DNA of 64,000 bases, from NCBI RefSeq assembly GCF_029017505.1, contig NZ_JAQGEI010000036.1:1-64000 (forward strand), given 5' to 3'. The position numbers were made by a program, and so were the translations under genes. Position 1 is the stretch's first letter. Every line of letters begins with the position of its first letter. The notes under the pieces are model-generated. The model saw nothing but the letters and a program-made list of their open reading frames with translations. It was not told where the DNA came from and did not search any database. Below, piece after piece: positions 1-64,000 of the stretch. Source of the stretch: Sedimenticola hydrogenitrophicus (GTDB taxonomy: Bacteria; Pseudomonadota; Gammaproteobacteria; Chromatiales; Chromatiaceae).

Positions 1-1
1 G

Positions 2-1150
2 CTGGTCGGTAATACTGCCCTGGCCGGCAAGCAGGACGCCACAAAAAGTGAACAGGCGGGACCCGCGCCATTGGCACCGCTCGGCCCGCCACCGATTCCG
101 CCGGATAACCTGCAGTCCGACGCCAAGGCCGAACTGGGAAAGATCCTGTTCTTTGATCCCCGGATCGGCGGTGACGCCTCAACCGCCTGTTCCAGTTGCC
201 ATGAGCCGGAGCAGGGCTGGGCCTGGTCCGAGGACCTCTCCCGCGGTTATCCCGGCACCGTGCACTGGCGCAATAGCCAGACCATCGTCAACAGCGCTTA
301 CTACGGCCGTGGCTTCTGGGCCGGCTCCGTGCCGTCGCTGGAGAAGCAGGCACCGGCCGCCGCCAAGGGCGGTGTCGCGGGCAACGGCGAGGACGACATC
401 ATGGAGGCGCGTTTGGCGTTGATTCCCGAGTACCGCAAACGCTTCAAAGAGGTATTCGGTACCCAGTGGCCGCTGATCCAGGACGTCTGGCGCGCCATGG
501 CAGCCTACGAACGCACCCTGGTGCAGCGCGACACCCCGCTGGACAAATACCTGCAGGGTGACCAGGCGGCACTGAGTGAAGAGCAGGTGCGCGGCAAGGT
601 GCTGTTCGAGGGCAAGGCGGGTTGTATCCAGTGCCACAACGGCGCCCTGGCCTCGGATCAGGACTACTACAACATCGGCGTGCCGGCCAACAGGCGTTGG
701 GAGGAGGATGGCCTGGCACAGATCACCTTCCGCTATGAGCAGTACGCCAAGGGCCAGACCGAGGAGGGTTACCGCACCGCCAAGTCGGATTGGGGTTTCT
801 ACTACCGCAGCAAGAACAAGTGGGACAAGGGCAAGTTCCGTACCCCGTCGCTACGTTATACCGCCCATACCGCGCCCTACATGCACAACGGCATCCTCTA
901 CACGCTGGAGGATGTGGTCGAGTTCTATGACCGGGGCGGCTTCGATGAAGAGGGTCGCACCACCCAGTTCCCGGAGAACAAATCCAAGCTGATCAAGCCC
1001 CTGGGCCTGACCGATGAGGAGAAGGCGGATCTGGTGGCGTTCCTGGAGGCCTTCTCGGGTGATCCGATAACCGCCGAAAAACCCACGCTGCCCGAATACG
1101 CGCCACTGTTTACGCGTGCCGAGCTCGAAGCCGCACAGGAGGCAAAGTAA
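2..1150 (+). CDS. Di-heme cytochrome c peroxidase (MauG/CcpA family), IdrP-like, 5' partial
   Basis: The gene runs in from before the window; the first visible residues (LVGNTALAG) look like the end of a signal peptide, so the protein should be periplasmic. Two CxxCH haem sites are present, CSSCH (about nt 187-201) and CIQCH (about nt 625-640), the arrangement of bacterial di-heme peroxidases that reduce H2O2 with electrons from small cytochromes. The stop codon overlaps the start of the Rieske gene by one base, so the two are translationally coupled. A peroxidase in an operon with an Aio-like Rieske/molybdenum pair is the hallmark of iodate reductase clusters (idrA, idrB, idrP1, idrP2), where the peroxidases are thought to deal with reactive intermediates. 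Whether this is the P1 or P2 type cannot be told, and a second peroxidase could lie upstream. Family certain; Idr role inferred. Confidence 0.88.
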   Translation: MVGNTALAGKQDATKSEQAGPAPLAPLGPPPIPPDNLQSDAKAELGKILFFDPRIGGDASTACSSCHEPEQGWAWSEDLSRGYPGTVHWRNSQTIVNSAYYGRGFWAGSVPSLEKQAPAAAKGGVAGNGEDDIMEARLALIPEYRKRFKEVFGTQWPLIQDVWRAMAAYERTLVQRDTPLDKYLQGDQAALSEEQVRGKVLFEGKAGCIQCHNGALASDQDYYNIGVPANRRWEEDGLAQITFRYEQYAKGQTEEGYRTAKSDWGFYYRSKNKWDKGKFRTPSLRYTAHTAPYMHNGILYTLEDVVEFYDRGGFDEEGRTTQFPENKSKLIKPLGLTDEEKADLVAFLEAFSGDPITAEKPTLPEYAPLFTRAELEAAQEAK

Positions 1151-1734
1151 TGTCTGATTTAATCAAAAAAGACGAGTCAGCCGCTGGGCACGCACAGTGC
1201 ATGCTCAACCGCCGTCAGTTTCTGATGTACACCGGCACCACGGCGGCCGCGGTCAGTACCATTTCACTCAACCTGTTTCCGGGCGAGGCCCAGGCCAAGG
1301 CACGGGTGGTGGGGTATCCCCGTCAGCACATCGGCAAGTTGAGCCAGCTGAAGGAGAATATCCCGCTTGATTTCAACTACCCCGACGAGAACCGGAATTC
1401 CCAGTGCTTCGTGGTCAAGATGGATGGGGCCAAGGCCGGTGGCGGTGTCGGTCCGCAGCGCGACGTGGTGGCGTTCAGCTATCTCTGTACCCATCAGGGC
1501 GGTTTCATGAACGGCAAGTATCAGGCGGTGGGCGAGCACCGTGTACTGGGCCAGTGCCCGCTGCACCTCTCCACCTACGACCTGACCCGTCACGGCATCA
1601 TTGTTTCCGGGCAGGCCTATCAGAGCATTCCCCAGGTGTTGCTGGAGCTGGATGGCGATGATATCTACGCCGTTGGTGTCATGGGTCTGCTGTTTGGCCG
1701 TAATCAAAACCTGATGGAATCCCAGGAGTCATAA
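1150..1734 (+). CDS. idrB: Rieske [2Fe-2S] small subunit of Aio/Idr-type oxidoreductase, Tat-exported
   Basis: 194 residues. A twin-arginine signal (NRRQFLMYTG, about residues 18-27, then a hydrophobic stretch ending near EAQAKA) targets the folded protein to the periplasm. The Rieske ligands are visible as CTH (CTHQGG) and CPLH (GQCPLHLS), about 20 residues apart, and the C-terminal end resembles that of arsenite oxidase small subunits. It would carry electrons from or to the molybdenum subunit, which follows after two bases and has no signal of its own, so the pair is probably exported together on this Tat signal. Its ATG overlaps the peroxidase stop. Aio small subunits share the same fold; the idrB symbol rests on the peroxidase neighbour and is tentative. 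Confidence 0.82.
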   Translation: MSDLIKKDESAAGHAQCMLNRRQFLMYTGTTAAAVSTISLNLFPGEAQAKARVVGYPRQHIGKLSQLKENIPLDFNYPDENRNSQCFVVKMDGAKAGGGVGPQRDVVAFSYLCTHQGGFMNGKYQAVGEHRVLGQCPLHLSTYDLTRHGIIVSGQAYQSIPQVLLELDGDDIYAVGVMGLLFGRNQNLMESQES

Positions 1735-1736
1735 TC

Positions 1737-4430
1737 ATGTCAAGCAAGTACTATCTTCCCGAGGACAAGGCGCCGCTGCCTCCGGTGAACGCGGAGGTGC
1801 TGACCACCTGCTGCGATTACTGCATCGTGGCCTGCGGCTACAAGGTCTACCGCTGGCCGGTGGGTACCGCCGATGGCGGTCCCCAGGCCCATGAGAACGC
1901 CCTGAAGGTGAGCTTCCCATCCGGACCGCTGCAGGCGTGGGTGGCCCCCACCCAGCATAACGTGGTGATGCATGACGGTCGTCCGCACAATGTCGTGATC
2001 CTTCCGGACAAGGAGGCCCAGGCGGTCAACCTGACCGGCGACTCCTCCATTCGCGGCGGTTGCATCGCCCAGAAGGTCTACAACCCCAACAAACCGACCC
2101 GGGATCGGCTGATGTCGCCGATGATCCGCATCAACGGCACCCTGCAACCGGTCTCCTGGGACATGGCCCTGGATGTGGCCACCGAGGTGATGAAGCACGT
2201 GGTGGAGAAGCACGGCGCCAATGCCTACGGCATGAAGACCTATCTCTATCAGTACATCGAGAACACCTACGCGATAAGCAAGTTTGCGCTGCGGCATATG
2301 AATACTGCCAACTTTGCCTTCCATGACACACCTTCAGATGTCACCTCGACGCCAGGGTTCCGTGATGCCGGGTTTGAAAACTTTGCACCCTCCTACCAGG
2401 ACTGGGCCGCTGCCGAGACGCTATTGATCGCCGGTACCGATCCCTACGAAACCAAGACCATCCTGTTTAACCAATTTATCAAGCCGGCGATCGATGCCGG
2501 TCAGAAGACGGTCTGGCTCAACGTGCGCGAAACGGCGGGTATCGCCTATGCCAAGAGCCGCGGCAACGCCCTGTTCCTGCAGATCGACCCCGGAACCGAT
2601 ACACCGGTGCTGGGCGCCATCCTGCGGGTCATCCTGGAGAACGGCTGGGAAGACAAGGAGTGGATCGAGAAGTGGGTCAACAACCAGTGGGCGTCCGACT
2701 CCGGATTTGGCCAAGGCACCCGCAACACCCCGTGGCAGTGGCGCACCACCTGGGGCCAGTTCCAGACCAAGGGCTTCGAGGACTACAAGCAGTGGAACCT
2801 GGCGCAGAAGGAGTATGACCCCAAGGAAGCCGCCAAGATCGCCAATATCGACCCCACCGACATCTACAAGGCGGCGGAGATGCTGGCCAAGCCCAAGGCT
2901 GACGGCAGCCGGGTAAAGGCCTCCTTCGCCATTGAGAAGGGCTTCTACTGGTCCAACAATACCGGCAACACCAATGCCGTTGCCACGCTGGCTACAGTCT
3001 GCGGGGCGGGTGGCCGGCCGGGCCAGATGGTCGGTCGTCTGGGGGGGCATCAACGTGGTTACCAAAGCGGCGGCGCTTATCCCCGTAATAAATCCCCTCA
3101 AAAACACGCGGGACGGCGGCGTCAGTCGATGGATTGCGATCGCTACTTCTACGCCGGGCACACCCGCTTTGCCCATGTCATCGGTACCACCTGGATTCAG
3201 GCGATGTGCGGCTCCGCCGGCCTCAATGCCAAGTTCGAGGAGCAGGTGACCAATAATCCGCACCAGGTGCGCTCCTTCGACAAGCAGGAGATCATCGACA
3301 CCCTGAAGGCGCGCGCCGACTCCGGCGGTACCGTGGTGCTCAATCAGGAGATTTACTTGCGCGATCCGATCGGCTCACGCTTTGCGGACATCGTGCTGCC
3401 GGCGGCCACCTGGGGCGAGTCGGACTTCATCCGCGCCAACGGCGAGCGGCGCATCCGACTCTACTCCAAGTTCTACGACGCCCCGGGGGACGCCAAGCCG
3501 GACTGGTGGATCATGGCGGAACTGGGCAAGCGCATGGGCTTCGATGGCTTCGACTGGAAGGATGCCAACCAGGTATGCGAGGAGTCCTCGCGCTTCAGCC
3601 GTACCGGACCCAAGGCCTACCACATGCTTAAGGTGGCGGCGCATGCCGAGGGCAAGACCCTGCACGAAAAATTGCGTGAATTGGGTACCACCGGTATCCA
3701 GGGGCCGACCTTCTACAACTACAAGACGGGCGAACTGCTGGGCAGCAAGCGGCTGCACGACACCACCCTTACCCCCGAACAGATGGAGGCAGAGGGTCGC
3801 AGCATGGCCACCAACATGGTGAACAAGAAGGGCACTCACTTCAATTCACAGAGCGGCAAGGTGAACATCCAGAAACACCCCTGGAGCCTGTTCTCCGACT
3901 ACTGGGAGTGGATGAAGCCGAAGGGTGACGAGCTGTGGCACACCAATGGCCGAATCAACGAAGTGTGGCAGTCCGGATTCGACGACGTCGACCGGCGCGC
4001 CTACATCGCCCAGCGCTGGCCGGAGAACTGGACCGAGATTCATCCAGACGACGCCGCCGCGCGCGGTATCGAGTCGGGCGATCAGTTGATGCTGTACTCC
4101 GAGCGGGTACCCAACCTGAGGCAGAGCATCAAGGCACAGGATGATACGGATTTCAGTTTTGCCTCGCGGCTGAAGAATGGCTGGATCGAGCTGAACAAGG
4201 CCGCGGTGACCGCCGTCGCCATCGTCACGCCCCATGTGAAGAAGGGGACCCTGTACTCTTACTATCTCAACACCAATCAGCCCAGTAATGCGTTGCAGGG
4301 TCGCGTGCCTGATCAGATCAGCGGCAACTACAGCTTCAAGATGGGCGTGGCCAGGGTGAAGAAGATCGGCGAGTCGAAGTACAAGAGCGAGTTCCGCTCC
4401 ATGTCCTTCGCCCCGCGCAATATCGTCTGA
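1737..4430 (+). CDS. idrA: Molybdopterin oxidoreductase large subunit, iodate reductase/arsenite oxidase group (DMSO reductase superfamily)
   Basis: 897 residues, the usual size for AioA/IdrA. Near the N terminus the motif C26-x2-C29-x3-C33 is followed after exactly 70 residues by S104, the [3Fe-4S] ligand pattern of this branch, rather than the [4Fe-4S] of most DMSO-reductase enzymes. The centre contains GRLGGHQRGYQ (about residues 434-444), the counterpart of the active-site Arg/His segment of arsenite oxidase. There is no signal peptide; export should depend on the Tat signal of the preceding Rieske subunit. AGGAG lies eight bases before the ATG. The enzyme is a periplasmic bis-MGD oxidoreductase. 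Known relatives oxidise arsenite (AioA) or reduce iodate (IdrA); the co-transcribed di-heme peroxidase points to IdrA. Arsenite oxidase remains possible, as arsC and arsS lie 35 kb away. Confidence 0.8.
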   Translation: MSSKYYLPEDKAPLPPVNAEVLTTCCDYCIVACGYKVYRWPVGTADGGPQAHENALKVSFPSGPLQAWVAPTQHNVVMHDGRPHNVVILPDKEAQAVNLTGDSSIRGGCIAQKVYNPNKPTRDRLMSPMIRINGTLQPVSWDMALDVATEVMKHVVEKHGANAYGMKTYLYQYIENTYAISKFALRHMNTANFAFHDTPSDVTSTPGFRDAGFENFAPSYQDWAAAETLLIAGTDPYETKTILFNQFIKPAIDAGQKTVWLNVRETAGIAYAKSRGNALFLQIDPGTDTPVLGAILRVILENGWEDKEWIEKWVNNQWASDSGFGQGTRNTPWQWRTTWGQFQTKGFEDYKQWNLAQKEYDPKEAAKIANIDPTDIYKAAEMLAKPKADGSRVKASFAIEKGFYWSNNTGNTNAVATLATVCGAGGRPGQMVGRLGGHQRGYQSGGAYPRNKSPQKHAGRRRQSMDCDRYFYAGHTRFAHVIGTTWIQAMCGSAGLNAKFEEQVTNNPHQVRSFDKQEIIDTLKARADSGGTVVLNQEIYLRDPIGSRFADIVLPAATWGESDFIRANGERRIRLYSKFYDAPGDAKPDWWIMAELGKRMGFDGFDWKDANQVCEESSRFSRTGPKAYHMLKVAAHAEGKTLHEKLRELGTTGIQGPTFYNYKTGELLGSKRLHDTTLTPEQMEAEGRSMATNMVNKKGTHFNSQSGKVNIQKHPWSLFSDYWEWMKPKGDELWHTNGRINEVWQSGFDDVDRRAYIAQRWPENWTEIHPDDAAARGIESGDQLMLYSERVPNLRQSIKAQDDTDFSFASRLKNGWIELNKAAVTAVAIVTPHVKKGTLYSYYLNTNQPSNALQGRVPDQISGNYSFKMGVARVKKIGESKYKSEFRSMSFAPRNIV

Positions 4431-4881
4431 TTCATCTTTTCGTTGTACTGAAGAGACAGGGGCGGCCTTCGGGTCGCCCCTGATCCTAAAAACCTCGTTT
4501 CAACCGCTAACGTAACTACCTACCCGTGAGCAGTTACAAAGTACTTTTGTAGGGTGGATAAGCCGGTAGGCGCATCCACCTCGGCAATGGTGGATGCGCT
4601 GTCGCTTATCCACCCTACGAAGCTGGATTCGGTTCCAGCCTTTTGTCTTTTCGTGTTTATTCGTGTATTTCGTGGTTCACTGCGTTTTCTAGGTTAATCG
4701 CAGCCAGCGCAGCGCTAACTGGGCAGGGAATCCTGAAGGGGGCAGTGAGTGAAACCGCGTCGCTCTTGGTTGATGAGTACTCAGCTCGGGTTTTAATCGA
4801 CAGGGAAAGCCTGTTCCGCGTTATCATGTCACCCACCTTATTCAAATACATGAAGTTTTTGCGGTAATCCTTCAGGAAAGC
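4431..4881. repeat. Intergenic region with two palindromic repeats
   Basis: Apart from the hairpin at 4457-4482, this gap holds a short inverted repeat at 4512-4536 (GTAACTACcTAC and its near-complement), related to the ends of the element at 8525-8733, and a palindrome at 4549-4618 whose outer arms read GTAGGGTGGATAAG / CTTATCCACCCTAC. The same outer arms bound the repeat at 53231-53344. A 74-codon open frame at 4643-4867 has no ribosome-binding site or protein character and was not called. Confidence 0.7.
4457..4482 (+). terminator. Probable terminator of the idr-like operon
   Basis: A GC-rich stem (CAGGGGCGGCC with TTCG loop and matching arm) begins 27 bases after the large-subunit stop codon. 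The U-tract is poor, so termination strength is uncertain. Confidence 0.55.
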
Positions 4882-7167
4882 ATGGCTTTATTACGTTTTG
4901 CGGGCCTCTCCAGGCGAATCTATCTCTCTTTTCTGCTGGCTGCCGCGCTGCCGACAGCCATTTCCGGCGCGATCGGCATTGTCTATTCGTTGAATGCCCT
5001 GAAACAGGAGACCCTGACCAGCGTCGAGCAGGAGATTCTTATCCGCACTGCGAACATCGCCCGCTTCTTTGCCCAATTATCGTCGGAGCTGCGCTTTCTC
5101 TCCCAATCTGACGCCTTGCACCAGTTGCATGAGGTGGCGGCTCGGGGGACTGGCGAATCCAGCGTGGCGGCGTCGCGAGAGCGGCTGGAGCAGGACTTCT
5201 CCCGCTTCGCGGCGTACTATCCTCACATCTACCAGATTCGCTACCTGGGTCCGGATGGGCGGGAGCTGGTGCGGGTGGATCGGCGGGGCGAAACGATCGA
5301 GACGGTGCCCGCCGAGCGTCTTCAGGACAAGTCCGATCGCTACTATGTTGTGGAGGCGAAAGGCCTGGCGCCTGGGGATGTCTATGTATCCCCGCTCGAT
5401 CTCAATATCGAGTTTGGGCGGGTGGAGCGGCCGGAGCGCCCGGTTATCCGTTTCGCCACACCGGTGAAACCGTTGAACGCGGCGGATGCCGGCCTGCTCA
5501 TCGTCAATCTCAATGCCGATATTCTGCTGGACCAGATCCAGCAGTTGGCGGACGCGCGGGGCGGCATCGCCTACCTGTTCGATCGTGCCGGCCACTTCCT
5601 CTCCCGCAGTGCCGGCGGCCAGCCCGATACCTTTGTGATGCAGCCCATCGAGCGCTTGCGCTCCGAGTTCGGCGAGACGGTGCTCGACGAGGTGGTGTCG
5701 GGTGGCAGCGGCACCACGCTGGTCGCGGGGCAGATCTTCTCCTTCGCTCCGGTGACGCCCTTGGATAGCCAACACGCCCAAACCAAGACCAAGGGTTGGG
5801 TGCTTGCGCTGGCCTTTCCGAGAAATCGGCTGTTTCTCTCCATCTTCAATCTGTCCACGCTCTATATCGTGCTGCTGGCGAGCCTGGCGGCCACCGCCCT
5901 TGGCGGTTATCTGGTTTCACGGCGGCTCCTGGGACCCCTTGACGACCTGTCGCGGGAGGCGGAAGCGGTCGCCGCCGGCGATTTCACCCGCCGCGTGCGT
6001 ATCGAAGGCGATGACGAAATAGCCGGGCTTGGCGAGCGCTTCAACATCATGGCGGAACGGCTTCAGGAGCTGGTTGGAAAGCTCAACGCGCATCGTTCCC
6101 GGCTGACCGACGAGGTGCGGGCGCGAACCGACGAGCTGGATCGCGAGCGCGCTTACCTGGCGGCGGTGATCCAGCATACCGGGGATGGCATCCTGGCCGT
6201 TGATGAACAGGGGCGCTGCACCCTGGCCAATGATGCGGCAAGGCAGCTGATCGATGGACTCGAACGGCGCCGGCCACTGGTGTCGTGGCTGCCGCAGTGG
6301 CCCGGGTTGGCTGCCGCGGCGGCCGCCGCCGGGGCGTATCGCGGGGACATCAGCCTGGCGGGACGGACCCTGGCGCTGTCCATAACCCATACCAGCGACG
6401 GCGGTGGCGAGGCCTTCATCGTCGTGGTCCGGGATGTCAGCGAGGAACGGCGTCTGCTCGATGAGCGGCGGGAGTTGGATCGGCAGATGTTCCAGATGGA
6501 GAAGATGACCACCCTCGGCGAATTGGCCATGGGCCTTGCCCACGAGATCGGCAACCCGCTGGCCGGGCTGAAGGCAGTTACCCAGTCCCTGCGTTACGAG
6601 TCCGACACGCCGAGCCACCTGCTGGAGGCGCTGGGCCGGATGGAGGGCGAAATCGACCGGCTGAGCGGTTTTCTGCACACCTTCAACAGCTTCGCGGCAC
6701 CGCCCGCCGGCGCTCCCGTTGACTGTGATCTGGCCGGGGTGATGGACGATGTCCTGTTCTGGACCCGCAAAGAGGCACACGGCAAGGGGATCGAACTGCT
6801 CACTGAGATAGACGGGGTGGTGCCGTTGCGCGCCGATCCGCGCCAGATGAAGCAACTGCTGCTCAATCTGGTCATCAATGCGATGCATGCCATGCCCGGG
6901 GGTGGACGGCTGCGTATCGGCGCCCGCTTGCGGGGGGGCGAGGTGGTAATCGAGGTGGAGGATTCGGGTGCGGGCATTCCCGTCGAGGTGTTGCCGCGGA
7001 TCTTCGAGCCCTTCTATACCACCCGCGGCGAGGGCACCGGACTGGGGCTGGCCATCGTGCGTAAAATCGCCCAGGACCACCACGCCCGGGTCGAGGCGAA
7101 AAGCGAGCCTGGCCAGGGAACCCGGTTTACCTTGTATTGGCCAGCCGCCGGAGGTGCGCATGCCTGA
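4882..7167 (+). CDS. Membrane sensor histidine kinase, NtrB-like (Cache-type sensor, HAMP, PAS, HisKA, HATPase)
   Basis: 761 residues. Two membrane segments (about residues 13-37 and 315-340) enclose a roughly 270-residue extracytoplasmic sensor region that looks like a double Cache fold. A HAMP linker follows (about 345-395), then a PAS-like domain (about 415-515), an H-box with phospho-acceptor H554 in LAHEIGNPLAG, and an ATPase domain with N-box (NLVINAMHAM), DSGAGI and GTGLGLAI. The last eight bases overlap the response regulator. Such pairs sense small extracellular ligands and drive sigma54 transcription. Its position directly after the idr-like operon recalls AioS/AioR beside aioBA, but AioS proteins are shorter, so the signal is unknown. 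Confidence 0.9.
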   Translation: MALLRFAGLSRRIYLSFLLAAALPTAISGAIGIVYSLNALKQETLTSVEQEILIRTANIARFFAQLSSELRFLSQSDALHQLHEVAARGTGESSVAASRERLEQDFSRFAAYYPHIYQIRYLGPDGRELVRVDRRGETIETVPAERLQDKSDRYYVVEAKGLAPGDVYVSPLDLNIEFGRVERPERPVIRFATPVKPLNAADAGLLIVNLNADILLDQIQQLADARGGIAYLFDRAGHFLSRSAGGQPDTFVMQPIERLRSEFGETVLDEVVSGGSGTTLVAGQIFSFAPVTPLDSQHAQTKTKGWVLALAFPRNRLFLSIFNLSTLYIVLLASLAATALGGYLVSRRLLGPLDDLSREAEAVAAGDFTRRVRIEGDDEIAGLGERFNIMAERLQELVGKLNAHRSRLTDEVRARTDELDRERAYLAAVIQHTGDGILAVDEQGRCTLANDAARQLIDGLERRRPLVSWLPQWPGLAAAAAAAGAYRGDISLAGRTLALSITHTSDGGGEAFIVVVRDVSEERRLLDERRELDRQMFQMEKMTTLGELAMGLAHEIGNPLAGLKAVTQSLRYESDTPSHLLEALGRMEGEIDRLSGFLHTFNSFAAPPAGAPVDCDLAGVMDDVLFWTRKEAHGKGIELLTEIDGVVPLRADPRQMKQLLLNLVINAMHAMPGGGRLRIGARLRGGEVVIEVEDSGAGIPVEVLPRIFEPFYTTRGEGTGLGLAIVRKIAQDHHARVEAKSEPGQGTRFTLYWPAAGGAHA

Positions 7168-8527
7168 CCACATTCTCATTGTTGAAGACGACCAGACGCT
7201 GCGTCTGACCCTGGGCCAATTCCTCACCCGCAGAGGCTTCGCGGTGGAACTGGCCGCCGATGCGGCCGCCGCGCTGGCGGCCGTGCGGCGGGGGCGATTC
7301 CAGCTGGTCCTGCTCGATCTGCGGCTGCCCGATAGCGACGGCCTGGAGCTGATCGGCCGGCTGCATCAGCTGGACGACGGCTGCCTGGTGGTGATCATGA
7401 CCGCCTACCCCGAGGTGCGCACCGCCATCGCCGCCCTCAAGGCCGGTGCCTACGACTACATCAACAAACCGTTCGATCTGGATGACCTGTTGGAGCTGAT
7501 CGGTCGTGCCGTCGATGCCCAGCATATGCGCCACGAGCTGGAGTGGCGCCGCGCCCAGTCCTCGGCGCAGGATGACGCGGAGTGGATCGGCGACAGCGCC
7601 GCCTTCCGGGAGATGGTTGACGTGGTGAGTCGCATCGCCGCCGCCGGGCGGGTGCCGGTGCTCATTCACGGCGAATCCGGCACCGGCAAGGAGCGGGTGG
7701 CCCACACCGTGCACGCCCGTTCCACACGGGCGGAGGGTCCGTGGATTGCGATCAACTGCGCCGCCCTGCCCGAGACGCTGCTTGAGGCGGAGATGTTCGG
7801 CTACGAGAAGGGCGCCTTCACCGACGCCCGGCAGGCCAAGCGCGGACTGTTGGAGCTGGCCGACGGCGGGACTCTGTTCCTGGACGAGATCGGCGATCTC
7901 GCCCTCGCCCTGCAGCCGAAGCTGTTGCGGGCACTGGAGACCCAGACCTTTCGGCGCCTTGGCGGTAGCCGCGAACTGCAGGTGGATGTACGCATCGTCG
8001 CCGCCACGCATCGCGACCTGCCGGCGATGGTTGCCGCCGGCCAGTTCCGCGAGGACCTCTATTACCGGCTCAACGTCGGTGCCATCGACGTGCCGTCGCT
8101 ACGCGAGCGCCGCGACGACGTGCTGCCCCTAGCCCGCTATTTTCTGCGGCAAATGGCGCCGACACTGGGTGTGGCCCCACTCACCCTGACTCCGGAAGTG
8201 GCCTCGTTTCTGACCGCTTACCCCTGGCCGGGCAACATCCGTGAGCTGCGCAACGTGATGGAACGGGCCGCGATCCTGTCACGGGACGGCGCGATCCGCC
8301 CCGAACACCTGCCCAGGGAGATGTCGGGTGCCGGCCAGCCGGGCATGGCCCAAGCCGCCGAGTCCCCCCTGCTCCTGGCGGACGCGGAGCGGTTTCACAT
8401 TCAACGGGTGCTGGCCGCGTGCGAGGGCAACAAGACCCGCGCCGCGGAGCTGCTGGGTATCACCCGCGCCACCCTGCGCAACAAGCTGGGCGATCAGCGT
8501 GGCAACGAAGACTATGAGAGATCGTAA
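7160..8527 (+). CDS. Sigma54-dependent response regulator, NtrC family
   Basis: 455 residues starting at the ATG that overlaps the kinase gene; longer versions of the frame would run inside the kinase. The receiver domain has the acidic pair EDD at residues 8-10 and phospho-acceptor D53. The AAA+ domain (about 140-380) shows Walker A GESGTGKE, the loop GAFTDA in place of the usual GAFTGA that contacts sigma54, and Walker B TLFLDEI. The C terminus is a Fis-type helix-turn-helix (ACEGNKTRAAELLGITRATL). The gene should activate -24/-12 promoters; good ones exist before the FNR-like gene and the small secreted protein genes. The 3' end was altered by insertion of a palindromic element that now supplies the TAA stop; without it the protein would end one Ser later. 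Confidence 0.93.
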   Translation: MPDHILIVEDDQTLRLTLGQFLTRRGFAVELAADAAAALAAVRRGRFQLVLLDLRLPDSDGLELIGRLHQLDDGCLVVIMTAYPEVRTAIAALKAGAYDYINKPFDLDDLLELIGRAVDAQHMRHELEWRRAQSSAQDDAEWIGDSAAFREMVDVVSRIAAAGRVPVLIHGESGTGKERVAHTVHARSTRAEGPWIAINCAALPETLLEAEMFGYEKGAFTDARQAKRGLLELADGGTLFLDEIGDLALALQPKLLRALETQTFRRLGGSRELQVDVRIVAATHRDLPAMVAAGQFREDLYYRLNVGAIDVPSLRERRDDVLPLARYFLRQMAPTLGVAPLTLTPEVASFLTAYPWPGNIRELRNVMERAAILSRDGAIRPEHLPREMSGAGQPGMAQAAESPLLLADAERFHIQRVLAACEGNKTRAAELLGITRATLRNKLGDQRGNEDYERS

Positions 8528-8733
8528 CTACTCACGGGGTGATTGGCCTGCCTTGCCGGCCTCACATGATGGCTTGTCTCCTCGAATCCGGCCCCATGTT
8601 CAGCGCCTGCCCAAACTCGCTTCGCTCAAACAAGGGCAGGCTTGGATCTGAAAATGGGGCCGGATTCGAGGCGCCATCAAGATCGGCCAACAAGGCAGGC
8701 CAATCACTTACAGACCGGGTAAGTAGTTAGTGA
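8525..8733. mobile_element. MITE-like palindromic element with 10-bp target duplication
   Basis: About 209 bp with long inverted arms: TAACTACTCAC...GTGATTGGCCTGCCTTG on the left, and the complement of the same blocks on the right. Inner arms pair CTCGAATCCGGCCCCAT with ATGGGGCCGGATTCGAG, and a central hairpin pairs CCTGCCC with GGGCAGG. The flanks carry the direct repeat GAGAGATCGT (8516-8525 and 8734-8743), a probable target-site duplication. No transposase is encoded. Relatives of its ends occur at 4512-4536, 9961-9987 and 50348-50359. Confidence 0.75.
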
Positions 8734-8854
8734 GAGAGATCGTCATAATCACCGGTCGATTATTGATCGGTCGCCACCACAAGCCGGGCGATATTTATCC
8801 GCTGGATAGCCGGAATAATAATATATTTACCATGAATACAATGTGTTAAAGCAT

Positions 8855-8870
8855 TGGCACGGGTTGTGCT
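8855..8870 (+). promoter_or_regulatory. Sigma54 (-24/-12) promoter of the FNR-like gene
   Basis: TGGCACGGGTTGTGCT matches the consensus TGGCACGNNNNTTGCW at all but one fixed position, with GG and GC correctly spaced. It lies 75 bp before the FNR-like start. An inverted CGAT-tattg-ATCG (8757-8769) about 90 bp further upstream is a candidate enhancer site. Confidence 0.6.
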
Positions 8871-8889
8871 CCGAGGCTGTAGATGCCTG

Positions 8890-8904
8890 CCTTAATAATT
8901 AAGG
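8890..8904. promoter_or_regulatory. 15-bp palindrome upstream of the FNR-like gene
   Basis: CCTTAATAATTAAGG is a perfect 7-1-7 dyad in the leader, 40 bp before the start codon. It could be an operator, perhaps autoregulatory; it does not match TTGAT-N4-ATCAA of FNR. Confidence 0.4.
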
Positions 8905-8944
8905 TGGCGCCACGAAACCTAACAGACTCGCCGGGAGCCCAAGC

Positions 8945-9727
8945 ATGAATCTGGCTTATGCAACACAGATACAACCCGTGGATGATTTCGCATGCCGGGA
9001 CGATGCCGTGTGCCGGGACAGTTGCTGTCTGGCGGGCATTTGCCAGTTCGGACTCTGGCCCGGGGCACAGGCCGTTTCGGTCGATGTGCGGGCAGGCAGG
9101 CCGGTCATTCGAGATGAACCCGCCCTGTATGTGGTCAAGGAGGGATGCCTCAAGGTCAAGCCGGAAACCCCGGATGCGACCTGGGTTGATTTCCGCGTGC
9201 CCGGCGAATCCCTCGGATTGCAAGGCGTCTACTACGGCTCGCCGGAACGGGAAATCGCCTGGGCAACCGTGGATACCCGGTTGTGCAAGATTCCCTATAC
9301 CAATGTGCGCCGAATCGCGGATGCCGCTCCGGGTCGTTTCGCCACCTTGTTCAAGATGTTGGCGCATGACGCCAGCCGCGCGCACGCGCTGATTGCGCGA
9401 ACGGAAAAGTCGGCGGATGCCCGGCTGGCCGAGTTTCTGCTCGACCTGGCCGTGCGGATGCGGGTGCCCGAAGGGCGGCGGTTAAAACTTAACATGAGAC
9501 GGCGCGATATCGCTCACCACCTGATGATCGCGCCGGAGACGCTGAGTCGTGCGCTGCTGCGCCTCAGTGACAAACAACTGATCACTGTCGATCGAAAGTG
9601 GATCAGGATATGCCGTCCGCTCACCCTGCTCAGGCTGTCCGGTATTGACAGGCAATCGGCCGGAGCGTGCCGGTTACCGGCGAAGCGGAGTTATGACCGC
9701 CCGTTGGAGCAGGCGCGACTCGCGTAA
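8945..9727 (+). CDS. Crp/Fnr-family transcription regulator with N-terminal cysteine cluster
   Basis: 260 residues. The N terminus carries cysteines at about 17, 23, 27, 28 and 33, and one further Cys sits in the sensory domain (TRLCKIPY), a layout like the [4Fe-4S]-ligating cysteines of FNR, though the spacing is not identical. The middle is a cyclic-nucleotide-binding-type beta roll; the C-terminal winged helix has the recognition helix ETLSR, the E-x2-SR signature of FNR-type DNA binding. It probably senses oxygen or redox state and could govern the neighbouring respiratory genes. A well-matched sigma54 promoter lies at 8855-8870, downstream of an NtrC-type activator gene, suggesting a regulatory cascade. 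Confidence 0.82.
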   Translation: MNLAYATQIQPVDDFACRDDAVCRDSCCLAGICQFGLWPGAQAVSVDVRAGRPVIRDEPALYVVKEGCLKVKPETPDATWVDFRVPGESLGLQGVYYGSPEREIAWATVDTRLCKIPYTNVRRIADAAPGRFATLFKMLAHDASRAHALIARTEKSADARLAEFLLDLAVRMRVPEGRRLKLNMRRRDIAHHLMIAPETLSRALLRLSDKQLITVDRKWIRICRPLTLLRLSGIDRQSAGACRLPAKRSYDRPLEQARLA

Positions 9728-9864
9728 GCCGCATGCGCGGATTTGCCGCCAACCTGAGTCCGCTTGAACCATAGGGCGGGCCGTGCCCGCCGCAACACCG
9801 GCACGAACATCCATGGCGCCCATGGGGCGCCCTATGACGGGTTTTCGGGGGAGGGAAGCCCGTG

Positions 9865-9947
9865 CTCGCAGCGACGCAGCAGCACGCTATCCCATGCGGC
9901 TACAGCGACCGGGGTAGCCAGTCCGGCATAGGCGAGCGGCACCAGGA
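9865..9947 (-). pseudogene. merC: Fragment of merC 3' end
   Basis: These 83 bases match 13631-13713, the C-terminal coding part of the intact merC-like gene, at 75 of 83 positions by my count. The match stops abruptly at CACCAGGA, where the sequence changes to TCTATGCTTTTT, nearly the -10 region of the MerR-type promoter at 16408-16438. It is a dead remnant and marks an old recombination between mer-type modules. Confidence 0.75.
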
Positions 9948-9960
9948 TCTATGCTTTTTC

Positions 9961-9987
9961 GTAACTACTCACCCCGTGAGTAGTTAC
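9961..9987. repeat. Perfect short palindrome, solo end of the 8525-type element
   Basis: Two 12-bp arms, GTAACTACTCAC and GTGAGTAGTTAC, are separated by CCC. The arm matches the terminal bases of the element at 8525-8733, so this may be an internally deleted copy. Confidence 0.6.
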
Positions 9988-10178
9988 TTCCTCGCTTAAA
10001 TCCCGAATTCTGCAATCTTTGCGCTCTTGGCGTTCTTCGCGAGAGAAAATGCCTTCTCTCCGTACCTACAAGTCTTGCGGACGATCTCTATCTGGTCTCG
10101 GGTGCGAAGGTGTTCCCATCAAATCCACTCCCGCAGGTGGCAGGTTCGCCACGCCGGTTTGTAGGCCTGTAGCGCACC

Positions 10179-10219
10179 AAAAAACGCCCCCGGCGGCGAT
10201 GCCGTCGGGGGCGTTTTTT
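10179..10219 (-). terminator. Bidirectional Rho-independent terminator
   Basis: AAAAAACGCCCCCGGCGGC, loop, and the complementary arm ending in TTTTTT follow the first small secreted protein gene. Equivalent hairpins follow the paralogues at 15777-15813 and 23385-23417. Confidence 0.85.
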
Positions 10220-10267
10220 CAGGGATAGCCTTATGCCGCGAAGTGCGGGAGCGGCTCTCAACTGCGA

Positions 10268-10537
10268 TCAGCCACCATGAACGATGTCGGTCGAGATGTC
10301 CTGACGTTCGTTGGCGACCCGCTCGAACGGCTGGGCCTTGTCACTCTGGCCGCGGCTGTCGGAACCGTAAACCAGATCGGTGGCCAGCTCCGAGTTCACG
10401 GGGCCGTTCTGTACGAAGGGGCTGCTCGGGCTGACGCTGACCGGGGCGCCACCGTACAGGATATCGGTGCTGAGATCGTCAGCGAGGGCACCGGTGGAGG
10501 CGAAGGCCAGTACTGCGAGAGTGATCAGTTTGTTCAT
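10268..10537 (-). CDS. Small secreted STD-YGG repeat protein, paralogue 1
   Basis: 89 residues, family not recognised. A clear signal peptide (MNKLITLAVLAFASTGALA) is followed by a roughly 70-residue mature part holding three copies of a ten-residue motif of form D-[LI]-S-T-D-[IL]-x-[YH]-G-G: DLSTDILYGG, ELATDLVYGS and DISTDIVHGG, the last at the C terminus. AAGGAG lies six bases before the ATG. No cysteines and no enzyme motif. Three further copies lie at 15836, 23482 and 23794; this copy is the most diverged. It is monocistronic, with a near-consensus sigma54 promoter (10595-10610), an upstream AACG-AAA-CGTT dyad and a strong terminator, so it is tightly controlled and possibly highly expressed. 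It likely acts in the periplasm or outside; function unknown. Confidence 0.8.
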   Translation of the reverse strand: MNKLITLAVLAFASTGALADDLSTDILYGGAPVSVSPSSPFVQNGPVNSELATDLVYGSDSRGQSDKAQPFERVANERQDISTDIVHGG

Positions 10538-10594
10538 GTTGTTCTCCTTAAAGGGTTGTTTACTGCGTAATGTTTTGCTCTGTAATCTGGATAT

Positions 10595-10610
10595 TGCAGA
10601 TGCCGTGCCA
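10595..10610 (-). promoter_or_regulatory. Sigma54 promoter of secreted paralogue 1
   Basis: On the minus strand TGGCACGGCATCTGCA fits TGGCACGNNNNTTGCW at every fixed position except one. It would start transcription about 45 bases before the coding region. Identical 16-mers precede the paralogues at 16175-16190 and 24133-24148. Confidence 0.75.
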
Positions 10611-10713
10611 GTTTTGCGTCTTATTGAATTTATTTAATAAATACAGTAACTTATTTGTTGATGGCGGGGTTGTGCGAGAGCGGTTTACACGATGGGACTT
10701 AATGTTTTGATGT

Positions 10714-10724
10714 AACGAAACGTT
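10714..10724. promoter_or_regulatory. Candidate enhancer dyad AACG-AAA-CGTT
   Basis: The perfect dyad AACGAAACGTT sits about 105 bp upstream of the sigma54 promoter, the usual distance for an enhancer-binding protein. It is conserved at the same place in all three copies (also 16294-16304 and 24252-24262), within a longer conserved block reaching to about 10760. Confidence 0.55.
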
Positions 10725-10919
10725 AGATGACGTAATGCCCCGTGGTATTTCGCGGTATGGGCGCAGGTTGGTTTGATCAGGCAGATCCTCCTAAACAATT
10801 ACGTCTGTGGTGTAATCGGAATGGCGCAACTTATGGCTGGACCGGGACAAGAAGGGCGTTTACTCTTCCTGTACTCGCGAGCACGGATCTATGCGCCCGC
10901 CAACACTCAGGAGGTATCC

Positions 10920-11081
10920 ATGTCGCTGAAGGGTAAGACCGCCGTCATCACCGGATCGAACCCGGGCATCGGGCTCGGCATCGCCGGGGAACACGGTGGC
11001 GCGGAGTTCTTTCTCTGCGCTGTGGCGGACGACCGGATCACCGACGCCACGATGGTGGACGGCGGCTGGACGACACGGTGA
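10920..11081 (+). pseudogene. Internally deleted 3-hydroxybutyrate dehydrogenase-like SDR
   Basis: The frame opens with MSLKGKTAVITGSNPGIGLGIA, the Rossmann start of D-3-hydroxybutyrate dehydrogenases (short-chain dehydrogenase family), and then jumps to the family's C-terminal end (FLC...DDRIT...DGGWTTR). About 200 residues, including the catalytic Ser-Tyr-Lys, are missing, without a frameshift. AGGAGG is still present before the ATG. The stop overlaps the patatin gene (GTGA), so the remnant may survive because it keeps translation coupled to the next gene. Confidence 0.8.
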
Positions 11082-12112
11082 GCGAGCCCAAGCGCATCAA
11101 CCTGGCGCTCCAGGGCGGCGGCGCGCATGGCGCCTTCACCTGGGGAGTGCTCGACCGGTTGCTGGCGGATGACGGCATTGAGATAGCCGCGATTTCCGCG
11201 ACCTCGGCGGGGGCGCTCAATGGCGCGGCGCTGAAGGCGGGGTTGCAGCGCGGCGGCCGTGCCGGGGCGAGGGAAAGCCTCGACTGGCTCTGGGAGCAGG
11301 TAGGCGCCCTGCCCTCCGACGCGGTGACCGCCTGGCTGGCGGCGCTGAGCCCCGAGCCGAGTACGATCTCGGCGATGATCGACGCCTCGCCGGTGTTCAA
11401 CTGGGCCGATATGATGAGCCGCATCATCAGCCCCTACGGAATGCCCGGCGACAACCCGCTGCGCCGCATCGTCGAGCGTTTCGAATGGGATCTGGTCTGC
11501 GACGCCGGTCCGCCCGTGCTCAACATCTGTGCCACTAATGTGCGCACCGGGCGCATCCGCGTTTTCACGGGTACTGAGATCTGCACCGATACCATGCTTG
11601 CGTCGGCCTGCCTGCCCACACTCTTCCGCGCGGTGGAATGGGACGATCCGAGCACCGGCCGGCGCGAGGCGTTCTGGGACGGCGGCTATATCGGCAACCC
11701 CGCACTCTTCCCGCTGTTCCGGGCCGATCTGCCGCGTGACATCGTGGTGGTGAACATCAACCCGCTGTTCCGTGAGGAGGTGCCACGCACCGCGCGCGAC
11801 ATCCAGAACCGGATCAACGAGATCAGCTTCAATTCCTCGCTCCTGCGCGAGCTGCGGGCGATCTGGACGGTGCGCAATCTGGTGGATGGCCATACCCTCG
11901 ACCCCGGCGGCATCCAGCGCGCATTGATCCACATGATCGCTGATGATGTGCTGATGACCCAGCTTTCCGTGGCCACCAAGATGGTGGCCAACCCGGTGAT
12001 CCTGCACCGGCTGAAGGAGGCGGGCCGCACCGCCGCCGACCGCTTTCTCGCCAGTCACCGAGGCGATCTGGGTGAGTGCGACACGGTCGACACCGACGCG
12101 ATGTTTGGCTGA
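11078..12112 (+). CDS. Patatin-like phospholipase
   Basis: 344 residues from a GTG that overlaps the stop of the preceding pseudogene. The oxyanion loop GGGAHG (about residues 13-18), nucleophile elbow SATSAGAL (Ser-Ala-Gly, about 42-49) and WDGG (catalytic Asp of the Ser-Asp dyad, about 205) mark a cytoplasmic patatin hydrolase. The elbow reads ATSAG rather than GxSxG, an unusual first residue that keeps the nucleophile. Patatin proteins next to 3-hydroxybutyrate dehydrogenase are common in polyhydroxybutyrate-metabolising bacteria, where a link to granule turnover is suspected; with the dehydrogenase destroyed that link may be lost. Substrate unknown. Confidence 0.85.
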   Translation: MSEPKRINLALQGGGAHGAFTWGVLDRLLADDGIEIAAISATSAGALNGAALKAGLQRGGRAGARESLDWLWEQVGALPSDAVTAWLAALSPEPSTISAMIDASPVFNWADMMSRIISPYGMPGDNPLRRIVERFEWDLVCDAGPPVLNICATNVRTGRIRVFTGTEICTDTMLASACLPTLFRAVEWDDPSTGRREAFWDGGYIGNPALFPLFRADLPRDIVVVNINPLFREEVPRTARDIQNRINEISFNSSLLRELRAIWTVRNLVDGHTLDPGGIQRALIHMIADDVLMTQLSVATKMVANPVILHRLKEAGRTAADRFLASHRGDLGECDTVDTDAMFG

Positions 12113-12271
12113 CCTGCCGCTACGCACAGCGTCGGCGATGTTCGAGAACCATATTGTTCCTGATCCGAGCGGCTTGACTCCGACCCCTTCCCTGCCCCCC
12201 CCCCTTTTCCGGTCATCAGTTAAAGTATTTATACATATTGATGATTGTGTCGCACTATTGTATAAATCAAA

Positions 12272-12422
12272 TTTCGGAGTTTTCATGGATGTGTTCAGGG
12301 CGGACCACCCCCTTTCCAGGACACGCTGTGAATACATCCCTGTACGCTCGCGTCGGCCTCCCTGCCTCCGACGGTCCCGGAAAGGGGATGGCCCGCCCGG
12401 AATCTGGAACTGAACTCCGAAA
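12272..12422. repeat. Palindromic element with TTTCGGAGTT ends
   Basis: Outer arms TTTCGGAGTT (12272-12281) and AACTCCGAAA (12413-12422) enclose inner arms GGGCGGACCACCCCCTTTCC and its near-complement ending at about 12398. The same outer arms bound the repeat at 53205-53389, so this is a dispersed family. No coding content. A run of ten C lies just upstream (12195-12204). The gap 12113-12441 holds nothing else I can identify. Confidence 0.65.
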
Positions 12423-12441
12423 CTAGAGGCATAAGAATCCC

Positions 12442-13623
12442 ATGATCCCACGTCTCCTCTCCAGCACATTGCAACGGCTGGCCGCCTCGTTTCCAATCGT
12501 GGCAGTCACCGGGCCACGCCAGTCCGGGAAAACGACATTGAGCCGGGCCATCTTCGCCGACAAGCCATACGTTAACCTTGAGGACCCGACGGAAAGGGCC
12601 TTTGCCCAGGAAGACCCCAAGGGCTTTCTGGCCCGTTTTTACCAGGGGGCTATTTTCGACGAAGCCCAGCGCTGGCCAAACCTGTTTTCCCATCTTCAGG
12701 GAATGGTCGATGAAAATCGTGTTCCGGGCCGCTTTATCCTGACCGGCTCCCAGCAGTTCGGGTTGCTTTCCGGAGTGACTCAATCACTGGCGGGCCGGGT
12801 GGGACTGACCCGGTTGCTGCCGCTGGCCTTGGCCGAGACTCCGGAGCTCCGCGATGGTGCGGCCGACCTTGATACCCTGATGGTGCAAGGCGGCTACCCC
12901 ATCCTGCACGCCGAACCGGTTAGCCATACCGACTGGTTTTCCAGCTACGTGGCCACCTACATCGAACGTGATGTCCGCCAAGTGCTCAACATTCAAGACC
13001 TTTCCACTTTCCAGCGTTTTCTGCGCCTGTGCGCTGGCCGCACCGGCCAGTTGCTCAACCTGAGCACCTTGGCCGGCGAAAGCGGAATTGCCGCCAGCAC
13101 CGCCCGGGCCTGGATGTCGGTTCTGGAAGCCAGCGATCTCGTGTTCCTGCTCCCTCCCTATCACCGCAATTTCGGCAAGCGCCTGGTTAAATCCCCCAAG
13201 CTGTACTTCGTCGATGTCGGTCTGGCTTGTTGGCTGCTGGGTATCCGCGACGCCGATGTTCTGCGCCTGCATCCCCTGCGTGGAGCCCTCTTTGAAACCC
13301 TGGTGGTAAGCGAATTCCTCAAGGATCGCCACAACCAAGGACTGCCGCCCGATCTCTATTTCTGGCGCGACAATAACGGGGTTGAGGCAGATCTGCTCTT
13401 TGAGCGGCAAGGAAAATTACAAACCGTGGAAATCAAGTCGGGCCAGACGATTACCGGCGACTACATCCAGGCCGGCCGTAAATCAGCCCGCTTTGCCGGC
13501 GACGAAGCCCTCACCCCTTGGCTGATTTACGGCGGCGAAGAGGAATATCTACGCAGCGGCGTACAGGTCATAAGCTGGAAAAAGATTACCCCTGGGAGTC
13601 TTTTGGATTTAGGACTCGCGTAG
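12442..13623 (+). CDS. AAA_14/DUF4143 P-loop ATPase
   Basis: 393 residues. Walker A is GPRQSGKTTL (about residues 24-33), Walker B lies in GAIFDEAQRWP and sensor 1 in FILTGSQQF. The C-terminal DUF4143 part contains YIERDV, YFVDVGLACWLLG and the nuclease-like ending VEADLLF...VEIKSG, resembling the D-ExK core of restriction-like folds. Genes of this kind are widespread, often scattered singly in genomes, and their role is unsettled; some are suspected toxin-like or defence elements. It stands alone here between a palindromic repeat and convergent merC, whose 3' end it overlaps by 38 bases. Confidence 0.9.
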   Translation: MIPRLLSSTLQRLAASFPIVAVTGPRQSGKTTLSRAIFADKPYVNLEDPTERAFAQEDPKGFLARFYQGAIFDEAQRWPNLFSHLQGMVDENRVPGRFILTGSQQFGLLSGVTQSLAGRVGLTRLLPLALAETPELRDGAADLDTLMVQGGYPILHAEPVSHTDWFSSYVATYIERDVRQVLNIQDLSTFQRFLRLCAGRTGQLLNLSTLAGESGIAASTARAWMSVLEASDLVFLLPPYHRNFGKRLVKSPKLYFVDVGLACWLLGIRDADVLRLHPLRGALFETLVVSEFLKDRHNQGLPPDLYFWRDNNGVEADLLFERQGKLQTVEIKSGQTITGDYIQAGRKSARFAGDEALTPWLIYGGEEEYLRSGVQVISWKKITPGSLLDLGLA

Positions 13624-13969
13624 GAACTCCCTCGCAGCGACGCAACAGCACGATATCCCACGCGGATGCCGCGACCAGGGCAGCCAGTCCGGCATAGGCG
13701 AGCGGCACCAGGAACCACAGCGCCGCGAAGGCGACCAGGCTTGCCACCACGCCCAGCACAAAAGGCCCGTTCCGGCCATGGCGCCGGCGCGAGCTTTGCA
13801 ACCCCCAAAGCGTGATGCCGAGAAACAGCACGAACAGGGGGATCAGCACCAGGTCATTGATAAGAAATCCCGCGCCGATGGACGAAAGACCGGCAAGAAA
13901 GGGCGCGAACCCGAGGCAGCAGGCGCCGCTGATGGCGGAGCCCGTCGGGCCGATGATCTGTTTCAGCAT
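13586..13969 (-). CDS. merC: MerC-like mercury transport membrane protein
   Basis: 127 residues from the ATG seven bases after the merA stop; a further in-frame ATG at 14008 would overlap merA and lacks a ribosome-binding site. Four hydrophobic segments are evident, and the first contains the vicinal pair ACCLGF, the Hg(II)-binding cysteines of MerC. A second cysteine lies near the C terminus (LLRRC). The protein would bring Hg(II) across the inner membrane to the MerA reductase. It is co-transcribed after merA, the reverse of classical order, and its end overlaps the convergent ATPase gene. A 90 percent identical fragment of its 3' end is at 9865-9947. Confidence 0.78.
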   Translation of the reverse strand: MLKQIIGPTGSAISGACCLGFAPFLAGLSSIGAGFLINDLVLIPLFVLFLGITLWGLQSSRRRHGRNGPFVLGVVASLVAFAALWFLVPLAYAGLAALVAASAWDIVLLRRCEGVPTRVLNPKDSQG

Positions 13970-13976
13970 GTCCGCT

Positions 13977-15615
<1,639 letters not shown>

Positions 15616-15681
15616 GTTGCTGACCGGAATCCAGTTGGGGATCGCAGGCTCACCGCAGCGAGTCGGGGTGGAAAAAGGTCC

Positions 15682-15722
15682 GTAGGAGCACCTCTGGCGC
15701 GAAGGTTTTCGCGGCAAATCCA
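15682..15722. repeat. Half REP-like repeat
   Basis: GTAGGAGCACCTCTGGCGCGAA...CGCGGC is one arm of the REP-like repeat seen complete, in opposite order, at 48695-48742. Confidence 0.5.
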
Positions 15723-15776
15723 CTTCTGCAGGTGGCAGATTTGCCACTCCGGGGTGTGGAACCGTAGCTCGCAAAC

Positions 15777-15813
15777 AAAAGCCCCCGGCGGCGGTGCCGT
15801 CGGGGGTGGCTTT
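15777..15813 (-). terminator. Terminator of secreted paralogue 2
   Basis: AAAAGCCCCCGGCGGCGGTG and its complementary arm ending in GGCTTT form a strong hairpin just downstream of the gene on the minus strand. Confidence 0.8.
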
Positions 15814-15835
15814 ATCATTCATCATTCAGCTGGGA

Positions 15836-16117
15836 TCAGCCGCCGTAGATGATATCGGTCGAGATCTCCTGACGTTCGTTGGCGAACTGCTCGACCGGCT
15901 GGGCCTTATGACTGTGGCCGCGGCTGTCGGAGCCGTAAACCAGGTCGGTGGAGAGGTCCGTGTTCACGGGGCCGTTCTGCACGAAGGGGTTGCCCGGGCT
16001 GACGCTGACAGAAGCGCCGCCGTACAGGATATCGCTGCTGAGATCGGACGTGACGTTGGCGGCCAGGGCACCGGTCGAGGCGAAGGCGAGTACTGCAAGA
16101 GTGATCAGTTTGTTCAT
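15836..16117 (-). CDS. Small secreted STD-YGG repeat protein, paralogue 2
   Basis: 93 residues with the same signal peptide as paralogue 1 (MNKLITLAVLAFASTGALA). The mature part has DLSSDILYGG, DLSTDLVYGS and the C-terminal EISTDIIYGG, with a variable serine/proline-rich linker between the first two. Compared with paralogue 1 there are three or four extra residues (NVTS) after the signal. The promoter, enhancer dyad, ribosome-binding site and terminator are all conserved, so a complete expression unit was duplicated. Function unknown; the lack of cysteine, His clusters or catalytic residues argues for a structural, binding or signalling role outside the inner membrane. Confidence 0.8.
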   Translation of the reverse strand: MNKLITLAVLAFASTGALAANVTSDLSSDILYGGASVSVSPGNPFVQNGPVNTDLSTDLVYGSDSRGHSHKAQPVEQFANERQEISTDIIYGG

Positions 16118-16174
16118 GTCGTTCTCCTTAAAGGGTTGTTTACTGCGTAATGTTTTGCTCTGTAACCCAGATAC

Positions 16175-16190
16175 TGCAGATGCCGTGCCA
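16175..16190 (-). promoter_or_regulatory. Sigma54 promoter of secreted paralogue 2
   Basis: TGGCACGGCATCTGCA on the minus strand, identical to the copies at 10595 and 24133. The AACGAAACGTT dyad is at 16294-16304. The region 16118-16400 is otherwise the conserved upstream block. Confidence 0.75.
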
Positions 16191-16407
16191 GTTTTGTGAA
16201 TACTTATTTTTATGTAATAAATACAGTGAGTTATTAGGTTGGTATGGGGTTGGGAGATGGGGGTTGAGGCGGTGGAGCTTAATGTTCTGATGTAACGAAA
16301 CGTTTGATTGTGTAATGCCCCGTGGTGTTTCGCGGCGTTAGTGCGGGGTTGGTTTGCGCCGCGTATTCCGGATGATTTTCGCCGCGGCGGTGAGTAAAAA
16401 TGCGGGC

Positions 16408-16438
16408 TTGACCTGGAGTCGGCTCCAGGGTCTATGCT
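16408..16438 (+). promoter_or_regulatory. MerR-family promoter/operator of the beta-barrel/HMA cluster
   Basis: TTGACC (-35), then CTGGAG-TCGG-CTCCAG, then TATGCT (-10) with exactly 19 bp between the hexamers. This is the CadR/ZntR/PbrR-like operator form, and it fits the MerR-family regulator encoded at 19550. Confidence 0.82.
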
Positions 16439-16487
16439 TTTTTAAGAATTGGGTATTTTTCGCGGCAATCTGAACGTGGGAGTCTGT

Positions 16488-17315
16488 ATGAGTAGGCATT
16501 ACAAGGGGGCAGGCTGGGCGGTCGCCCTGACGGCGCTATTGATCAACAGTCCTGCCTGGGCGCATGACCCGGTGTTCGGTATCGGTCCCCACGTGCTGTA
16601 CAAGGGAGGGGTGGAGGTGGCCACGGAGGTCCATCTGGGAGAGGCGGGCGAGGAACGGGAGTTGGAACTGGGGCTGGAGCTGGTGTACGGCATCACCGGG
16701 GATTGGGCCGCCGGTATCGAGCTGCCCTACGCCTGGAAGGAGGAGGGCGCGGAGGAATCCGGCGGCCCAGGCGACCTGAGCCTGTTCACCAAGTACCGGT
16801 TCTGGCGCCACGACACCCTCGGTGCCCAGGAGGGCGCGGCCGTGCTGCTGAAGATCAAGACCGATACCGGTGACGAGGGCGCCATGCCCGCCCTGGGGAC
16901 CGATACCACCGATGCCATCCTGGGGCTGACCTATGGTTACGAGAGCCTCAAGTGGTACCGCTGGGCCAGCCTGCGTTACCGGCATAATGGAGAGAACGAT
17001 GCCGGCCTGCTGCGTGGTGACAAGGTGCTGCTGGATCTGGCCGCTGGCTGGCGGCCCAGGCTCCCCAGCTACTACCTGCCGGATACGGTGTGGCTGCTGG
17101 AGCTGAACGGTGAATATGGCAGACGCGCCGAGCTGAATGGCACGGAACTGCCCGACAGCGGCGGCACGGAGTGGTTCCTGTCGCCGGGCATTTTCTGGAC
17201 CAAACGCAACTTCGCGGTCAAGGCCGGGGTGCAGATTCCGATTGCCAGCGATCTGAACGGCAATCAGGAGCAGACCGACTACCGTGCCAAACTGGTACTC
17301 GAATGGCATCTGTAA
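16488..17315 (+). CDS. Outer-membrane beta-barrel protein of a metal-responsive cluster
   Basis: 275 residues from the ATG at 16488, preceded by GTGGGAG; the frame extends 13 codons further up without a ribosome site. A signal peptide ending NSPAWA is followed by HDP and then alternating polar/aromatic strands (GIGPHVLYKGGVEV, AGIELPYAW, WYRWASLRYRH), ending in a C-terminal aromatic-hydrophobic strand LEWHL, as in outer-membrane barrels. It resembles the transporter/MetA-type barrel families. The MerR-type promoter 50 bp upstream and the following HMA protein suggest a role in heavy-metal handling, for example efflux or passage across the outer membrane. Substrate unknown. Confidence 0.7.
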   Translation: MSRHYKGAGWAVALTALLINSPAWAHDPVFGIGPHVLYKGGVEVATEVHLGEAGEERELELGLELVYGITGDWAAGIELPYAWKEEGAEESGGPGDLSLFTKYRFWRHDTLGAQEGAAVLLKIKTDTGDEGAMPALGTDTTDAILGLTYGYESLKWYRWASLRYRHNGENDAGLLRGDKVLLDLAAGWRPRLPSYYLPDTVWLLELNGEYGRRAELNGTELPDSGGTEWFLSPGIFWTKRNFAVKAGVQIPIASDLNGNQEQTDYRAKLVLEWHL

Positions 17316-17434
17316 GGCGAAGGCTTGTCGGCTTACGCCGTGCCCCCGGCTACCAGGTGAACGGCCGGTTTCCGGCCCTTGCGCGGCTGACCCAACTACG
17401 CACGGATTTTTCAATAAAAAAACAGATGATGGCC

Positions 17435-17516
17435 GTAGGTTGGGGTGAGGAACGAACCCCAACATCATGGCATTGAATGGGTGTTTGTTGGGGTTCGCAG
17501 GCTCACCCCAACCTAC
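17435..17516. repeat. GTAGGTTGGGGTGAG palindromic repeat
   Basis: Arms GTAGGTTGGGGTGAG/GAACCCCAACA and their complements enclose a short loop between the barrel gene and the HMA gene. Related palindromes with GTAGG ends lie at 25587-25667 and 33316-33469. Confidence 0.7.
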
Positions 17517-17552
17517 ATGGATATATCCTTTAATATCGGAAGAGGTGATGTG

Positions 17553-17843
17553 ATGAAACGCTATTTTCTGCTGCCGATGTTGTTGCTCTGGAGTCTGACG
17601 ACCTTGGCTGCCGGCACTCAATACGCCATGCGGGTGGACGGGCTGGCCTGTCCCTACTGCGCCTATGGCATCGAAAAGAAGCTGAATCAGATCGAGGGTG
17701 TCGAGCGGATCGATATCGACCTGGAAAAGGGCCTGGTCACGGTGGATGTGCGCGAGGGGGTGGAGATCACCGAAGCGCGGATGCTGCAGCTGTTCAAGGA
17801 CGCGGGCTTTACCTACCGTAGCATGACGCAGCAGCGGCTGTGA
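17553..17843 (+). CDS. Periplasmic heavy-metal-associated (MerP-like) protein
   Basis: 96 residues from the ATG after AAGAGGTG; the longer frame upstream crosses a palindromic repeat and was dropped. A signal peptide (MKRYFLLPMLLLWSLTTLAA) precedes one HMA ferredoxin-like domain with the metal-binding loop DGLACPYCAYGIEKKL. The loop is CPYC instead of the GMTCxxC of MerP, so Hg, Cu or another thiophilic metal is possible. The stop overlaps the NHL gene start (GTGA), so the two are coupled. It probably passes a metal ion to a membrane or outer-membrane partner; the beta-barrel gene upstream is a candidate. Confidence 0.85.
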   Translation: MKRYFLLPMLLLWSLTTLAAGTQYAMRVDGLACPYCAYGIEKKLNQIEGVERIDIDLEKGLVTVDVREGVEITEARMLQLFKDAGFTYRSMTQQRL

Positions 17844-18817
17844 AGCAAAATTCAGTGCTGAAGATCATCGCCACAACAACGGCGGGCCTGCTGGTTCTTC
17901 TGGCTGTCGCCTGGCTGGCCTGGGTGCCGTCGCCGAAAGAGCTGGCCTACGAGTTGGCCGGTAGCTGGGGCGGACCCGGTTCGGGAGCCGGACAGCTCAA
18001 CGAACCCACCGGGATTGCGGTGCACAAGGGCGAGGTGTTCGTCAGCGACGCACGCAATGCGCGCATTCAGGTGTTCGACGTTGACGGGCGCTTCAGACGC
18101 CAGTTTGGCACCAAGGGCGATAGCCCCGGCCAACTCGGACGGCCGATGAATCTGGCCATTCACCAGGATGAACTCTACGTGGCCGACTACTGGAACGACC
18201 GCATCGAGGTGTTCGCCCTGGACGGCACGCCGCGTCGCCGCATCGGTCGCGCCGGCAGTGCTCCCGGTGAGTTCAGCGCCCCGGGCGGGGTGGCGGTGGC
18301 GGCCAACGGCGATCTCCACGTGGTGGACTTTTATAACCAACGGGTTCAGCAGCTGAAGCCGGACGGGAAATTCATCTCGCAACGGGGGGAGAGCGGCAGG
18401 ATCGGCATCTGGGCGGGCGAGTTCAACTACCCGACGGATGTCGCCCTGGCCGGTGACGGTACCCTCTACGTGGCCGACGGCTACAACGACCGCATCCAGG
18501 TCTTCGCCGCCGATGGGCGCTTCCTGCGCAAGTGGGGCGGTCCGTTCGCACTCAATGTTCACGGTCCCTTTAATGGTTGGTTCGCCACCGTCACCTCCAT
18601 CGCCTTGGGACCGGAAGGCAATATCTTCGTGGCCGACTTCTATCACGATCGGGTGCAGAAGTTCCGCCCCGATGGCACCTTCCTCACCGCCTTCGGCACC
18701 CCGGCCACCGGTCCGGCCCATACCGCCATCGCCGTGGACGTCGATGCTGACGGAACGGTCTACGTGGCCAATTATGATGCCCATCGTATCGAGAAATGGC
18801 GGCCTGGAAAACGCTGA
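17840..18817 (+). CDS. NHL-repeat beta-propeller protein, membrane-anchored
   Basis: 325 residues from a GTG overlapping the HMA gene stop. One N-terminal membrane segment (about residues 9-29) anchors a six-bladed NHL propeller facing the periplasm; blades show the recurring pattern LNEPTGIAV..GEVFVSDARNARIQVFD, about every 45 to 50 residues. NHL propellers bind proteins or ligands and are usually non-enzymatic, though some have lyase activity. Coupling to a MerP-like metal carrier under a MerR-type promoter is unusual and suggests a scaffold or receptor for metal transfer. No partner can be named. Confidence 0.85.
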   Translation: MKQNSVLKIIATTTAGLLVLLAVAWLAWVPSPKELAYELAGSWGGPGSGAGQLNEPTGIAVHKGEVFVSDARNARIQVFDVDGRFRRQFGTKGDSPGQLGRPMNLAIHQDELYVADYWNDRIEVFALDGTPRRRIGRAGSAPGEFSAPGGVAVAANGDLHVVDFYNQRVQQLKPDGKFISQRGESGRIGIWAGEFNYPTDVALAGDGTLYVADGYNDRIQVFAADGRFLRKWGGPFALNVHGPFNGWFATVTSIALGPEGNIFVADFYHDRVQKFRPDGTFLTAFGTPATGPAHTAIAVDVDADGTVYVANYDAHRIEKWRPGKR

Positions 18818-19220
18818 GGGTGATGCTGAAAATTCTGGATTATCGCGCCAACTGATTACCCATCGAACTCAGCCGCACCCGGAAAAAATATTAGCCGAGA
18901 GGAGTGGTGCAAGGATGCACCGTTTACGGACCTAAGGATGGAATAAACGCAAATGAACGCGAATATGGTTAACGTCACAATAACGCAGTGAGATTTGACT
19001 GGACAGAGGACTGACGGACCTTTCTACCGTCCTTCGTCTTCCATCCCCGTTATTTGCTCTATTCACGTTCATTTGCGGTTTTATAGACAGTATCCGGCAA
19101 TAGCTGAGCCTTATGGGCAATCAGGTCGATGGATCAGGTTGACCTGAAGCCTGCTCCAGACTAAAGATTATCTTTGAATGAGTTTTCCAGCCTACGGCCG
19201 GACAGATCAGGAGGCAACGG
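18818..19220. repeat. Intergenic region with two repeats and a MerR-type promoter
   Basis: A dispersed repeat copy (GAGGAGTGGTGCAAGGATGCACC...GGATGG) sits at 18899-18941. It abuts an inverted repeat whose arms are 18942-18965 (ATAAACGCAAATGAACGCGAATA) and 19060-19083. The promoter described at 19139 follows. Confidence 0.65.
19139..19170 (+). promoter_or_regulatory. MerR-family promoter/operator of the thioredoxin-like/merR operon
   Basis: TTGACC is followed by CTGAAG-CCTG-CTCCAG, an imperfect form of the dyad at 16414-16428, and an AT-rich -10 (AGATTA) with a 19-20 bp spacer. The regulator encoded downstream would control its own operon and the cluster at 16.4 kb. Confidence 0.65.
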
Positions 19221-19553
19221 ATGAGTATCAAGGTCGAGCTGTTCTCCTCTCCCGGCTGCCGCAGTTGCGGCCAGGCCCGGGAGACGTTGCGCAACCTGGT
19301 CGGGGAGTTCGGTGAAAGCCGGATCGAATGGCGGACGGTCGATGTGCTTGAAGAGTTGGATCATGCCGTGGCGCTTGGCGTGCTCGCCACCCCCGCCATC
19401 GCTATCGATGGACAGCTCCGGTTTACCGGCCTGCCGTCGGTCCGCGGACTGCGTGCCGAGTTCACCCGGCGGCTCGCCGCGAAAGGGGGAACGGAAGCGG
19501 TAACGGAGAATGACGCCATTGACGGGAACACACTAAAGGTGGACATAACATGA
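19221..19553 (+). CDS. Thioredoxin-fold small protein (CxxC)
   Basis: 110 residues with no signal peptide. The redox motif SPGCRSCGQA is at residues 12-21, and VLATPAIAIDG supplies the cis-Pro of thioredoxin folds. It resembles the small thioredoxin/glutaredoxin-like proteins often found beside metal regulators. Its last four bases overlap the merR start, so both are read from the MerR-type promoter at 19139. A role in reducing or delivering thiophilic metals in the cytoplasm is plausible. Confidence 0.82.
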   Translation: MSIKVELFSSPGCRSCGQARETLRNLVGEFGESRIEWRTVDVLEELDHAVALGVLATPAIAIDGQLRFTGLPSVRGLRAEFTRRLAAKGGTEAVTENDAIDGNTLKVDIT

Positions 19554-19972
19554 GTGATCATCATCAGTCCCGATTCCGTATCGGTGAGGTGGCACGCCTC
19601 ACCGGCCTCAGTGTCGATACGCTACGTTATTACGAGAAGATAAAGCTGTTGCGGCCGGTCGGCCGTTCGCTCTCCGGGGTGCGGCTCTATGACCGCCATG
19701 ACCTGTCGCGGCTGCGCTTCGTTCAGCGGGCCAAGGCGATGAATTTCTCACTGGAAGAGATCGCCCGGCTGCTGGAGATGCGCGAGGACCCGCAGCACGC
19801 CCGCGATGAAGTGCGCGAGTTGACCCACCAGAAGCTGGCGGAAGTTGAAAATCAGATGAAGTCGCTCGAAACCCTGCGCAGGGAACTGACGCTGCTGGTT
19901 AATCTCTGCCACGCCACCCGGGACGGATGTCCGATCATCGAAGACCTGGATGTGCATTCCAAATCCGGATGA
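19550..19972 (+). CDS. MerR-family metal-responsive regulator
   Basis: 140 residues. The N-terminal winged helix (FRIGEVARLTGLSVDTLRYYEKIKLL) is typical of MerR, followed by the long dimerisation helix (about residues 80-115) and a metal loop LCHATRDGCPII with two cysteines, as in the ZntR/CadR/PbrR branch; classical Hg-MerR has a third Cys earlier, not evident here. It should bind dyads between -35 and -10 and activate by DNA distortion. Three fitting promoters lie nearby, at 15584 (merA), 16408 (barrel cluster) and 19139 (its own operon); the CTCCAG half-sites of the last two match this branch best. Confidence 0.88.
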   Translation: MSDHHQSRFRIGEVARLTGLSVDTLRYYEKIKLLRPVGRSLSGVRLYDRHDLSRLRFVQRAKAMNFSLEEIARLLEMREDPQHARDEVRELTHQKLAEVENQMKSLETLRRELTLLVNLCHATRDGCPIIEDLDVHSKSG

Positions 19973-20057
19973 TGGACCGGCTCCATCCAGGCTACAAACT
20001 TTGCTCACGACCTGGCGCAGATGCCGGTGGGGCACGAACCGCATCAAACCTTACCAC

Positions 20058-20100
20058 GAGGAGTGGTGCAGGGATGCACCGTTTACGGACCTGAGGATGG
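20058..20100 (+). repeat. Dispersed GAGGAGTGGTGCA repeat copy
   Basis: 43 bp: GAGGAGTGGTGCAGGGATGCACC, then GTTTACGGACCTGAGGATGG. Other copies at 18899, 46663, 53276 and, inverted, 50198. The core GGTGCA-N4-TGCACC is palindromic. Confidence 0.7.
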
Positions 20101-20119
20101 AATGATGCGGTTCGCAAGC

Positions 20120-20755
20120 TCACCGGCGTCCTGCCTTGCCGATGGTTGGTGAGCGGACAACATTGTTGCCAGGGGTGTATACCGTGGCATCCGTCCAGCG
20201 CCTGGATTCGAACAGGGAGTCCAGGGGAGTATGACACAGGTGGTTGGCATAGTTGCTCAAGGTTTTGACCGCGATCGCCAACACCACCTCAAGGATGTGC
20301 CGTTGTTTGAATTCGGCCTCCAGGAATGCCATCACCTCGGCGTGGGAGGGCAGTCCGCGACTTCTGACCATGATTCGGGTGAATTCCGCCAGCGCCGCCA
20401 GCCTGGGGTCGGGTATGGCTGTATCGTCGCGAATCGCGTCGGTTACCGCGGGATCCAGGAGCGACTTGACGTCGGCAAGCATGGAGTGGGCGGAAACGCA
20501 GTACTCGCAGCCATGCTCACGGCTGATGGCGAGAAATATGACTTCCTGCTCCGGTGGGGTGAATCCCGATTCACTGCGGAAGGCGGCGTAACCGTGAAGA
20601 TAGCTGTCGAGCAGCCCGGGCGAGTTCACCATGTAGGCGTACATGTTGGGTATGAAACCGACCTGTTCCAGGGCCTTTTCCAATACGGCCCTGCTCTTGG
20701 GATTGGCCGTCTCGATGTCCTGCGGTTCCAGGGTGATGCGGTATTCGCAAAGCAT
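20120..20755 (-). CDS. AhpD-like carboxymuconolactone decarboxylase-family protein (peroxidase-related)
   Basis: 212 residues from the ATG that follows GGAGAAGCTC. The all-helical AhpD/CMD fold is recognised by EHGCEYCVSAHS, in which CEYC with the nearby His forms the peroxidatic proton-relay site, and by VNSPGLL. It probably acts on hydroperoxides or related electrophiles in the cytoplasm. The C terminus is longer by some 20 residues than that of its paralogue at 48815, and this tail runs into a repeat. No regulator gene is attached here, unlike the paralogue. Confidence 0.85.
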   Translation of the reverse strand: MLCEYRITLEPQDIETANPKSRAVLEKALEQVGFIPNMYAYMVNSPGLLDSYLHGYAAFRSESGFTPPEQEVIFLAISREHGCEYCVSAHSMLADVKSLLDPAVTDAIRDDTAIPDPRLAALAEFTRIMVRSRGLPSHAEVMAFLEAEFKQRHILEVVLAIAVKTLSNYANHLCHTPLDSLFESRRWTDATVYTPGNNVVRSPTIGKAGRR

Positions 20756-20962
20756 GAGCTTCTCCAATTAGGTTTGATTTGAAAGATTGCCTCTCCATAA
20801 ACGGGGAATGACGCCACGTGTTAGTGACGAAGTCGCTAGTAAGACCGGAAACCGCCCGGGATTATTTCCGAATAGTCAATAGACTCATATCATCGGTATT
20901 TCGATGACATATATTCCGCATACATCCGGTCGTATAGTAAACAAAGTACCCGAGGATATTTT

Positions 20963-22354
20963 ATGGATTTCGTACTACCCGCTATTGTGGCAACCGTTGC
21001 GCTATCTTCGCTGCTGCTCACTTCCAGGGCCAATGACAACAGTACCTTTTTCAATGGGCTGTCCATCAACGGCAGTCCGCCGGGTCTGTTGCTGCTCACC
21101 CTGTCCCAGGTTACCACCTGGATCTTCGCCCGCTCCTTGATGAATGCCGCTATCCTGGGTTACTACTATGGCATCTGGGGCACCCTGGCCTATGCCGCCT
21201 ACTATCTGTCATTCCTCACTGGCGGAATGATTATTGACAGTCTGCGCTTCAAGCAGGGTTACGACAGCATCCAGGCGTTTCTCCAGGCGCGCTTTGGGGC
21301 CTGGGGGGCCGGCTGCTATAACGTGGTAGTGGGTCTGCGTCTGCTCAGCGAGGTATTTGCCAATCTGCTGGTTATTGGCATCCTGTTTGGTGTGACCGGT
21401 TCGCAATCCTATGCCTTGTCGGTTATCGGTCTGGCTCTGGTTACCCTGCTCTACTCCATGATAGGCGGCTTGCACGCCTCCCTGCGCACCGATCTGTTGC
21501 AGATGCTGCTGTTCATCGGCATATTGCTCCTGCTGATACTGTCCGCACTTGTCAGTGGCCACCTCACGCTGGATGCCTTGACCTTCAAACCCTTCGAGAT
21601 CGATCAACCCGGCCCCATCCTCATGGCCGTGGCATTGCTTCAGATATGGAGCTATCCGATGCATGACCCGGTGATGATGGACCGTGGTTTTTTGTCCGAC
21701 CGTGAAACCACCCGCCGCAGTTTTCTTCATGCCGCCTGGATCAGCATTCTCTGCATCATATTGTTTGGCAGCCTGGGCGTACTGGCGGGTGCCAACGCCA
21801 TGGCGGGTGACACCATGAACCAGGTACTGTCCCGCCTTCTGGGGGAGATTCCCATGCTGTTGTTCAGCGCGGCACTGGTGATATCGGCTATGTCGACCCT
21901 GGACAGTACCCTGTCAAGTGCCTCCAGGCTGGCGGTGGTGAATATGCGTGTCATTGAGCCCACACTGAGAAATGGCCGAATCACCATGGCCCTGTTTATG
22001 CTGCTGGGGTTATTGCTGGTGTTCGCCGGCAACAAGGATCTGTTCAGCGCCGTGGCGGTCAGCGGCACCGCCTCCATGTACCTGGCACCGGTGGTCTTTT
22101 TCTCACTGTGGGGAGGGCGTGAAAACATCCCGCTCTGGAGTTACCTGGCGACCTTTGTCCTGGCTATTACGGGTGCGGCACTCTATTTTACCGAATCCGC
22201 CAACCACACCCAGTGGTTGGGGGATATGCATAAATACACAAAACTACTCTACATCTCGATCAGTGTGCTGGGGATCGGCTGCCTGCTGTTCTGGGTTGGC
22301 GACCTGCTGGCAAACCGGCGCCGCAGTCCGGTCGCCTCCGCGGTCCGACCATGA
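20963..22354 (+). CDS. Sodium:solute symporter family (SSS) permease
   Basis: 463 residues with about 12-13 membrane helices, starting right at the N terminus (MDFVLPAIVATVALSSLLL). The pattern RLLSEVFANLLVIGILFG and MSTLDSTLSSASRLAVVN resembles the SSS (LeuT-fold) family that moves sugars, amino acids, carboxylates or ions with Na+. The stop overlaps the ATG of a metallophosphoesterase gene (ATGA), so both probably serve one pathway. Substrate unknown. The two-gene unit is read from a promoter in the 200-base gap after the divergent AhpD-like gene. Confidence 0.88.
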   Translation: MDFVLPAIVATVALSSLLLTSRANDNSTFFNGLSINGSPPGLLLLTLSQVTTWIFARSLMNAAILGYYYGIWGTLAYAAYYLSFLTGGMIIDSLRFKQGYDSIQAFLQARFGAWGAGCYNVVVGLRLLSEVFANLLVIGILFGVTGSQSYALSVIGLALVTLLYSMIGGLHASLRTDLLQMLLFIGILLLLILSALVSGHLTLDALTFKPFEIDQPGPILMAVALLQIWSYPMHDPVMMDRGFLSDRETTRRSFLHAAWISILCIILFGSLGVLAGANAMAGDTMNQVLSRLLGEIPMLLFSAALVISAMSTLDSTLSSASRLAVVNMRVIEPTLRNGRITMALFMLLGLLLVFAGNKDLFSAVAVSGTASMYLAPVVFFSLWGGRENIPLWSYLATFVLAITGAALYFTESANHTQWLGDMHKYTKLLYISISVLGIGCLLFWVGDLLANRRRSPVASAVRP

Positions 22355-23205
22355 TGGCAACCGATAATGCATTACATCATCTGGGTCCAATGGATGGGCC
22401 GCTGCTGCTGTTTGGAGGTCCCTACGGCAACCTGGAGGCGTTAACCGCTATCCGAAACGAGGCGGAACGTCGGCAAATACCGGCGCAGCGCATCATTTGC
22501 ACAGGCGACCTGACGGCCTATTGCGCGTCACCCTTTGAATCGGTTGAAATGACTCGTGACTGGGGTATCCATGTCGTCATGGGTAACTGCGAGGAGGCGC
22601 TGGCAGACAAAGCCATTGATTGCGGTTGCGGATTCGATCAGGGGTCTGTCTGCGCCCAACTTTCCGAGTCGTGGTTTGGGTATACCAATAGCCGGATTAC
22701 GCCGGCGCAGCGCAACTGGATGCGGACACTTCCCCGGTCGCTACGTTTTACCTTCGGAGCTCACTCGTTTCACGTGGTGCACGGCGCCCCCAGCTTGATT
22801 AACAAATTCATATTCCCCTCCACCCCCGATGGGGAGAAGAAACGGGAGCTTGCGCTGGCGGCTGCCGACTCGGTTATTGGCGGGCATAGCGGTATTCCAT
22901 TCGGCCAGCGGATCGGCCAGCAATTCTGGCTCAATACGGGTGTCATAGGGCTGCCGGCCAACGACGGCACGCCCGATGGATGGTATCTTCTGCTTGAGTG
23001 GAAGGGCAAACGCATATGTGCCAGCTGGCATCGCCTCGCCTATGATTACCAAAAAGCCGGCCGCGTCATGCAGGACGCCGGCGTCGATACAGGCTATGCC
23101 AGGGCGCTGTCAACCGGACTCTGGCCAAGCCTGGACGTTCTCCCGCCGCATGAAAAGGCCCAGCAGGGCAATCCCATTAACCCCCCAGCCCTATGGCTGA
23201 CATAA
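22351..23205 (+). CDS. Calcineurin-like metallophosphoesterase
   Basis: 284 residues. It follows the metallophosphoesterase motif series, but with changes: GGPYGNLEA replaces the usual GDxHG, CTGDLTAY is GD, MGNCEE is GN(H/C), then VHGAP and GGHSGIPF. The first Asp/His metal ligands are therefore altered, while the rest of the di-metal site is kept. Diverged YfcE/MPE-type proteins of this kind may hydrolyse phosphodiesters. Translational coupling to the symporter suggests processing of an imported or exported compound. Confidence 0.8.
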   Translation: MMATDNALHHLGPMDGPLLLFGGPYGNLEALTAIRNEAERRQIPAQRIICTGDLTAYCASPFESVEMTRDWGIHVVMGNCEEALADKAIDCGCGFDQGSVCAQLSESWFGYTNSRITPAQRNWMRTLPRSLRFTFGAHSFHVVHGAPSLINKFIFPSTPDGEKKRELALAAADSVIGGHSGIPFGQRIGQQFWLNTGVIGLPANDGTPDGWYLLLEWKGKRICASWHRLAYDYQKAGRVMQDAGVDTGYARALSTGLWPSLDVLPPHEKAQQGNPINPPALWLT

Positions 23206-23384
23206 CCAGGGGCAGTGTGATCAACCTGGAGCGGCTGCGGAGAATGAACGCGTGTAGGTAGTGTCGAACTCAACGAAGCGCCCCCGTCGTGCATCGACGC
23301 GGTTCGTTACCCTCACCGCATCCAACCGTTTTTCCCTCCATGGCACACACCCGTCAGGGTAAAAGGCGTTAACACAGCCTACGG

Positions 23385-23417
23385 GAACGCCCCGCCGGTG
23401 ATGCCGACGGGGCGTTC
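23385..23417 (-). terminator. Terminator of the tandem secreted-protein unit
   Basis: GAACGCCCCGCCGGTG with complementary arm GACGGGGCGTTC, downstream of paralogue 3 on the minus strand. The rest of 23206-23384 shows nothing I can name. Confidence 0.75.
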
Positions 23418-23481
23418 ATTGCTGTCCAGCGATGGACTGCCGCGAAGCACAGAGATGTGCGGGAGCGGCTTTCAGCTGTGT

Positions 23482-23763
23482 TCAACCGCCGTAAATGATG
23501 TCGGTCGAGATGTCCGGACGTTCGGCAGCGATCCGCTCGACCGGCTGGGCTTTACTACTCTGGCCGCGGTTGTCGGAACCGTAGACCAGGTCAGTGGAGA
23601 GGTCCGGGTTCACGGGGCCGTTCTGTACGAAGGCGCTGCCCGGGCTGACGCTGACAGAGGCGCCGCCGTACAGGATATCGCTGCTGAGGTCGGGCGTTAC
23701 GTTGGCAGCCAGAGCGCCGGTCGAGGCGAAGGCGAGTACTGCAAGTGTGATCAGTTTGTTCAT
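23482..23763 (-). CDS. Small secreted STD-YGG repeat protein, paralogue 3
   Basis: 93 residues from the ATG at 23763 (AAGGAG before it); a ten-codon extension of the frame lacks a ribosome site. Signal peptide identical to the others; motifs DLSSDILYGG, DLSTDLVYGS and DISTDIIYGG. It lies 30 bases behind paralogue 4 with no promoter of its own, so both come from one transcript started at the sigma54 promoter at 24133. The two proteins are nearly identical, pointing to a recent tandem duplication or gene conversion. Function unknown. Confidence 0.8.
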   Translation of the reverse strand: MNKLITLAVLAFASTGALAANVTPDLSSDILYGGASVSVSPGSAFVQNGPVNPDLSTDLVYGSDNRGQSSKAQPVERIAAERPDISTDIIYGG

Positions 23764-23793
23764 GTCGTTCTCCTTAGAGGTTGTTTGCCGCAA

Positions 23794-24075
23794 TCAGCTG
23801 CCGTAGATGATATCGGTTGAGATGTCCGAACGTTCGTGGGCGATCCGCTCGACTGGCTGGGCCTTATGACTGTGGCCGCGGCTGTCGGAGCCGTAAACCA
23901 GGTCGGTGGAGAGGTCCGGGTTCACGGGGCCGTTCTGCACGAAGGCGCTGCCCGGGCTGACGCTGACAGAAGCGCCGCCGTACAGGATATCGCTGCTGAG
24001 GTCGGGCGTTACGTTGGCGGCCAAGGCGCCGGTCGAGGCGAAGGCGAGTACTGCAAGAGTGATCAGTTTGTTCAT
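23794..24075 (-). CDS. Small secreted STD-YGG repeat protein, paralogue 4
   Basis: 93 residues, first gene of the tandem pair. Signal peptide MNKLITLAVLAFASTGALA, then DLSSDILYGG, DLSTDLVYGS and the final DISTDIIYGS. The serine- and proline-rich spacer after motif 1 (ASVSVSPGSAF) and the charged spacer after motif 2 (SRGHSHKAQPVERIA) are where the paralogues differ most. It has the conserved sigma54 promoter and enhancer dyad upstream. No known family recognised. Confidence 0.8.
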   Translation of the reverse strand: MNKLITLAVLAFASTGALAANVTPDLSSDILYGGASVSVSPGSAFVQNGPVNPDLSTDLVYGSDSRGHSHKAQPVERIAHERSDISTDIIYGS

Positions 24076-24635
24076 GTCGTGCTCCTTAAAGGGTTGTTTA
24101 CTGCGTAATGTTTTGCTTTGTAACCTGGATATTGCAGATGCCGTGCCAGTTTTGTGTTTAGTTATTTTTATGTAATAAATACAGCATGTTATGGCATGGT
24201 GGCGGGTGTGGGTGCGAGGTGGTGAGGCGATGGATATTAATGTATCGATGTAACGAAACGTTATGTGGCGTAATGCCCCGTGGTATTTCGCGGTATTAGT
24301 GCGGGGTGGGTTTTAGCGGGTAGAAGGATGGATGGAGGAGGAACGACCTAACCCATCAGCGAAGTAGCCCGGATGAAGCCGTCACCTCCCAACAGAATCG
24401 TCATGGGCACCCGTGGCGGCGGCATCCGGGGAACAGGCTCGATGCACTGGTACCCCCGGATTCCGCCCGCATGCAGTGGTGTGTCTGTCGAGTTTCCTTG
24501 GTGGGCTCCTGCCCGGCAAAAAGCGGATCTTCGTCCACCTGTGGTGTTACGGCAAAGCTTGCGTAGCGTGACTATGCGCGTAGGGGACAAACAAAAATCC
24601 GGTGCAATCCGTAACCGCAATTTCTTTTCGGGTGC
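24076..24635. other. Regulatory block and featureless intergenic DNA
   Basis: The first about 235 bp are the conserved upstream block of the secreted-protein genes. From about 24310 to 24635 there is no convincing ORF, repeat or regulatory site. Confidence 0.6.
24133..24148 (-). promoter_or_regulatory. Sigma54 promoter of secreted paralogues 4 and 3
   Basis: TGGCACGGCATCTGCA on the minus strand, with the AACGAAACGTT dyad at 24252-24262. Third identical copy in the window. Confidence 0.75.
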
Positions 24636-24818
24636 TTACTTCGCGTCATCGCCCCCGATGCGCCGGCACGCCTTGCGGATGAATCCCATCTGCCGGTCGT
24701 AATTCGTACACCCCGAACACATTATGAGGTGGAGGCGTAGTGCGACACGCTCCCTGAACGACAGGGGCCGGTCCTGTTTCTCCGATAGCAGTTTCGTGGT
24801 CTGTTTGCAGTTCAGCAT
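24636..24818 (-). CDS. Small zinc-finger anti-sigma factor
   Basis: 60 residues from the ATG eight bases into the gap after the sigma gene. The H-x3-C-x2-C signature reads HLIMCSGC, with a further Cys near the N terminus (MLNC), as in ZAS-type anti-sigma proteins. It has no membrane segment, so it would be a soluble partner. It directly follows the ECF sigma gene and is presumably its inhibitor, releasing it on redox or metal stress. Confidence 0.75.
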   Translation of the reverse strand: MLNCKQTTKLLSEKQDRPLSFRERVALRLHLIMCSGCTNYDRQMGFIRKACRRIGGDDAK

Positions 24819-24823
24819 GTCAT

Positions 24824-25429
24824 TTACCCGCGCTTGATCCAGTTCTCTTCCAGGCACAGGCGCAGGCGTGATCTGGCCCGATGCAGGATTACCCAGCAGT
24901 TGTTTTCACTGATGCCGAGTTCCGTGCAGATCTCCGCCGTCTCCAGGCCGAGAAACTCGCGCATGGTGAAGATGCGCGCCGTATTTTCCGCCATGGCGTT
25001 GAGACAGATCTCGAATATCACCCAGAACTGCTCGCTGCCCAGGGCCGCCTCCGGATCGCCCCAATCGGCGGGGCGCGCCGCCTTGTGCCAGTAGCCGCCG
25101 TCATCGAACAGTGCGCCGACCTCGGCATTGCGGCCATCATCCTGGGTAAGACTGCGGGTTGGATGGCGTGTCTGACTGCGTATCTGGTCGATGATTTTGT
25201 TGCGCAGGATGGAAAATATCCAGGTCTTTACCTGCGCCCGGCCGGCAAAACGCCCCCGGGTCGCGTAGGCTGCCGATAGTGCCTCCTGGACCGCGTCCTC
25301 CGCTGTGGCAACATCGCGTAACTGCAGTTTCGCGAAACGCAGCATATCCCGGCGCAGAGTGGCAATCTCCGCCTCTTGCAGCCAAAGCTCCGCCGCTTTG
25401 CTGGTGTTACCGTCCCTTTCACTGTTCAT
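24824..25429 (-). CDS. ECF-type RNA polymerase sigma factor
   Basis: 201 residues. Region 2 is visible as RFAKLQLRDVATAEDAVQEALSAAY...VKTWIFSILRNKIID (about residues 32-80), and region 4 as FLGLETAEICTELGISENNCWVILHRAR (about 158-186). It is a group IV sigma factor with the small zinc-finger anti-sigma encoded just behind it. The region between conserved segments carries a long insertion-like linker (GGYWHKAARPADWGDPEAAL), which is seen in a subset of ECF factors. Possible targets include the divergent secreted protein gene at 25807. Confidence 0.9.
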   Translation of the reverse strand: MNSERDGNTSKAAELWLQEAEIATLRRDMLRFAKLQLRDVATAEDAVQEALSAAYATRGRFAGRAQVKTWIFSILRNKIIDQIRSQTRHPTRSLTQDDGRNAEVGALFDDGGYWHKAARPADWGDPEAALGSEQFWVIFEICLNAMAENTARIFTMREFLGLETAEICTELGISENNCWVILHRARSRLRLCLEENWIKRG

Positions 25430-25806
25430 GATCTGCCCGCGGTCAATGAAACAGGGACTATTGTAAACACCAGCATGCGCAAAAGGTATCTATATGCGTC
25501 TGCAGGTATAGACGCGACATGGCGACTATCCTTACAGGCAGGATGGCATGCGCCTACCGGTTTACCCACTCTCAAAACTACAGCCCGTAGGATGCGGTGA
25601 GTAAAACGAACCGCATCAGTCCAGCGGCCAGCCAATGATGCGGTTCGCAAGCTCACCAGCATCCTACCCCGAAATCCGGTCATGGAGCGCCCCGTGGGCG
25701 CCGTCGGCGGACACGGCCCTCAGGTGTGCGATCGAATCAGTGAAATATTTCACCGCCGGGAGCCGGTCTCATGCACTGAGCGATGGAAGATAATGAGGAG
25801 ATTGAA
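25430..25806. repeat. Divergent intergenic region with a GTAGGATG palindrome and an operator-like dyad
   Basis: A palindrome at 25587-25667 has arms GTAGGATGCGGTGAG...CCGCATCA and complement. Nearer the downstream gene, GTGAAATATTTCAC (25740-25753) is a perfect 14-bp dyad, 53 bp before its start codon, a candidate operator. Confidence 0.6.
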
Positions 25807-26265
25807 ATGCGCCAATTCCTGATGGCCGGTCTGGTTGTGTTGGCCCCTGCTATAAGCGCCCCTGTGTTGGCGGAGACGCAAGTCATCGAGTTGACCCAGG
25901 TGCCGTGTCAGTTCCTGGAGAGCGAGAGAGGTATCGATCGGGGCTTTTCATCCCAGAGCATCGGCGATTGCCAGGCGATCAACCAGCGGACGGGCGACCA
26001 GCGCCTGGCCGAGGCCAAGGTGCTGACGCTCAAGCCCGGGCGTTATGTATTCCGGGTCAGCAACAAAAATGTACCCTATGAACTGGGTTTCTGGCTGCGC
26101 GGTGACGGTCTGGTCAATCGCGCCCGGTTGCCCAGCGTCTCGGGTGGCGGACTGACCACCGGCAAGACCCAGGACTACCCGGTCGAGCTGAAGCCGGGTG
26201 AGTATGTCTACTCCTGCCCCCTCAATCCGACCCCCGACTACAAGCTGATCGTCAGTGGCGGCTGA
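25807..26265 (+). CDS. Secreted protein of unknown function, possibly cupredoxin-like
   Basis: 152 residues from the ATG after GGAG; eight further codons upstream lack a ribosome site. A signal peptide (MRQFLMAGLVVLAPAISAPVLA) leads into a beta-rich domain with KPGRYVFRVSNKNVPYELGFWLRG and a C-terminal LKPGEYVYSCPLNPTPDYKLIVSGG. The single Cys in the YxYSCPLNPTPxY segment recalls the metal-loop region of cupredoxins, but the expected His ligands are missing. The divergent ECF sigma/anti-sigma pair may control it. Function not recognised. Confidence 0.65.
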   Translation: MRQFLMAGLVVLAPAISAPVLAETQVIELTQVPCQFLESERGIDRGFSSQSIGDCQAINQRTGDQRLAEAKVLTLKPGRYVFRVSNKNVPYELGFWLRGDGLVNRARLPSVSGGGLTTGKTQDYPVELKPGEYVYSCPLNPTPDYKLIVSGG

Positions 26266-26280
26266 TGCGTAACCCTAAGC

Positions 26281-26320
26281 GAAAAGGGGCGGCAGGATTC
26301 CTCCCGCCGCCCCCTTTTAC
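26281..26320. terminator. Bidirectional terminator
   Basis: AAAAGGGGCGGC and GCCGCCCCCTTTT pair around a short loop between the convergent genes ending at 26265 and 26339. Confidence 0.85.
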
Positions 26321-26338
26321 CGCTTTTACCTTAACTAA

Positions 26339-26533
26339 CTACTTGGACCGACTACCGGGTATAGGTACGCTAAGGACAAACCCTCCCTGTTCACCCGTCA
26401 GCAATCCGGGGCCCGGTGGAATCTCTGTTTGATCGACGTACTGGTAGCTGCGTGCGGCGCCACAGCCGGTCAACCAGAGCAGGCTGAACAGAACCAGTAC
26501 CCATTGGCGCCCTGTTGATAAACGACTATTCAT
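26339..26533 (-). CDS. Small lipoprotein following the porin
   Basis: 64 residues. A hydrophobic leader ends in the lipobox LTGC (about residues 21-24), so the mature protein of about 40 residues should be lipid-anchored. It begins two bases after the porin stop, in the same operon. Small lipoproteins beside porins may assist assembly or peptidoglycan attachment; no family recognised. Confidence 0.65.
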   Translation of the reverse strand: MNSRLSTGRQWVLVLFSLLWLTGCGAARSYQYVDQTEIPPGPGLLTGEQGGFVLSVPIPGSRSK

Positions 26534-26534
26534 A

Positions 26535-27731
26535 TCAGAATTTCACCCGGACGCCTGCCAGCAAGGCTGAGACATCCTCGAAATTACTGCCCGGCCGATC
26601 CAATTCATAATTCCTCAGGCCGACATAGGCCTCGGTTGCCCACGGCTTGATCTCCTGCACCAGCTGAAGACCGACACTGCTGGCATCGTCGCCCGCCACG
26701 CCGGCATCATCCGTCTGGTGATAGTCCACGGAAAGGGACGTCTTGCCGACACTGAACCAGGATGCGCGATAGCCCAGCTTGGCGTAATAGAAGCTCGGGT
26801 CCGCGGAGGTCCCGTCCTTGTCCTGATCACCTGCCCCCAGGGTGAAATTCAACCCGTTGTCGAGCAGGATCGAGGCGGATCCGTTGACCTGGTCGGCACT
26901 GGATGTCTGGGCATAAGCCAGCGCGCCGACCAGCTTGAAGCCGGGAAAGGCGGATGAGTAGAGGGCTGCCACATCCCAGGCGTCGCCATCCACCAGGCTG
27001 GTTGCCAGTTTCAATCCACCGAAGCTGGGCGTGTCGTAGCGGATACGATCATCACGCCCGAGACCATCCAGATTGGTGAGGACGCTCTTTACCCTGATGG
27101 CACTCAGCACACCGTCGCTGCCACGAAAGAAGGTGCCGCCCGCCAGGATATCGGTATCCGAATAGCCGGCCAGGGCGGTCCCCGACAGATCATACTCCGA
27201 AGTCCCCTCGCTGGCCGTCCAGCCCTGCCCCAGCCACAATTTGCCAAAGCGTTTATGGTCGAAATAGACCTCCAGCCGGCGTTGGGTAAAATTGTCGGTG
27301 CCAGTGCCGGGATCACCTGTTTCCCTGGTCAGTTGACTCACGTCGGCGGTGGAATTCGATTCGAACTGCACCTCGATCGCCGCACCTACCGTCAGTTCAT
27401 CGGTAGGGTCTGCTTCACCAATGAAGCGGATACGCGTGGACGAGGCATCATTGTCGACATTGTGGTAGTCCGTCTCTTCCCCGTCATCGGTAATCAGCAG
27501 GCCCCGGTTGACTTGCCCCGAGATGGACAGTCGCACCTGCTTCTCGCCGGAGGTAACGGTCGGTTTGCTGTCGGCGACGGCGGTGGTTTTCTGTTTTTCC
27601 AACTGCTCGACCCGGGTCATCAATTTCTGAATTTGAGCCTTCAGGTCATCAACCTCGCCTGCAAAAAGGGGTGCTGAATTCGCAATAAACAGTCCCACCG
27701 CGGTGCAGATGAGTGTTTTTTTCATGTGCAT
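26535..27731 (-). CDS. DcaP-like outer-membrane porin
   Basis: 398 residues from the ATG eight bases after GGAG. A signal peptide (ending PLFA) is followed by a short coiled coil (EVDDLKAQIQKLMTRVEQLEKQ split over about residues 25-46), then beta-barrel strands to the C-terminal LLAGVRVKF with terminal Phe, the barrel-assembly signal. An N-terminal coiled coil before the barrel is typical of DcaP-type trimeric porins, which take up dicarboxylates and other small anions. The lipoprotein gene follows directly. Two similar short stretches (GGAATGGCGACA and GGAATGGTGACA) occur in the leader region, possibly regulatory. Confidence 0.85.
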   Translation of the reverse strand: MHMKKTLICTAVGLFIANSAPLFAGEVDDLKAQIQKLMTRVEQLEKQKTTAVADSKPTVTSGEKQVRLSISGQVNRGLLITDDGEETDYHNVDNDASSTRIRFIGEADPTDELTVGAAIEVQFESNSTADVSQLTRETGDPGTGTDNFTQRRLEVYFDHKRFGKLWLGQGWTASEGTSEYDLSGTALAGYSDTDILAGGTFFRGSDGVLSAIRVKSVLTNLDGLGRDDRIRYDTPSFGGLKLATSLVDGDAWDVAALYSSAFPGFKLVGALAYAQTSSADQVNGSASILLDNGLNFTLGAGDQDKDGTSADPSFYYAKLGYRASWFSVGKTSLSVDYHQTDDAGVAGDDASSVGLQLVQEIKPWATEAYVGLRNYELDRPGSNFEDVSALLAGVRVKF

Positions 27732-28269
27732 ATTGGTATCTCCGTATAATGAGGGGTTGTCGGAATGGCGACACTTTTCATTACTTCTTGACTCCATTCC
27801 TTAGGATAGTAGATTTAGCAGGAATGGTGACATTTTCATCGCTGTTCGACCCCATCCCCAGACAGGGGACCGGTAAAATTATTCAAATATTTCATGCGGC
27901 GGGAGATTCTGAATAATTGCGCGCCCTGCACAGAGGGGGCGTTTGCATTTTACCGTGCGCGCGCCGTAACCCACCGTTTGACGGTCGGGGAGTCGGTGGG
28001 TTATGCGGCGCCCGGGCGTTGTCGTGGAATGCCCGGGTGTTTTCGTGGAATGAAAGTGTCGTGCCTGTGCGCCGCTAACCCAACCTACAAACTTGGGGTT
28101 AAGGGCTCGCGCAAAAATAAGTTTCGGTATTCGGTCGCCCCTGGACCCCGCTGGCGGCGTTACGCTTTTTGCCAAGGGAACGGCCATTGCCTGCAAAGCG
28201 TGCCTTGCCAGCGGGGCCCAGTGACGCCCTCGGCACTGCGAAATTATTCTTGCGCGAGCCCTAAGTTCT
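27732..28269. repeat. Intergenic region with palindromic element 28099-28265
   Basis: The element has ends TTAAGGGCTCGCGCAAAAATAA and TTATTCTTGCGCGAGCCCTAAG, with inner arms CCCCGCTGGC/GCCAGCGGGG. Its right end, 28239-28265, recurs exactly at 63783-63809. A further hairpin, GTAACCCACCG...CGGTGGGTTAT, lies at about 27967-28005. No gene seen. Confidence 0.7.
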
Positions 28270-29718
28270 TCATGAGGCGCCCGGTGTCGCCGCCTCCACG
28301 ACAATCATCTTCCGCACCTGCATGTCGTGCAGGGTATAGGGGATGCCGCCCACGCCGAGCCCCGATTGGCGGAGCCCGGCAAAGGGCATCCAGTCCACGC
28401 GGAAGGCGGTGTGGTCGTTGATCATCACCGCCGAGGCGTCGAGTCGTTCGGCCGCGCGGCTGGCCGTTACCATGCTGTCGGTAAACACCGCCGCCTGAAA
28501 CGCCCAGGGCAGGCTGTTGGCGCGGGCGATGGCCTCGTCGAGGTCGGTATAGGGATAAACGCAGACCACGGGGCCGAAGATCTCTTCGTTGCTGACCCGG
28601 GAACTGTCCGGCGGATCATACAGCACGGTGCAGGCATAGGTGGTGTCCGAGAGTGGCCTGCCGCCACTGAGCAGTTCCGCGCCGTCGTCCACCGCCTCCC
28701 TGACCCAGTGTCCGATGCGCTCGACCTCGGCGGGGCGGATCAACGGGCCCACTTCGGTCTGTTCCAGGGTGGGATCGCCGATACGCAACCTGGCCGCGCC
28801 CTCGGCGAGCCGGCTGGCCAGTTGCCTCGCCAGACTGGCATGGGCGAATACCCGCTGGACCGAGACGCAGACCTGGCCAGCATGGTAGAAGCCGCCCTTG
28901 AGCAGCTTCGGTACCACCACCCCGATGTCGGCATCCCGGGCCACGATAACCGGGGCGGCACCGCCGTGCTCCAGCGCACAGCGGGCCCCGGGCGCAAGCT
29001 GAGAGCGCAGCATCCAGCCCACCCGTGCACTGCCGATAAAGCTCAGGAAAGCGACCCGCCGGTCCGCCACCAGCCGGCCGGTCACCTCATTGCTTTCGCT
29101 AACCAGTGCCTGGCACCAGGCGTCCGGCAGTCCCGCCTCGCGCAGCAGGGCGACCAGACGGTAGCAGGAGAGCGGCGTGTCCTGGGCCGGTTTGACGATT
29201 ACCGGGCAGCCGGCGGCAACGGCGGGGCCTATCTGGTGGGCGATGAGGTTGAGTGGGTGGTTGAAGGCGCTGAGTGCCACCACCACGCCAATCGGCTCGC
29301 TGACGGTATGGGCCTGTTTCCCGGCCGAGGCGGGGTTGATGCCCATGGCAATCACCTCACCCGTTGCGCCGCGCAGCGACTCGGCGCAGAGGCGGATACT
29401 GTCAATGGCACGCACCACCTCGACGCGTGAATCGATCAGCGGCTTGCCCCCTTCACGCGCCGCCTCGATGGCCAGGAACTCGGCGCGCGCGCGGATCAGT
29501 TCGGCGCACTGTTCAAGAATGGCAATGCGCCGATGCACAGGCAGCCAGGCATCACGGTCGCGAAATAGCGTGTAGGCGGTTTGCAGTGCCTGTTCGATGC
29601 CATCGGCACCGCAGGTATCGACCTTGGCGATAGGTGATTGGTCGAAGGGCGCCACGACCTCCAGCGAACTGGCGGGCTCGATGGCCCCGGCGATCATCAG
29701 CGGAAAGTGTTCAGGCAT
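28270..29718 (-). CDS. NAD(P)-dependent aldehyde dehydrogenase
   Basis: 482 residues from the ATG at 29718; the longer frame has no ribosome site. The active-site glutamate motif LEHGGAAP and the catalytic cysteine GQVCVSVQRV are both intact, and NEEIFGPVV is the typical C-terminal segment. It oxidises an aldehyde to its acid; sequence resembles lactaldehyde/succinate-semialdehyde-type enzymes, and the substrate is not fixed. It is the last gene of an operon with an acetolactate synthase-like enzyme 16 bases upstream, whose product or side product could be its substrate. Cytoplasmic. Confidence 0.92.
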   Translation of the reverse strand: MPEHFPLMIAGAIEPASSLEVVAPFDQSPIAKVDTCGADGIEQALQTAYTLFRDRDAWLPVHRRIAILEQCAELIRARAEFLAIEAAREGGKPLIDSRVEVVRAIDSIRLCAESLRGATGEVIAMGINPASAGKQAHTVSEPIGVVVALSAFNHPLNLIAHQIGPAVAAGCPVIVKPAQDTPLSCYRLVALLREAGLPDAWCQALVSESNEVTGRLVADRRVAFLSFIGSARVGWMLRSQLAPGARCALEHGGAAPVIVARDADIGVVVPKLLKGGFYHAGQVCVSVQRVFAHASLARQLASRLAEGAARLRIGDPTLEQTEVGPLIRPAEVERIGHWVREAVDDGAELLSGGRPLSDTTYACTVLYDPPDSSRVSNEEIFGPVVCVYPYTDLDEAIARANSLPWAFQAAVFTDSMVTASRAAERLDASAVMINDHTAFRVDWMPFAGLRQSGLGVGGIPYTLHDMQVRKMIVVEAATPGAS

Positions 29719-29734
29719 GGTGTTCTCCCTGGGG

Positions 29735-31426
29735 TTAAATGGTACGGCTCTTTTCCTTGATCTCGTGGTTGAGGATACGGTCGTTGTCACGGTAATCGAC
29801 CTGGGCATCCACCAGATGCACCCCGGGACTGTCCAGGCACTGCTTCAGCAACGGCAGCAGATGATCCGCCGATTCCACGCGATGGCCCTGCGCCCCATAG
29901 CTCCTGGCATACTGCACAAAGTCCGGATTGGCGTAATCGAGACCGAAGTCATCAAAACCCATGTTGGCCTGCTTCCATTTGATCATGCCATAGGCATCAT
30001 CGCGCAGGATCAGTATCACCAGATCCAGGCCCAGACGCACGGCGGTCTCCAGCTCCTGGGAATTCATCATGAACCCGCCGTCACCGCAGATGGCCATGAC
30101 CTTGCTTTGCGGGCGGACCATCTTCGCCGCCATGGCCGAGGGCAGTCCCGCCCCCATGGTGGCCAGGGCGTTGTCCAGCAGCACGGTGTTGGACAGATAG
30201 GCCCGGTAGTTGCGGGCAAACCAGATCTTGTAGACCCCGTTATCCAGTGCGATGATGCCGTCATCCGGCATCACCCGGCGCACATCCGCCACCAGCCGCT
30301 GCGGGTAGAGCGGGAAGCGTCCATCGTCGCTGCCTTCAAGCAGTTGCGCGTCGAGCGCCTGCTTCACCGCCATGAAGCGGTTGAAATCCCAATGGTCCGG
30401 CGGCTCGATCGTCCGGGTGAGCCGTTCCATGGTGTCGGTGATATCGCCGATGACCCCCTGCTGCGGATAGTAGACCGCGTCAATGGAGGCGGTGATGTAG
30501 TTGATATGAATCACCTTGGCCCCGCTGGCGTCTCCCGCACCTTCCAGGTGGCCGCCGGCCATCTCCTGTCGAGCTACATTGCCCATGATAAAGGGCGGTT
30601 TTTCCACCACATCGTGGCCCACGTTGATAATCAGATCCGCCGCCTCGATGGCCCGATGCAGGTAATCCTCGCCGGACAGGGCCGCGTTGCCGATAAACAG
30701 GGGATGGCGCTCGTCGATTACCCCCTTGCCCATCTGCGTACTGAAGAACGGAATGCCGGTCTTGTCGACGAAGGCGCGCAACACACCACAGGTGTGGCGG
30801 CGATTGGCCCCGGCGCCGACCAGCAACAGTGGATGCCGGGCCTGCTCGATCATCTGCCTCGCCGAGGCAAGGGACGGCTCGCTGGCGCGTGGCTGCTCGA
30901 AGCGGCTACGCTGAATCACCCGGGCATCGGTCTGCTCGTGGGCGATGTCCTCCGGGAGTTCCAGATGCACCGCGCCGGGCCGTTCATCCTCGGCGCGCCG
31001 GAATGCCTCGCGTATGCGCGCCGGGATGTTGTGGGCGCTGCCGATTTGCCGCGTGTACTTGGTCAGCGGCCGCATCATGTCGACCACATCGACAATCTGG
31101 AACTCGCCCTGTTTGCTTGCCATGATCGGTTTCTGGCCGGTAATCATCAGCATCGGCATGGCGCCGAGCTGGGCATAGGCGGCGGCGGTGACCAGGTTGG
31201 TGGCACCCGGTCCCAGGGTGGCCATGCAGACACCGGTCTTGCCGGTCAGGCGGCCATAGGTGGCGGCCATGAATCCCGCCGCCTGCTCATGGCGGGTGAG
31301 AATCAACCGAATCGACGACTCCCTGAGTGAGTTGAGCAGGTCAAGATTCTCTTCGCCGGGAATGCCGAAGATGTACTCCACCCCTTCCGCCTCCAACGCT
31401 TGGATAAACAGGTCCGATGCTTTCAT
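29735..31426 (-). CDS. Thiamine-diphosphate enzyme, acetolactate synthase-like
   Basis: 563 residues from the ATG that overlaps the mini-ORF stop. The Pyr domain holds the catalytic Glu in ILTRHEQAAGFMA (about residue 49), the middle is an FAD/DHAP-type domain and the PP domain has GDGGFMMN...N for Mg-ThDP. It most resembles catabolic acetolactate synthases or related decarboxylase/ligases; no small regulatory subunit (ilvN) is near, so a catabolic role is likelier than branched-chain amino acid synthesis. Its neighbours are an FMN glutamate synthase-like enzyme and an aldehyde dehydrogenase. True substrates cannot be read from the sequence. Confidence 0.88.
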   Translation of the reverse strand: MKASDLFIQALEAEGVEYIFGIPGEENLDLLNSLRESSIRLILTRHEQAAGFMAATYGRLTGKTGVCMATLGPGATNLVTAAAYAQLGAMPMLMITGQKPIMASKQGEFQIVDVVDMMRPLTKYTRQIGSAHNIPARIREAFRRAEDERPGAVHLELPEDIAHEQTDARVIQRSRFEQPRASEPSLASARQMIEQARHPLLLVGAGANRRHTCGVLRAFVDKTGIPFFSTQMGKGVIDERHPLFIGNAALSGEDYLHRAIEAADLIINVGHDVVEKPPFIMGNVARQEMAGGHLEGAGDASGAKVIHINYITASIDAVYYPQQGVIGDITDTMERLTRTIEPPDHWDFNRFMAVKQALDAQLLEGSDDGRFPLYPQRLVADVRRVMPDDGIIALDNGVYKIWFARNYRAYLSNTVLLDNALATMGAGLPSAMAAKMVRPQSKVMAICGDGGFMMNSQELETAVRLGLDLVILILRDDAYGMIKWKQANMGFDDFGLDYANPDFVQYARSYGAQGHRVESADHLLPLLKQCLDSPGVHLVDAQVDYRDNDRILNHEIKEKSRTI

Positions 31427-31578
31427 GCGGCACCTCCCTGTGCCGCACCCTGACGGGCGGCCTCCGGCCGTGAAAATTGGCTCTCCTGCCAATTTTTCAT
31501 GCGGCAGGCACCTCCCTGTGCCGCACCCTCACGGGCGGCCTCCGGCCGTGAAAATTGTCTCTCCTGCCAATTTTTCAT
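31423..31578 (-). CDS. 51-residue mini-ORF made of a tandem duplication, coupled to both neighbours
   Basis: The frame starts at an ATG overlapping the stop of the glutamate synthase-like gene (ATGA) and ends in a TGA overlapping the ATG of the acetolactate synthase-like gene (ATGA). It encodes two near-identical units beginning MKNWQE, each with QFSRPEAAR and GAAQGGA; the units are 26 and 25 residues. The DNA repeat also holds hairpins (AAAATTGGC/GCCAATTTT with AGGAGA in the loop), so it may be a mobile palindrome that inserted in frame, or an attenuator, instead of a functional peptide. Not a recognised family. Confidence 0.5.
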   Translation of the reverse strand: MKNWQERQFSRPEAAREGAAQGGACRMKNWQESQFSRPEAARQGAAQGGAA

Positions 31579-33281
31579 GAAACGTCCTCCATGGTTTGAT
31601 GTTTATCTTCACCGACCTGTTTGGTGCCGGGAAGCGCTGCTTGCCCGGAGCCATCGACTTCGCAACACTCCCGGTCGATATGGGTCAGGCACATTTTCGG
31701 CATGAAGCTGCCGGGGTCGGCCTCGTCCAGATAGAGCCGCCAGGCCTCGGGCGGATTGTCCGAGAGCAGGCAGCCGTGCTTGAGGTAGGGGAAAACCTGG
31801 TCATAACGCCGTACCGTCTCCTGGTTAATGCGCCGGTAGATATGGGTACGGGTCAATTCGTCGGTGTGGCACAGGCCCGCCGAGGCGATGATTTCGGCGG
31901 TGGCATGCACGGTCTTGGCATGGAACTGGGTCACCCGGCGCGCCTTGTCGGTCACCACCAGGCCGCGGTAGAGGCGGGGATCCTGGGTCGCCACCCCCGA
32001 GGGGCAGTGGTTGCTGTTGCAGGTGAGCGACTGGACACAGCCGAGCGCCAGCATCATGCCGCGCGCGCTGTTGCAGATATCCGCCCCCAGCGCCAGGTTC
32101 TTGACCAGATGGAAGGCGGTGAACACCTTGCCCGAGGCGATGATACGGATGTGTTGGCGCAGACCAAAACCGGTCAGGCAGTCGTCGACGAAGGCCAGTG
32201 CCTCGCGCAGCGGCATGCCGACGGAGTTGGTGTACTCCAGCGGAGCCGCGCCGGTGCCCCCCTCGCCGCCGTCCACAGTGATGAAATCGGGCGTGATACC
32301 GCTGGCCACCATCGTCTTGCAGATGGCGATGAATTCGCTCTTGCGCCCGATCGATAACTTGAACCCCACCGGCTTGCCGTCGGAGAGGTCGCGCAGCAGC
32401 TTGACGAAGTCGAGTAGCTGCAACGGCGTGGAGAAGGCGGAGTGGGCGGGCGGCGAGTTGACCTGGGTGGCGACCGGTACATCCCGTATCGCGGCAATCT
32501 CGGGGGTGTTCTTGTCGGCCGGGAGGATGCCGCCATGCCCCGGCTTCGCCCCCTGGGAGAGTTTGATCTCGATCATCCTGATATTCGGCAGTGTCGCCTT
32601 TTCGCGAAAGGTCTCGGGGGAGAACCGGCCGGCGTGGTCGCGGCAGCCGAAATAACCGGTGCCGATCTGCCACACCAGGTCCCCTCCCGGTTCCAGGTGG
32701 TAGGGGCTTATGCCGCCCTCGCCGGTGTTGTGGTAGAAACCGCCCGCCTTGGCCCCGCCGTTGAGCGCGAGTATGGCATTGCGGCTCAGGGCGCCGAAGC
32801 TCATGGCGGAGATATTGAAAATGCTCGCCCGGTAGGGTTGCCGGCAATCGGGGCCACCGACGCTGACCCGCAGGTCATGCTCCACCTCGGTTACATCGAT
32901 GGCGGAGATGGAGTGGCCGATCCATTCGTAGCCGTCACGATAGGTGTCTATCTGGGTGCCGAAGGGTACGCTCTCCAGTGCGCCCTTGGCGCGCTGGTAG
33001 ACAATGTTGCGGAACATCCGGTTGATCGGCGCGCCGTCGGTGTCCGACTCGATCAGGTACTGGCGGATGAAGGGGCGCAGCCACTCCATGAACCAGCGCC
33101 CACGCCCGAACAGCGGATAATTCCGGCGTAGCGAATGATGTGGCTGGGACATGTCATACAGGCCCAGCAGTATCAGCGGGATCAGTACCAGGAGCACCCA
33201 TACGCCCGGTGGCCATAGCCAATAAAGCAGCGCGACGATTGCCAGCGACCCGACGGTAAACAGAAAAAAATTGCGGTGCAT
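31575..33281 (-). CDS. FMN-binding glutamate synthase-like protein, membrane-anchored
   Basis: 568 residues from the ATG after GAGG. Two N-terminal membrane segments (about residues 5-45) precede a TIM-barrel of the GltB central/FMN type: SAMSFGALS, GEGGISPYH, KPGHGG, GGEGGTGAAP and the iron-sulfur region CNSNHCPSGVATQDP. It lacks the amidotransferase and GXGXG domains of full glutamate synthase. Stand-alone members of this family have unknown or varied substrates. It is the first gene of the operon leading through the mini-ORF to the acetolactate synthase-like and aldehyde dehydrogenase genes. Confidence 0.88.
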   Translation of the reverse strand: MHRNFFLFTVGSLAIVALLYWLWPPGVWVLLVLIPLILLGLYDMSQPHHSLRRNYPLFGRGRWFMEWLRPFIRQYLIESDTDGAPINRMFRNIVYQRAKGALESVPFGTQIDTYRDGYEWIGHSISAIDVTEVEHDLRVSVGGPDCRQPYRASIFNISAMSFGALSRNAILALNGGAKAGGFYHNTGEGGISPYHLEPGGDLVWQIGTGYFGCRDHAGRFSPETFREKATLPNIRMIEIKLSQGAKPGHGGILPADKNTPEIAAIRDVPVATQVNSPPAHSAFSTPLQLLDFVKLLRDLSDGKPVGFKLSIGRKSEFIAICKTMVASGITPDFITVDGGEGGTGAAPLEYTNSVGMPLREALAFVDDCLTGFGLRQHIRIIASGKVFTAFHLVKNLALGADICNSARGMMLALGCVQSLTCNSNHCPSGVATQDPRLYRGLVVTDKARRVTQFHAKTVHATAEIIASAGLCHTDELTRTHIYRRINQETVRRYDQVFPYLKHGCLLSDNPPEAWRLYLDEADPGSFMPKMCLTHIDRECCEVDGSGQAALPGTKQVGEDKHQTMEDVS

Positions 33282-33315
33282 CACTTCCCTCTCTCATTAT
33301 TTTTAATTTCAGGAC

Positions 33316-33469
33316 GTAGGATGGGTGGAGCGCCCCGATGAACTCTCCGCCGGCTCCCTCTCCGGTGCGCAACCCATCGCGCACTTGCATCCGCATCCGA
33401 AGTTGGGTTACGGCGCATGACCGCGGCGAACAGCCGTCAACAAGGGTGCCGCGCCTCCACCCATCCTAC
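33316..33469. repeat. GTAGGATGGGTGGAG palindromic repeat
   Basis: Arms GTAGGATGGGTGGAG and CTCCACCCATCCTAC enclose about 120 bp between the HD-GYP gene and the glutamate synthase-like gene. Confidence 0.7.
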
Positions 33470-33506
33470 ACGCGTGTTCATCGGCATTTGCGGGTAAAGG
33501 GCAGGG

Positions 33507-34400
33507 CTAGGCGTGACCTGTCAGCTGACCGCGCAATCGAGACAGCAGGTTCGGTTTGTCCTCGTCAAGCAGGATGTTGGCACCTGCCAGGAGATCATCG
33601 ATCAGATCATCATCCAGGCGTGGCATCAGTTGTGCGGGCGTGCCCCGTCCACCGGTCGGTCGGGTTCGCCACTGCCCGGCCTCCTGAAACAGCTCCGACT
33701 CCCCGCCGCAGGATCGGCAGTAAAGGTGATCACCGGGTTTGTCACGGCGCGTAATCACCAGTGTCGGACCACAATTCGGGCAGGCCTGCAACGGGATCCC
33801 CGGTTCGCTGTGGCCGACGATGTGCGACATATGACTCGCCTCACCCAGATTGATAAAGCGTACCCCAAGCGCCGGGTCGAACTGGGTGCCGAGGTTGTCA
33901 CGGATAATGTTCAGCGCGGTTTCAATCGGCATGCCCTTGCGGTAAGGCCGGGTGCTGGTCATGGCGTCGAAGGCGTCGCAGATCCCGACGATGCGCGCAT
34001 CGAGCGGAATGGATTCAAGCGTGAGACGGCGCGGGTAACCGTGACCATCGGGGCGCTCGTGGTGGGCGTGCACGGCATCGATGACCAATGCGGCGAGGGG
34101 ATGGTTCTGCAGCAGGCGCCGGCCCACATCGGGATGGGTCTGAATCACCCCACGCTCGTCATCGGTAAGCGTGTCCGGTTTGTTGAGAATGGCGTCCGGT
34201 ACGCCGATCTTGCCGAGATCATGGAGGAAACCACCGAGCGCGATACGGGCCTGCTCGACGGGCGGGAGTCCGGCATCCCTGGCCAGCAGATGGGCAAATT
34301 GCGAGACTCGCCAGAGGTGGCCACCGGTATAGGTGTCTCGCGCCTCGACCGCCGAGGCCATGACGAACAGGGTGCGCAGCAGTGGTTGTGTGTATTCCAT
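33507..34400 (-). CDS. HD-GYP domain phosphodiesterase with C-terminal zinc ribbon
   Basis: 297 residues. The HD-GYP core (about residues 1-180) has HDLGKIGVPDAILNKP and HHERPDGHGYPRRL, the metal and signature motifs of cyclic-di-GMP phosphodiesterases. After it come two cysteine pairs, CPNC and CRSC (about 20 residues apart), a rubredoxin-like zinc ribbon, then an acidic C-terminal tail (DDDLIDDLL). There is no receiver or sensor domain. It would lower c-di-GMP in the cytoplasm, opposing the GGDEF part of the protein at 50581. The ribbon may serve interaction or redox sensing. Confidence 0.9.
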   Translation of the reverse strand: MEYTQPLLRTLFVMASAVEARDTYTGGHLWRVSQFAHLLARDAGLPPVEQARIALGGFLHDLGKIGVPDAILNKPDTLTDDERGVIQTHPDVGRRLLQNHPLAALVIDAVHAHHERPDGHGYPRRLTLESIPLDARIVGICDAFDAMTSTRPYRKGMPIETALNIIRDNLGTQFDPALGVRFINLGEASHMSHIVGHSEPGIPLQACPNCGPTLVITRRDKPGDHLYCRSCGGESELFQEAGQWRTRPTGGRGTPAQLMPRLDDDLIDDLLAGANILLDEDKPNLLSRLRGQLTGHA

Positions 34401-34433
34401 CCTGATGGCCCTTAGTTGTTACCCCTCGCGGGA

Positions 34434-34922
34434 TTATCGTCGGGTGGCGTCTCCGACAATGGCATTGAATATCTCGTCGAGTTCCGTTGCCATCGCATCC
34501 AGATCCCGGTTGCCATAGGGCGCGAAGGTCGCGCTCGGCAGGCGATAGGTTAGGTTCGAGGTACCGTCGCCGTTTTCCGTCAGGTAGAGGCGCAATGGTG
34601 CCTCGATGCCGGCCGCAACGTTGGCGTCGAGCATGCGCACGGCATAATCGTTACGGAACACCATGAGTACCAGATTGCCGGGGATACTGACCCCACGTGC
34701 CGCGGCGCCGCGGCTGGCGCTGGCCTGTGCCACCAATCCCATCTTGTGATTAGCGATCGCCTGTTCGACCCGGGTGGCGAGCACATCGAACGAATAGGGC
34801 GTTTGCAGGGTGACGGTTCCGGGAACTGGCGTGTCGATGTCGGCCTGGGTGGTGGCAATGAACAGCATGCCGAGTGCCAACAGGAGCCCGCGTAGTCGTA
34901 TAGTCATGGATGAAGTGATCAT
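34434..34922 (-). CDS. DUF302-family periplasmic protein
   Basis: 162 residues from the ATG after GGAATCAAG. Signal peptide or anchor (LRGLLLALGMLFIATTQA) then a DUF302 domain: TPYSFDVLATRVEQAIANHKMGLVAQ, VFRNDYAVRMLDAN, APLRLYLTENGDG. DUF302 proteins are small alpha-beta proteins often found with sulfur or redox genes; function unknown. It lies between the HD-GYP gene and the YeeE gene, all on the minus strand, with gaps over 100 bases before it. Confidence 0.8.
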   Translation of the reverse strand: MITSSMTIRLRGLLLALGMLFIATTQADIDTPVPGTVTLQTPYSFDVLATRVEQAIANHKMGLVAQASASRGAAARGVSIPGNLVLMVFRNDYAVRMLDANVAAGIEAPLRLYLTENGDGTSNLTYRLPSATFAPYGNRDLDAMATELDEIFNAIVGDATRR

Positions 34923-35028
34923 CTTGATTCCTTTTGGTGAAGTTTTAATCCAATTGAGCGTTGTCATAACTATTTTAGATGAAGCACAAGTAAAGAGACC
35001 GTGAATTGTCGGGGATTATTTCCTCCAT

Positions 35029-36036
35029 TCAGCAACTCCGGTCGTCATCCGGTCGGCGTGCCGCCGGTGCCGGGTTCAGGGCGGCTCTTTTCAGCAGCAG
35101 GCCGCCGGCCACCCCGGCGACCAGCATGAGATAGATCCACAGGCTGTGCGGGGTGAGTGTGGGGATCAATCGCAGCAGCAGGGTGTCGTTGCCGCCGGGG
35201 ATCAGGGCGCCGCCGAGCCCCATCAATAGGCCGCCGCCGAGATTCAGGGGCCAGCCGGTGGCCGGCCTCGCCTTGTGCCAGGCACCGCGCCGCCAGGCCG
35301 AGATCATCATCCCGAGCAGCAGCACGGGTACCAGCAGCAGTTGGGTGGCGGGCGGAGCTACCGGGTCGCCCGCCAGCGCACTGACCGAACCGCGCAGGGT
35401 ATAGGTGTAGGTCCAGGGTCCGAATCCCAGGTAGAGTGCGCCGGCCCCCAGGCCGAGCAGGACGGCGGTGGCCCGGGGGCTGTAAGCGTCGGCCCCCAGT
35501 CGTTCACGCAGTCCACGCCGGTGTGGCCAAAGCGCCCGGATCTCGACGCCTGCCCAGATGACCAGCAGTGCCAGCGCCGCCATGAGCCAGGCCGGGGACG
35601 GATGGCCCGGTTGGGAGTTTAGGGTGAACAGTGGCGGCGCGAGCTGCCAGGCGGCAACACCGATGATGAAGCCCGCCAGCGTGGCCAGCATCCGCCAATC
35701 GGCATCGGCGAGCCGCTGCAGGGTCGAGAACGAGCAGCCGCCGTTCAGGGCCGCCCCGAGGCCGAACAGGAAACCCCCGCCCAGTCCCAGCCACAACGGG
35801 GCCGTTGGAGTGGGTGCGGCATACAAGCTCGGCATCAGGAGGAGCGCCGGCAGGGTCAGCAGCATTGCCCAGAGCATGGCCCGCAGGAATCCGCCGAAGC
35901 GTTCAAAGCGACGCGATTCCAGGACATCCCCCACCGCCCGGACGGTACAGAGGCTGGCGCGGTGCGAGGCATAGCCGAGGAAGGCCACCAGGGGGGTCGC
36001 CCATAGGAGCGATAACGGGTATTGCATGCTGGACAT
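35029..36036 (-). CDS. YeeE/YedE-family sulfur transporter 1
   Basis: 335 residues from the ATG after GGAGG; the longer frame upstream is a shadow of the YyaL-like gene. About nine to ten membrane helices with the conserved cysteine segments ASLCTVRAVGD and LNGGCSFSTLQR, typical of the YeeE/YedE family, whose characterised member takes up thiosulfate (TsuA). It could move thiosulfate or another small sulfur species. Located 53 bases behind the YyaL-like gene and probably in the same operon as arsS/arsC. Confidence 0.85.
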   Translation of the reverse strand: MSSMQYPLSLLWATPLVAFLGYASHRASLCTVRAVGDVLESRRFERFGGFLRAMLWAMLLTLPALLLMPSLYAAPTPTAPLWLGLGGGFLFGLGAALNGGCSFSTLQRLADADWRMLATLAGFIIGVAAWQLAPPLFTLNSQPGHPSPAWLMAALALLVIWAGVEIRALWPHRRGLRERLGADAYSPRATAVLLGLGAGALYLGFGPWTYTYTLRGSVSALAGDPVAPPATQLLLVPVLLLGMMISAWRRGAWHKARPATGWPLNLGGGLLMGLGGALIPGGNDTLLLRLIPTLTPHSLWIYLMLVAGVAGGLLLKRAALNPAPAARRPDDDRSC

Positions 36037-36089
36037 CGGAGAGTCCCTCCTCGAAGGGTGCGGTTTGTTCTTTTCACACTTCACACTTC

Positions 36090-38531
36090 TCAAGGCATCC
36101 CCGCGTCCGCCAGAGGCAAGTGCAACTCCACCGTCTCCGGCGCCAGGCAGACCTGGTCGTTGCAGGCCTGCAATCCCAATCTTAACGGCACGATCCGCGA
36201 TGCCGGTGCAACGGGTTCGATCGTGGCCTCGATCTGCACCTTGCCCTGGTAGAGCGAGAGGGGTTCGCGCTGAAATTCGAGCTGTTGGCGCTCGCCCACC
36301 GGGTAGTCGATTTGTCCCAGGTGCCATCCCCCGGTGCCGGGCACGAGGGCGAGGGTGGTGGGGATCAGATTCTCCTGCAAGGGCTGGTGGGCATTGACAT
36401 GCCAGCCCGGCGGGATCTCCAGTTCCACGGTGACGCGCCGGGCCCCGACTTGCGCGGCGCTGATGCGTATGCCGCCGAGGGCAGCGTAGCGACGCCTGCC
36501 CCACTCGCCATGCAGCAGGTCGTCGGCGCCGGCCAGCAGGTAACCGAAACCCGGGGGATGGCGCGCGACGGGTTCGGCGAAGGCCGCCAGCGTGGCTCTG
36601 GCCCGCTCGCCGTAATCGAACCAGTCGGTGCGCACCGAAAGCATCTGCAGCACCCGCAGGGCCACCGAGTTGCCGGAGGGCATGGAGGTGTCGCCGCCCA
36701 TCTCCCTGGCACGGCCCAGGGCGGTGAGCTGGTTTTCCTGGTGACTCATGTAAAATCCGCCCCGCGTCTCGTCCCAGAAGCGTTCCAGCATGGCGTCGGC
36801 CAGTTCCCGCGCCCGGACCAGCCAGAGCCTGTCGCCGGTGCCGTCGTACAGCTGCAGCAGCCCCTCGGCGAAATAGGCGTAGTCCTCCTGGAGGGCCGGA
36901 ATGGATGAGCTGCCATCGAGATGCACGCGCCACAGCTCGCCGGTCTCGCGGTGGTTTTGCTCCCACAGGAAGCGCGCGGCCCGTGCCGCCGCCTCGGTAT
37001 AGCGGGGCTCGCCGAGCAGATCGCCCGCCTGAGCCAGGGTGGTGATCATCATGCCGTTCCAGGCGGTGAGGATCTTGTCGTCGCGCAGGGGATGGGGGCG
37101 CGCCTCCCGCGCCTGGTAGAGGCGTTCGCGGATGCGGTCGATGTGATCCAGAAGCTGGGTCTGCGACATGCCGTTCTCCCCGGCAAACTCGGCCAGGGGT
37201 CGCGGCAGATGCAGGATGTTGCCGCCCTCGAAGTTGCCGTTGTCGGTGACGCCGAACAGGTTAATGGCCAGTGCCGCGTCCTCCGCGGGCAGCACGCCGC
37301 GTAGCTGGTCCGGCGTCCAGAGGAAGAAGGTGCCCTCACGGCCCTCGCTGTCGGCATCGATGGCGGAGTAGAAGGCGCCTTCCGCCGAGCGCATGTCGCG
37401 CAGTACGTAATCCAGGGTCTGGCTGGCGACGCGGCGATAGAGTGGATTGCCGGTCAACCGCCAGGCCAGAAGATAGACCCGGGCGAGCTGGGCCTGGTTG
37501 TAGAGCATCTTCTCGAAGTGGGGCACCAGCCAGTCGTTGTCGGTGGCGTAGCGGTGGAAACCGCCGCCTACCTGATCGTGGATGCCGCCCCGGGCAATCG
37601 CATCGAGGGTGGTTCCGATCGCCTCCAGCAGTGCCGGTTCGGGGCTGCGTTCAGCCGCGTTCAGCAGCAGCATGAGCAGCGGTTCGCGGGGGAACTTGGG
37701 CGCCGGGCCGAAGCCGCCCTGCAGTTCGTCGTGTGTCTCCAACGCCTCCGTCACCGCCGCCTGAATCGCCTCGCGGCCCACTTCGCCCGCCATGGCCTGG
37801 CGCGCCTGCACCGCGGCGAGTACCTGGGCGACGCGTTCGGCCTGGTCCAATACCTCCTGCCGCTTGCCGTCCCAAAGTGCGGCAACCCGTGTCACCAGGT
37901 CGCGGAACGGGTCGGGTGGGTAGTAGGTGCCGCCATGAAAGGGCTTGCCGTCCGGGGTGAGGAAGCCGTTGAGCGGCCAGCCGCCGCGACCGGCAATCAG
38001 CTGCACCGCGGTCATGTAGGTCTGATCCACCTCGGGACGGCGCTCCCGATCCACCTTGATGGCGACGAAGTGGCGGTTGAGCAGCTCGGCGATGGCCGGG
38101 TTTTCGAAACTCTCGCGTTCCATGACGTGGCACCAGTGGCAGGTGGCGTAGCCGATGGAGAGGAAGATCGGCTTGTTCTCCCGCTTAGCCTTCTCGAACG
38201 CCTCGGCTCCCCAGGCATACCAGTCCACCGGATTGTGGGCGTGCTGGATCAGGTAGGGGGAGTCCTCCAGGATCAACCGGTTGGTGTAGCGCGGGCTGCC
38301 GTCGGGCCGCAGGTGTTCGGTGCGGGGTCGGTAGTCCGCGCCCTTGGCCTTCAGGGCCGCGTCGATGCGTGTGCGGAGATCCATGGGGCGTGGGGCGAGC
38401 GTGACCGGCGTGCTGCCTCCTGGCACGCCGGCATACCGTCCATCCATGGAGATAACCGGTGTTTCCGTTGCGAGCGCCGGGGACAGGGAGGTGGCCAACA
38501 GGAGGGCAAGAAAAAAGCGGGGCAATTTCAT
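36090..38531 (-). CDS. Periplasmic YyaL-type thioredoxin-domain protein fused to a DsbD N-terminal-like domain
   Basis: 813 residues. A signal peptide ([21 protein letters not shown]) is unusual for this family, as YyaL/DUF255 proteins are normally cytoplasmic. The thioredoxin-like domain has [14 protein letters not shown] (about residues 128-141) with the family's long flanking segments; an (alpha/alpha)6 barrel follows (about 260-680). The last 120 residues ([16 protein letters not shown]...[13 protein letters not shown]) match the DsbD alpha domain, whose cysteine pair passes electrons in the periplasm. The start overlaps the arsC stop by one base. The fusion suggests a periplasmic thiol-reducing enzyme fed by a DsbD-like donor; substrate unknown. 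Confidence 0.85.
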
Positions 38532-39100
38532 CAGTTAGCGATACCTTCTAAATCGACAGCTGATGATTCCCGGGCCGCAATCCGCGTCATCGCGTGGGCG
38601 AGCTCCTGCTTGCCGTACTCCTGCAGTGGCAGGCTCACCAGGGTCTCCACCCGGGAGCGGAGCGTTTCGAAGCAGGATGCGAAGGCTGCCCGGGCGTGCC
38701 CGGGATCGTCGGTGACCGCCGCCGGATCGGGCAGACCCCAATGGATGTGAACACTATCTCCGGGAAAGGCCGGGCAGACCTCGGCCGCCGCACTGTCGCA
38801 GACGGTCAGCAGGATATCCAGGGGTCGCGAGTCTTCGGTCGTGAACTCCAGCCAGCTCTTGCTGCGGTAGTCCTCGGCGGACAGTCCCTGTTCCCTGATG
38901 CGCTCCAGGGCCAGTGGATTGACCTTTCCCGTGGGTCGGCTGCCGGCGCTGAAGGCCTGGAAATGGCCTCCCCCGAAGTGATTGAATATGGCCTCGGCCA
39001 TCACGCTGCGCGCCGAGTTTCCGGTGCACAGCACCAGGATGCGACAGGGTGACTGAATGATGCTTTGCATGGGGTGTTGTTTGCCCTGGCTTGGTTGCAT
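38531..39100 (-). CDS. arsC: Arsenate reductase, low-molecular-weight phosphatase (thioredoxin-linked) type
   Basis: About 189 residues from the ATG at 39100; a later ATG at 39070 is also possible. The P-loop [10 protein letters not shown] and the redox cysteines [12 protein letters not shown] match thioredoxin-coupled ArsC, which reduces arsenate to arsenite in the cytoplasm through a relay of three cysteines; [10 protein letters not shown] is the acid loop of the fold. It follows arsS by 17 bases and couples to the YyaL-like gene. No arsB or acr3 pump is in the window, so the arsenite fate here may be methylation or arsenosugar formation rather than efflux. Confidence 0.9.
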
Positions 39101-39117
39101 GTCCGTTATCCGTGTTC

Positions 39118-40083
39118 TCAATGATCCTTCAGGGCACCACCGCAACTGCTGCCCTGGCCGGCGGTACAGCCGTAGCAATGGTCGGCCACCCGGATCGGAC
39201 GGCCGGCAAAGTCGTGATCAAGCAGTATGGAGAGGTGGACGGGTTCGGTGCAGCCGCCCGGTGGCAGCCCCAGCATCTGGTTGAAGTCGCAGTCATACAC
39301 CCGGCCCTGCCAGTCCACCGATATCAGGTTCCGGCACATCACCGAGGCCAGGTTGCCTTCCTGGTGCGCACCCTTGAGCAGGTCCATGTAGTCAAAGAAT
39401 TTGTTGTGGGAGATGAGTTGGCTGCCGAAGCGGCGGATCGGCATGTTGGCCAGGGCGTACAGCTGGTTGAAGACAATGCCGAAGCGGGACTGCAACTGCG
39501 TCCGGTAGTCGGCCTCCAGTTGCCGCTGATCGGGCGGCAGGCTCGGACCGTCAGGGTTGTAGACCAGATTCAGTCGTTTGCCGCTGTCCGGTTCTCCGTA
39601 ACCCAACGCATTGAGTTTGCGCAGGCCGGCGAGACTGCTGCCAAACACCCCCGAGCCCCGTTGCCGGTCCACATTCTCCTCCAGGTAGCAGGGTAGCGAG
39701 GCGATGATTTCCACGTCGTTATCGGCGAGGAACCGCGCCAGATCCTCCTGGCCGGGTTCGTTGAGTATAGTGAGATTACAGCGGTCGATGACATGCAGCC
39801 CTTGTTCACGCGCGGCGATCACCAGGTGGCGGAAGTCCGGGTTGAGTTCCGGGGCGCCGCCGGTGAGATCCAGGGTGGTGATACCCTGCCGGTCCGCGAA
39901 GTGTAATAACAGGGCCATGGTCGTCCGGGTCATCGCTTCCACGCGTTTCGGACCTGCCGCCACATGGCAATGCTGGCAGGACTGGTTACAGCGGTAGCCG
40001 AGGTTGGCCTGGAGGATTTCCAGCCGGCTGCGCCGCAGGAGCGGAAAGTCGGTATTCAACAATAGTGGAAGCATTTCATGCAT
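39118..40083 (-). CDS. arsS: Radical SAM protein ArsS (arsenosugar biosynthesis)
   Basis: 321 residues. The radical SAM cluster is CNQSCQHC (C-x3-C-x2-C form, about residues 32-39), and LDLTGGAPELN is the GGE-like SAM motif. The C terminus has the ArsS-type Cys cluster HCYGCTAGQGSSCGG, which probably binds a second iron-sulfur centre. ArsS is proposed to add the 5'-deoxyadenosyl group to dimethylated arsenic to form an arsenosugar precursor. It sits between a cytochrome c gene (16 bases upstream) and arsC. An arsM methyltransferase is not in the window. Confidence 0.9.
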   Translation of the reverse strand: MHEMLPLLLNTDFPLLRRSRLEILQANLGYRCNQSCQHCHVAAGPKRVEAMTRTTMALLLHFADRQGITTLDLTGGAPELNPDFRHLVIAAREQGLHVIDRCNLTILNEPGQEDLARFLADNDVEIIASLPCYLEENVDRQRGSGVFGSSLAGLRKLNALGYGEPDSGKRLNLVYNPDGPSLPPDQRQLEADYRTQLQSRFGIVFNQLYALANMPIRRFGSQLISHNKFFDYMDLLKGAHQEGNLASVMCRNLISVDWQGRVYDCDFNQMLGLPPGGCTEPVHLSILLDHDFAGRPIRVADHCYGCTAGQGSSCGGALKDH

Positions 40084-40099
40084 GTGGTGTCCCCGGCCC

Positions 40100-40432
40100 T
40101 CAGCGCAGGCTGTTGAAGTAGCTGGCGAGATCCTTCATATCTTGATCCGAAAGTCCCTTGGCCTGGCTCAGCATGATCGGGTTGGTGCGTTCCTTGTGCT
40201 TGAACGCCTTCAATTGCTTCAGCAGGTAGAGTCCCTTCTGTCCGGCCAGGTTGGGGTACATGGGATTGGCGCTGATCCCTTCCCGTCCGTGACAGGAGAC
40301 ACAGCCCAGGCTCTGGGCCTTCTCTTTGCCCGCGCTCGCGTCGCCGGTGGCCAGGCTCTGGCCGGAAGCGGCCAGCGCCAGCGCGCCAATAAGGATCAGG
40401 GTTGCAGGTCTCTTTCGCGGAAGGTACTTCAT
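40100..40432 (-). CDS. Monohaem class I cytochrome c
   Basis: 110 residues from the ATG after AGGAGC; the long upstream extension is not coding. A signal peptide (ending GQSLA) precedes CVSCHG (about residues 45-50) and the axial Met region NPIML, as in small soluble cytochromes of the c4/c5/c553 type. A periplasmic electron carrier. First gene of a probable operon with arsS, arsC, the YyaL-like gene and YeeE, a striking mix of electron transfer, arsenic and thiol chemistry. Confidence 0.9.
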   Translation of the reverse strand: MKYLPRKRPATLILIGALALAASGQSLATGDASAGKEKAQSLGCVSCHGREGISANPMYPNLAGQKGLYLLKQLKAFKHKERTNPIMLSQAKGLSDQDMKDLASYFNSLR

Positions 40433-40739
40433 GGTTGCTCCTGTAAGGTCGTGATCTATCTCTGTGCCGATGGCACCGTTCGAGAAAGTTGGTCGGCGAG
40501 CAAGTCGATTCCTTACAGGCAACAACGCGTTTCCTGGCTTGCGACTCAGCTTGTAGCCTGGATGGAGCCCACTCAATGGGAGCTTAACGTACAGTGGGTG
40601 GGGAAGCCCGGTAACGATCTCGCGCTGAACAAACTCCAAGCGATGGCTAATGGGTTAGTAAGCGGCTGGTGGTGGGGTTTGAATAATGTCGGGGATATCG
40701 GGCGCTATTCTTTCGCATTTGCAGAACTTGCCTGATATA

Positions 40740-40768
40740 TTGCCTTACCAATAAGTAAGGAATATAAT
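40740..40768 (+). promoter_or_regulatory. Sigma70 promoter with overlapping operator, AbrB/PIN operon
   Basis: TTGCCT (40740-40745), 17-bp spacer and TATAAT (40763-40768). The dyad CCTTAC-CAATAA-GTAAGG (40743-40760) overlaps the -35 and spacer and is a likely autoregulatory site for the AbrB-type antitoxin. The remaining gap 40433-40739 shows no gene. Confidence 0.65.
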
Positions 40769-40798
40769 AACCCGCAAGTTGTTTATGAGGAGCATCTT

Positions 40799-41038
40799 AT
40801 GTCTGCTGCCACTATTACCAGCAAGGGCCAAATCACGATTCCAAAAGATGTCAGGGCACGGCTTGGCCTTCATAGCGGTGACAAAATCAGTTTCATTTTT
40901 GAGGGTGATGACCGGGTGAGTTTCATTCCTGTAACCAAAAGTGTGACTTCTTTGAAAGGGATAGTGGCTAAACCTGACAAGCCCGTGTCTATCGAAGATA
41001 TGGCGGCAACTGTCAAGGCGAGGGGTAGCCGATCTTGA
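40799..41038 (+). CDS. AbrB/SpoVT-type antitoxin
   Basis: 79 residues. The swapped-hairpin DNA-binding domain begins ATITSKGQITIPKDVRARLGLHSGDKISF, typical of AbrB-fold antitoxins. GAGGAGC precedes the ATG. The stop overlaps the toxin start, so production is coupled. It should neutralise the PIN toxin and repress the operon, for which a dyad overlapping the promoter is present. Confidence 0.88.
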   Translation: MSAATITSKGQITIPKDVRARLGLHSGDKISFIFEGDDRVSFIPVTKSVTSLKGIVAKPDKPVSIEDMAATVKARGSRS

Positions 41039-41433
41039 GGGGGCTGGATACCAATGTACTGGTTCGTTACCTGGTACAAGATGATCCCAAACAGGCCGCT
41101 CAAGCCTCTAAATTTATAGAGACGTATTGCACGGATGAAAGCCCATGCTTTATCGGTCAGATCGTATTGTGTGAGCTGGCGTGGGTACTGGAGAGTAATT
41201 ATCAGCAGGATCGCCAGCAAATTGCCTCCATCATCGAGCAGTTATTACAAGTGGGTCAATTGGAAGTGATGGGACCGGAAATCGTCTGGCGTGCGCTGAA
41301 TGACTACAAAAACTCCAATGCGGATTTTCCAGACCATCTACTGGCCAGGGTCAATGAATCACAAGGTTGTGACACAACGGTGACATTTGATAAGAACGCC
41401 GCGAAGCAGCCAGGCTTTAAAATACTGAAATAG
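41035..41433 (+). CDS. PIN-domain ribonuclease toxin (VapC-like)
   Basis: 132 residues from a TTG that overlaps the antitoxin stop. PIN-domain acidic residues are visible: LDTNVLVRYL (first Asp), CELAWVLE (Glu) and NADFPDHLLA / TFDKNA (later Asp). Such proteins cleave specific RNAs when freed from the antitoxin. With the AbrB-type partner it makes a complete type II toxin-antitoxin module inserted between the arsenic and multihaem cytochrome operons. Confidence 0.85.
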   Translation: MRGLDTNVLVRYLVQDDPKQAAQASKFIETYCTDESPCFIGQIVLCELAWVLESNYQQDRQQIASIIEQLLQVGQLEVMGPEIVWRALNDYKNSNADFPDHLLARVNESQGCDTTVTFDKNAAKQPGFKILK

Positions 41434-41464
41434 GATTACACATAGCGCTCGTAGACACCCTATA

Positions 41465-42694
41465 TCATGGCAATGGAATATCCCGCTCAAACAGGGTAAA
41501 GACCGACGCATCGGCAGCATCGAGCGCACGCCGCAGCAATCCGCTGCCTTTACCGGCCCAGCCGTTATCAAGCATTGCCTGGTAGAAGTCCCGGTAAAAG
41601 CGGTCCGGTTCGACCCGGATGCGCAAGCGCAGGGAACCGGCTTGTGGATCGCGCGGCTGCCGGTAGTCGAGACTGATGCTCTCGCCCGGCGCCAGGCGGG
41701 TGTCGGATAACTCCTCGCTCAGGTCCATGCTCACCTGACGGGCGATGATCCGCTCCTCCCGGGTCTGGGGCAGCAGCGTACCGTCCGCGTCCAACTGTAC
41801 CGCCTCCATCACCACGCGGGGCGTCACGTAGGTGGGAAAATGGTGGCCGACGCCGCTGTTGGTCAGGTTGAGCCGGGCGGAGAGCGTCGGGCCGGTGGCC
41901 GTGACACCGTCAAGCCCGATCTCCACCCCCGACAGCACGGTATCCTTGTCGTGAATGCCGCGCCACAGGTGGCGGCGGTCCGGCATGTGACAGGACTGGC
42001 AGCTCTGTCCGGCCGCCGCCTGGGGGCTGGCGCGCCACTCCGCGAAGGTGTTTTCCAGCAGTTTCCCGTTGAGGGCGAAGCCGTCCGCCTCGAACTGGTG
42101 GCAGGCGGCACAGAAGCGTGAAGACTCGAAGGCCGCGTCCGCGGTAAAGCCACCGTGTGGTCCAGCGGTTTTCTCGCCCCCGTCCCGGGCGGGCGGGCCG
42201 TGAATCTCCCAGGTGCGCAGGTGGCAGGCGGCGCAGATCAGCCCCTGATTGAACAGTGGGCCGGTGGGCACGCCGACCGGCGTGACTGGGACCGCGCCGC
42301 TGTTACCCTCGGCGATCCAGGTCGCCAGTTCCTCGGCCTGCTCCGCCAGAGGGGCGTGGCAGCGCAGACAGGCCTGGTGTTCCTCGCGGTTGGTGGGGTC
42401 CATCTCAATGAGCTGTCCAAGCAGGCCGGGACCCATGGCGTGGGCGTGCAGGCTGCGCTGCCAATCCTGGAACTGGTGGGGATGGCAGGCGCCGCAGGCG
42501 CGGGGATCCAGGGAGCTCTCCAGTGGAGAAAAACCGGCCGGTGCCTCCCCCTGGGGTGGCAGCGGGCGCTGCCAGTGGCGGCTGAGGAAGCTGTCGATGG
42601 CAGCGACGCTATCGTCGTCCGCCATTGATACCGTTGCGCCGCTCATCAGCAGCGTCCAGCAGGCCAACGCGACCCGAAAACGGAGCCGGTTCAT
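41465..42694 (-). CDS. Pentahaem c-type cytochrome
   Basis: 409 residues. A signal peptide (ending TVSMA) is followed by five CxxCH sites: CGACH, CLRCH, CAACH (twice) and CQSCH, all in the first 240 residues. The C-terminal third (TATGPTLSARLNLTNSGVGHHFPTYVTPRVV) is a beta-rich domain without haem, with the GHHFPT motif seen in cytochrome c-554-type multihaem proteins. It would be a periplasmic redox protein. The gene start overlaps the stop of the His-rich protein (ATGA), and that gene is likewise coupled to YeeE. Electron partner and substrate unknown; a sulfur compound is a fair guess. Confidence 0.88.
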   Translation of the reverse strand: MNRLRFRVALACWTLLMSGATVSMADDDSVAAIDSFLSRHWQRPLPPQGEAPAGFSPLESSLDPRACGACHPHQFQDWQRSLHAHAMGPGLLGQLIEMDPTNREEHQACLRCHAPLAEQAEELATWIAEGNSGAVPVTPVGVPTGPLFNQGLICAACHLRTWEIHGPPARDGGEKTAGPHGGFTADAAFESSRFCAACHQFEADGFALNGKLLENTFAEWRASPQAAAGQSCQSCHMPDRRHLWRGIHDKDTVLSGVEIGLDGVTATGPTLSARLNLTNSGVGHHFPTYVTPRVVMEAVQLDADGTLLPQTREERIIARQVSMDLSEELSDTRLAPGESISLDYRQPRDPQAGSLRLRIRVEPDRFYRDFYQAMLDNGWAGKGSGLLRRALDAADASVFTLFERDIPLP

Positions 42695-43434
42695 GACGAC
42701 ACCCGCCGCAGCTCCGTCATCCAGTCGTCCACCGAAATGGCCAGATAACCGGTCAATTCCAGCTCACGCTCCTCGAACACATCCTGCTCCGGGTGGGCCT
42801 GTTGCCAGGCATTGATCACGACATCTCGGTGCAGGATCAGGGCCTCGATGTGCGGCCGGAACAGCCGCAACATGGCGCTGATCCAGCGGTTCAGCGGCCA
42901 GGAGGGCCAGGCATGGCCGATGGAGAAACGCGGCAGCATCTCAATGACGCTCCCGGCCGGATACCAGGTCTCACCGGTGACCCAGCGGTTGGCGGCGAAC
43001 AGCCCGATGGGCCTGCCCCAGGCATCCATGGAGATGCCAGCCAGATGGGCGATGGCCTGGTCCCCCAGGGGCCAGGGCACACTGGCCAGGTGGTAATCCA
43101 GGGGGCGGGTATCCCCGGGCATGCCGCCGGCGCGCAGAAAGGTATGGAAGTGGCCGTGTTCGGCGTGGTCGGCGCGGTGGGCGTGGTAGTAGTACTGGCC
43201 ATGGGTCTCGTCATCGAACACATCATCCTTTGGATAGTGCTCCAGCTCGATGAACTCCCCCTGGCCCTTGAGCGCCTCGCCCACCAGGTTGAGCCCGACC
43301 CGTTCCAGTGCCCGCATACAGGTATTGACGTCGTCGCCCGCCATGAGCATCTGCTTAATTGCCCCGGCGGGTAGCCGGGCCGGATCGGGGGGTGACAGGA
43401 TGGCTGGTGGACGGGATATCACTGCACTGTTCAT
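42691..43434 (-). CDS. Conserved-looking His-rich protein of unknown function
   Basis: 247 residues; family not recognised with certainty. No signal peptide or membrane segment. A His-rich stretch, GQYYYHAHRADHAEHGHFHTFLR (about residues 79-101 in two blocks), suggests metal binding. RWVTGETWYPA and the helical C terminus are otherwise unremarkable. Start and stop both overlap neighbouring genes by ATGA, tying it between the YeeE transporter and the pentahaem cytochrome; a supporting cytoplasmic role in their pathway is inferred. The longer upstream frame is a shadow of the transporter gene. Confidence 0.75.
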   Translation of the reverse strand: MNSAVISRPPAILSPPDPARLPAGAIKQMLMAGDDVNTCMRALERVGLNLVGEALKGQGEFIELEHYPKDDVFDDETHGQYYYHAHRADHAEHGHFHTFLRAGGMPGDTRPLDYHLASVPWPLGDQAIAHLAGISMDAWGRPIGLFAANRWVTGETWYPAGSVIEMLPRFSIGHAWPSWPLNRWISAMLRLFRPHIEALILHRDVVINAWQQAHPEQDVFEERELELTGYLAISVDDWMTELRRVSS

Positions 43435-44651
43435 CGGTTCGAAAGTCCGAACAGGGGCCGCCAGCGCACGCCCAGCACGCTGCCGGCTAGGGCGCAGACG
43501 ATCCACAGCCAGCCGTGCAGGCTGAGCGAGGCGACCCCGGAGAAGAAGGCGCCGATATTGCAGCCGTAGGCGATGCGGGCGCCGTAGCCCATCAGCAGGC
43601 CGCCGATAATGGCAGCCGCCAGGGAACGCACCGGGATGCGGAAGGATGGCAGGAAGCGACCACCCAGGCCGGTCGCGGCCAGCGCCCCGAACAGGATGCC
43701 GATATCCATCACCGAGGTCACATCCTGTAACACACTGCCCTGGAGCGCCGCCTGCTGAAAGCCCCCGGTCCAGAAGGGCGCGGTGGCGGGATCCCAGCCG
43801 AATAACAGCGCGGCCTTGGCGCCCCACAGGGTGAAGGCCCAGGTGATGGTCCAGGGGTGGCCGGCGGTGAGCAGCGTGGCCAGACTGAGCAGGGCAAGCG
43901 CCAGGGCGGCGGCGGTCAGACTCCAGGGGCCGGTCGACAGGCGCCGCCAGAATCCCAGCGGCCTGCCGGGCGAGGCATCGCGCTGGATACCCCAGCGACG
44001 CAACAGCAGGGCGAGCAGGCCGATGAACCCAAGCTGTAGGGCGACCGCCAACGGATAGCCCAGGGGCTCGGCAAGCGACTGGGTCTGTAACGACGGCAGT
44101 GTCTGCCACTGGCCCATATGCAGGCTGGCCCAGAAGGAGCCGGCGCAAAACGCGATCAGGGTGATGGCCATGCGCGGCGCACCGCCGCCGGCCTTGTAGA
44201 GGGTGCCGGAGCCGCAGCCGTCACCCAGTTGCATACCGATGCCGAACAGGAAGGCGCCGGCGGCCACCTGCAGGCCGGCCGGCGCCCAGGCGCCGACCAG
44301 GCCGCGACCGAGAAACTGGCCCTCACTGAGAAAGGGCGCGAACAGCAGCGTGGCGACGGCGAGCATGAGCAGTTGGGCCTGCAGCGCCGGGGTTTCGCGC
44401 TTTAGCAGGAAGCGTCGGTAGGCGCTGGTAAAACCAAAGGCGCCATGTTGCAGGGAGATGCCCAGGGCAACGCCCAACAGCAGCAGTAGCGCCATGCGCG
44501 GTGTGCCGACAACCGCCACCAGCACCAGGACAACGAGTGACGCTATTGAAAATACGCCCCACTGAATGGTTCTACGGGAGCCGTCGAGGGATACCGACGC
44601 GGTGGGCGACACCTTCTCCGCGTCCGATATTCTGTTCAGGGATTCATTCAT
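43431..44651 (-). CDS. YeeE/YedE-family sulfur transporter 2
   Basis: 406 residues with about ten to eleven membrane helices after a 30-residue polar N terminus. The twin cysteine motifs GDGCGSGTLYK and AYGCNIGAFFSG match the thiosulfate-translocating members (TsuA type), where conserved cysteines line the pathway. It heads an operon with a His-rich protein and a pentahaem cytochrome, both ATGA-coupled. It probably imports a sulfur species or passes it to a partner. Confidence 0.88.
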   Translation of the reverse strand: MNESLNRISDAEKVSPTASVSLDGSRRTIQWGVFSIASLVVLVLVAVVGTPRMALLLLLGVALGISLQHGAFGFTSAYRRFLLKRETPALQAQLLMLAVATLLFAPFLSEGQFLGRGLVGAWAPAGLQVAAGAFLFGIGMQLGDGCGSGTLYKAGGGAPRMAITLIAFCAGSFWASLHMGQWQTLPSLQTQSLAEPLGYPLAVALQLGFIGLLALLLRRWGIQRDASPGRPLGFWRRLSTGPWSLTAAALALALLSLATLLTAGHPWTITWAFTLWGAKAALLFGWDPATAPFWTGGFQQAALQGSVLQDVTSVMDIGILFGALAATGLGGRFLPSFRIPVRSLAAAIIGGLLMGYGARIAYGCNIGAFFSGVASLSLHGWLWIVCALAGSVLGVRWRPLFGLSNR

Positions 44652-44736
44652 CAAATGTGATTAATCAGTACCTAATGGAAGCCAATTCCGGGCGATTGCC
44701 GCCTGGATGGGCGGCGGGCCCAAGCCCGCCCCCACT

Positions 44737-44874
44737 GGGAGTATTACACAATTGTTCTGAATTCGCGGTGGAGGGGCTGGCACCTTCTGTCGAGGGACGC
44801 CGTTAACCCATTCCTGGCGGCAGACGCCCTCGGCAGAAGGCACCAGCCCCTCCGGACAAACGTGTAATGCTCCC
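44737..44874. repeat. Palindromic element between YeeE and NPCAAK genes
   Basis: Outer arms GGGAGTATTACAC and GTGTAATGCTCCC, inner arms GGAGGGGCTGGCACCTTCTG and its near-complement. A smaller hairpin GGGCGGCGGGC/GCCCGCCCCC lies at about 44709-44735. Confidence 0.65.
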
Positions 44875-44885
44875 CCGCCAATCGG

Positions 44886-45650
44886 CTATTTCGCGGAGCA
44901 GGGGTTCATCGGCTTGGCTGCGCACGGATTCATCGGTTTCGCGGCGCAAGGGTTCATCGGCTTCGCCGCGCAAGGGTTCTTGGCTGCACAAGGGTTCATT
45001 GCCCCCATTTTGTGCTGCTTGGCAAAGCCCTTCTGCTGTTCGGTGACGTAGGCGGTGAGGGCCGCCAGTTCCCGGGAGTCCCAGGGCAACGGTTTGGCGG
45101 CCATGGGTGCGACCATGCACAGCTGAACCATCTCATCGGCGTGGACCGCCTTCAGCTTGAACTGATCATTGGCCATCTGCACATAGTGGGGATACGGTTG
45201 CGCGAATGAGGCCTGGAACATGGCGTTGTTGTTGTGGCAAGAGTTGCAGGACATACCGTTGGTGCTCAGGCTGGTATCACTGAACAGCTTGGCTCCCTCG
45301 GCAACCAGGGCCGCGTGGTCGCCCTTGTAGGGCTTGTAGTCCGCGGGGCGTGTCACGTCCGCGGACATGTTTTTGGCCGCGCAGGGGTTCATCGGTTTCG
45401 CGGCACAGGGGTTCATCGGCTTGGCCGCGCAGGGGTTCATTGGCTTCGCGGCGCAGGGATTCATCGGCTTCGCGGCGCAGGGATTCATCGGCTTGGCCGC
45501 GCAGGGATTCATCGGCTTGGCCGCGCAGGGATTCATCGGCTTCGCCGCACAGGGATTGGCGGCCTGCAGTGGGCCGCTGCCGAGGGCGACTACAGCGAGG
45601 CATCCGCCGATAATGGCGGTCAGTTTCTTCCTGGAAAAAGTCGTGGTCAT
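44886..45650 (-). CDS. Secreted NPCAAKPM-repeat protein with embedded monohaem cytochrome c domain
   Basis: 254 residues. A signal peptide (SRKKLTAIIGGCLAVVALG...LQA) precedes eight tandem octapeptides of form NPCAAKPM, then a cytochrome c domain of about 115 residues with CNSCHNN (haem) and QLCMVAPM (likely axial Met), and finally five more NPC(A/S)AK units to the C terminus. The 13 repeat cysteines are regularly spaced, as expected for binding soft metals, for disulfide chains or for modification. AAGGAG precedes the ATG. A related repeat-only protein lies at 46837 with the same promoter motif. Function unknown; periplasmic metal or thiol chemistry is inferred. Confidence 0.85.
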   Translation of the reverse strand: MTTTFSRKKLTAIIGGCLAVVALGSGPLQAANPCAAKPMNPCAAKPMNPCAAKPMNPCAAKPMNPCAAKPMNPCAAKPMNPCAAKPMNPCAAKNMSADVTRPADYKPYKGDHAALVAEGAKLFSDTSLSTNGMSCNSCHNNNAMFQASFAQPYPHYVQMANDQFKLKAVHADEMVQLCMVAPMAAKPLPWDSRELAALTAYVTEQQKGFAKQHKMGAMNPCAAKNPCAAKPMNPCAAKPMNPCAAKPMNPCSAK

Positions 45651-45713
45651 AATTATTCTCCTTTGATGGGTGAAATCCTGATATCTCCTCAGGCGGGAAT
45701 CTCCAGCGGTTAG

Positions 45714-45739
45714 TCGCTGGAATTTAATATTCCTTACAA
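45714..45739 (-). promoter_or_regulatory. Conserved promoter motif of the NPCAAK genes, copy 1
   Basis: On the minus strand TGTAAGGAAT...CCAGCGAC, 22 of 26 positions shared with 47166-47191. TGTAAGGA followed by GCGACT about 15 bases later could be an ECF-type promoter. Confidence 0.5.
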
Positions 45740-45805
45740 TGACTGTTCAGCTCCTGGTCCCTGTATTCAGGGGTATCCACGCGCCTATGGCGCCGTTCCG
45801 GTGAC

Positions 45806-46624
45806 CTAAGGGTAGACGGAATCCACACCCGTAGTAATCCGCTGTTCATTCAGATCCTGATCCTCCCAAGGCAACTGACGAAAATCGAACCCCATTTCGA
45901 CAGTGGGCTTGATCACCCGAAAATAGGGTGAAACATCGAAGTCCCGCGGCACAAACAGACTGTGATGCCGAACCCGGAGGCTCTCTTTGGTGCACTCGCG
46001 ACAGCCGGGCGTGGAAGCGGATGCCACGCTGGCGATCGGCAGGATCGGGTAGCGAATAGACTGAAAACACTGGGCGATCAAGGTCGAGCAGATCGCCCGT
46101 GTCGGATCGCCACTGCCGAAAGCGAGCATGCGGCGGCGCCACTGTACCGGCACGGGGGGTGTCGGGAGCAGGTAGCGCGCCAGATCGATCACATTCCTGA
46201 GATCGTAGTGTTGCCCGACCCGGGATAGCGCGTAGGCGATCAGCTGTTCAAGTTCGGCTGCCCGCAGACCGATCGGACGGCAGATTCTGCTATGCAGGCC
46301 ATTAAACTCGGAAATGCCGACCAGGCGGATACCCTCAGTGATATCGGCCTCGACAAAGCAGGGTGGCTCACTATCACCGGCCACCCCGGGAAGCCTGTCT
46401 TCCTGCGCCCCGACGTAGAGCGCCGCATGCGACCAGGTGGACTGGGTCAGGTACTTGATCGCCACACTCACTCGACTGTTCCCTTCGACCAGCAGCACAT
46501 CCCCCGGTTGAATCGTGGAGACGAGCAGAGGCCCGGGTGTCGGCCGCGACGTATCATGAATATGCGCCGGTTTGCTCAGCCAGCGGCCGAGCCGTCCGCC
46601 CACCCATTCCAATACCCTGAGCAT
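45806..46624 (-). CDS. YiiX/YebB-like NlpC/P60-superfamily cysteine hydrolase
   Basis: 272 residues. The permuted papain fold is suggested by QPGDVLLVEG...STWSHAALYVG (catalytic His) and AICSTLIAQCF (catalytic Cys), the order typical of YiiX-type proteins, in which the His precedes the Cys. No clear signal peptide. GGGAG lies six bases before the ATG. Such enzymes cleave amide or acyl bonds in lipids or peptides. It stands between the two NPCAAK genes on the same strand but with about 150-base gaps, so co-regulation is unproven. Confidence 0.75.
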   Translation of the reverse strand: MLRVLEWVGGRLGRWLSKPAHIHDTSRPTPGPLLVSTIQPGDVLLVEGNSRVSVAIKYLTQSTWSHAALYVGAQEDRLPGVAGDSEPPCFVEADITEGIRLVGISEFNGLHSRICRPIGLRAAELEQLIAYALSRVGQHYDLRNVIDLARYLLPTPPVPVQWRRRMLAFGSGDPTRAICSTLIAQCFQSIRYPILPIASVASASTPGCRECTKESLRVRHHSLFVPRDFDVSPYFRVIKPTVEMGFDFRQLPWEDQDLNEQRITTGVDSVYP

Positions 46625-46662
46625 ATCACTCTCCCGTATGACGGCAATTTAGCTGCATTGGT

Positions 46663-46705
46663 GAGGAGCGGTACAAGCATGTACCGTTTCCGGACCTTAG
46701 GATGG
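46663..46705 (+). repeat. Dispersed GAGGAG repeat copy
   Basis: GAGGAGCGGTACAAGCATGTACCG, then TTTCCGGACCTTAGGATGGC; the palindromic core here is GGTACA-N4-TGTACC. Confidence 0.65.
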
Positions 46706-46836
46706 CACGCGCCCACCGGCTTATTCACCCTATATTTACGATTTTAGTTCATTTGCAGCTAACAAGCCAACCCTTGGCGGAAGATAATGAGCATGAACCG
46801 CGCAATGGCGGCGGGCACCGGCCCGCCGCCAACCGG

Positions 46837-47109
46837 TTATTTCGCGGAGCAGGGGTTCATCGGCTTGGCCGCGCAAGGGTTCTTGGCCGCACAGGGATTG
46901 GCCGCGCAGGGATTGGCCGCGCAGGGATTCATGGCTTTCGCCGCGCAGGGGTTGGCCGCACACGGATTCATCGGTTTTGCCGCACAGGGATTCGCCGGTT
47001 TGGCCGCGCAGGGATTAGCGGCGTAGAGGGGGCTGCCGCCGAGGGCGACCACGGCGAGACATCCGCTGATGAGGGCCGTCAGTTTCTTCCTGGAACAGGG
47101 GTTTTTCAT
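46837..47109 (-). CDS. Small secreted NPCAAK-repeat protein
   Basis: 90 residues. A signal peptide closely related to that of the larger NPCAAK protein (RKKLTALISGCLAVVALGG) leads into a mature part made almost entirely of NPCAA/NPCAAKPM units: nine NPC motifs in about 60 residues, ending NPCSAK like its relative. There is no haem site. Repeat lengths vary (5, 6 or 8 residues), so it has diverged by slippage. Likely a paralogue that gained or lost the cytochrome domain. A promoter motif shared with the larger gene is at 47166. Possible metal-binding or thiol-buffer protein; no modification enzyme (such as a DUF692 protein) is encoded nearby. Confidence 0.8.
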   Translation of the reverse strand: MKNPCSRKKLTALISGCLAVVALGGSPLYAANPCAAKPANPCAAKPMNPCAANPCAAKAMNPCAANPCAANPCAAKNPCAAKPMNPCSAK

Positions 47110-47165
47110 GTTGCTTCTCCTTTGGTGAAAAATGTTGGGATTTCTTTTAAGTGGAACTTGCTAAA

Positions 47166-47191
47166 GTCGCTGGAGCTTAGTGTTCCTTACA
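47166..47191 (-). promoter_or_regulatory. Conserved promoter motif of the NPCAAK genes, copy 2
   Basis: TGTAAGGAACACTAAGCTCC then AGCGAC on the minus strand, 57 bases before the coding region. The remaining gap to 47367 holds nothing else I can name. Confidence 0.5.
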
Positions 47192-47367
47192 GGGTGGCCC
47201 ATGACCGCCGCGAAGAAACAACCCCAAAAGGTTTTTACCAAGCGGGGCATATACCTACAGGACCGGGAAATGCGCCCTTTCTTTTCAGGGTTTGGCCAAT
47301 AATTTACCGATTCGGTCCGCCAGGCTCCCGGCGAATCGTTGATTTTCCAGGTGCTCTGACTGAACGC

Positions 47368-47739
47368 TCAGCAGTAGCCAAACTCCCCCCGCCACTGGCC
47401 GTTCCTATAGTCGATACGCAACCAGTGGGGGACAAACGCCGCCGCATTGACGACCGGGAAATCGGTTAGCGGCGGCGCTTTACCCGCGATTTCATCGACA
47501 TGGCAGGACTGGGTCATTACCGGACGGAAGCGAACCCGGAGTCTGTCGTTGACCGCTACCGACTCACCCGGGAGATTGTCCGCCCCTTCATGGAACCGCA
47601 CCTGTTTGCGTACCAGACAACTGAAGTAAAGCTCCATCTCCGTTATCAGCGGCGTCTGGCGTTGCGACAGTGCCTGTTCGGCGCGGCGACTCAGTTGAAT
47701 ACCCAGGCGTTTTCCCTCAATGGTGATCTGTGTGTTCAC
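47368..47739 (-). CDS. Protein of unknown function
   Basis: 123 residues from a GTG with AAGGA six bases upstream; the longer frame lacks a ribosome site. Not recognised. No signal peptide or membrane helix. It has TEMELYFSCLVRKQVRFHE and, near the C terminus, PHWLRIDYRNGQWRGEFGYC; two internal cysteines plus the terminal one. Composition looks like a genuine soluble beta-rich protein. It is followed downstream (minus strand) by the NPCAAK gene and preceded by the NrtS-like/PAS gene, with a 90-base gap to the latter. Confidence 0.6.
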   Translation of the reverse strand: MNTQITIEGKRLGIQLSRRAEQALSQRQTPLITEMELYFSCLVRKQVRFHEGADNLPGESVAVNDRLRVRFRPVMTQSCHVDEIAGKAPPLTDFPVVNAAAFVPHWLRIDYRNGQWRGEFGYC

Positions 47740-47829
47740 GGTTTTCCTTTCAGTTAAATCGCCGGCGCTCTCTTCAATCCAGGCGCCCAGCGGGAGATGC
47801 TTTCCGCACACGGATGCATCGTGAATTGC

Positions 47830-48402
47830 TTATACGGTTTGTATGCGTCCGCTGATGAAGACGCCACCGCTACCGGGCTCGCGCCGCGCCAGGTATTCGA
47901 TGTGTTGACCCTGGATCTCATGCCAAAGACGCAACGTGGTTTCCGCGTTGCCAAACAGCCGTTGCCGGTAGTCGTGAGGCAGGATCTCCTCAGGATGTTC
48001 CAATGAAAGCCCCGCCTCATACAGCCGCTGTATCACCGCCCGATTGATGTATCGCGGTGCTCCGTCAGAATCGAGTTTGATTACCAGATCAGGATTGGCT
48101 TCGGGAAATGCCGCCATCAGGCAGTCGCGGGACTTGCAGTTGAGCCGGTTGGCCATGCTGGTGATTACCCAGGGTACAAAGTAGGGAATCAGCAACTGGA
48201 TGACGGCGCAGACCGGGTTGTCGATCAGCAGTTGCCAGTGGATGGGGAGATACTCCGCGGACCCGAACCACCACAGATCCAGGGTGATCAGCCCGTGGAT
48301 GGCACTGCCAACCACCAGGGCCACCAGCCAGGGGCGATTGAACAGTTGACGCAGGTAGCGTTCGCCGCGGCTCTGGTCGGGTAACAGTGGGTCGATTTTC
48401 AT
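47830..48402 (-). CDS. Two-helix membrane protein with PAS-like domain (NrtS-like N-terminus)
   Basis: 190 residues from the ATG at 48402. Two membrane segments (about residues 22-45 and 65-88), ending in LIPYFVPWVITSMANR, resemble the NrtS module, a small nitrate/nitrite transporter domain. The C-terminal half, NPDLVIKLDSDGAPRYINRAVIQRL, looks like a PAS domain. A combined transporter/sensor or a membrane-bound receptor is possible. No output domain is attached, so it might signal through a partner. Identification of NrtS is tentative. Confidence 0.6.
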   Translation of the reverse strand: MKIDPLLPDQSRGERYLRQLFNRPWLVALVVGSAIHGLITLDLWWFGSAEYLPIHWQLLIDNPVCAVIQLLIPYFVPWVITSMANRLNCKSRDCLMAAFPEANPDLVIKLDSDGAPRYINRAVIQRLYEAGLSLEHPEEILPHDYRQRLFGNAETTLRLWHEIQGQHIEYLARREPGSGGVFISGRIQTV

Positions 48403-48814
48403 GTCGTATGAGTCCTCAGTCTGTCTATGGCCGTGACAAAATAGTTCGATGCCTGTTTCAGAGACAAGACCGGGACGGGGGATGGAATATTTCGCGGCCC
48501 GGCACAGCATCGCGTGGTCGCTTGCGCAACTGTCGTCGGGATTCCCCCAGAACTCGCCGGCGGCATATTTGTTGACCCAATAGTTGCATTAATCATGGCC
48601 CAATGATTTGTGTCACCCCGTTATCTGCCGGATGAAATAGACCTGTTGCATGGTTTTCTGGATTGCACCACTGGTGAAGTCCAGAATTGCACCCGTAGGA
48701 GCGGCTTTGCCGCGAACACCTTCGCGCCAGAGGCGCTCCTACAAGTCGATTTTTGCAGCGATCGGGTTGACAAGGTTGCGCCAGGGGAGCCCGTCAAGGC
48801 CCCCCGGGACCCGA
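48403..48814. repeat. Intergenic region with REP-like repeat 48695-48742
   Basis: GTAGGAGCGGC-TTT-GCCGCGAACACC and GGCGCTCCTAC form a REP-type palindrome. The rest shows no supported gene. Confidence 0.65.
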
Positions 48815-49390
48815 TCAGGACGGGTCGCTCCAGCGCCGCTCCTCGAATACCGGGTCGAGTGGTGTATGGAACAGGTGGTTGGCGTAGTTACTGAGGGTTT
48901 TCACCGCTAGGGCGAGGACGATCTCGAGGATCTGCCGTTCGCTATAGCCGGCCGCCAGGAATGCCTCGGTGTCAGCCTTTGACGGCAGGCCGCGCTTGTT
49001 CGCCACAACCCGGGTGAATTCAGACAACGCCGCCAGCCGGGTATCGGTGATGGCGGTGCCGTTGCGGATGGCGTCGGTTACTTCCGGGGCCAGCTTGGAC
49101 TTCATGTCGGCCAGGAAGGAGTGCGCGGAGACGCAGTATTCGCAACCGTTTTCGCGGCTGATGGTAAGGAAGACCACCTCCTGCTCCGGTGCCGAGAAGC
49201 CGGAATCCGTGCGGAATGCCGCGTAGCCGGTCAGGTAGGTCTCAAGCAGGCCCGGCGAATTGACCATATTGCTATACATGTTGGGGATGAAGCCAAGATT
49301 GGCCTGAGCGGTTTCGAGCAGCGTTTTTCCTTTCGGCTCGGCCGTTTCGATGGTTTGAGCGGGAAGGGTGATCTGGTATTCGGCAAGCAT
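48815..49390 (-). CDS. AhpD-like carboxymuconolactone decarboxylase-family protein, TetR-regulated
   Basis: 191 residues, a close paralogue of the protein at 20120: shared ENGCEYCVSAHS redox site, FIPNMYSNMVNSPGLLETYL and KTLSNYANHLFHTPLDP. It is expected to handle peroxides or reactive carbonyl compounds. The start lies 22 bases from a perfect operator-type palindrome, TGTACCGATCGGTACA, which also occurs before the TetR gene just upstream, so it is very likely derepressed when that regulator binds its ligand. Confidence 0.88.
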   Translation of the reverse strand: MLAEYQITLPAQTIETAEPKGKTLLETAQANLGFIPNMYSNMVNSPGLLETYLTGYAAFRTDSGFSAPEQEVVFLTISRENGCEYCVSAHSFLADMKSKLAPEVTDAIRNGTAITDTRLAALSEFTRVVANKRGLPSKADTEAFLAAGYSERQILEIVLALAVKTLSNYANHLFHTPLDPVFEERRWSDPS

Positions 49391-49411
49391 CGGTATCTCC
49401 TTTGATGAATA

Positions 49412-49427
49412 TGTACCGATCGGTACA
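49412..49427. promoter_or_regulatory. TetR operator before the AhpD-like gene
   Basis: TGTACCGATCGGTACA, perfect 16-bp palindrome. The imperfect twin TGTACCGATCGGTCC is at 50049-50063 before the tetR gene. Confidence 0.75.
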
Positions 49428-49450
49428 GAAATGGTAAAAAAATGCGCTGT

Positions 49451-50038
49451 TCAGCCCAGAGCGGTCAGCGCCAGCTCGGCCACGTCTTCGATGGCCGTGG
49501 TCTGCATGCCCGCCTTGGCCATCGTCTTGAGTCCGCTCATGGTGGTGACGACGTAGCGGGCCAGCACCTCGGCGTCCTTGCCGGCGTCGATCTCGCCGGC
49601 CGACTGGGCACGTTCGATGGCACAGCGAAACACCTCGGTAAACTGGCTGGCTCCCTTGCCGACCAGGTCGGCGACGATCGCATCCCGTCCGGAGAACTCG
49701 GTCGCCGTATTCATGATCAGGCAGCCTTTGGGAGGCTCGTCCGCAACCACTTCGCTGGCCGCCGACCTGAGCATGCGTCGGAGGAACTCCCTGCCGGAGG
49801 GTGCCTGCTCCAGCGCTGCCATCATCAGCCTGACCTGGCGCTCGCGAAACAGCTGCAGACAGCGCTGGAAGAGCTCATGCTTGCTACCAAAGGTCTGGTA
49901 GAAACTGCTCTTGGAGATAGCCATTGCCGTCAGCAGGTTCTGCAGCGAGGCGGCTTCGTATCCGCGACACCAAAATACCTCCATGGCTCTCTGCAGCGCG
50001 AGGTTGGGATCAAATTCGAGGGGGCGGCCCTGATTCAT
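49451..50038 (-). CDS. TetR-family repressor
   Basis: 195 residues. The N-terminal helix-turn-helix reads RAMEVFWCRGYEAASLQNLLTAMAISKSSFYQTFGSKHELF (about residues 17-57), typical of TetR proteins of the AcuR/YxaF-like group; the ligand domain has CLIMNTATEF with a conserved-looking Cys. Both its own promoter (50049-50063) and that of the AhpD-like gene 60 bases downstream carry the same palindrome, so it should repress both. The inducer may be an electrophile or quinone, inferred from the target. Confidence 0.9.
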   Translation of the reverse strand: MNQGRPLEFDPNLALQRAMEVFWCRGYEAASLQNLLTAMAISKSSFYQTFGSKHELFQRCLQLFRERQVRLMMAALEQAPSGREFLRRMLRSAASEVVADEPPKGCLIMNTATEFSGRDAIVADLVGKGASQFTEVFRCAIERAQSAGEIDAGKDAEVLARYVVTTMSGLKTMAKAGMQTTAIEDVAELALTALG

Positions 50039-50580
50039 GGGTTGATTATGTACCGATCGGTCCTTAAGTCAAGTAACGTGACTCGGTCTGGGGTGGTGCA
50101 ATAAGGCTCCGCTACTCTCCAGGGGTCACTCCTTGCCCCTTCCCGCACCACGGAGACACAGCGAGCACGGAGAAACCAGAAGAGTCTCCCGTGGATGCCA
50201 TCCTCAGGTCCGTAAGCGGTGCATTCCAGGATAGAGAGGGGCTGAGTGCAATGGCTGCCCAATGATCCCCACGCTACGTTGTTCAGTTTCACCTCTGTGT
50301 CCTCTGTGTCTCGGTGGTGCATTGGAGGGGCTTTAATGGAACCTCGGGTGAGTAGTTACCTCCAGGGTTGGCCATAGAGAACCTACGGCCTAAAGGATTG
50401 GTCCGGATTGTCGATAAGTAATCTCACCAACCCAGGTAAACATGACGCGGCAGGTGGAAATCTATTCCGTGTTCATATGGATGAGTCGAATGGGCCAACA
50501 GCCACCTGCGTCAGCCATCATTTCCCTCCCCCTTGATGCGGTTATTCCCCGCTGCGTCAGACAGCACTGATTGAGAAGCG
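50039..50580. repeat. Intergenic region with nested repeats
   Basis: An inverted repeat (50147-50319) has arms CACCACGGAGACACAG and CTCTGTGTCTCGGTGGTG. Inside it, 50198-50233 is an inverted partial copy of the dispersed GAGGAG repeat, and GTGAGTAGTTAC at 50348-50359 matches an end of the 8525-type element. No gene seen. Confidence 0.65.
50049..50063. promoter_or_regulatory. TetR operator before tetR
   Basis: TGTACCGATCGGTCC, 10 bases before the TetR start codon, near-identical to the palindrome at 49412-49427; autoregulation expected. Confidence 0.7.
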
Positions 50581-53199
50581 ATGGATAACGCCAGCTACAC
50601 CGGTCTGCTCAATAACGTCGCGCTGCTGCTCGTGCTCGGTGTCAGTTATGAGGCGCTGGGGATCAGCCGGATTCAGGCCAGGTTGTGGCGGCAACTGGTA
50701 TCCGGGTTGCTCATCGGTGGGGTCGGCATCGCCGTGATGCTGAGTCCGTGGCAGTTGGCGCCGGGCATCTTCTTCGATACCCGCTGGGTCGTGATCAGCC
50801 TCAGCGGCCTCTTTTTCGGTCTCATCCCCACCCTGATCGGGGGCGCGATGGCGATCCTGTTCCGCCTCTTTCAGGGTGGCGAGGGGGCCATCGTCGGGGC
50901 GCTGACCATCCTGGCGGCGGGACTGATCGGCCTGGGCTGGCGTCATCTGCAGCGCCGCCTGCAGTGGCCGCTGGGCTGGCCGCAGCTCTATCTGTTCGGC
51001 ATGGTGGTGGAGCTGGCGGTCCTGGGCTGCATACTGCTGATGCCGGCCGGGTTGCGCTGGGTCATTATCTACACCGTGGGTCCGCCGATGCTGCTGCTGT
51101 TTCCCCTCGGCTCCATGTTCCTGGGCCTGTTGCTGTTGCGCCAGGATCAGCATCGCCGGGCCAAGCGGGCACTGGCGCGGAGCCAGTCCCGCTACCAGAC
51201 CATTATCGAGTCCCTCGATGAGATAGGCGAGGGGCTGTTCATTGTCGACGCGGACTCGCGGATCGAATACATGAACCGGACCATGATCGACTGGTTCGGC
51301 GACCACTCCGGAGAGATCTGTGGCGATTCCGTGGTGGGGCTGGATCGCGATCGTCACTATCAACGGCAGCAGCAGTCCGGCGGTCAGGGGCGGAGTGTCT
51401 ACTATCAGCCCATGGCGGCCGATGGCCGGCATTATGAAGGTATCGGCGCCCCGATCAACAATCGTGACGGCACGGTATCACGCCTGGAGGTGATCCGCGA
51501 CGTGACCGGGCGCAAGTACAACGAGGAGCAGATCCGCACCCTCTCCCAGGTGGTGGAGCAGAGTCCGGTCTCGGTGGTGATTACCGATACCGACGGCTAT
51601 ATCGAATATGTCAACGGCGCGTTTGAGAAGATCACCGGATACCGTGCCGATGAGGTGATCGGCGAGCATACCCGCCTGTTGAAATCCGGGACGACCCCGG
51701 AGGGCCATTATCGCGACCTCTGGCTGACCATCACCTCGGGCCGTGCCTGGAAAGGGGAGTTTTACAACCGGAAAAAGAGCGGTGAGCTGTTCTGGGAACG
51801 GGTGCATATCGCGCCGGTGCAGGATCAGGGGGGCAACACCAGGCACTTCCTGGCGGTGAAGGAGGATATCACCCTGCAGAAGTCCCAGGAGCAGCGCATT
51901 ATGCAGCAGGCCCATTTCGACGTGTTGACCGGACTGCCCAACCGTTTTCTATCGCTTGACCGGCTGGATCGGCTGACCAAGGATGCCGGACGTTCCGATC
52001 AGCATGTGGCAGTCCTGTTCCTGGATCTGGATGATTTCAAGAAAGTAAACGACTGTCTGGGTCATGAAGTGGGTGATCAGCTGCTGGTGCAGGCGGCGGA
52101 CCGGCTCAACGCCCAGGTGCGCAATTACGACACCGTCGGCCGGCTGGGGGGCGATGAATTTATCATCATGCTGGGCGGGCTCGATCAGATCGACCGATCG
52201 GGGCGGGTGGCCGAGCAGATGCTGGCGCAGTTTCACCGGCCGTTCAATCTGGATGGGCGTGAGCTGGTCCTGACCGCCAGTCTCGGGGTGGCGGTCTTTC
52301 CGCAAGACGGTACCACCCCGGCCGAGCTGTTGCGCAATGCCGATACCGCCATGTACTGCTCCAAGGAGGCCGGGCGCAACACCTACCGCTACTACACCGA
52401 ATCGATGAATCAGGGGGTGGCCCGGCGGTTGCTCCTGGAGGAGCAGTTGCGCGGCGCCCTGGCACGGGAGGAGTTGCGCATTCACTACCAGCCGCAGATC
52501 GAACTGGCGAGCGGCCGCCTGGTCGGCACCGAGGCCCTGTTGCGCTGGCACAATCCGGCGCTCGGGGAGGTGTCGCCGGCGGAGTTCATCCCCATCGCCG
52601 AACAGACCGGGCTGATCATGAATATTGGCGAATATGTAATCAGCGAGGCGCTCGCCCAGCTCGCCCATTGGCAGCAGATAGCCGGGCAGTCGCTGCGCAT
52701 GGCGGTCAATGTCTCCCCGCGACAGTTCCGCGACCCCAACCTGGTCTCCTTTATCGAGCAGCTGCTGCAGCGGCTGGAACTCCCGGCGGCGTGTCTGGAA
52801 CTGGAGATTACCGAAGGGGTGCTGATGAGCGGCCACTCCCATATCGACCTTGCCCTGTCGGCACTGAATCGACTCGGTGTGACCATCGCCATGGATGATT
52901 TCGGTACCGGTTACTCTTCTCTCAGTTACCTCAGAAACTACCCTTTTGATATCCTTAAGATCGATCGCAGCTTCATCGATGATGTCCCCCGGGACGAGGC
53001 GGACCGGGAGCTGGTGAATGCCACGATCGCCATGGCCCACGGGCTGGGACTCAAGGTGATCGCCGAAGGGGTGGAGACGGACGCCCAGTTACAGTACCTG
53101 AAAGCCCAGGGCTGTGATTACGCCCAGGGTTATCTGTTCAGCCGGCCGGTATCCGGCGAGCGGATCCTGGCGCTGCTGAACAGCGAGATGGCGGTTTGA
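50581..53199 (+). CDS. Membrane GGDEF-EAL protein with two PAS domains
   Basis: 872 residues. Five to six N-terminal helices (about residues 8-190) of the 5TM-5TMR LytS-like sensor type, a PAS domain (about 205-300), a second PAS/PAC (about 320-435), then GGDEF (about 445-605) and EAL (about 620-870). GGDEF is intact (RLGGDEF) with the inhibitory RxxD site (RNYD) five residues before it. EAL has EALLRW, ITEGVL, DDFGTGYSS and KIDRSFI, all catalytic motifs. It can therefore both make and degrade c-di-GMP; which activity dominates is not visible. Monocistronic. Confidence 0.93.
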   Translation: MDNASYTGLLNNVALLLVLGVSYEALGISRIQARLWRQLVSGLLIGGVGIAVMLSPWQLAPGIFFDTRWVVISLSGLFFGLIPTLIGGAMAILFRLFQGGEGAIVGALTILAAGLIGLGWRHLQRRLQWPLGWPQLYLFGMVVELAVLGCILLMPAGLRWVIIYTVGPPMLLLFPLGSMFLGLLLLRQDQHRRAKRALARSQSRYQTIIESLDEIGEGLFIVDADSRIEYMNRTMIDWFGDHSGEICGDSVVGLDRDRHYQRQQQSGGQGRSVYYQPMAADGRHYEGIGAPINNRDGTVSRLEVIRDVTGRKYNEEQIRTLSQVVEQSPVSVVITDTDGYIEYVNGAFEKITGYRADEVIGEHTRLLKSGTTPEGHYRDLWLTITSGRAWKGEFYNRKKSGELFWERVHIAPVQDQGGNTRHFLAVKEDITLQKSQEQRIMQQAHFDVLTGLPNRFLSLDRLDRLTKDAGRSDQHVAVLFLDLDDFKKVNDCLGHEVGDQLLVQAADRLNAQVRNYDTVGRLGGDEFIIMLGGLDQIDRSGRVAEQMLAQFHRPFNLDGRELVLTASLGVAVFPQDGTTPAELLRNADTAMYCSKEAGRNTYRYYTESMNQGVARRLLLEEQLRGALAREELRIHYQPQIELASGRLVGTEALLRWHNPALGEVSPAEFIPIAEQTGLIMNIGEYVISEALAQLAHWQQIAGQSLRMAVNVSPRQFRDPNLVSFIEQLLQRLELPAACLELEITEGVLMSGHSHIDLALSALNRLGVTIAMDDFGTGYSSLSYLRNYPFDILKIDRSFIDDVPRDEADRELVNATIAMAHGLGLKVIAEGVETDAQLQYLKAQGCDYAQGYLFSRPVSGERILALLNSEMAV

Positions 53200-53204
53200 G
53201 GTAA

Positions 53205-53389
53205 CTCAAGTTTCGGAGTTCGCAGTACTCGTAGGGTGGATAAGCTTGCGCATCCACCGCCATCCGATTCATGGTGAGGAGTGGTACATGGATGTACCGT
53301 TTACGGACCTGAGGATGGCATGCGCTGATGCTTATCCACCCTACGAATTCAGCGATTCAGGTTTTGTGAAATGAACTCCGAAACTTGAG
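53205..53389. repeat. Nested palindromic element
   Basis: Outer arms CTCAAGTTTCGGAGTTC and GAACTCCGAAACTTGAG; within lies a second palindrome (53231-53344) with arms GTAGGGTGGATAAGC and GCTTATCCACCCTAC, and within that a copy of the dispersed GAGGAG repeat (53276-53319). Three repeat families are stacked in one gap. Confidence 0.75.
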
Positions 53390-53430
53390 GAGGTAAGATC
53401 ATCCAGACACGGCCTGCAGGAAGGAGACAT

Positions 53431-53700
53431 ATGAAACCGACAGATGACGAATTGACCAACGCCCTGCAAACGGCGGCGGGCATGCGTGAGCGGGGAGAAG
53501 ATCCGGATAATCTGGCCAAGGTGCTGCTCTACCTGCATCGCCGGGATGAGATGCTTGAGCGGGTGCTGGAGCACCTGGAGCTGTTCCTGCGTTTTGGTCT
53601 GCCGGTGGAGGAGCATATGAAACTGGTTCGCCTGGTGGAGGAGGCCAAGATCCAGGAGGCCCGGGAGGAGGGCACGGACCCGGGCAAGCTGGGGTTATGA
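53431..53700 (+). CDS. Small soluble helical protein of unknown function
   Basis: 89 residues, rich in charged residues, predicted nearly all helical (LAKVLLYLHRRDEMLERVLEHLELFLRFG, split by short turns). No Cys, signal or membrane segment. AAGGAGACAT gives a good ribosome-binding site before the ATG. It stands alone between the c-di-GMP gene and ercA. I do not recognise the family; a small adaptor or regulator is possible. Confidence 0.7.
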   Translation: MKPTDDELTNALQTAAGMRERGEDPDNLAKVLLYLHRRDEMLERVLEHLELFLRFGLPVEEHMKLVRLVEEAKIQEAREEGTDPGKLGL

Positions 53701-54098
53701 GCCTGGGAGGCTGCAGGACTTGACACGCCCTGTTGTCAAACAGTCAACGCCCAGCGTAGACTGTGCGATCGCGGGCGTCCGACGGACGCACAGGGAAGCC
53801 GCAAATAATAATTATATTTGATACGTTATACTCAAAAAGCCGGGTATGACCTTTCCGAAGAAAGGTACTCCGGTGAGTGGGGCCTTCGTTAATTAGTACA
53901 GGGAATCTGCCCCCACCGTCTGCCGATTTCAAGGTAGTGTCGAACCTTCGGGACTGTCCGGATGTCGCCCTTCCCGTCCGCCACCGGCCCGAACCCTCCA
54001 CTCCTTGAGACGGCACACATGGTTCCAGGGAATCGGACACCCAGCGCCAGGTATTTCCTGGCGATCGAGAATTCTAGAGACACGTTGGAACCGGTCAA
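53701..54098. other. Intergenic region upstream of ercA
   Basis: About 400 bp without a supported gene. A GTGGGGCC...CCCCCAC inverted pair lies at about 53877-53918. No clear promoter could be chosen. Confidence 0.5.
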
Positions 54099-55262
54099 AT
54101 GAGCCACGATATTTCCAATCTGCGGAAGTTTGTCGCCCCGGAGATGATTTTTGGTGCGGGGGCACGCAAAAGCGTCGCCAATTATGCAAAAACCTTCGGT
54201 GCCCGCAAGGTGCTGCTGGTTTCGGATCCGGGGGTCGAGGCGGCGGGCTGGGTCGATGACGTATCCAGCACCCTGCGAGAGGAGGGGATCGATCACGTCA
54301 CCTTTACCCAGGTGTCACCAAATCCGCGATCCCATGAAGTGATGGCCGGGGTCGATTTTTACCGGGAGCACGGTTGCAATATCATTGTCGCCGTGGGCGG
54401 CGGCAGCCCGATGGATTGCGCCAAGGGGATCGGCATCGTCAGCGCCAATGGCCGGCATATCCTCGACTACGAGGGGGTTGATCAGATTCGCGCCCCCATA
54501 CCCCCATTGATTTTCATTCCCACCACGGCCGGAACTTCCGCCGATGTCTCGCAATTCGCCATTATCAATGACGAGGCGGAACGGGTGAAAATCTCCATCG
54601 TCAGCAAGGCGGTGGTGCCGGATGTGGCGCTGGTGGATCCCGATACCACCCAGACCATGGACCCCTTCCTGCGCGCCTGCACCGGCCTGGATGCCCTGGT
54701 GCATGCAATCGAGGCCTTCGTCTCCACCGCCTCCGGCCCAATGACCGACATGTTCGCCCTGGATGCCATCCGCCTGATCAACGGTAACCTGGAGCAGTTG
54801 GCAGCCAATCCCGCGGACCCGAAGTTGCGGGAGCAGATCATGCTGGGCTCGATGAAGGCGGGGCTGGCCTTCTCCAACGCCATTCTCGGCGCCGTGCATG
54901 CCATGTCCCACAGCCTCGGCGGGTTCCTCGATCTGCCCCACGGGTTGTGCAATTCGATCCTGCTGGAGCATGTGATCAGCTACAACTACAGCGCCGCCAC
55001 GGATCGCTTCAAGATCATTGCCGAGACCATGGGGCTGGATACCCGTGGTCTCAACGCCACCGAGGTGAAGGCGCGCCTGCTGGCCCGGGTGGTGGAGCTG
55101 AAGCAGAACATCGGGCTGTATCAGAAGCTGGCCGAAATGGGTGTCCGCACGGCCGATATCCCGACCCTCTCCGCCAAGGCCATCAAAGACCCCTGCCTGT
55201 TGACCAATCCGCGTAAATCCAACCGGCGTGATGTCGAGGTGGTCTATGAAGAGGCGCTCTGA
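54099..55262 (+). CDS. ercA: Iron-containing alcohol dehydrogenase-like regulatory protein ErcA
   Basis: 387 residues of the group III Fe-alcohol dehydrogenase family: NAD-binding GGGSPMDCAKG and the metal-binding HAIEAF and HAMSHSLGGFLDLPHG histidine segments. The sequence and the gene order, with a PAS hybrid kinase overlapping its 3' end, match ErcA-ErcS' of the Pseudomonas aeruginosa ethanol-oxidation regulon, where ErcA acts in signalling for PQQ-dependent alcohol oxidation. Its enzymatic role is uncertain even there. No PQQ-alcohol dehydrogenase is in this window. Confidence 0.88.
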   Translation: MSHDISNLRKFVAPEMIFGAGARKSVANYAKTFGARKVLLVSDPGVEAAGWVDDVSSTLREEGIDHVTFTQVSPNPRSHEVMAGVDFYREHGCNIIVAVGGGSPMDCAKGIGIVSANGRHILDYEGVDQIRAPIPPLIFIPTTAGTSADVSQFAIINDEAERVKISIVSKAVVPDVALVDPDTTQTMDPFLRACTGLDALVHAIEAFVSTASGPMTDMFALDAIRLINGNLEQLAANPADPKLREQIMLGSMKAGLAFSNAILGAVHAMSHSLGGFLDLPHGLCNSILLEHVISYNYSAATDRFKIIAETMGLDTRGLNATEVKARLLARVVELKQNIGLYQKLAEMGVRTADIPTLSAKAIKDPCLLTNPRKSNRRDVEVVYEEAL

Positions 55263-57006
55263 GCCGCCTGACCCGGAAACGGAAGAGCAGGGTTTATCAT
55301 TTCAGGATCTGATCGGCCTGGGTTCGCATTCGGCCCGTAAGAGCCACTACTCCATCCTGGAAGAGAAACTGGCAGAGCTGGAGGCGGAGCGCAACCGCTA
55401 CAAGTGGCTGTTTGAAAATGCCCTGCACGGCATATTCCAGGCCGATTTCAACGGTGCGGTACGTGCCGCCAACCCGGCCTTTGCCGCGATGTGCGGTTTT
55501 CACGACAGCCGCCAGATCATTGCCCAGCCGCAGCTGCTGGAGGCGCTGTTCGATGACCCCGGCGACTATGCGCGGCTGAAGCAGGAACTGCTGTGCCTGG
55601 GCAAGGCGTACCGTTTCCTGACCACCCTGAAGCGCCGTGACGGGGTGCGCATCCATGTCTCCATGAATGTGCTGTTGAGGAGTGGCGAGGGCGGTGATCT
55701 GTTCGAGGCCTTCGTGCAGGACATCAGCGCCTACCGGCGCGCCCAGGAAGAGCTGACCCGCCTGAATGAGGAGCTTGAGGCGCGGGTCGAGCGGCGCACC
55801 CGGGAGCTCACTCAGCTGAACAGGAAGTTGCTTCGCGAGATCGGCGAACGGGAACAGATGCAGGAGGAGTTGCGCCTGGCCAAGGAGGCCGCGGAACAGG
55901 CGAATCTAAGCAAGGACAAGTACCTTGCAGCCGCCAGCCATGACCTGCTGCAGCCGATGAATGCGGCCCGGCTGCTGGTCTCGACCCTGCGCGAACGGGC
56001 GCTGGCCGAACAGGACGGCTACCTGGTGGAGCGGGTGCATCTGGCGCTGGAGGGCGCCGAGGAGTTGCTCAACGATCTGCTGTATATCTCCAAGCTCGAT
56101 CAGGATGCGGTGCAGCCGAAGTTCGAGGTGTTCTCGATCCAGCAGCTGCTGGCCTCGCTGGAGGGTGAGTTCCAGCCACTGGCCTCCTGTTCCGGTCTGC
56201 AGCTGCGGGTGCTCCCCTCGTGCCTGAGCGTACGCTCCGATACCCGACTGCTGGGGCGGATTCTGCGCAATTTCATCAGCAACGCCTTGCGCTACACCCA
56301 CCAGGGGCGGGTGCTGGTGGGTTGCCGCCGCAAGGGCAGTCAGCTCAGTATTCAGGTCTGGGATACCGGCGATGGGGTGCCGGAAGAGCGCCTGCAGGAG
56401 ATATTCCATGAGTTTTACCAGCTGAACACTCACCAGCGGGGGGCGTGCAAGGGGGTCGGCCTGGGGTTGGCCATCGTGGACCGCCTGGCGCGCATGCTGG
56501 AACACCCGATCGAGGTCCTTTCCTGGCCGCCACGGGGATCGATGTTTTCGGTGGAGGTGCCGCTGGCGGCAGCGCCGGCGCCGCTGCCTGCCGAGTTCAA
56601 GCCGGCGATTACCGGCAACAATCTGGAGGGGGCCTGCATCCTGGTGCTGGACAACGATGACAATATCCTGATCAGTATGGAGGCGCTGCTCCGGCAGTGG
56701 AACTGCGTGGTCTATCTGGCTCGTGACCGGCACGAGGCGATCGACCTGTGCAAGGCCCGCTCATTGCGGCCGGATGTGATCCTGGCCGACTACCATCTGG
56801 ACCGGGGGCAGACTGGGACCGATGCGGTGCTGGCCATGCGCAAGTGCGCCGGGAGCGCTATCCCGGCGGCGATCATTACCGCCGACTACAGCGATGAGAG
56901 TGTCCAGCTGTTTCAGGAACTGCAACTGCCGATGCTCAACAAACCGGTAAAACCGGCCAAGCTGCGCGCCCTGCTGAGCCATCTGCTGCGTAATCGGGGG
57001 GGCTGA
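55246..57006 (+). CDS. PAS hybrid sensor histidine kinase/response regulator (ErcS'-like)
   Basis: 586 residues from the ATG inside the end of ercA, after GAGGTGG. No membrane helix, so a soluble kinase. A PAS domain (about residues 45-165), a coiled coil (about 168-225), an H-box with SHDLLQPMNAARLL (His at about 229), an ATPase domain (NFISNALRY, DTGDGV, GVGLGLAI) and a C-terminal receiver (ILVLDNDDN; acceptor Asp in VILADYHLD). No DNA-binding domain; it should phosphorylate another regulator. In Pseudomonas ErcS' it belongs to the ethanol-oxidation cascade. Confidence 0.9.
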   Translation: MKRRSEPPDPETEEQGLSFQDLIGLGSHSARKSHYSILEEKLAELEAERNRYKWLFENALHGIFQADFNGAVRAANPAFAAMCGFHDSRQIIAQPQLLEALFDDPGDYARLKQELLCLGKAYRFLTTLKRRDGVRIHVSMNVLLRSGEGGDLFEAFVQDISAYRRAQEELTRLNEELEARVERRTRELTQLNRKLLREIGEREQMQEELRLAKEAAEQANLSKDKYLAAASHDLLQPMNAARLLVSTLRERALAEQDGYLVERVHLALEGAEELLNDLLYISKLDQDAVQPKFEVFSIQQLLASLEGEFQPLASCSGLQLRVLPSCLSVRSDTRLLGRILRNFISNALRYTHQGRVLVGCRRKGSQLSIQVWDTGDGVPEERLQEIFHEFYQLNTHQRGACKGVGLGLAIVDRLARMLEHPIEVLSWPPRGSMFSVEVPLAAAPAPLPAEFKPAITGNNLEGACILVLDNDDNILISMEALLRQWNCVVYLARDRHEAIDLCKARSLRPDVILADYHLDRGQTGTDAVLAMRKCAGSAIPAAIITADYSDESVQLFQELQLPMLNKPVKPAKLRALLSHLLRNRGG

Positions 57007-57129
57007 GCAGTCACCCCACGGGAGCCGGCATTTTTCCGCGTGATACCTAAGAACAATTCAAAACTCACCGGTGGGCCGATACACTGGGAGCCCCCTTGTC
57101 AGCCATCGTCAGTATCGGAACCCGGCAGA

Positions 57130-58137
57130 ATGAGTGATTTAGTAACCGCCCACAGTGGCACCTCTGGTTTTTCCCTGGCCGCGCCGGATCAACGGATCCC
57201 GGTGCGTGAACTGTTCGGCATCGACAGCGATATGGAGGTGCCGGCCTTCTCCCGGGGCAACGAATATGTGCCGGATTCGGATCCCACCTATCGGTTTGAT
57301 CCCGAGACCACTCTGGCGATCCTGGCCGGCTTCGCCCACAACCGGCGCGTCATGGTGCAGGGCTATCACGGCACCGGCAAATCATCCCATATCGAACAGG
57401 TGGCGGCGCGTCTGCGCTGGCCCTGTATCCGGGTCAATCTTGACAGCCATGTCAGCCGCATCGACTTGATCGGCCGGGATGCCATCGTGTTGAAGGACGG
57501 GCAGCAGGTCACCGAGTTTCGCGAAGGCATCCTGCCCTGGGCCCTGCAGCACCCCTGCGCGCTGGTGTTCGACGAATACGATGCCGGTCGCCCGGATGTG
57601 ATGTTCGCCATCCAGCGGGTGTTGGAGGTGGAGGGCAAACTGACCCTGCTGGATCAGAACCGGGTGATCCGGCCGCACCCCTATTTCCGCCTGTTCGCCA
57701 CCGCCAATACCATCGGCCTGGGCGATACCACCGGCCTCTACCACGGCACCCAGCAGATCAACCAGGGCCAGATGGACCGCTGGTCGCTGGTGCAGACCCT
57801 GAACTATCTGCCGCATGACGCCGAGGTGGAGATCGTGCTGTCCAAACTGCCGGCGCTGGACACCCCGGCGGGGCGGGAGACGGTCAGCGCCATGGTGGAG
57901 CTGGCGGACCTGACCCGGCAGAGTTTTATCAATGGCGATCTCTCCACCGTCATGTCACCGCGCACCGTCATTACCTGGGCGGAGAACAGCCGCATCTTCC
58001 AGGATTGCGCCTACGCCTTCCGCGTCACCTTCCTGAACAAGTGTGATGAGCTGGAGCGCCCGGTGGTGGCCGAGTTTTATCAGCGCTGCTTCGCCGAGGA
58101 GCTGCCGCTGAGTGCCGCCCGCGTGGCCCTGAGCTGA
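57130..58137 (+). CDS. cobS: CobS-type AAA+ ATPase
   Basis: 335 residues from the ATG at 57130; the 30 codons before it are not protein-like. Walker A is [13 protein letters not shown] (about residues 80-92), Walker [11 protein letters not shown], and the sequence resembles the CobS chaperone subunit of aerobic cobaltochelatase throughout. It forms a ring with the VWA partner CobT, which follows after ten bases. The catalytic CobN subunit is not in the window, so the pair may serve another metal-insertion or MoxR-like maturation task, perhaps tied to the ErcA region upstream. Confidence 0.88.
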
Positions 58138-58146
58138 GGCGGGCGG

Positions 58147-60045
58147 GTGCCGGAAAGCGCGAGAGAGCTGTTCGAGCGGGTCACCGGCGCCACCCTGCGC
58201 GCCCTGGCCGCCGCCCCCGATACCCGGGTCAGTTTTGCCGCGTCCGGGAGCGTTGACGCGGGTGCGGTGCGGCTGGCCCTGCCCGGGCAGGGGCGCCTGT
58301 CGGCGGACGACATTGCCCGCCTGCGTGGCCTGGCCGACGCCAACTCCCTGCGGCTGCGCTTCCATGATGCCCGCTTGCACCGCGCCCGCCTGCCGCGGGA
58401 CCCGGAGGCACGCGCCCTGTTTGAACTGCTGGAACAGGCCCGGGTCGAGGCGCTGGGCGGACACCGGTTGAGCGGGGTGGCGCGGAACCTCGCCGCCCTG
58501 CTGGAGTCGAGAGGCCGGGAGTGCGGCTGGGGACGGGCGGAGCGGCGGGCCGATGTCCCCCTGGTCGAGGGGGTCGCCCTGCTGGCGCGGGAACAGTTGA
58601 ACGGAGCGGCGCTACCGGCGGCCGCCGCCAGGGCCGCCGCTCTCTGGCGGCCCTGGGTGACCGCCCAACTGACCTCCCAAGTGACTACCCAAGTGGCCGC
58701 CCAAGACACCGCTGAGGAGGGCGCCGGCGCACTCGGCGAGCTGCGCACGGCGCTGGCGAATCAGGGGGAGTACGCCCGGCGGGTCTGCGGCCTGCTGGAG
58801 CTCCTCGGCCTGGACAGCCGCCCGCTGGAGGCGTCAGGGGTGGTGCTCCCGTCCCCGCCCGAGGCGGCGGGCGCCGACCCGGAGGCGCTGGCCCCGGACG
58901 GAGAGGCCGAGCCCGCCGACCAGCCGGGCGACGCGGCGCCCGCCGAGGATGCCGGCCAGGCCGGCCCGCTCCAATCGGCTGCACCGGGGACGGGTCTCGC
59001 GGAAGACACGGAAGAGGCCGAAGGCGCGGGCGAAGGGACGCTGTCCGAACAGGCGCTGCGTATCAACTGGCTCGATCCGGGGCAGGCCATCCGCTCCGAA
59101 TACCGCGCCTATACCCGCGAATTCGACCAGGCGGTGGAGGCCGATGAGCTGGCCGGCAGCGAGGAGTTGGCCGAGCTGCGCCGCCAGCTCGACGGCCAGC
59201 TCGCCCCGCTGCAGGGACTGGTGGCGCGCATCGCCAACCGGCTGCAGCGACGCCTGCTGGTGCAACAACAGCGGGCCTGGGAGTTCGATCAGGAAGAGGG
59301 GCTGCTGGATGGCGCGCGCATCGCCCGGGTGGTGGCCAACCCCACCCATGCGCTCTCCTATAAGCGGGAGAAGCAAGCGCCTTTTCGCGACACTGTGGTC
59401 ACCCTGTTGATCGACAACTCCGGCTCCATGCGCGGCCGGCCGATCACCGTGGCGGCGTTGAGCGCCGACATCCTGGCCCGCACCCTGGAGCGTTGCGGCG
59501 TCAAGGTGGAGGTGCTCGGTTTCACCACCGGTGCCTGGAAGGGGGGGCGGGCCTGGGAAAGCTGGCAAAACGCGGGCGAGCCCGCCGACCCCGGTCGCCT
59601 CAATGAGCTGCGCCATATCGTCTACAAGCCGGCCGACCAGCCGTGGCGGCGGGCTCGGAACCGTATCGGCCTGATGTTGAAGCCGGGGCTGCTCAAGGAG
59701 AACATCGATGGCGAGGCCCTGATCTGGGCCTACCGGCGCCTGATCCGGCGTCCCGAGGCGCGCAAGATCCTGCTGGTGATCTCGGACGGGGCGCCGGTGG
59801 ATGATGCCACCCTGACCGCCAACCCCGCCTCCTATCTGGATGTCCACCTGCGCGAGGTGATCGGCTGGCTGGAGCGGCGCACGCCGGTGCAGCTGATGGC
59901 CATCGGTATCGGCCATGACGTGACTCGTTATTATCGCCAGGCGCTGATGCTGCGGGAGCCGGAAGAGCTGGGCGGGGCGATGCTGCAGCAGCTGGCGCGG
60001 CTGCTGGATCCACGGCCCGTGGATATCCAGCGGGCGTCGAACTGA
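58147..60045 (+). CDS. cobT: CobT-type VWA-domain protein
   Basis: 632 residues from a GTG. The C-terminal von Willebrand A domain has an intact MIDAS ([13 protein letters not shown], with later TxxD-type residues in ISDGAP). The middle (about residues 225-295) is an acidic, Ala/Glu/Asp-rich low-complexity linker typical of CobT. The N-terminal 200 residues are rich in Ala and Arg. With CobS it forms the ATPase part of cobaltochelatase (cobalt insertion in aerobic B12 synthesis). The missing CobN leaves the actual client open. Confidence 0.88.
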
Positions 60046-60188
60046 CCGACCCACGAAGACCACCTTTCGTGAAGGGCAATAGGCTTACCGGGTCACTCGG
60101 CCGACGGCCGTGAGGAATATCGAGCGGCTGGGGATGTATGTCCGGAAGTGCCGGGAGCTAAACCTGACGTCCTATGCGGGAGAGTCTC

Positions 60189-60719
60189 TTAACCCTCGTG
60201 CTCCGACAGCCAAGTCGTAGCATCCTTCATGGTCAGGAATAGCGTTTCGCAGTCTGGAAGAGCCGCAAAGCCGTGATGAAGGTAAAAGGAAGAGGCTTGC
60301 TGATCGATGGGGTCTACCACAATGGCCCAAACGGGCACCTCCTCCGCGGCATTCGCAATGCGCCCAAGCGCATCGAGAAGCAGCGCAGAACCCAAGCCTT
60401 GCCCCTGGAGGGCATTGTCCACCGCCAGTTCCCCGATCCGAACCACTGGCACGGGATATTTGGGCAGACCTCTGCGAATTGCAGGGGGAAGGTTATCGAA
60501 GGCCACGGCGCCGGCCGAGAGGGTGTAATAGCCACCAACCGGATTACCGGCCTCGGCGGGGACCGCGACATACGCTCTGGCGACACCGTTCTGGTCGTTT
60601 TGACGGGCAAACTGGGTGAGGTAGGTATTAAGGAATGGATGCCCGCAGTCAAAGGTAGCGCGATTATGCACTGCCCTGACTGCTTCGATACGATAGGTGA
60701 TCGGAGTGGCCTCAGTCAC
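60189..60719 (-). CDS. GNAT acetyltransferase toxin (TacT-like)
   Basis: 176 residues. GNAT fold with the acetyl-CoA loop VDNALQGQGLGSALLLDAL and the TacT-type opening NRATFDCGHPFLNTYLTQFARQN; TacT toxins acetylate aminoacyl-tRNA and stop translation. The first eight bases overlap the antitoxin gene, so the order is antitoxin then toxin. SFYLHHGFAAL near the C terminus holds the Tyr used by GNAT enzymes. A complete toxin-antitoxin module. Confidence 0.9.
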   Translation of the reverse strand: MTEATPITYRIEAVRAVHNRATFDCGHPFLNTYLTQFARQNDQNGVARAYVAVPAEAGNPVGGYYTLSAGAVAFDNLPPAIRRGLPKYPVPVVRIGELAVDNALQGQGLGSALLLDALGRIANAAEEVPVWAIVVDPIDQQASSFYLHHGFAALPDCETLFLTMKDATTWLSEHEG

Positions 60720-60987
60720 CTACCACCAGTGCAGCATGACGGGCCTTGGCCTTGCGAATGGATTCAGGCATGGGGCGGGCCGGTCGGTCTAGTGCGGCAA
60801 GGAACAGGTCACGGTCGCGGTCGTTAAGCATCACCGCCTGCTTGTGGCGCTGCGCCCGCGCCACCTGCTCCTGGGCGGCGGCAATCATAAAGGTCGAGAG
60901 GTTCATGCCGAATACCTCCGCCGCCTCGGTAAATTGGGTCTTAATGTCCTCTTCCACCCGGAAGTCGATGCGATTTTGCTTTGCCAT
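60712..60987 (-). CDS. DUF1778 (TacA-type) antitoxin
   Basis: 91 residues from the ATG after GGAGGATAGCGCT. A ribbon-helix-helix DNA-binding part (RIDFRVEEDIKTQFTEAAEVFGMNLSTFMIAAA) leads into a toxin-binding tail (NDRDRDLFLAALDRPARP), the usual TacA build. Its stop overlaps the toxin start. It should block the acetyltransferase and repress the operon. Confidence 0.9.
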   Translation of the reverse strand: MAKQNRIDFRVEEDIKTQFTEAAEVFGMNLSTFMIAAAQEQVARAQRHKQAVMLNDRDRDLFLAALDRPARPMPESIRKAKARHAALVVGD

Positions 60988-61094
60988 AGCGCTATCCTCC
61001 TGCACATATTCTAGCGAATGTACGGAAATTGTCCACACATGAACGACGGGCAGGGGCCGGCCACCCGAAATCGCCGATACCTCCGGGGCAGCCT

Positions 61095-62015
61095 CTAGGC
61101 TGATCCGGGCGATAAGCTCTCCCAGAGCCGCGCATCGCGAAAGCGCTCCGCCAGGAAGTCGAGCATGGTGCGCACCGAGGCGGGTAGATGACTGCGGGAG
61201 AGATAGACACCCCAGATCACCAGCTCCGGTGGCTTCCAGTCGGGTAGCAGCTCGACCAGCGCTCCGCGTTCGATCAGGGGGTTGGCCAGATAGGTGGGTA
61301 GCTGGGAGATACCGGCGCCCGCGCGGGAGGCCTCCATCAGTATGGTGGCTTCATTGGCGCTCAGGTTGCCTTTGATTTCGATATTGATCTCTTCGCCCTG
61401 CCGATTGCCGAAGCGCCATTCGCTTCTGCCGAAATGGGTGTAGGTCAGGCAGTTATGCGCCGTCAGCGCGTGCGGGTGGGTGGGCGTGCCCCTGGCCTGG
61501 AGGTAGTCCGGTGACGCGCAGATTACCGAGCGACAGGGTGCGATGCGACGAGCCACCAGGGTCGGATCCAGTTCGCCGGCGATGCGGATCGCCAGGTCCA
61601 CCCGCTCCTCGATCAGGTTGACAGCGCGGTCGACCACCATCAGATCCACCGCTACATCGGGATACAGCTTCAGGTAATCGGCCACGGCGCCGGCCAGGTG
61701 GGCCTGGCCGAACGAGATACTGGTGGTCATGCGCAACTGCCCGCGCGGCGAGCTGTCGCGCTTTCCAATTGTGGACTTCAGGTCTTGGGTCAGGGCCAGC
61801 ATCTGCTCGCACTGGCGCAGACAGGCCACGCCCGCCTCGGTCAGTGACACCCGGCGTGTGGAGCGATGCAGCAAGCGCGTTCCGAGCCAGTTTTCCAACT
61901 CGCTGACATAGCGTGTGGCCTTGACGCGGGTAATATCGAGATGCTCGGCGGCGGCGGTGAAGCCGCCCCGTTTGGCGACTTCGACGAACACCTGCATGGC
62001 GGTTAAACGGTCCAT
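61095..62015 (-). CDS. LysR-family transcription regulator
   Basis: 306 residues. Winged helix at residues 1-60 (MDRLTAMQVFVEVAKRGGFTAAAEHLDITRVKATRYVSELE split by the turn), then a periplasmic-binding-like ligand domain. Similar to the AaeR/DmlR group. It is divergent from the MBL-fold and DsbA-like genes with a 99-bp gap, the usual arrangement for a LysR regulator and its target. The AT-rich gap (TAAATAACATTTTTGATTATA) contains the likely promoters. Confidence 0.9.
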   Translation of the reverse strand: MDRLTAMQVFVEVAKRGGFTAAAEHLDITRVKATRYVSELENWLGTRLLHRSTRRVSLTEAGVACLRQCEQMLALTQDLKSTIGKRDSSPRGQLRMTTSISFGQAHLAGAVADYLKLYPDVAVDLMVVDRAVNLIEERVDLAIRIAGELDPTLVARRIAPCRSVICASPDYLQARGTPTHPHALTAHNCLTYTHFGRSEWRFGNRQGEEINIEIKGNLSANEATILMEASRAGAGISQLPTYLANPLIERGALVELLPDWKPPELVIWGVYLSRSHLPASVRTMLDFLAERFRDARLWESLSPGSA

Positions 62016-62114
62016 ATTTGCTCATATATTGAAATAATAAATAACATTTTTGATTATATTTCCGATCCAATCAAGAGGGTAGAGTAGCGCCAACCATCAG
62101 AAAAGGAGACCGAA

Positions 62115-62999
62115 ATGACCTCACTCAAATCCCTCATCGCAGGGAGCGCTACGATCCTTGCACTGTCGATTTCTGCCGTAACGCCAGTTCAGGCAGCGGA
62201 ACCGCTGTCACTGCAGGTATTTAACGCGGATGGCAACAGCTTCCACGTCAACTCGGTGCTGATCAGCGGCGAGCAGGAAGCGGTACTGGTCGACACCCAG
62301 TTCAGCCGTGCCGATGCCCATCGACTGGTGGCGAATATCCTGAGTAGCGGCAAAACGCTGAAGGCGATCTATATCAGCCACGGCGATCCCGATTACTACT
62401 TCGGTGCCGAGGTCATCCGGGAAGCGTTTCCGGATGTACAGGTCTATGCGAGTGCGCCGACCATTGAGTGGATCCGCAGCACGGTAGAGAAAAAGGTCGG
62501 TATCTGGGGGCCCAGGATGGGGGTCAATGCACCGCGTAATCCGGTGATCCCCGAACCGCTGCCGGCCGAGGGGCTGAGCATCGAAGGTCATGCGCTGGTC
62601 GTCAGCGGTCTGAACGGAGACCAGTCGCGCCGCGGTTATCTGTGGATTCCGGACATCAAGGCGGTGGTCGGTGGTGTAAACGTGTTCAGCGGCCTGCATC
62701 TGTGGACGGCGGATACCCAGAGCAAGGAGGCGCGTCAGGACTGGGGGCGGGCCCTGGAGAGTATAGAGGCGCTGCAGCCGCAGACCGTTATCCCCGGCCA
62801 TATGGCACAGGGCGCGCCGACCGGACTGGACTCGGTGGCCTATACCAAGGCGTACCTGAACACCTTCGAACAGGAGCTGGATAGCGCCAAGGGGTCCGCT
62901 GAGGTGATCGACGCGTTGCAGCAGCACTACCCGAACGCGGGCCTGGGTATCGCCCTCGAGATTGGCGCCAAGGTCAATACGGGCGAGATGAAGTGGTAA
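62115..62999 (+). CDS. Secreted MBL-fold protein with altered metal motif
   Basis: 294 residues. A signal peptide ends PVQAAEP. The metallo-beta-lactamase fold is seen from VLVDTQFSRADAHRL, but the metal motif HxHxDH reads SHGDPDYYFG, keeping only the first His and an Asp; the later VIPGHM retains its His. A mononuclear or inactive site is likely. AAAAGGAGA precedes the ATG. It is divergent from the LysR regulator and probably its target, in an operon with the DsbA-like gene 8 bases downstream. Confidence 0.8.
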   Translation: MTSLKSLIAGSATILALSISAVTPVQAAEPLSLQVFNADGNSFHVNSVLISGEQEAVLVDTQFSRADAHRLVANILSSGKTLKAIYISHGDPDYYFGAEVIREAFPDVQVYASAPTIEWIRSTVEKKVGIWGPRMGVNAPRNPVIPEPLPAEGLSIEGHALVVSGLNGDQSRRGYLWIPDIKAVVGGVNVFSGLHLWTADTQSKEARQDWGRALESIEALQPQTVIPGHMAQGAPTGLDSVAYTKAYLNTFEQELDSAKGSAEVIDALQQHYPNAGLGIALEIGAKVNTGEMKW

Positions 63000-63007
63000 G
63001 GGGCATT

Positions 63008-63637
63008 GTGAGTAAACCGATACTGCATTACCTCTTCGATCCGCTGTGTGGCTGGTGTTACGCCGCCAAACCCCTGATCGACGTCATCCGGGCACTGGAC
63101 GCGTTCGAATTGGTACTGCATGGCGGAGGACTGATGCAGGATCAGAAGATCGCACCGGCGATGCGTCAACACATCATCAACAGCGATCGTCGCATCGGGC
63201 AGCTCACGGGGCAACCGTTTGGCGAGGCGTATCTGAACGGGCTGATACAGGACCCCGACACCGTGCTCGACTCGCTGCCGCCGATCACGGCGATTCGGGC
63301 GGTACAGGCTCTGGGCGCCGAAGGCTTGGCGATGCAGTCGGCCATTCAGCATGCGCACTATGTCGAGGGGCGCAGGGTGTCCCAACTGGACACCCTGATC
63401 GAACTGGCCGTCGGACTCGGGTTGGAGGCGGATTCCTTCCAGAGCGTATTCGCGCAACAGGGTGAATCGGTCATGGCCCATATCGGTGAAACCCGGCAAA
63501 TGCTCGATGCCCATGGTGGCGGCTACCCCACGCTGTTGCTGGAGGGGGAGGGTGGTCTGCGTCGGCTCGAGGTCGCCGACTACTACGGCGAACCGGAGCG
63601 CTGGACGGCGTATCTGGCGGCATTGATGGCACGTTGA
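63008..63637 (+). CDS. DsbA-family (FrnE/HCCA isomerase-like) thioredoxin-fold protein
   Basis: 209 residues from a GTG after AAGGGG. The redox site FDPLCGWCYAAKP (CGWC) is at about residue 14-17, followed by the helical insertion of the DsbA/2-hydroxychromene isomerase group; GGYPTLLLEG supplies the cis-Pro. No signal peptide, so cytoplasmic, unlike its secreted neighbour. Likely a thiol-disulfide oxidoreductase or glutathione-dependent isomerase acting with the MBL protein on a common substrate. Confidence 0.88.
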   Translation: MSKPILHYLFDPLCGWCYAAKPLIDVIRALDAFELVLHGGGLMQDQKIAPAMRQHIINSDRRIGQLTGQPFGEAYLNGLIQDPDTVLDSLPPITAIRAVQALGAEGLAMQSAIQHAHYVEGRRVSQLDTLIELAVGLGLEADSFQSVFAQQGESVMAHIGETRQMLDAHGGGYPTLLLEGEGGLRRLEVADYYGEPERWTAYLAALMAR

Positions 63638-63780
63638 CAGCGGTACTGAATCGTACCCAGCGATTAATCGCGGGAACTCCTCGTCAAGATATGCCCAAGG
63701 GGCTGGCCTTCCGGCTGGAGGATAATTTCTCTCTGGTCGACTGGACAGGCCGTCAGTTCCGTGAGGAACGCACTCGGTAC
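63634..63780 (+). pseudogene. C-terminal remnant of a REP-associated tyrosine transposase
   Basis: The segment LAFRLEDNFSLVDWTGRQFRE matches (in short pieces, e.g. LVDWTGR) the C-terminal end of Y1-type REP-associated transposases, with the preceding part missing. Its frame then runs straight into the 27-base palindrome end at 63783-63809. No intact transposase is in the window. Confidence 0.6.
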
Positions 63781-63782
63781 TA

Positions 63783-63809
63783 CGAAATTATTCTTGCGCG
63801 AGCCCTAAG
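63783..63809 (+). repeat. End of the 28099-type palindromic element
   Basis: 27 bases identical to 28239-28265 (CGAAATTATTCTTGCGCGAG, then CCCTAAG). The rest of the element is absent, so this is a truncated copy. Nothing further is identifiable to the window end. Confidence 0.75.
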
Positions 63810-64000
63810 GCATCGCCAGACGAAAGGGACGGAAACAGATAGGTTTGGCCTACAGAAGCTGAATCCTGCTCTCTATTCTACCCATTGGTTATCAACAACA
63901 GCCCCTTGTTAGCTGATTTCATCTGTTCGATCTTTGAGTATAAATTGCCTCAGAACTCTCTCACCGCGCATGACATATAAAATGTAGACCTTATTGCGCT

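Follow-up and report, generated by a model that had tools for sequence, protein, structure and literature searches.

The DNA analyzed here, a stretch of 64,000 nucleotides that we call the window, raises the question of what two secreted proteins with Asn-Pro-Cys (NPC) repeats, one of them enclosing a haem domain, might do for the cell and which genes act together with them. The two proteins are encoded as follows.

44886 to 45650, minus strand: NPC-repeat cytochrome P0001 (254 aa), with a signal peptide, 8 NPC units, a SoxA/TsdA-type single-haem domain and 5 NPC units
46837 to 47109, minus strand: NPC-repeat-only secreted protein P0002 (90 aa)

Recounting both proteins bore out the initial annotation, which had described two secreted proteins with 13 and 9 NPC(AAK) repeats and near-identical signal peptides, the larger one with a haem domain inserted between repeat blocks. 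The 13 units of P0001 are split 8 + 5 around one c-type domain with a single CNSCH haem motif, and its cysteines are spaced by 8 residues (6 in one case). P0002 contains 10 NPC strings, the first of which, at residue 3, lies inside the signal peptide, leaving 9 in the mature part; its cysteine spacings are 5, 6 and 8, and it matched no Pfam or NCBIfam model, DUF2282 included. In a 28-residue stretch that spans the core of the signal peptide as well as the first NPC, the two proteins are identical at 23 of 28 residues. Synonymous codons vary across the units of P0001 (six AAT and seven AAC for Asn, three codons for Pro, and three codons plus one Ser at the position of the first Ala), indicating that the protein sequence has been kept and that the units are not merely a recent DNA array.

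The promoter cores of the two genes match at 22 of 26 bases, the same figure as originally given for a shared 26-bp motif. When the genome-wide motif search proposed at that stage was carried out, TGTAAGG-N15-CGWCY turned up four times in the 5.13 Mb of the genome, always inside the window, within one 22-kb stretch and 55 to 80 bp upstream of a start codon. The genes behind these sites are the two NPC genes, a cytochrome c553 gene and the gene of an ECF sigma factor, which is followed by a putative anti-sigma gene.

45712 to 45738, minus strand: promoter motif of ECF type, TGTAAGG-N15-CGACT, 61 bp upstream of the ATG of the NPC cytochrome gene
47165 to 47191, minus strand: promoter motif of ECF type, 55 bp upstream of the ATG of the NPC-only gene
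40491 to 40517, minus strand: ECF-type promoter motif of the cytochrome c553 gene, 58 bp before the ATG
25510 to 25536, minus strand: ECF-type promoter motif of the sigma gene, 80 bp before the ATG
40100 to 40432, minus strand: secreted cytochrome c553-like protein (110 aa; PF00034)
24824 to 25429, minus strand: ECF sigma factor of the TIGR02943 family (238.6 bits, cut-off 162.2)
24636 to 24818, minus strand: soluble zinc-finger anti-sigma factor, 60 aa, C4...H-x3-C-x2-C (NF052368, 85.2 bits, cut-off 50; PF13490)

The number of sites is unremarkable by itself (4, against 3 for the reversed pattern), and it is their placement that stands out; the pattern was widened stepwise, with the last step taken after the c553 site had been seen, and the reversed controls gave 0, 4 and 3 matches. 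Within the window, the 260 bp upstream of the AhpD, MerA, YedE, DUF302, U147, C92 and CUPR frames contained no TGTAAG-type string. A relaxed regular expression, shaped partly on the same loci in which it was counted, matched upstream of 28 of the 101 NPC/CYT genes, both window genes among them, versus 6 of 563 other genes of the family loci, so that 73 NPC/CYT genes lacked the motif under this expression; it gave 60 matches in 1.27 Mb of related loci versus none in 0.78 Mb of control regions. Thioredoxin was the first gene after the motif in 7 loci. An earlier scan had placed the motif before 4 of the 9 repeat-less CYT genes, compared to 0 of 9 in the relaxed count, because the window of that count starts too far downstream there.

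The initial annotation had postulated coregulation by an ECF-like factor, and the sigma factor encoded here is a candidate for that role, its own gene being preceded by the same motif, through which it may be autoregulated. The anti-sigma factor was classified as soluble since no membrane helix could be seen by eye. Its C...H-x3-C-x2-C pattern recurs in 21 of 21 neighbor anti-sigma factors in related loci, and passages of PMC4960319 connect the sensing of disulfides with a Cys near the N terminus that binds zinc. In the literature searched, TIGR02943 was mentioned only in an unrelated phage paper. The NPC gene set is probably under stress control.

44961 to 45374, minus strand: haem domain plus short flanking stretches, the segment aligned in A2 and modeled with AlphaFold

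The model of this domain (pLDDT 87.9, pTM 0.81) found its best fold matches in SoxA, with a Z score of 8.6 that is modest on the comparison tool's own scale, and in TsdA (Z 7.1 to 7.3); none of the Foldseek matches reached E 0.001. P0001 scored above the cut-off of the SoxA/TsdA cytochrome c family PF21342 (42.4 bits versus 27, E 6.9e-11) and below that of the SoxA equivalog TIGR04484 (36.9 versus 110 bits); the Halomonas form of the domain scored 31.1 bits against PF21342. The haem is predicted to be His/Cys ligated, with the Cys at the SoxA/TsdA ligand place, where a weak phmmer match aligns it to the SoxA Cys. Since an earlier set of 59 domains and the A2 rows had been chosen by a regular expression demanding this Cys, its invariance there proves nothing; a recount on an HMM alignment in which no residue was demanded still placed it in 88 of 88 domain rows (the other 39 of 127 rows are repeat-only or partial and lack those columns, and some loci contribute the same record twice). 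At offsets −4 and +4 from the Cys, where TsdA has the active-site residues Arg119 and Ser127 (A. vinosum numbering, as given in the consulted part of PMC4423706), the family has Met (88/88) and Pro (87/88), as judged by offsets only, without superposition. NPC units flank the haem on both sides in 52 of 55 fusions.

Relatives are encoded in 77 loci, and the carriers include iron oxidizers and nitrifiers according to record titles. In the search of relatives, 9 of 55 matched at E 0.001, and 7 of these are counted as strong carriers (E < 1e-50). Cysteine spacing in the family is mostly 6, 8 or 5 residues, over a wide range. Regarding repeat conservation, on which the initial annotation had made its reading depend, the refuting outcome did not arise: NPC repeats recur from Sedimenticola to Mariprofundaceae, but Halomonadaceae have the same haem domain with EGE repeats and 3 to 6 Cys per whole frame (11/11 loci), and neither an NPC-repeat frame nor an EGKCG motif was found in these 11 loci. 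The repeat cysteines are thus not needed everywhere, which counts against an essential role. On a cyanobacterial (Pseudanabaena) plasmid, PCAAK repeats are fused to thioredoxin, next to genes for thioredoxin, CcdA and a Pyr_redox_2 flavoprotein. Besides this fusion, the plasmid search returned only a Cupriavidus remnant, whose CxxCH part is absent in the frame read, and with these 2 matches nothing pointed to a plasmid system here; a mobile origin was rejected. The string NPCAAK gave no match in the literature, and a description of the family was absent from the titles and abstract beginnings searched, with subscription papers lying mostly outside this scope.

Neighboring genes were called with a simple longest-ORF caller, grouped by Louvain clustering and compared with 39 control regions of 20 kb, hand-placed on contigs of carrier genomes (a 40th, L126, was short and entered only the motif count). 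At 80 bits, all of the following were seen in 0 of 39 controls: DUF6969 (40 of the 77 family loci), ECF sigma (34), five-haem cytochrome (28), AhpD (22), ZAS (22), YedE (21), GOR-type flavoprotein (18), TRX (13), CcdA (12) and MerR-type regulator (10). The p-values are too small, because closely related loci were not thinned, and at 150 bits ZAS, which are short proteins, dropped to 3/77 (p 0.29) and TRX to 8/77. The GOR cluster of 25 proteins is mixed: the nine scanned comprised seven MerA, one glutathione reductase (L021) and one protein (L037) under the MerA cut-off. Two further candidates were set aside. Reactive chlorine, hinted at by AhpD/GOR-like neighbors and an RclR-like regulator (109.7 bits, below the cut-off of 400), is kept only as one possible oxidant; inspection of the clustered neighbors revealed no chlorite enzyme. 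Ergothioneine was dropped since cluster c30 (FGE-sulfatase plus DinB_2), which we take to be EgtB-like genes, showed no clear enrichment (6/77 versus 1/39 at 80 bits, p 0.25).

Several of these neighbors lie in the window itself.

41465 to 42694, minus strand: five-haem c554-like cytochrome (MHC)
42691 to 43434, minus strand: DUF6969 protein (PF22308), the commonest neighbor of the family
43431 to 44654, minus strand: YeeE/YedE sulfur transporter (PF04143)
45806 to 46624, minus strand: C92 permuted-papain amidase (PF05708), between the NPC genes
48815 to 49390, minus strand: AhpD-like CMD protein
36090 to 38531, minus strand: secreted fusion of a DsbH/DUF255 thioredoxin domain and a DsbD_N domain
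39118 to 40083, minus strand: ArsS arsenosugar radical SAM protein (TIGR04167, 446.3 bits, cut-off 300), downstream of c553
25783 to 26265, plus strand: member of a secreted family here named CUPR, without a Pfam match and divergent from the sigma gene
13977 to 15572, minus strand: MerA (TIGR02053, 574 bits, cut-off 454), the only match of the genome at E 1e-130
13586 to 14008, minus strand: MerC (PF03203, 45.4 bits, cut-off 27.6)

The amidase gene, which sits between the two NPC genes and was absent from the initial annotation, is found in 14 of the 77 related neighborhoods. The suggested link to haem electron transfer is supported, as the c553 gene bears the motif and the five-haem cytochrome adjoins the NPC genes. 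Neither TRX nor CcdA was flagged near the NPC genes of the window. The DsbH-DsbD_N gene, downstream on the same strand, might be cotranscribed from the c553 motif.

We give an even chance to the view that this is a thiol-stress regulon deploying a periplasmic polythiol buffer wired to c-type cytochromes. A cytoplasmic RsrA-type zinc anti-sigma factor would release its sigma factor once its cysteines are oxidized or bound by soft metals, and the freed ECF sigma factor would then transcribe its own gene, both NPC genes and c553 from the motif sites observed. Exported by Sec, the NPC proteins would present, in their flexible Pro-Cys repeats, many separate periplasmic thiols taking up thiol-reactive agents, i.e., soft metals or metalloids such as Hg(II) and As(III) as well as oxidants. 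Recharge would be provided by dedicated periplasmic thioredoxins fed by CcdA or, in the window, perhaps by the DsbH-DsbD_N protein, which is a guess; the SoxA-type His/Cys haem, the five-haem cytochrome and c553 would link the thiol pool to the respiratory chain. Relatives often have these parts next to genes that deal with mercury, arsenic or disulfide repair, a setting suggestive of a thiol shield that can be recharged; TRX and CcdA being near only 13 and 12 of the 77 loci weighs against it. The regulon and its architecture are well supported, and it is the chemistry and target of the NPC system, together with the redox direction and recharge of the buffer, that we infer.

The initial annotation had proposed a metal sponge, and the mer and ars genes nearby would fit one. 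The repeats might bind Hg, As, Cu or Ag directly, like metallothioneins, holding soft metals and metalloids with no need for redox cycling, with the haem as a passenger or sensor; we regard this as possible, if rather unlikely. Besides MerA and MerC in the window and ArsS behind the c553 motif, it can draw on ArsM beside L144, a MerR above the cut-off adjoining the NPC gene in L013, and L142 repeats rich in Cys, Met and His (NPCSMKKH). MerA occurs in at least 7 of the 77 loci and in 3 of 7 strong NPC carriers versus 3 of 48 other relatives, and in one scan 7 of 8 GOR-type proteins, each sharing a locus with a family gene, passed the MerA cut-off. There is, however, no fixed mer or ars partner: 21 of 50 carrier genomes had MerA and 29 lacked it at the cut-off used, in a search that covered 50 of the 77 loci plus G000 (50 genomes, since two loci share one), took in the 7 loci where MerA had been found before and in many genomes scored only the 25 best candidates. 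Direct binding would also leave the thioredoxin fusion, the CcdA pairing and the conserved cytochrome partners unexplained. The related suggestion of a modified copper-binding peptide, with the repeats as precursors of an MNIO (DUF692)-modified RiPP like the EGKCG oxazolins or bufferins, is by now highly improbable. The proteins are indeed secreted and sigma controlled, with repeated Cys near Lys, and their own genome holds one MNIO gene, on another contig, beside which DUF2282/DUF2063 was not noticed by eye. A PF05114 search of this genome and of carrier genomes, which led us largely to reject the idea, found no MNIO gene in 31 of 46 carrier genomes of unstated completeness (46 of the 77 loci), which argues against such a peptide, and the term NPC was absent from the main text of PMC12452194 and PMC13097082 as far as our term searches extended.

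Other alternatives turn on the haem. In one reading, which we consider unlikely, the NPC cytochrome would be a thiol:cytochrome c oxidoreductase that carries its substrate as arms: the Cys-ligated haem would make or break S-S or S-metal bonds on flanking repeat cysteines, much as SoxA does on SoxY but within one molecule, and pass the electrons to the five-haem cytochrome and c553. If true, the periplasmic thiol pool would be joined directly to respiration, with an RsrA-type sigma switch setting it. Alternatively, the haem could attach thiosulfate, sulfide or another sulfur compound to the cysteines in the arms of the same protein, like SoxAX on SoxY, with YedE importing the product or supplying the substrate. 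The PF21342 match, the TIGR04484 match below cut-off, the fold matches to SoxA and TsdA, YedE in 21 of 77 loci and the SoxA family's use of the haem Cys to link thiosulfate with a thiolate (PMC4423706) speak for this; the Met and Pro at the TsdA offsets, the occurrence of the family also in iron oxidizers and nitrifiers, and the acceptor cysteines missing from Halomonadaceae make it quite unlikely. We find it more doubtful still that the repeats serve a redox wire, anchoring or spacing the cytochrome so that electrons can cross the periplasm or reach minerals, with Cys used to bridge metals or form cross-links. Next to the gene, all 11 short loci L142 to L152 have a relative of the five-haem cytochrome (in L145 as a partial edge frame), and the haem domain is frequent in a family with Mariprofundaceae iron oxidizers among its members. 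Yet one haem per long flexible chain would make a poor wire, NPC-only proteins have no haem, and the thiol-repair and ECF context would not be accounted for.

New here are the four-site promoter, the SoxA/TsdA-like haem, the enriched neighbors, the PCAAK-thioredoxin fusion and the finding of no MNIO enzyme in 31 of 46 carrier genomes. Cytoplasmic thiol pools are well known, whereas periplasmic ones are, to our knowledge, hardly known. With many thiols, a sulfur-type haem and a putative redox-sensing sigma factor, the widespread NPC family would be a testable periplasmic counterpart, spanning iron oxidizers, nitrifiers, denitrifiers and tubeworm symbionts. The promoter motif and the marker domain allow the regulon to be traced, and the acidic EGE repeats of Halomonadaceae offer a natural contrast to the Cys repeats of others.

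Metallothioneins share with the NPC proteins a high content of regularly placed Cys; the latter differ in being secreted, in having isolated Cys with Pro between them and in being fused to haem. Bufferins and EGKCG oxazolins are likewise secreted Cys-rich or Cys-repeat proteins, with sigma control in some clusters and occasional fusions to cytochrome c or MerC (PMC12452194), but the NPC family has no conserved MNIO, another motif and another anti-sigma factor. To SoxA and TsdA, the NPC cytochrome is linked by a PF21342 score above cut-off, CxxCH, an invariant Cys at the predicted ligand place and the fold matches, and it is set apart by its one haem, the NPC units on both sides and, as judged by matching offsets only, the lack of the TsdA Arg/Ser. 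The Streptomyces SigmaR/RsrA system for disulfide stress resembles the present one in its soluble zinc anti-sigma factor with Cys...His-x3-Cys-x2-Cys and in the thioredoxin genes after the motif in 7 related loci; here, the sigma factor is of the TIGR02943 type, the setting is proteobacterial, the output is mainly periplasmic and the genome has four sites. In the MrpX/YedYZ/SigF-NrsF system of perchlorate reducers, hypochlorite is scavenged by a periplasmic peptide under sigma/anti-sigma control, and the NPC system would similarly combine a periplasmic protein rich in sacrificial sulfur residues, such control and dedicated repair (compared with passages of PMC4623255). It differs in having Cys where the other has Met, in thioredoxin/CcdA taking the place of methionine sulfoxide reductase and a zinc-finger anti-sigma factor that of NrsF, and in the haem domain within its repeats.

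The initial annotation had described two secreted NPC-repeat proteins with near-identical signal peptides and a common promoter. We recovered both as minus-strand ORFs of 254 and 90 amino acids with Sec-type signal peptides, and found 23 matching positions over a 28-residue stretch that includes the first NPC. Its counts of 13 and 9 repeats, with a haem domain between two blocks, were reproduced: the 254-aa protein contains 8 NPC units, one CNSCH and 5 further NPC units, and the mature part of the 90-aa protein carries 9. The units use differing synonymous codons, and it is therefore the protein sequence that is constrained. Between the two NPC genes sits a gene for a C92 amidase. The genes considered here are as follows:

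24636..24818, minus strand: 60-aa zinc anti-sigma protein (ZAS)
24824..25429, minus strand: ECF sigma factor, TIGR02943
40100..40432, minus strand: c553-like cytochrome
44886..45650, minus strand: NPC cytochrome
46837..47109, minus strand: NPC-only protein

The common promoter also stood, its cores being identical at 22 of 26 bases. Genome-wide, the pattern TGTAAGG-N15-CGWCY matched 4 times in 5.13 Mb, always on the minus strand of the window, at distances from the ATG of 55 bp (NPC-only protein), 61 bp (NPC cytochrome), 58 bp (c553-like cytochrome) and 80 bp (ECF sigma factor). The reversed pattern gave 3 matches in this genome, and narrower forms gave either 2 sites (reversed, 0) or 3 sites (reversed, 4). 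Since reversed and forward counts are similar, it is position that carries the argument here. Downstream of the c553 motif, the same strand encodes ArsS, a secreted DsbH-DsbD_N protein, a DUF302 protein and an arsenate-reductase-like phosphatase scoring below its cut-off. The anti-sigma gene comes after the sigma gene, and an alignment of ten sigma factors encoded near family genes in other genomes retrieved the window sigma factor as the top match in its own genome (257 bits versus 43 for the next). Across the family, the regular expression for the promoter had no match before 73 of 101 genes; a looser form matched in 10 of 11 short loci (L142-L152), a count without chance control. We consider the NPC regulon and its parts well supported. 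Elsewhere in the window, three small secreted paralogues (10268-10537, 15836-16117 and 23488-24099, all minus strand) belong to a family with the terminal sequence STDI(I/V)xGG; a 312-bp tandem duplication contains two of these genes, and a 78-bp unit is tandemly repeated at 31429-31579 (1.9 copies, 97% matches).

The pattern Cys...His-x3-Cys-x2-Cys occurs in all 21 neighbouring ZAS proteins and in the window ZAS. Disulfide sensing by RsrA requires an N-terminal Cys zinc ligand, which HHCC types such as ChrR lack, according to PMC4960319, which also mentions one study confounding this rule. By this analogy, thiol stress would be the simplest guess for the regulon signal; these cysteines could also be targets of soft metals.

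Judged by their record titles, the 77 related loci belong to Gamma-, Beta- and Alphaproteobacteria, Mariprofundaceae, Tectomicrobia and one Nitrospinota MAG. Of the 78 loci obtained when the window is added, 23 contain both gene types, 32 contain just the fusion, 11 a repeat-only protein and 12 neither, as assigned by scripted rules that overlook some broken or unusual cases. Repeats flank the haem on both sides in 52 of 55 fusions. Among 948 NPC units from 92 proteins, AAK is the commonest continuation (468 units) and Cys spacing is variable, mostly 6, 8 or 5, a sequence pattern that speaks for independent thiols and against a rigid fold. Of 299 genomes sampled from the phylum, 39 had the haem domain at E 1e-20, 32 of them within one family, where 36 of 74 genomes have it at E 1e-10; 16 of 18 translated loci from this sample carry N/DPC repeats (L140 and L141 do not). 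A five-haem cytochrome relative, once as a partial frame, adjoins the gene in all 11 short loci. At L078 (9701-10801) and L072 (4177-4884), NPC repeats stand N-terminal to other domains, which we take to resemble cytochrome P460.

All 11 Halomonadaceae loci (L059-L069) combine the haem domain with EGE repeats and are devoid of Cys repeats, despite upstream TGTAAGG-type sites, altered in their second half, at several of them. This leaves two readings: a shift in function, or an additional task for the repeat arm (spacing, charge or ion binding). Several of these loci also share neighbour clusters c24-c26, of which c25 is rhodanese-like by eye.

Pfam assigned the haem domain of the NPC cytochrome to SoxA-TsdA_cyt-c. 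In VIA-align, its AlphaFold model, which is of good quality (pLDDT 87.9), matched Rhodovulum SoxA best (Z 8.6, rmsd 2.6 over 87 residues), followed by TsdA (Z 7.1-7.3). The Cys of DEMVQLC, which all 88 domain rows of the HMM alignment contain, falls opposite the EQMINAC Cys of SoxA in a weak match; in SoxA-family enzymes this Cys mediates the joining of thiosulfate to thiolate, as stated in PMC4423706, which also names TsdA Arg119 and Ser127. At the corresponding offsets the family has Met (88/88) and Pro (87/88). We therefore predict that the haem is probably Cys-ligated; judged by these residues, the domain would hardly be a thiosulfate dehydrogenase.

Neighbouring genes were compared between the 77 family loci and 39 control regions, with identical queries run against all ORFs of both. 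At 80 bits, none of the controls (0/39) contained DUF6969, five-haem cytochrome, ECF sigma, ZAS, AhpD, YedE, DUF302, GOR-type flavoprotein, C92, TRX, CcdA, HD-GYP, TetR, RclR-like or MerR-type genes, or the CUPR and U147 clusters. Clusters c9 (12/77 versus 5/39) and c30 (6/77 versus 1/39) showed no clear enrichment. True MerA accounted for 7 of 9 flavoproteins scanned and was found in 21 of 50 genomes searched, the seven known cases among them; in relatives it occurred in 3 of 7 strong carriers versus 3 of 48 others, counts uncorrected for phylogeny. No constant mer or ars partner was found across the family loci. On a plasmid of the cyanobacterium Pseudanabaena galeata, seven DPCAAK units are fused to thioredoxin (L091, 3869-4531), adjoining a second thioredoxin, CcdA and a Pyr_redox_2 flavoprotein; transposase genes flank this fusion. 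An arsenite methyltransferase gene (NF008823, 320.7 bits, cut-off 263) lies near the NPC cytochrome gene at L144 (2608-3291), and L146 has a frame similar by eye. The lone MNIO gene (PF05114) of the window's own genome lies on another contig (L083, 8759-9607), with no bufferin gene noticed alongside; single, lower-scoring MNIO matches (251-276 bits) occur in the genomes of L003, L004 and L006-L009.

In the mechanism we propose, thiol stress would trip the sigma switch and the periplasm would fill with poly-thiol chains, which thioredoxin-type proteins would recharge and the Cys-ligated haem would couple to cytochromes c. Counting against this mechanism are the EGE arms of the Halomonadaceae, the family genes that lack a promoter match, the inconstancy of mer and ars partners, and the near-equal count for the reversed promoter pattern in the window's own genome. 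A literature search at title and abstract level found no published description of the NPC-repeat family. Among known systems, MrpX, sigmaR/RsrA, SoxA-SoxY and the bufferins each resemble the NPC system in one part only.
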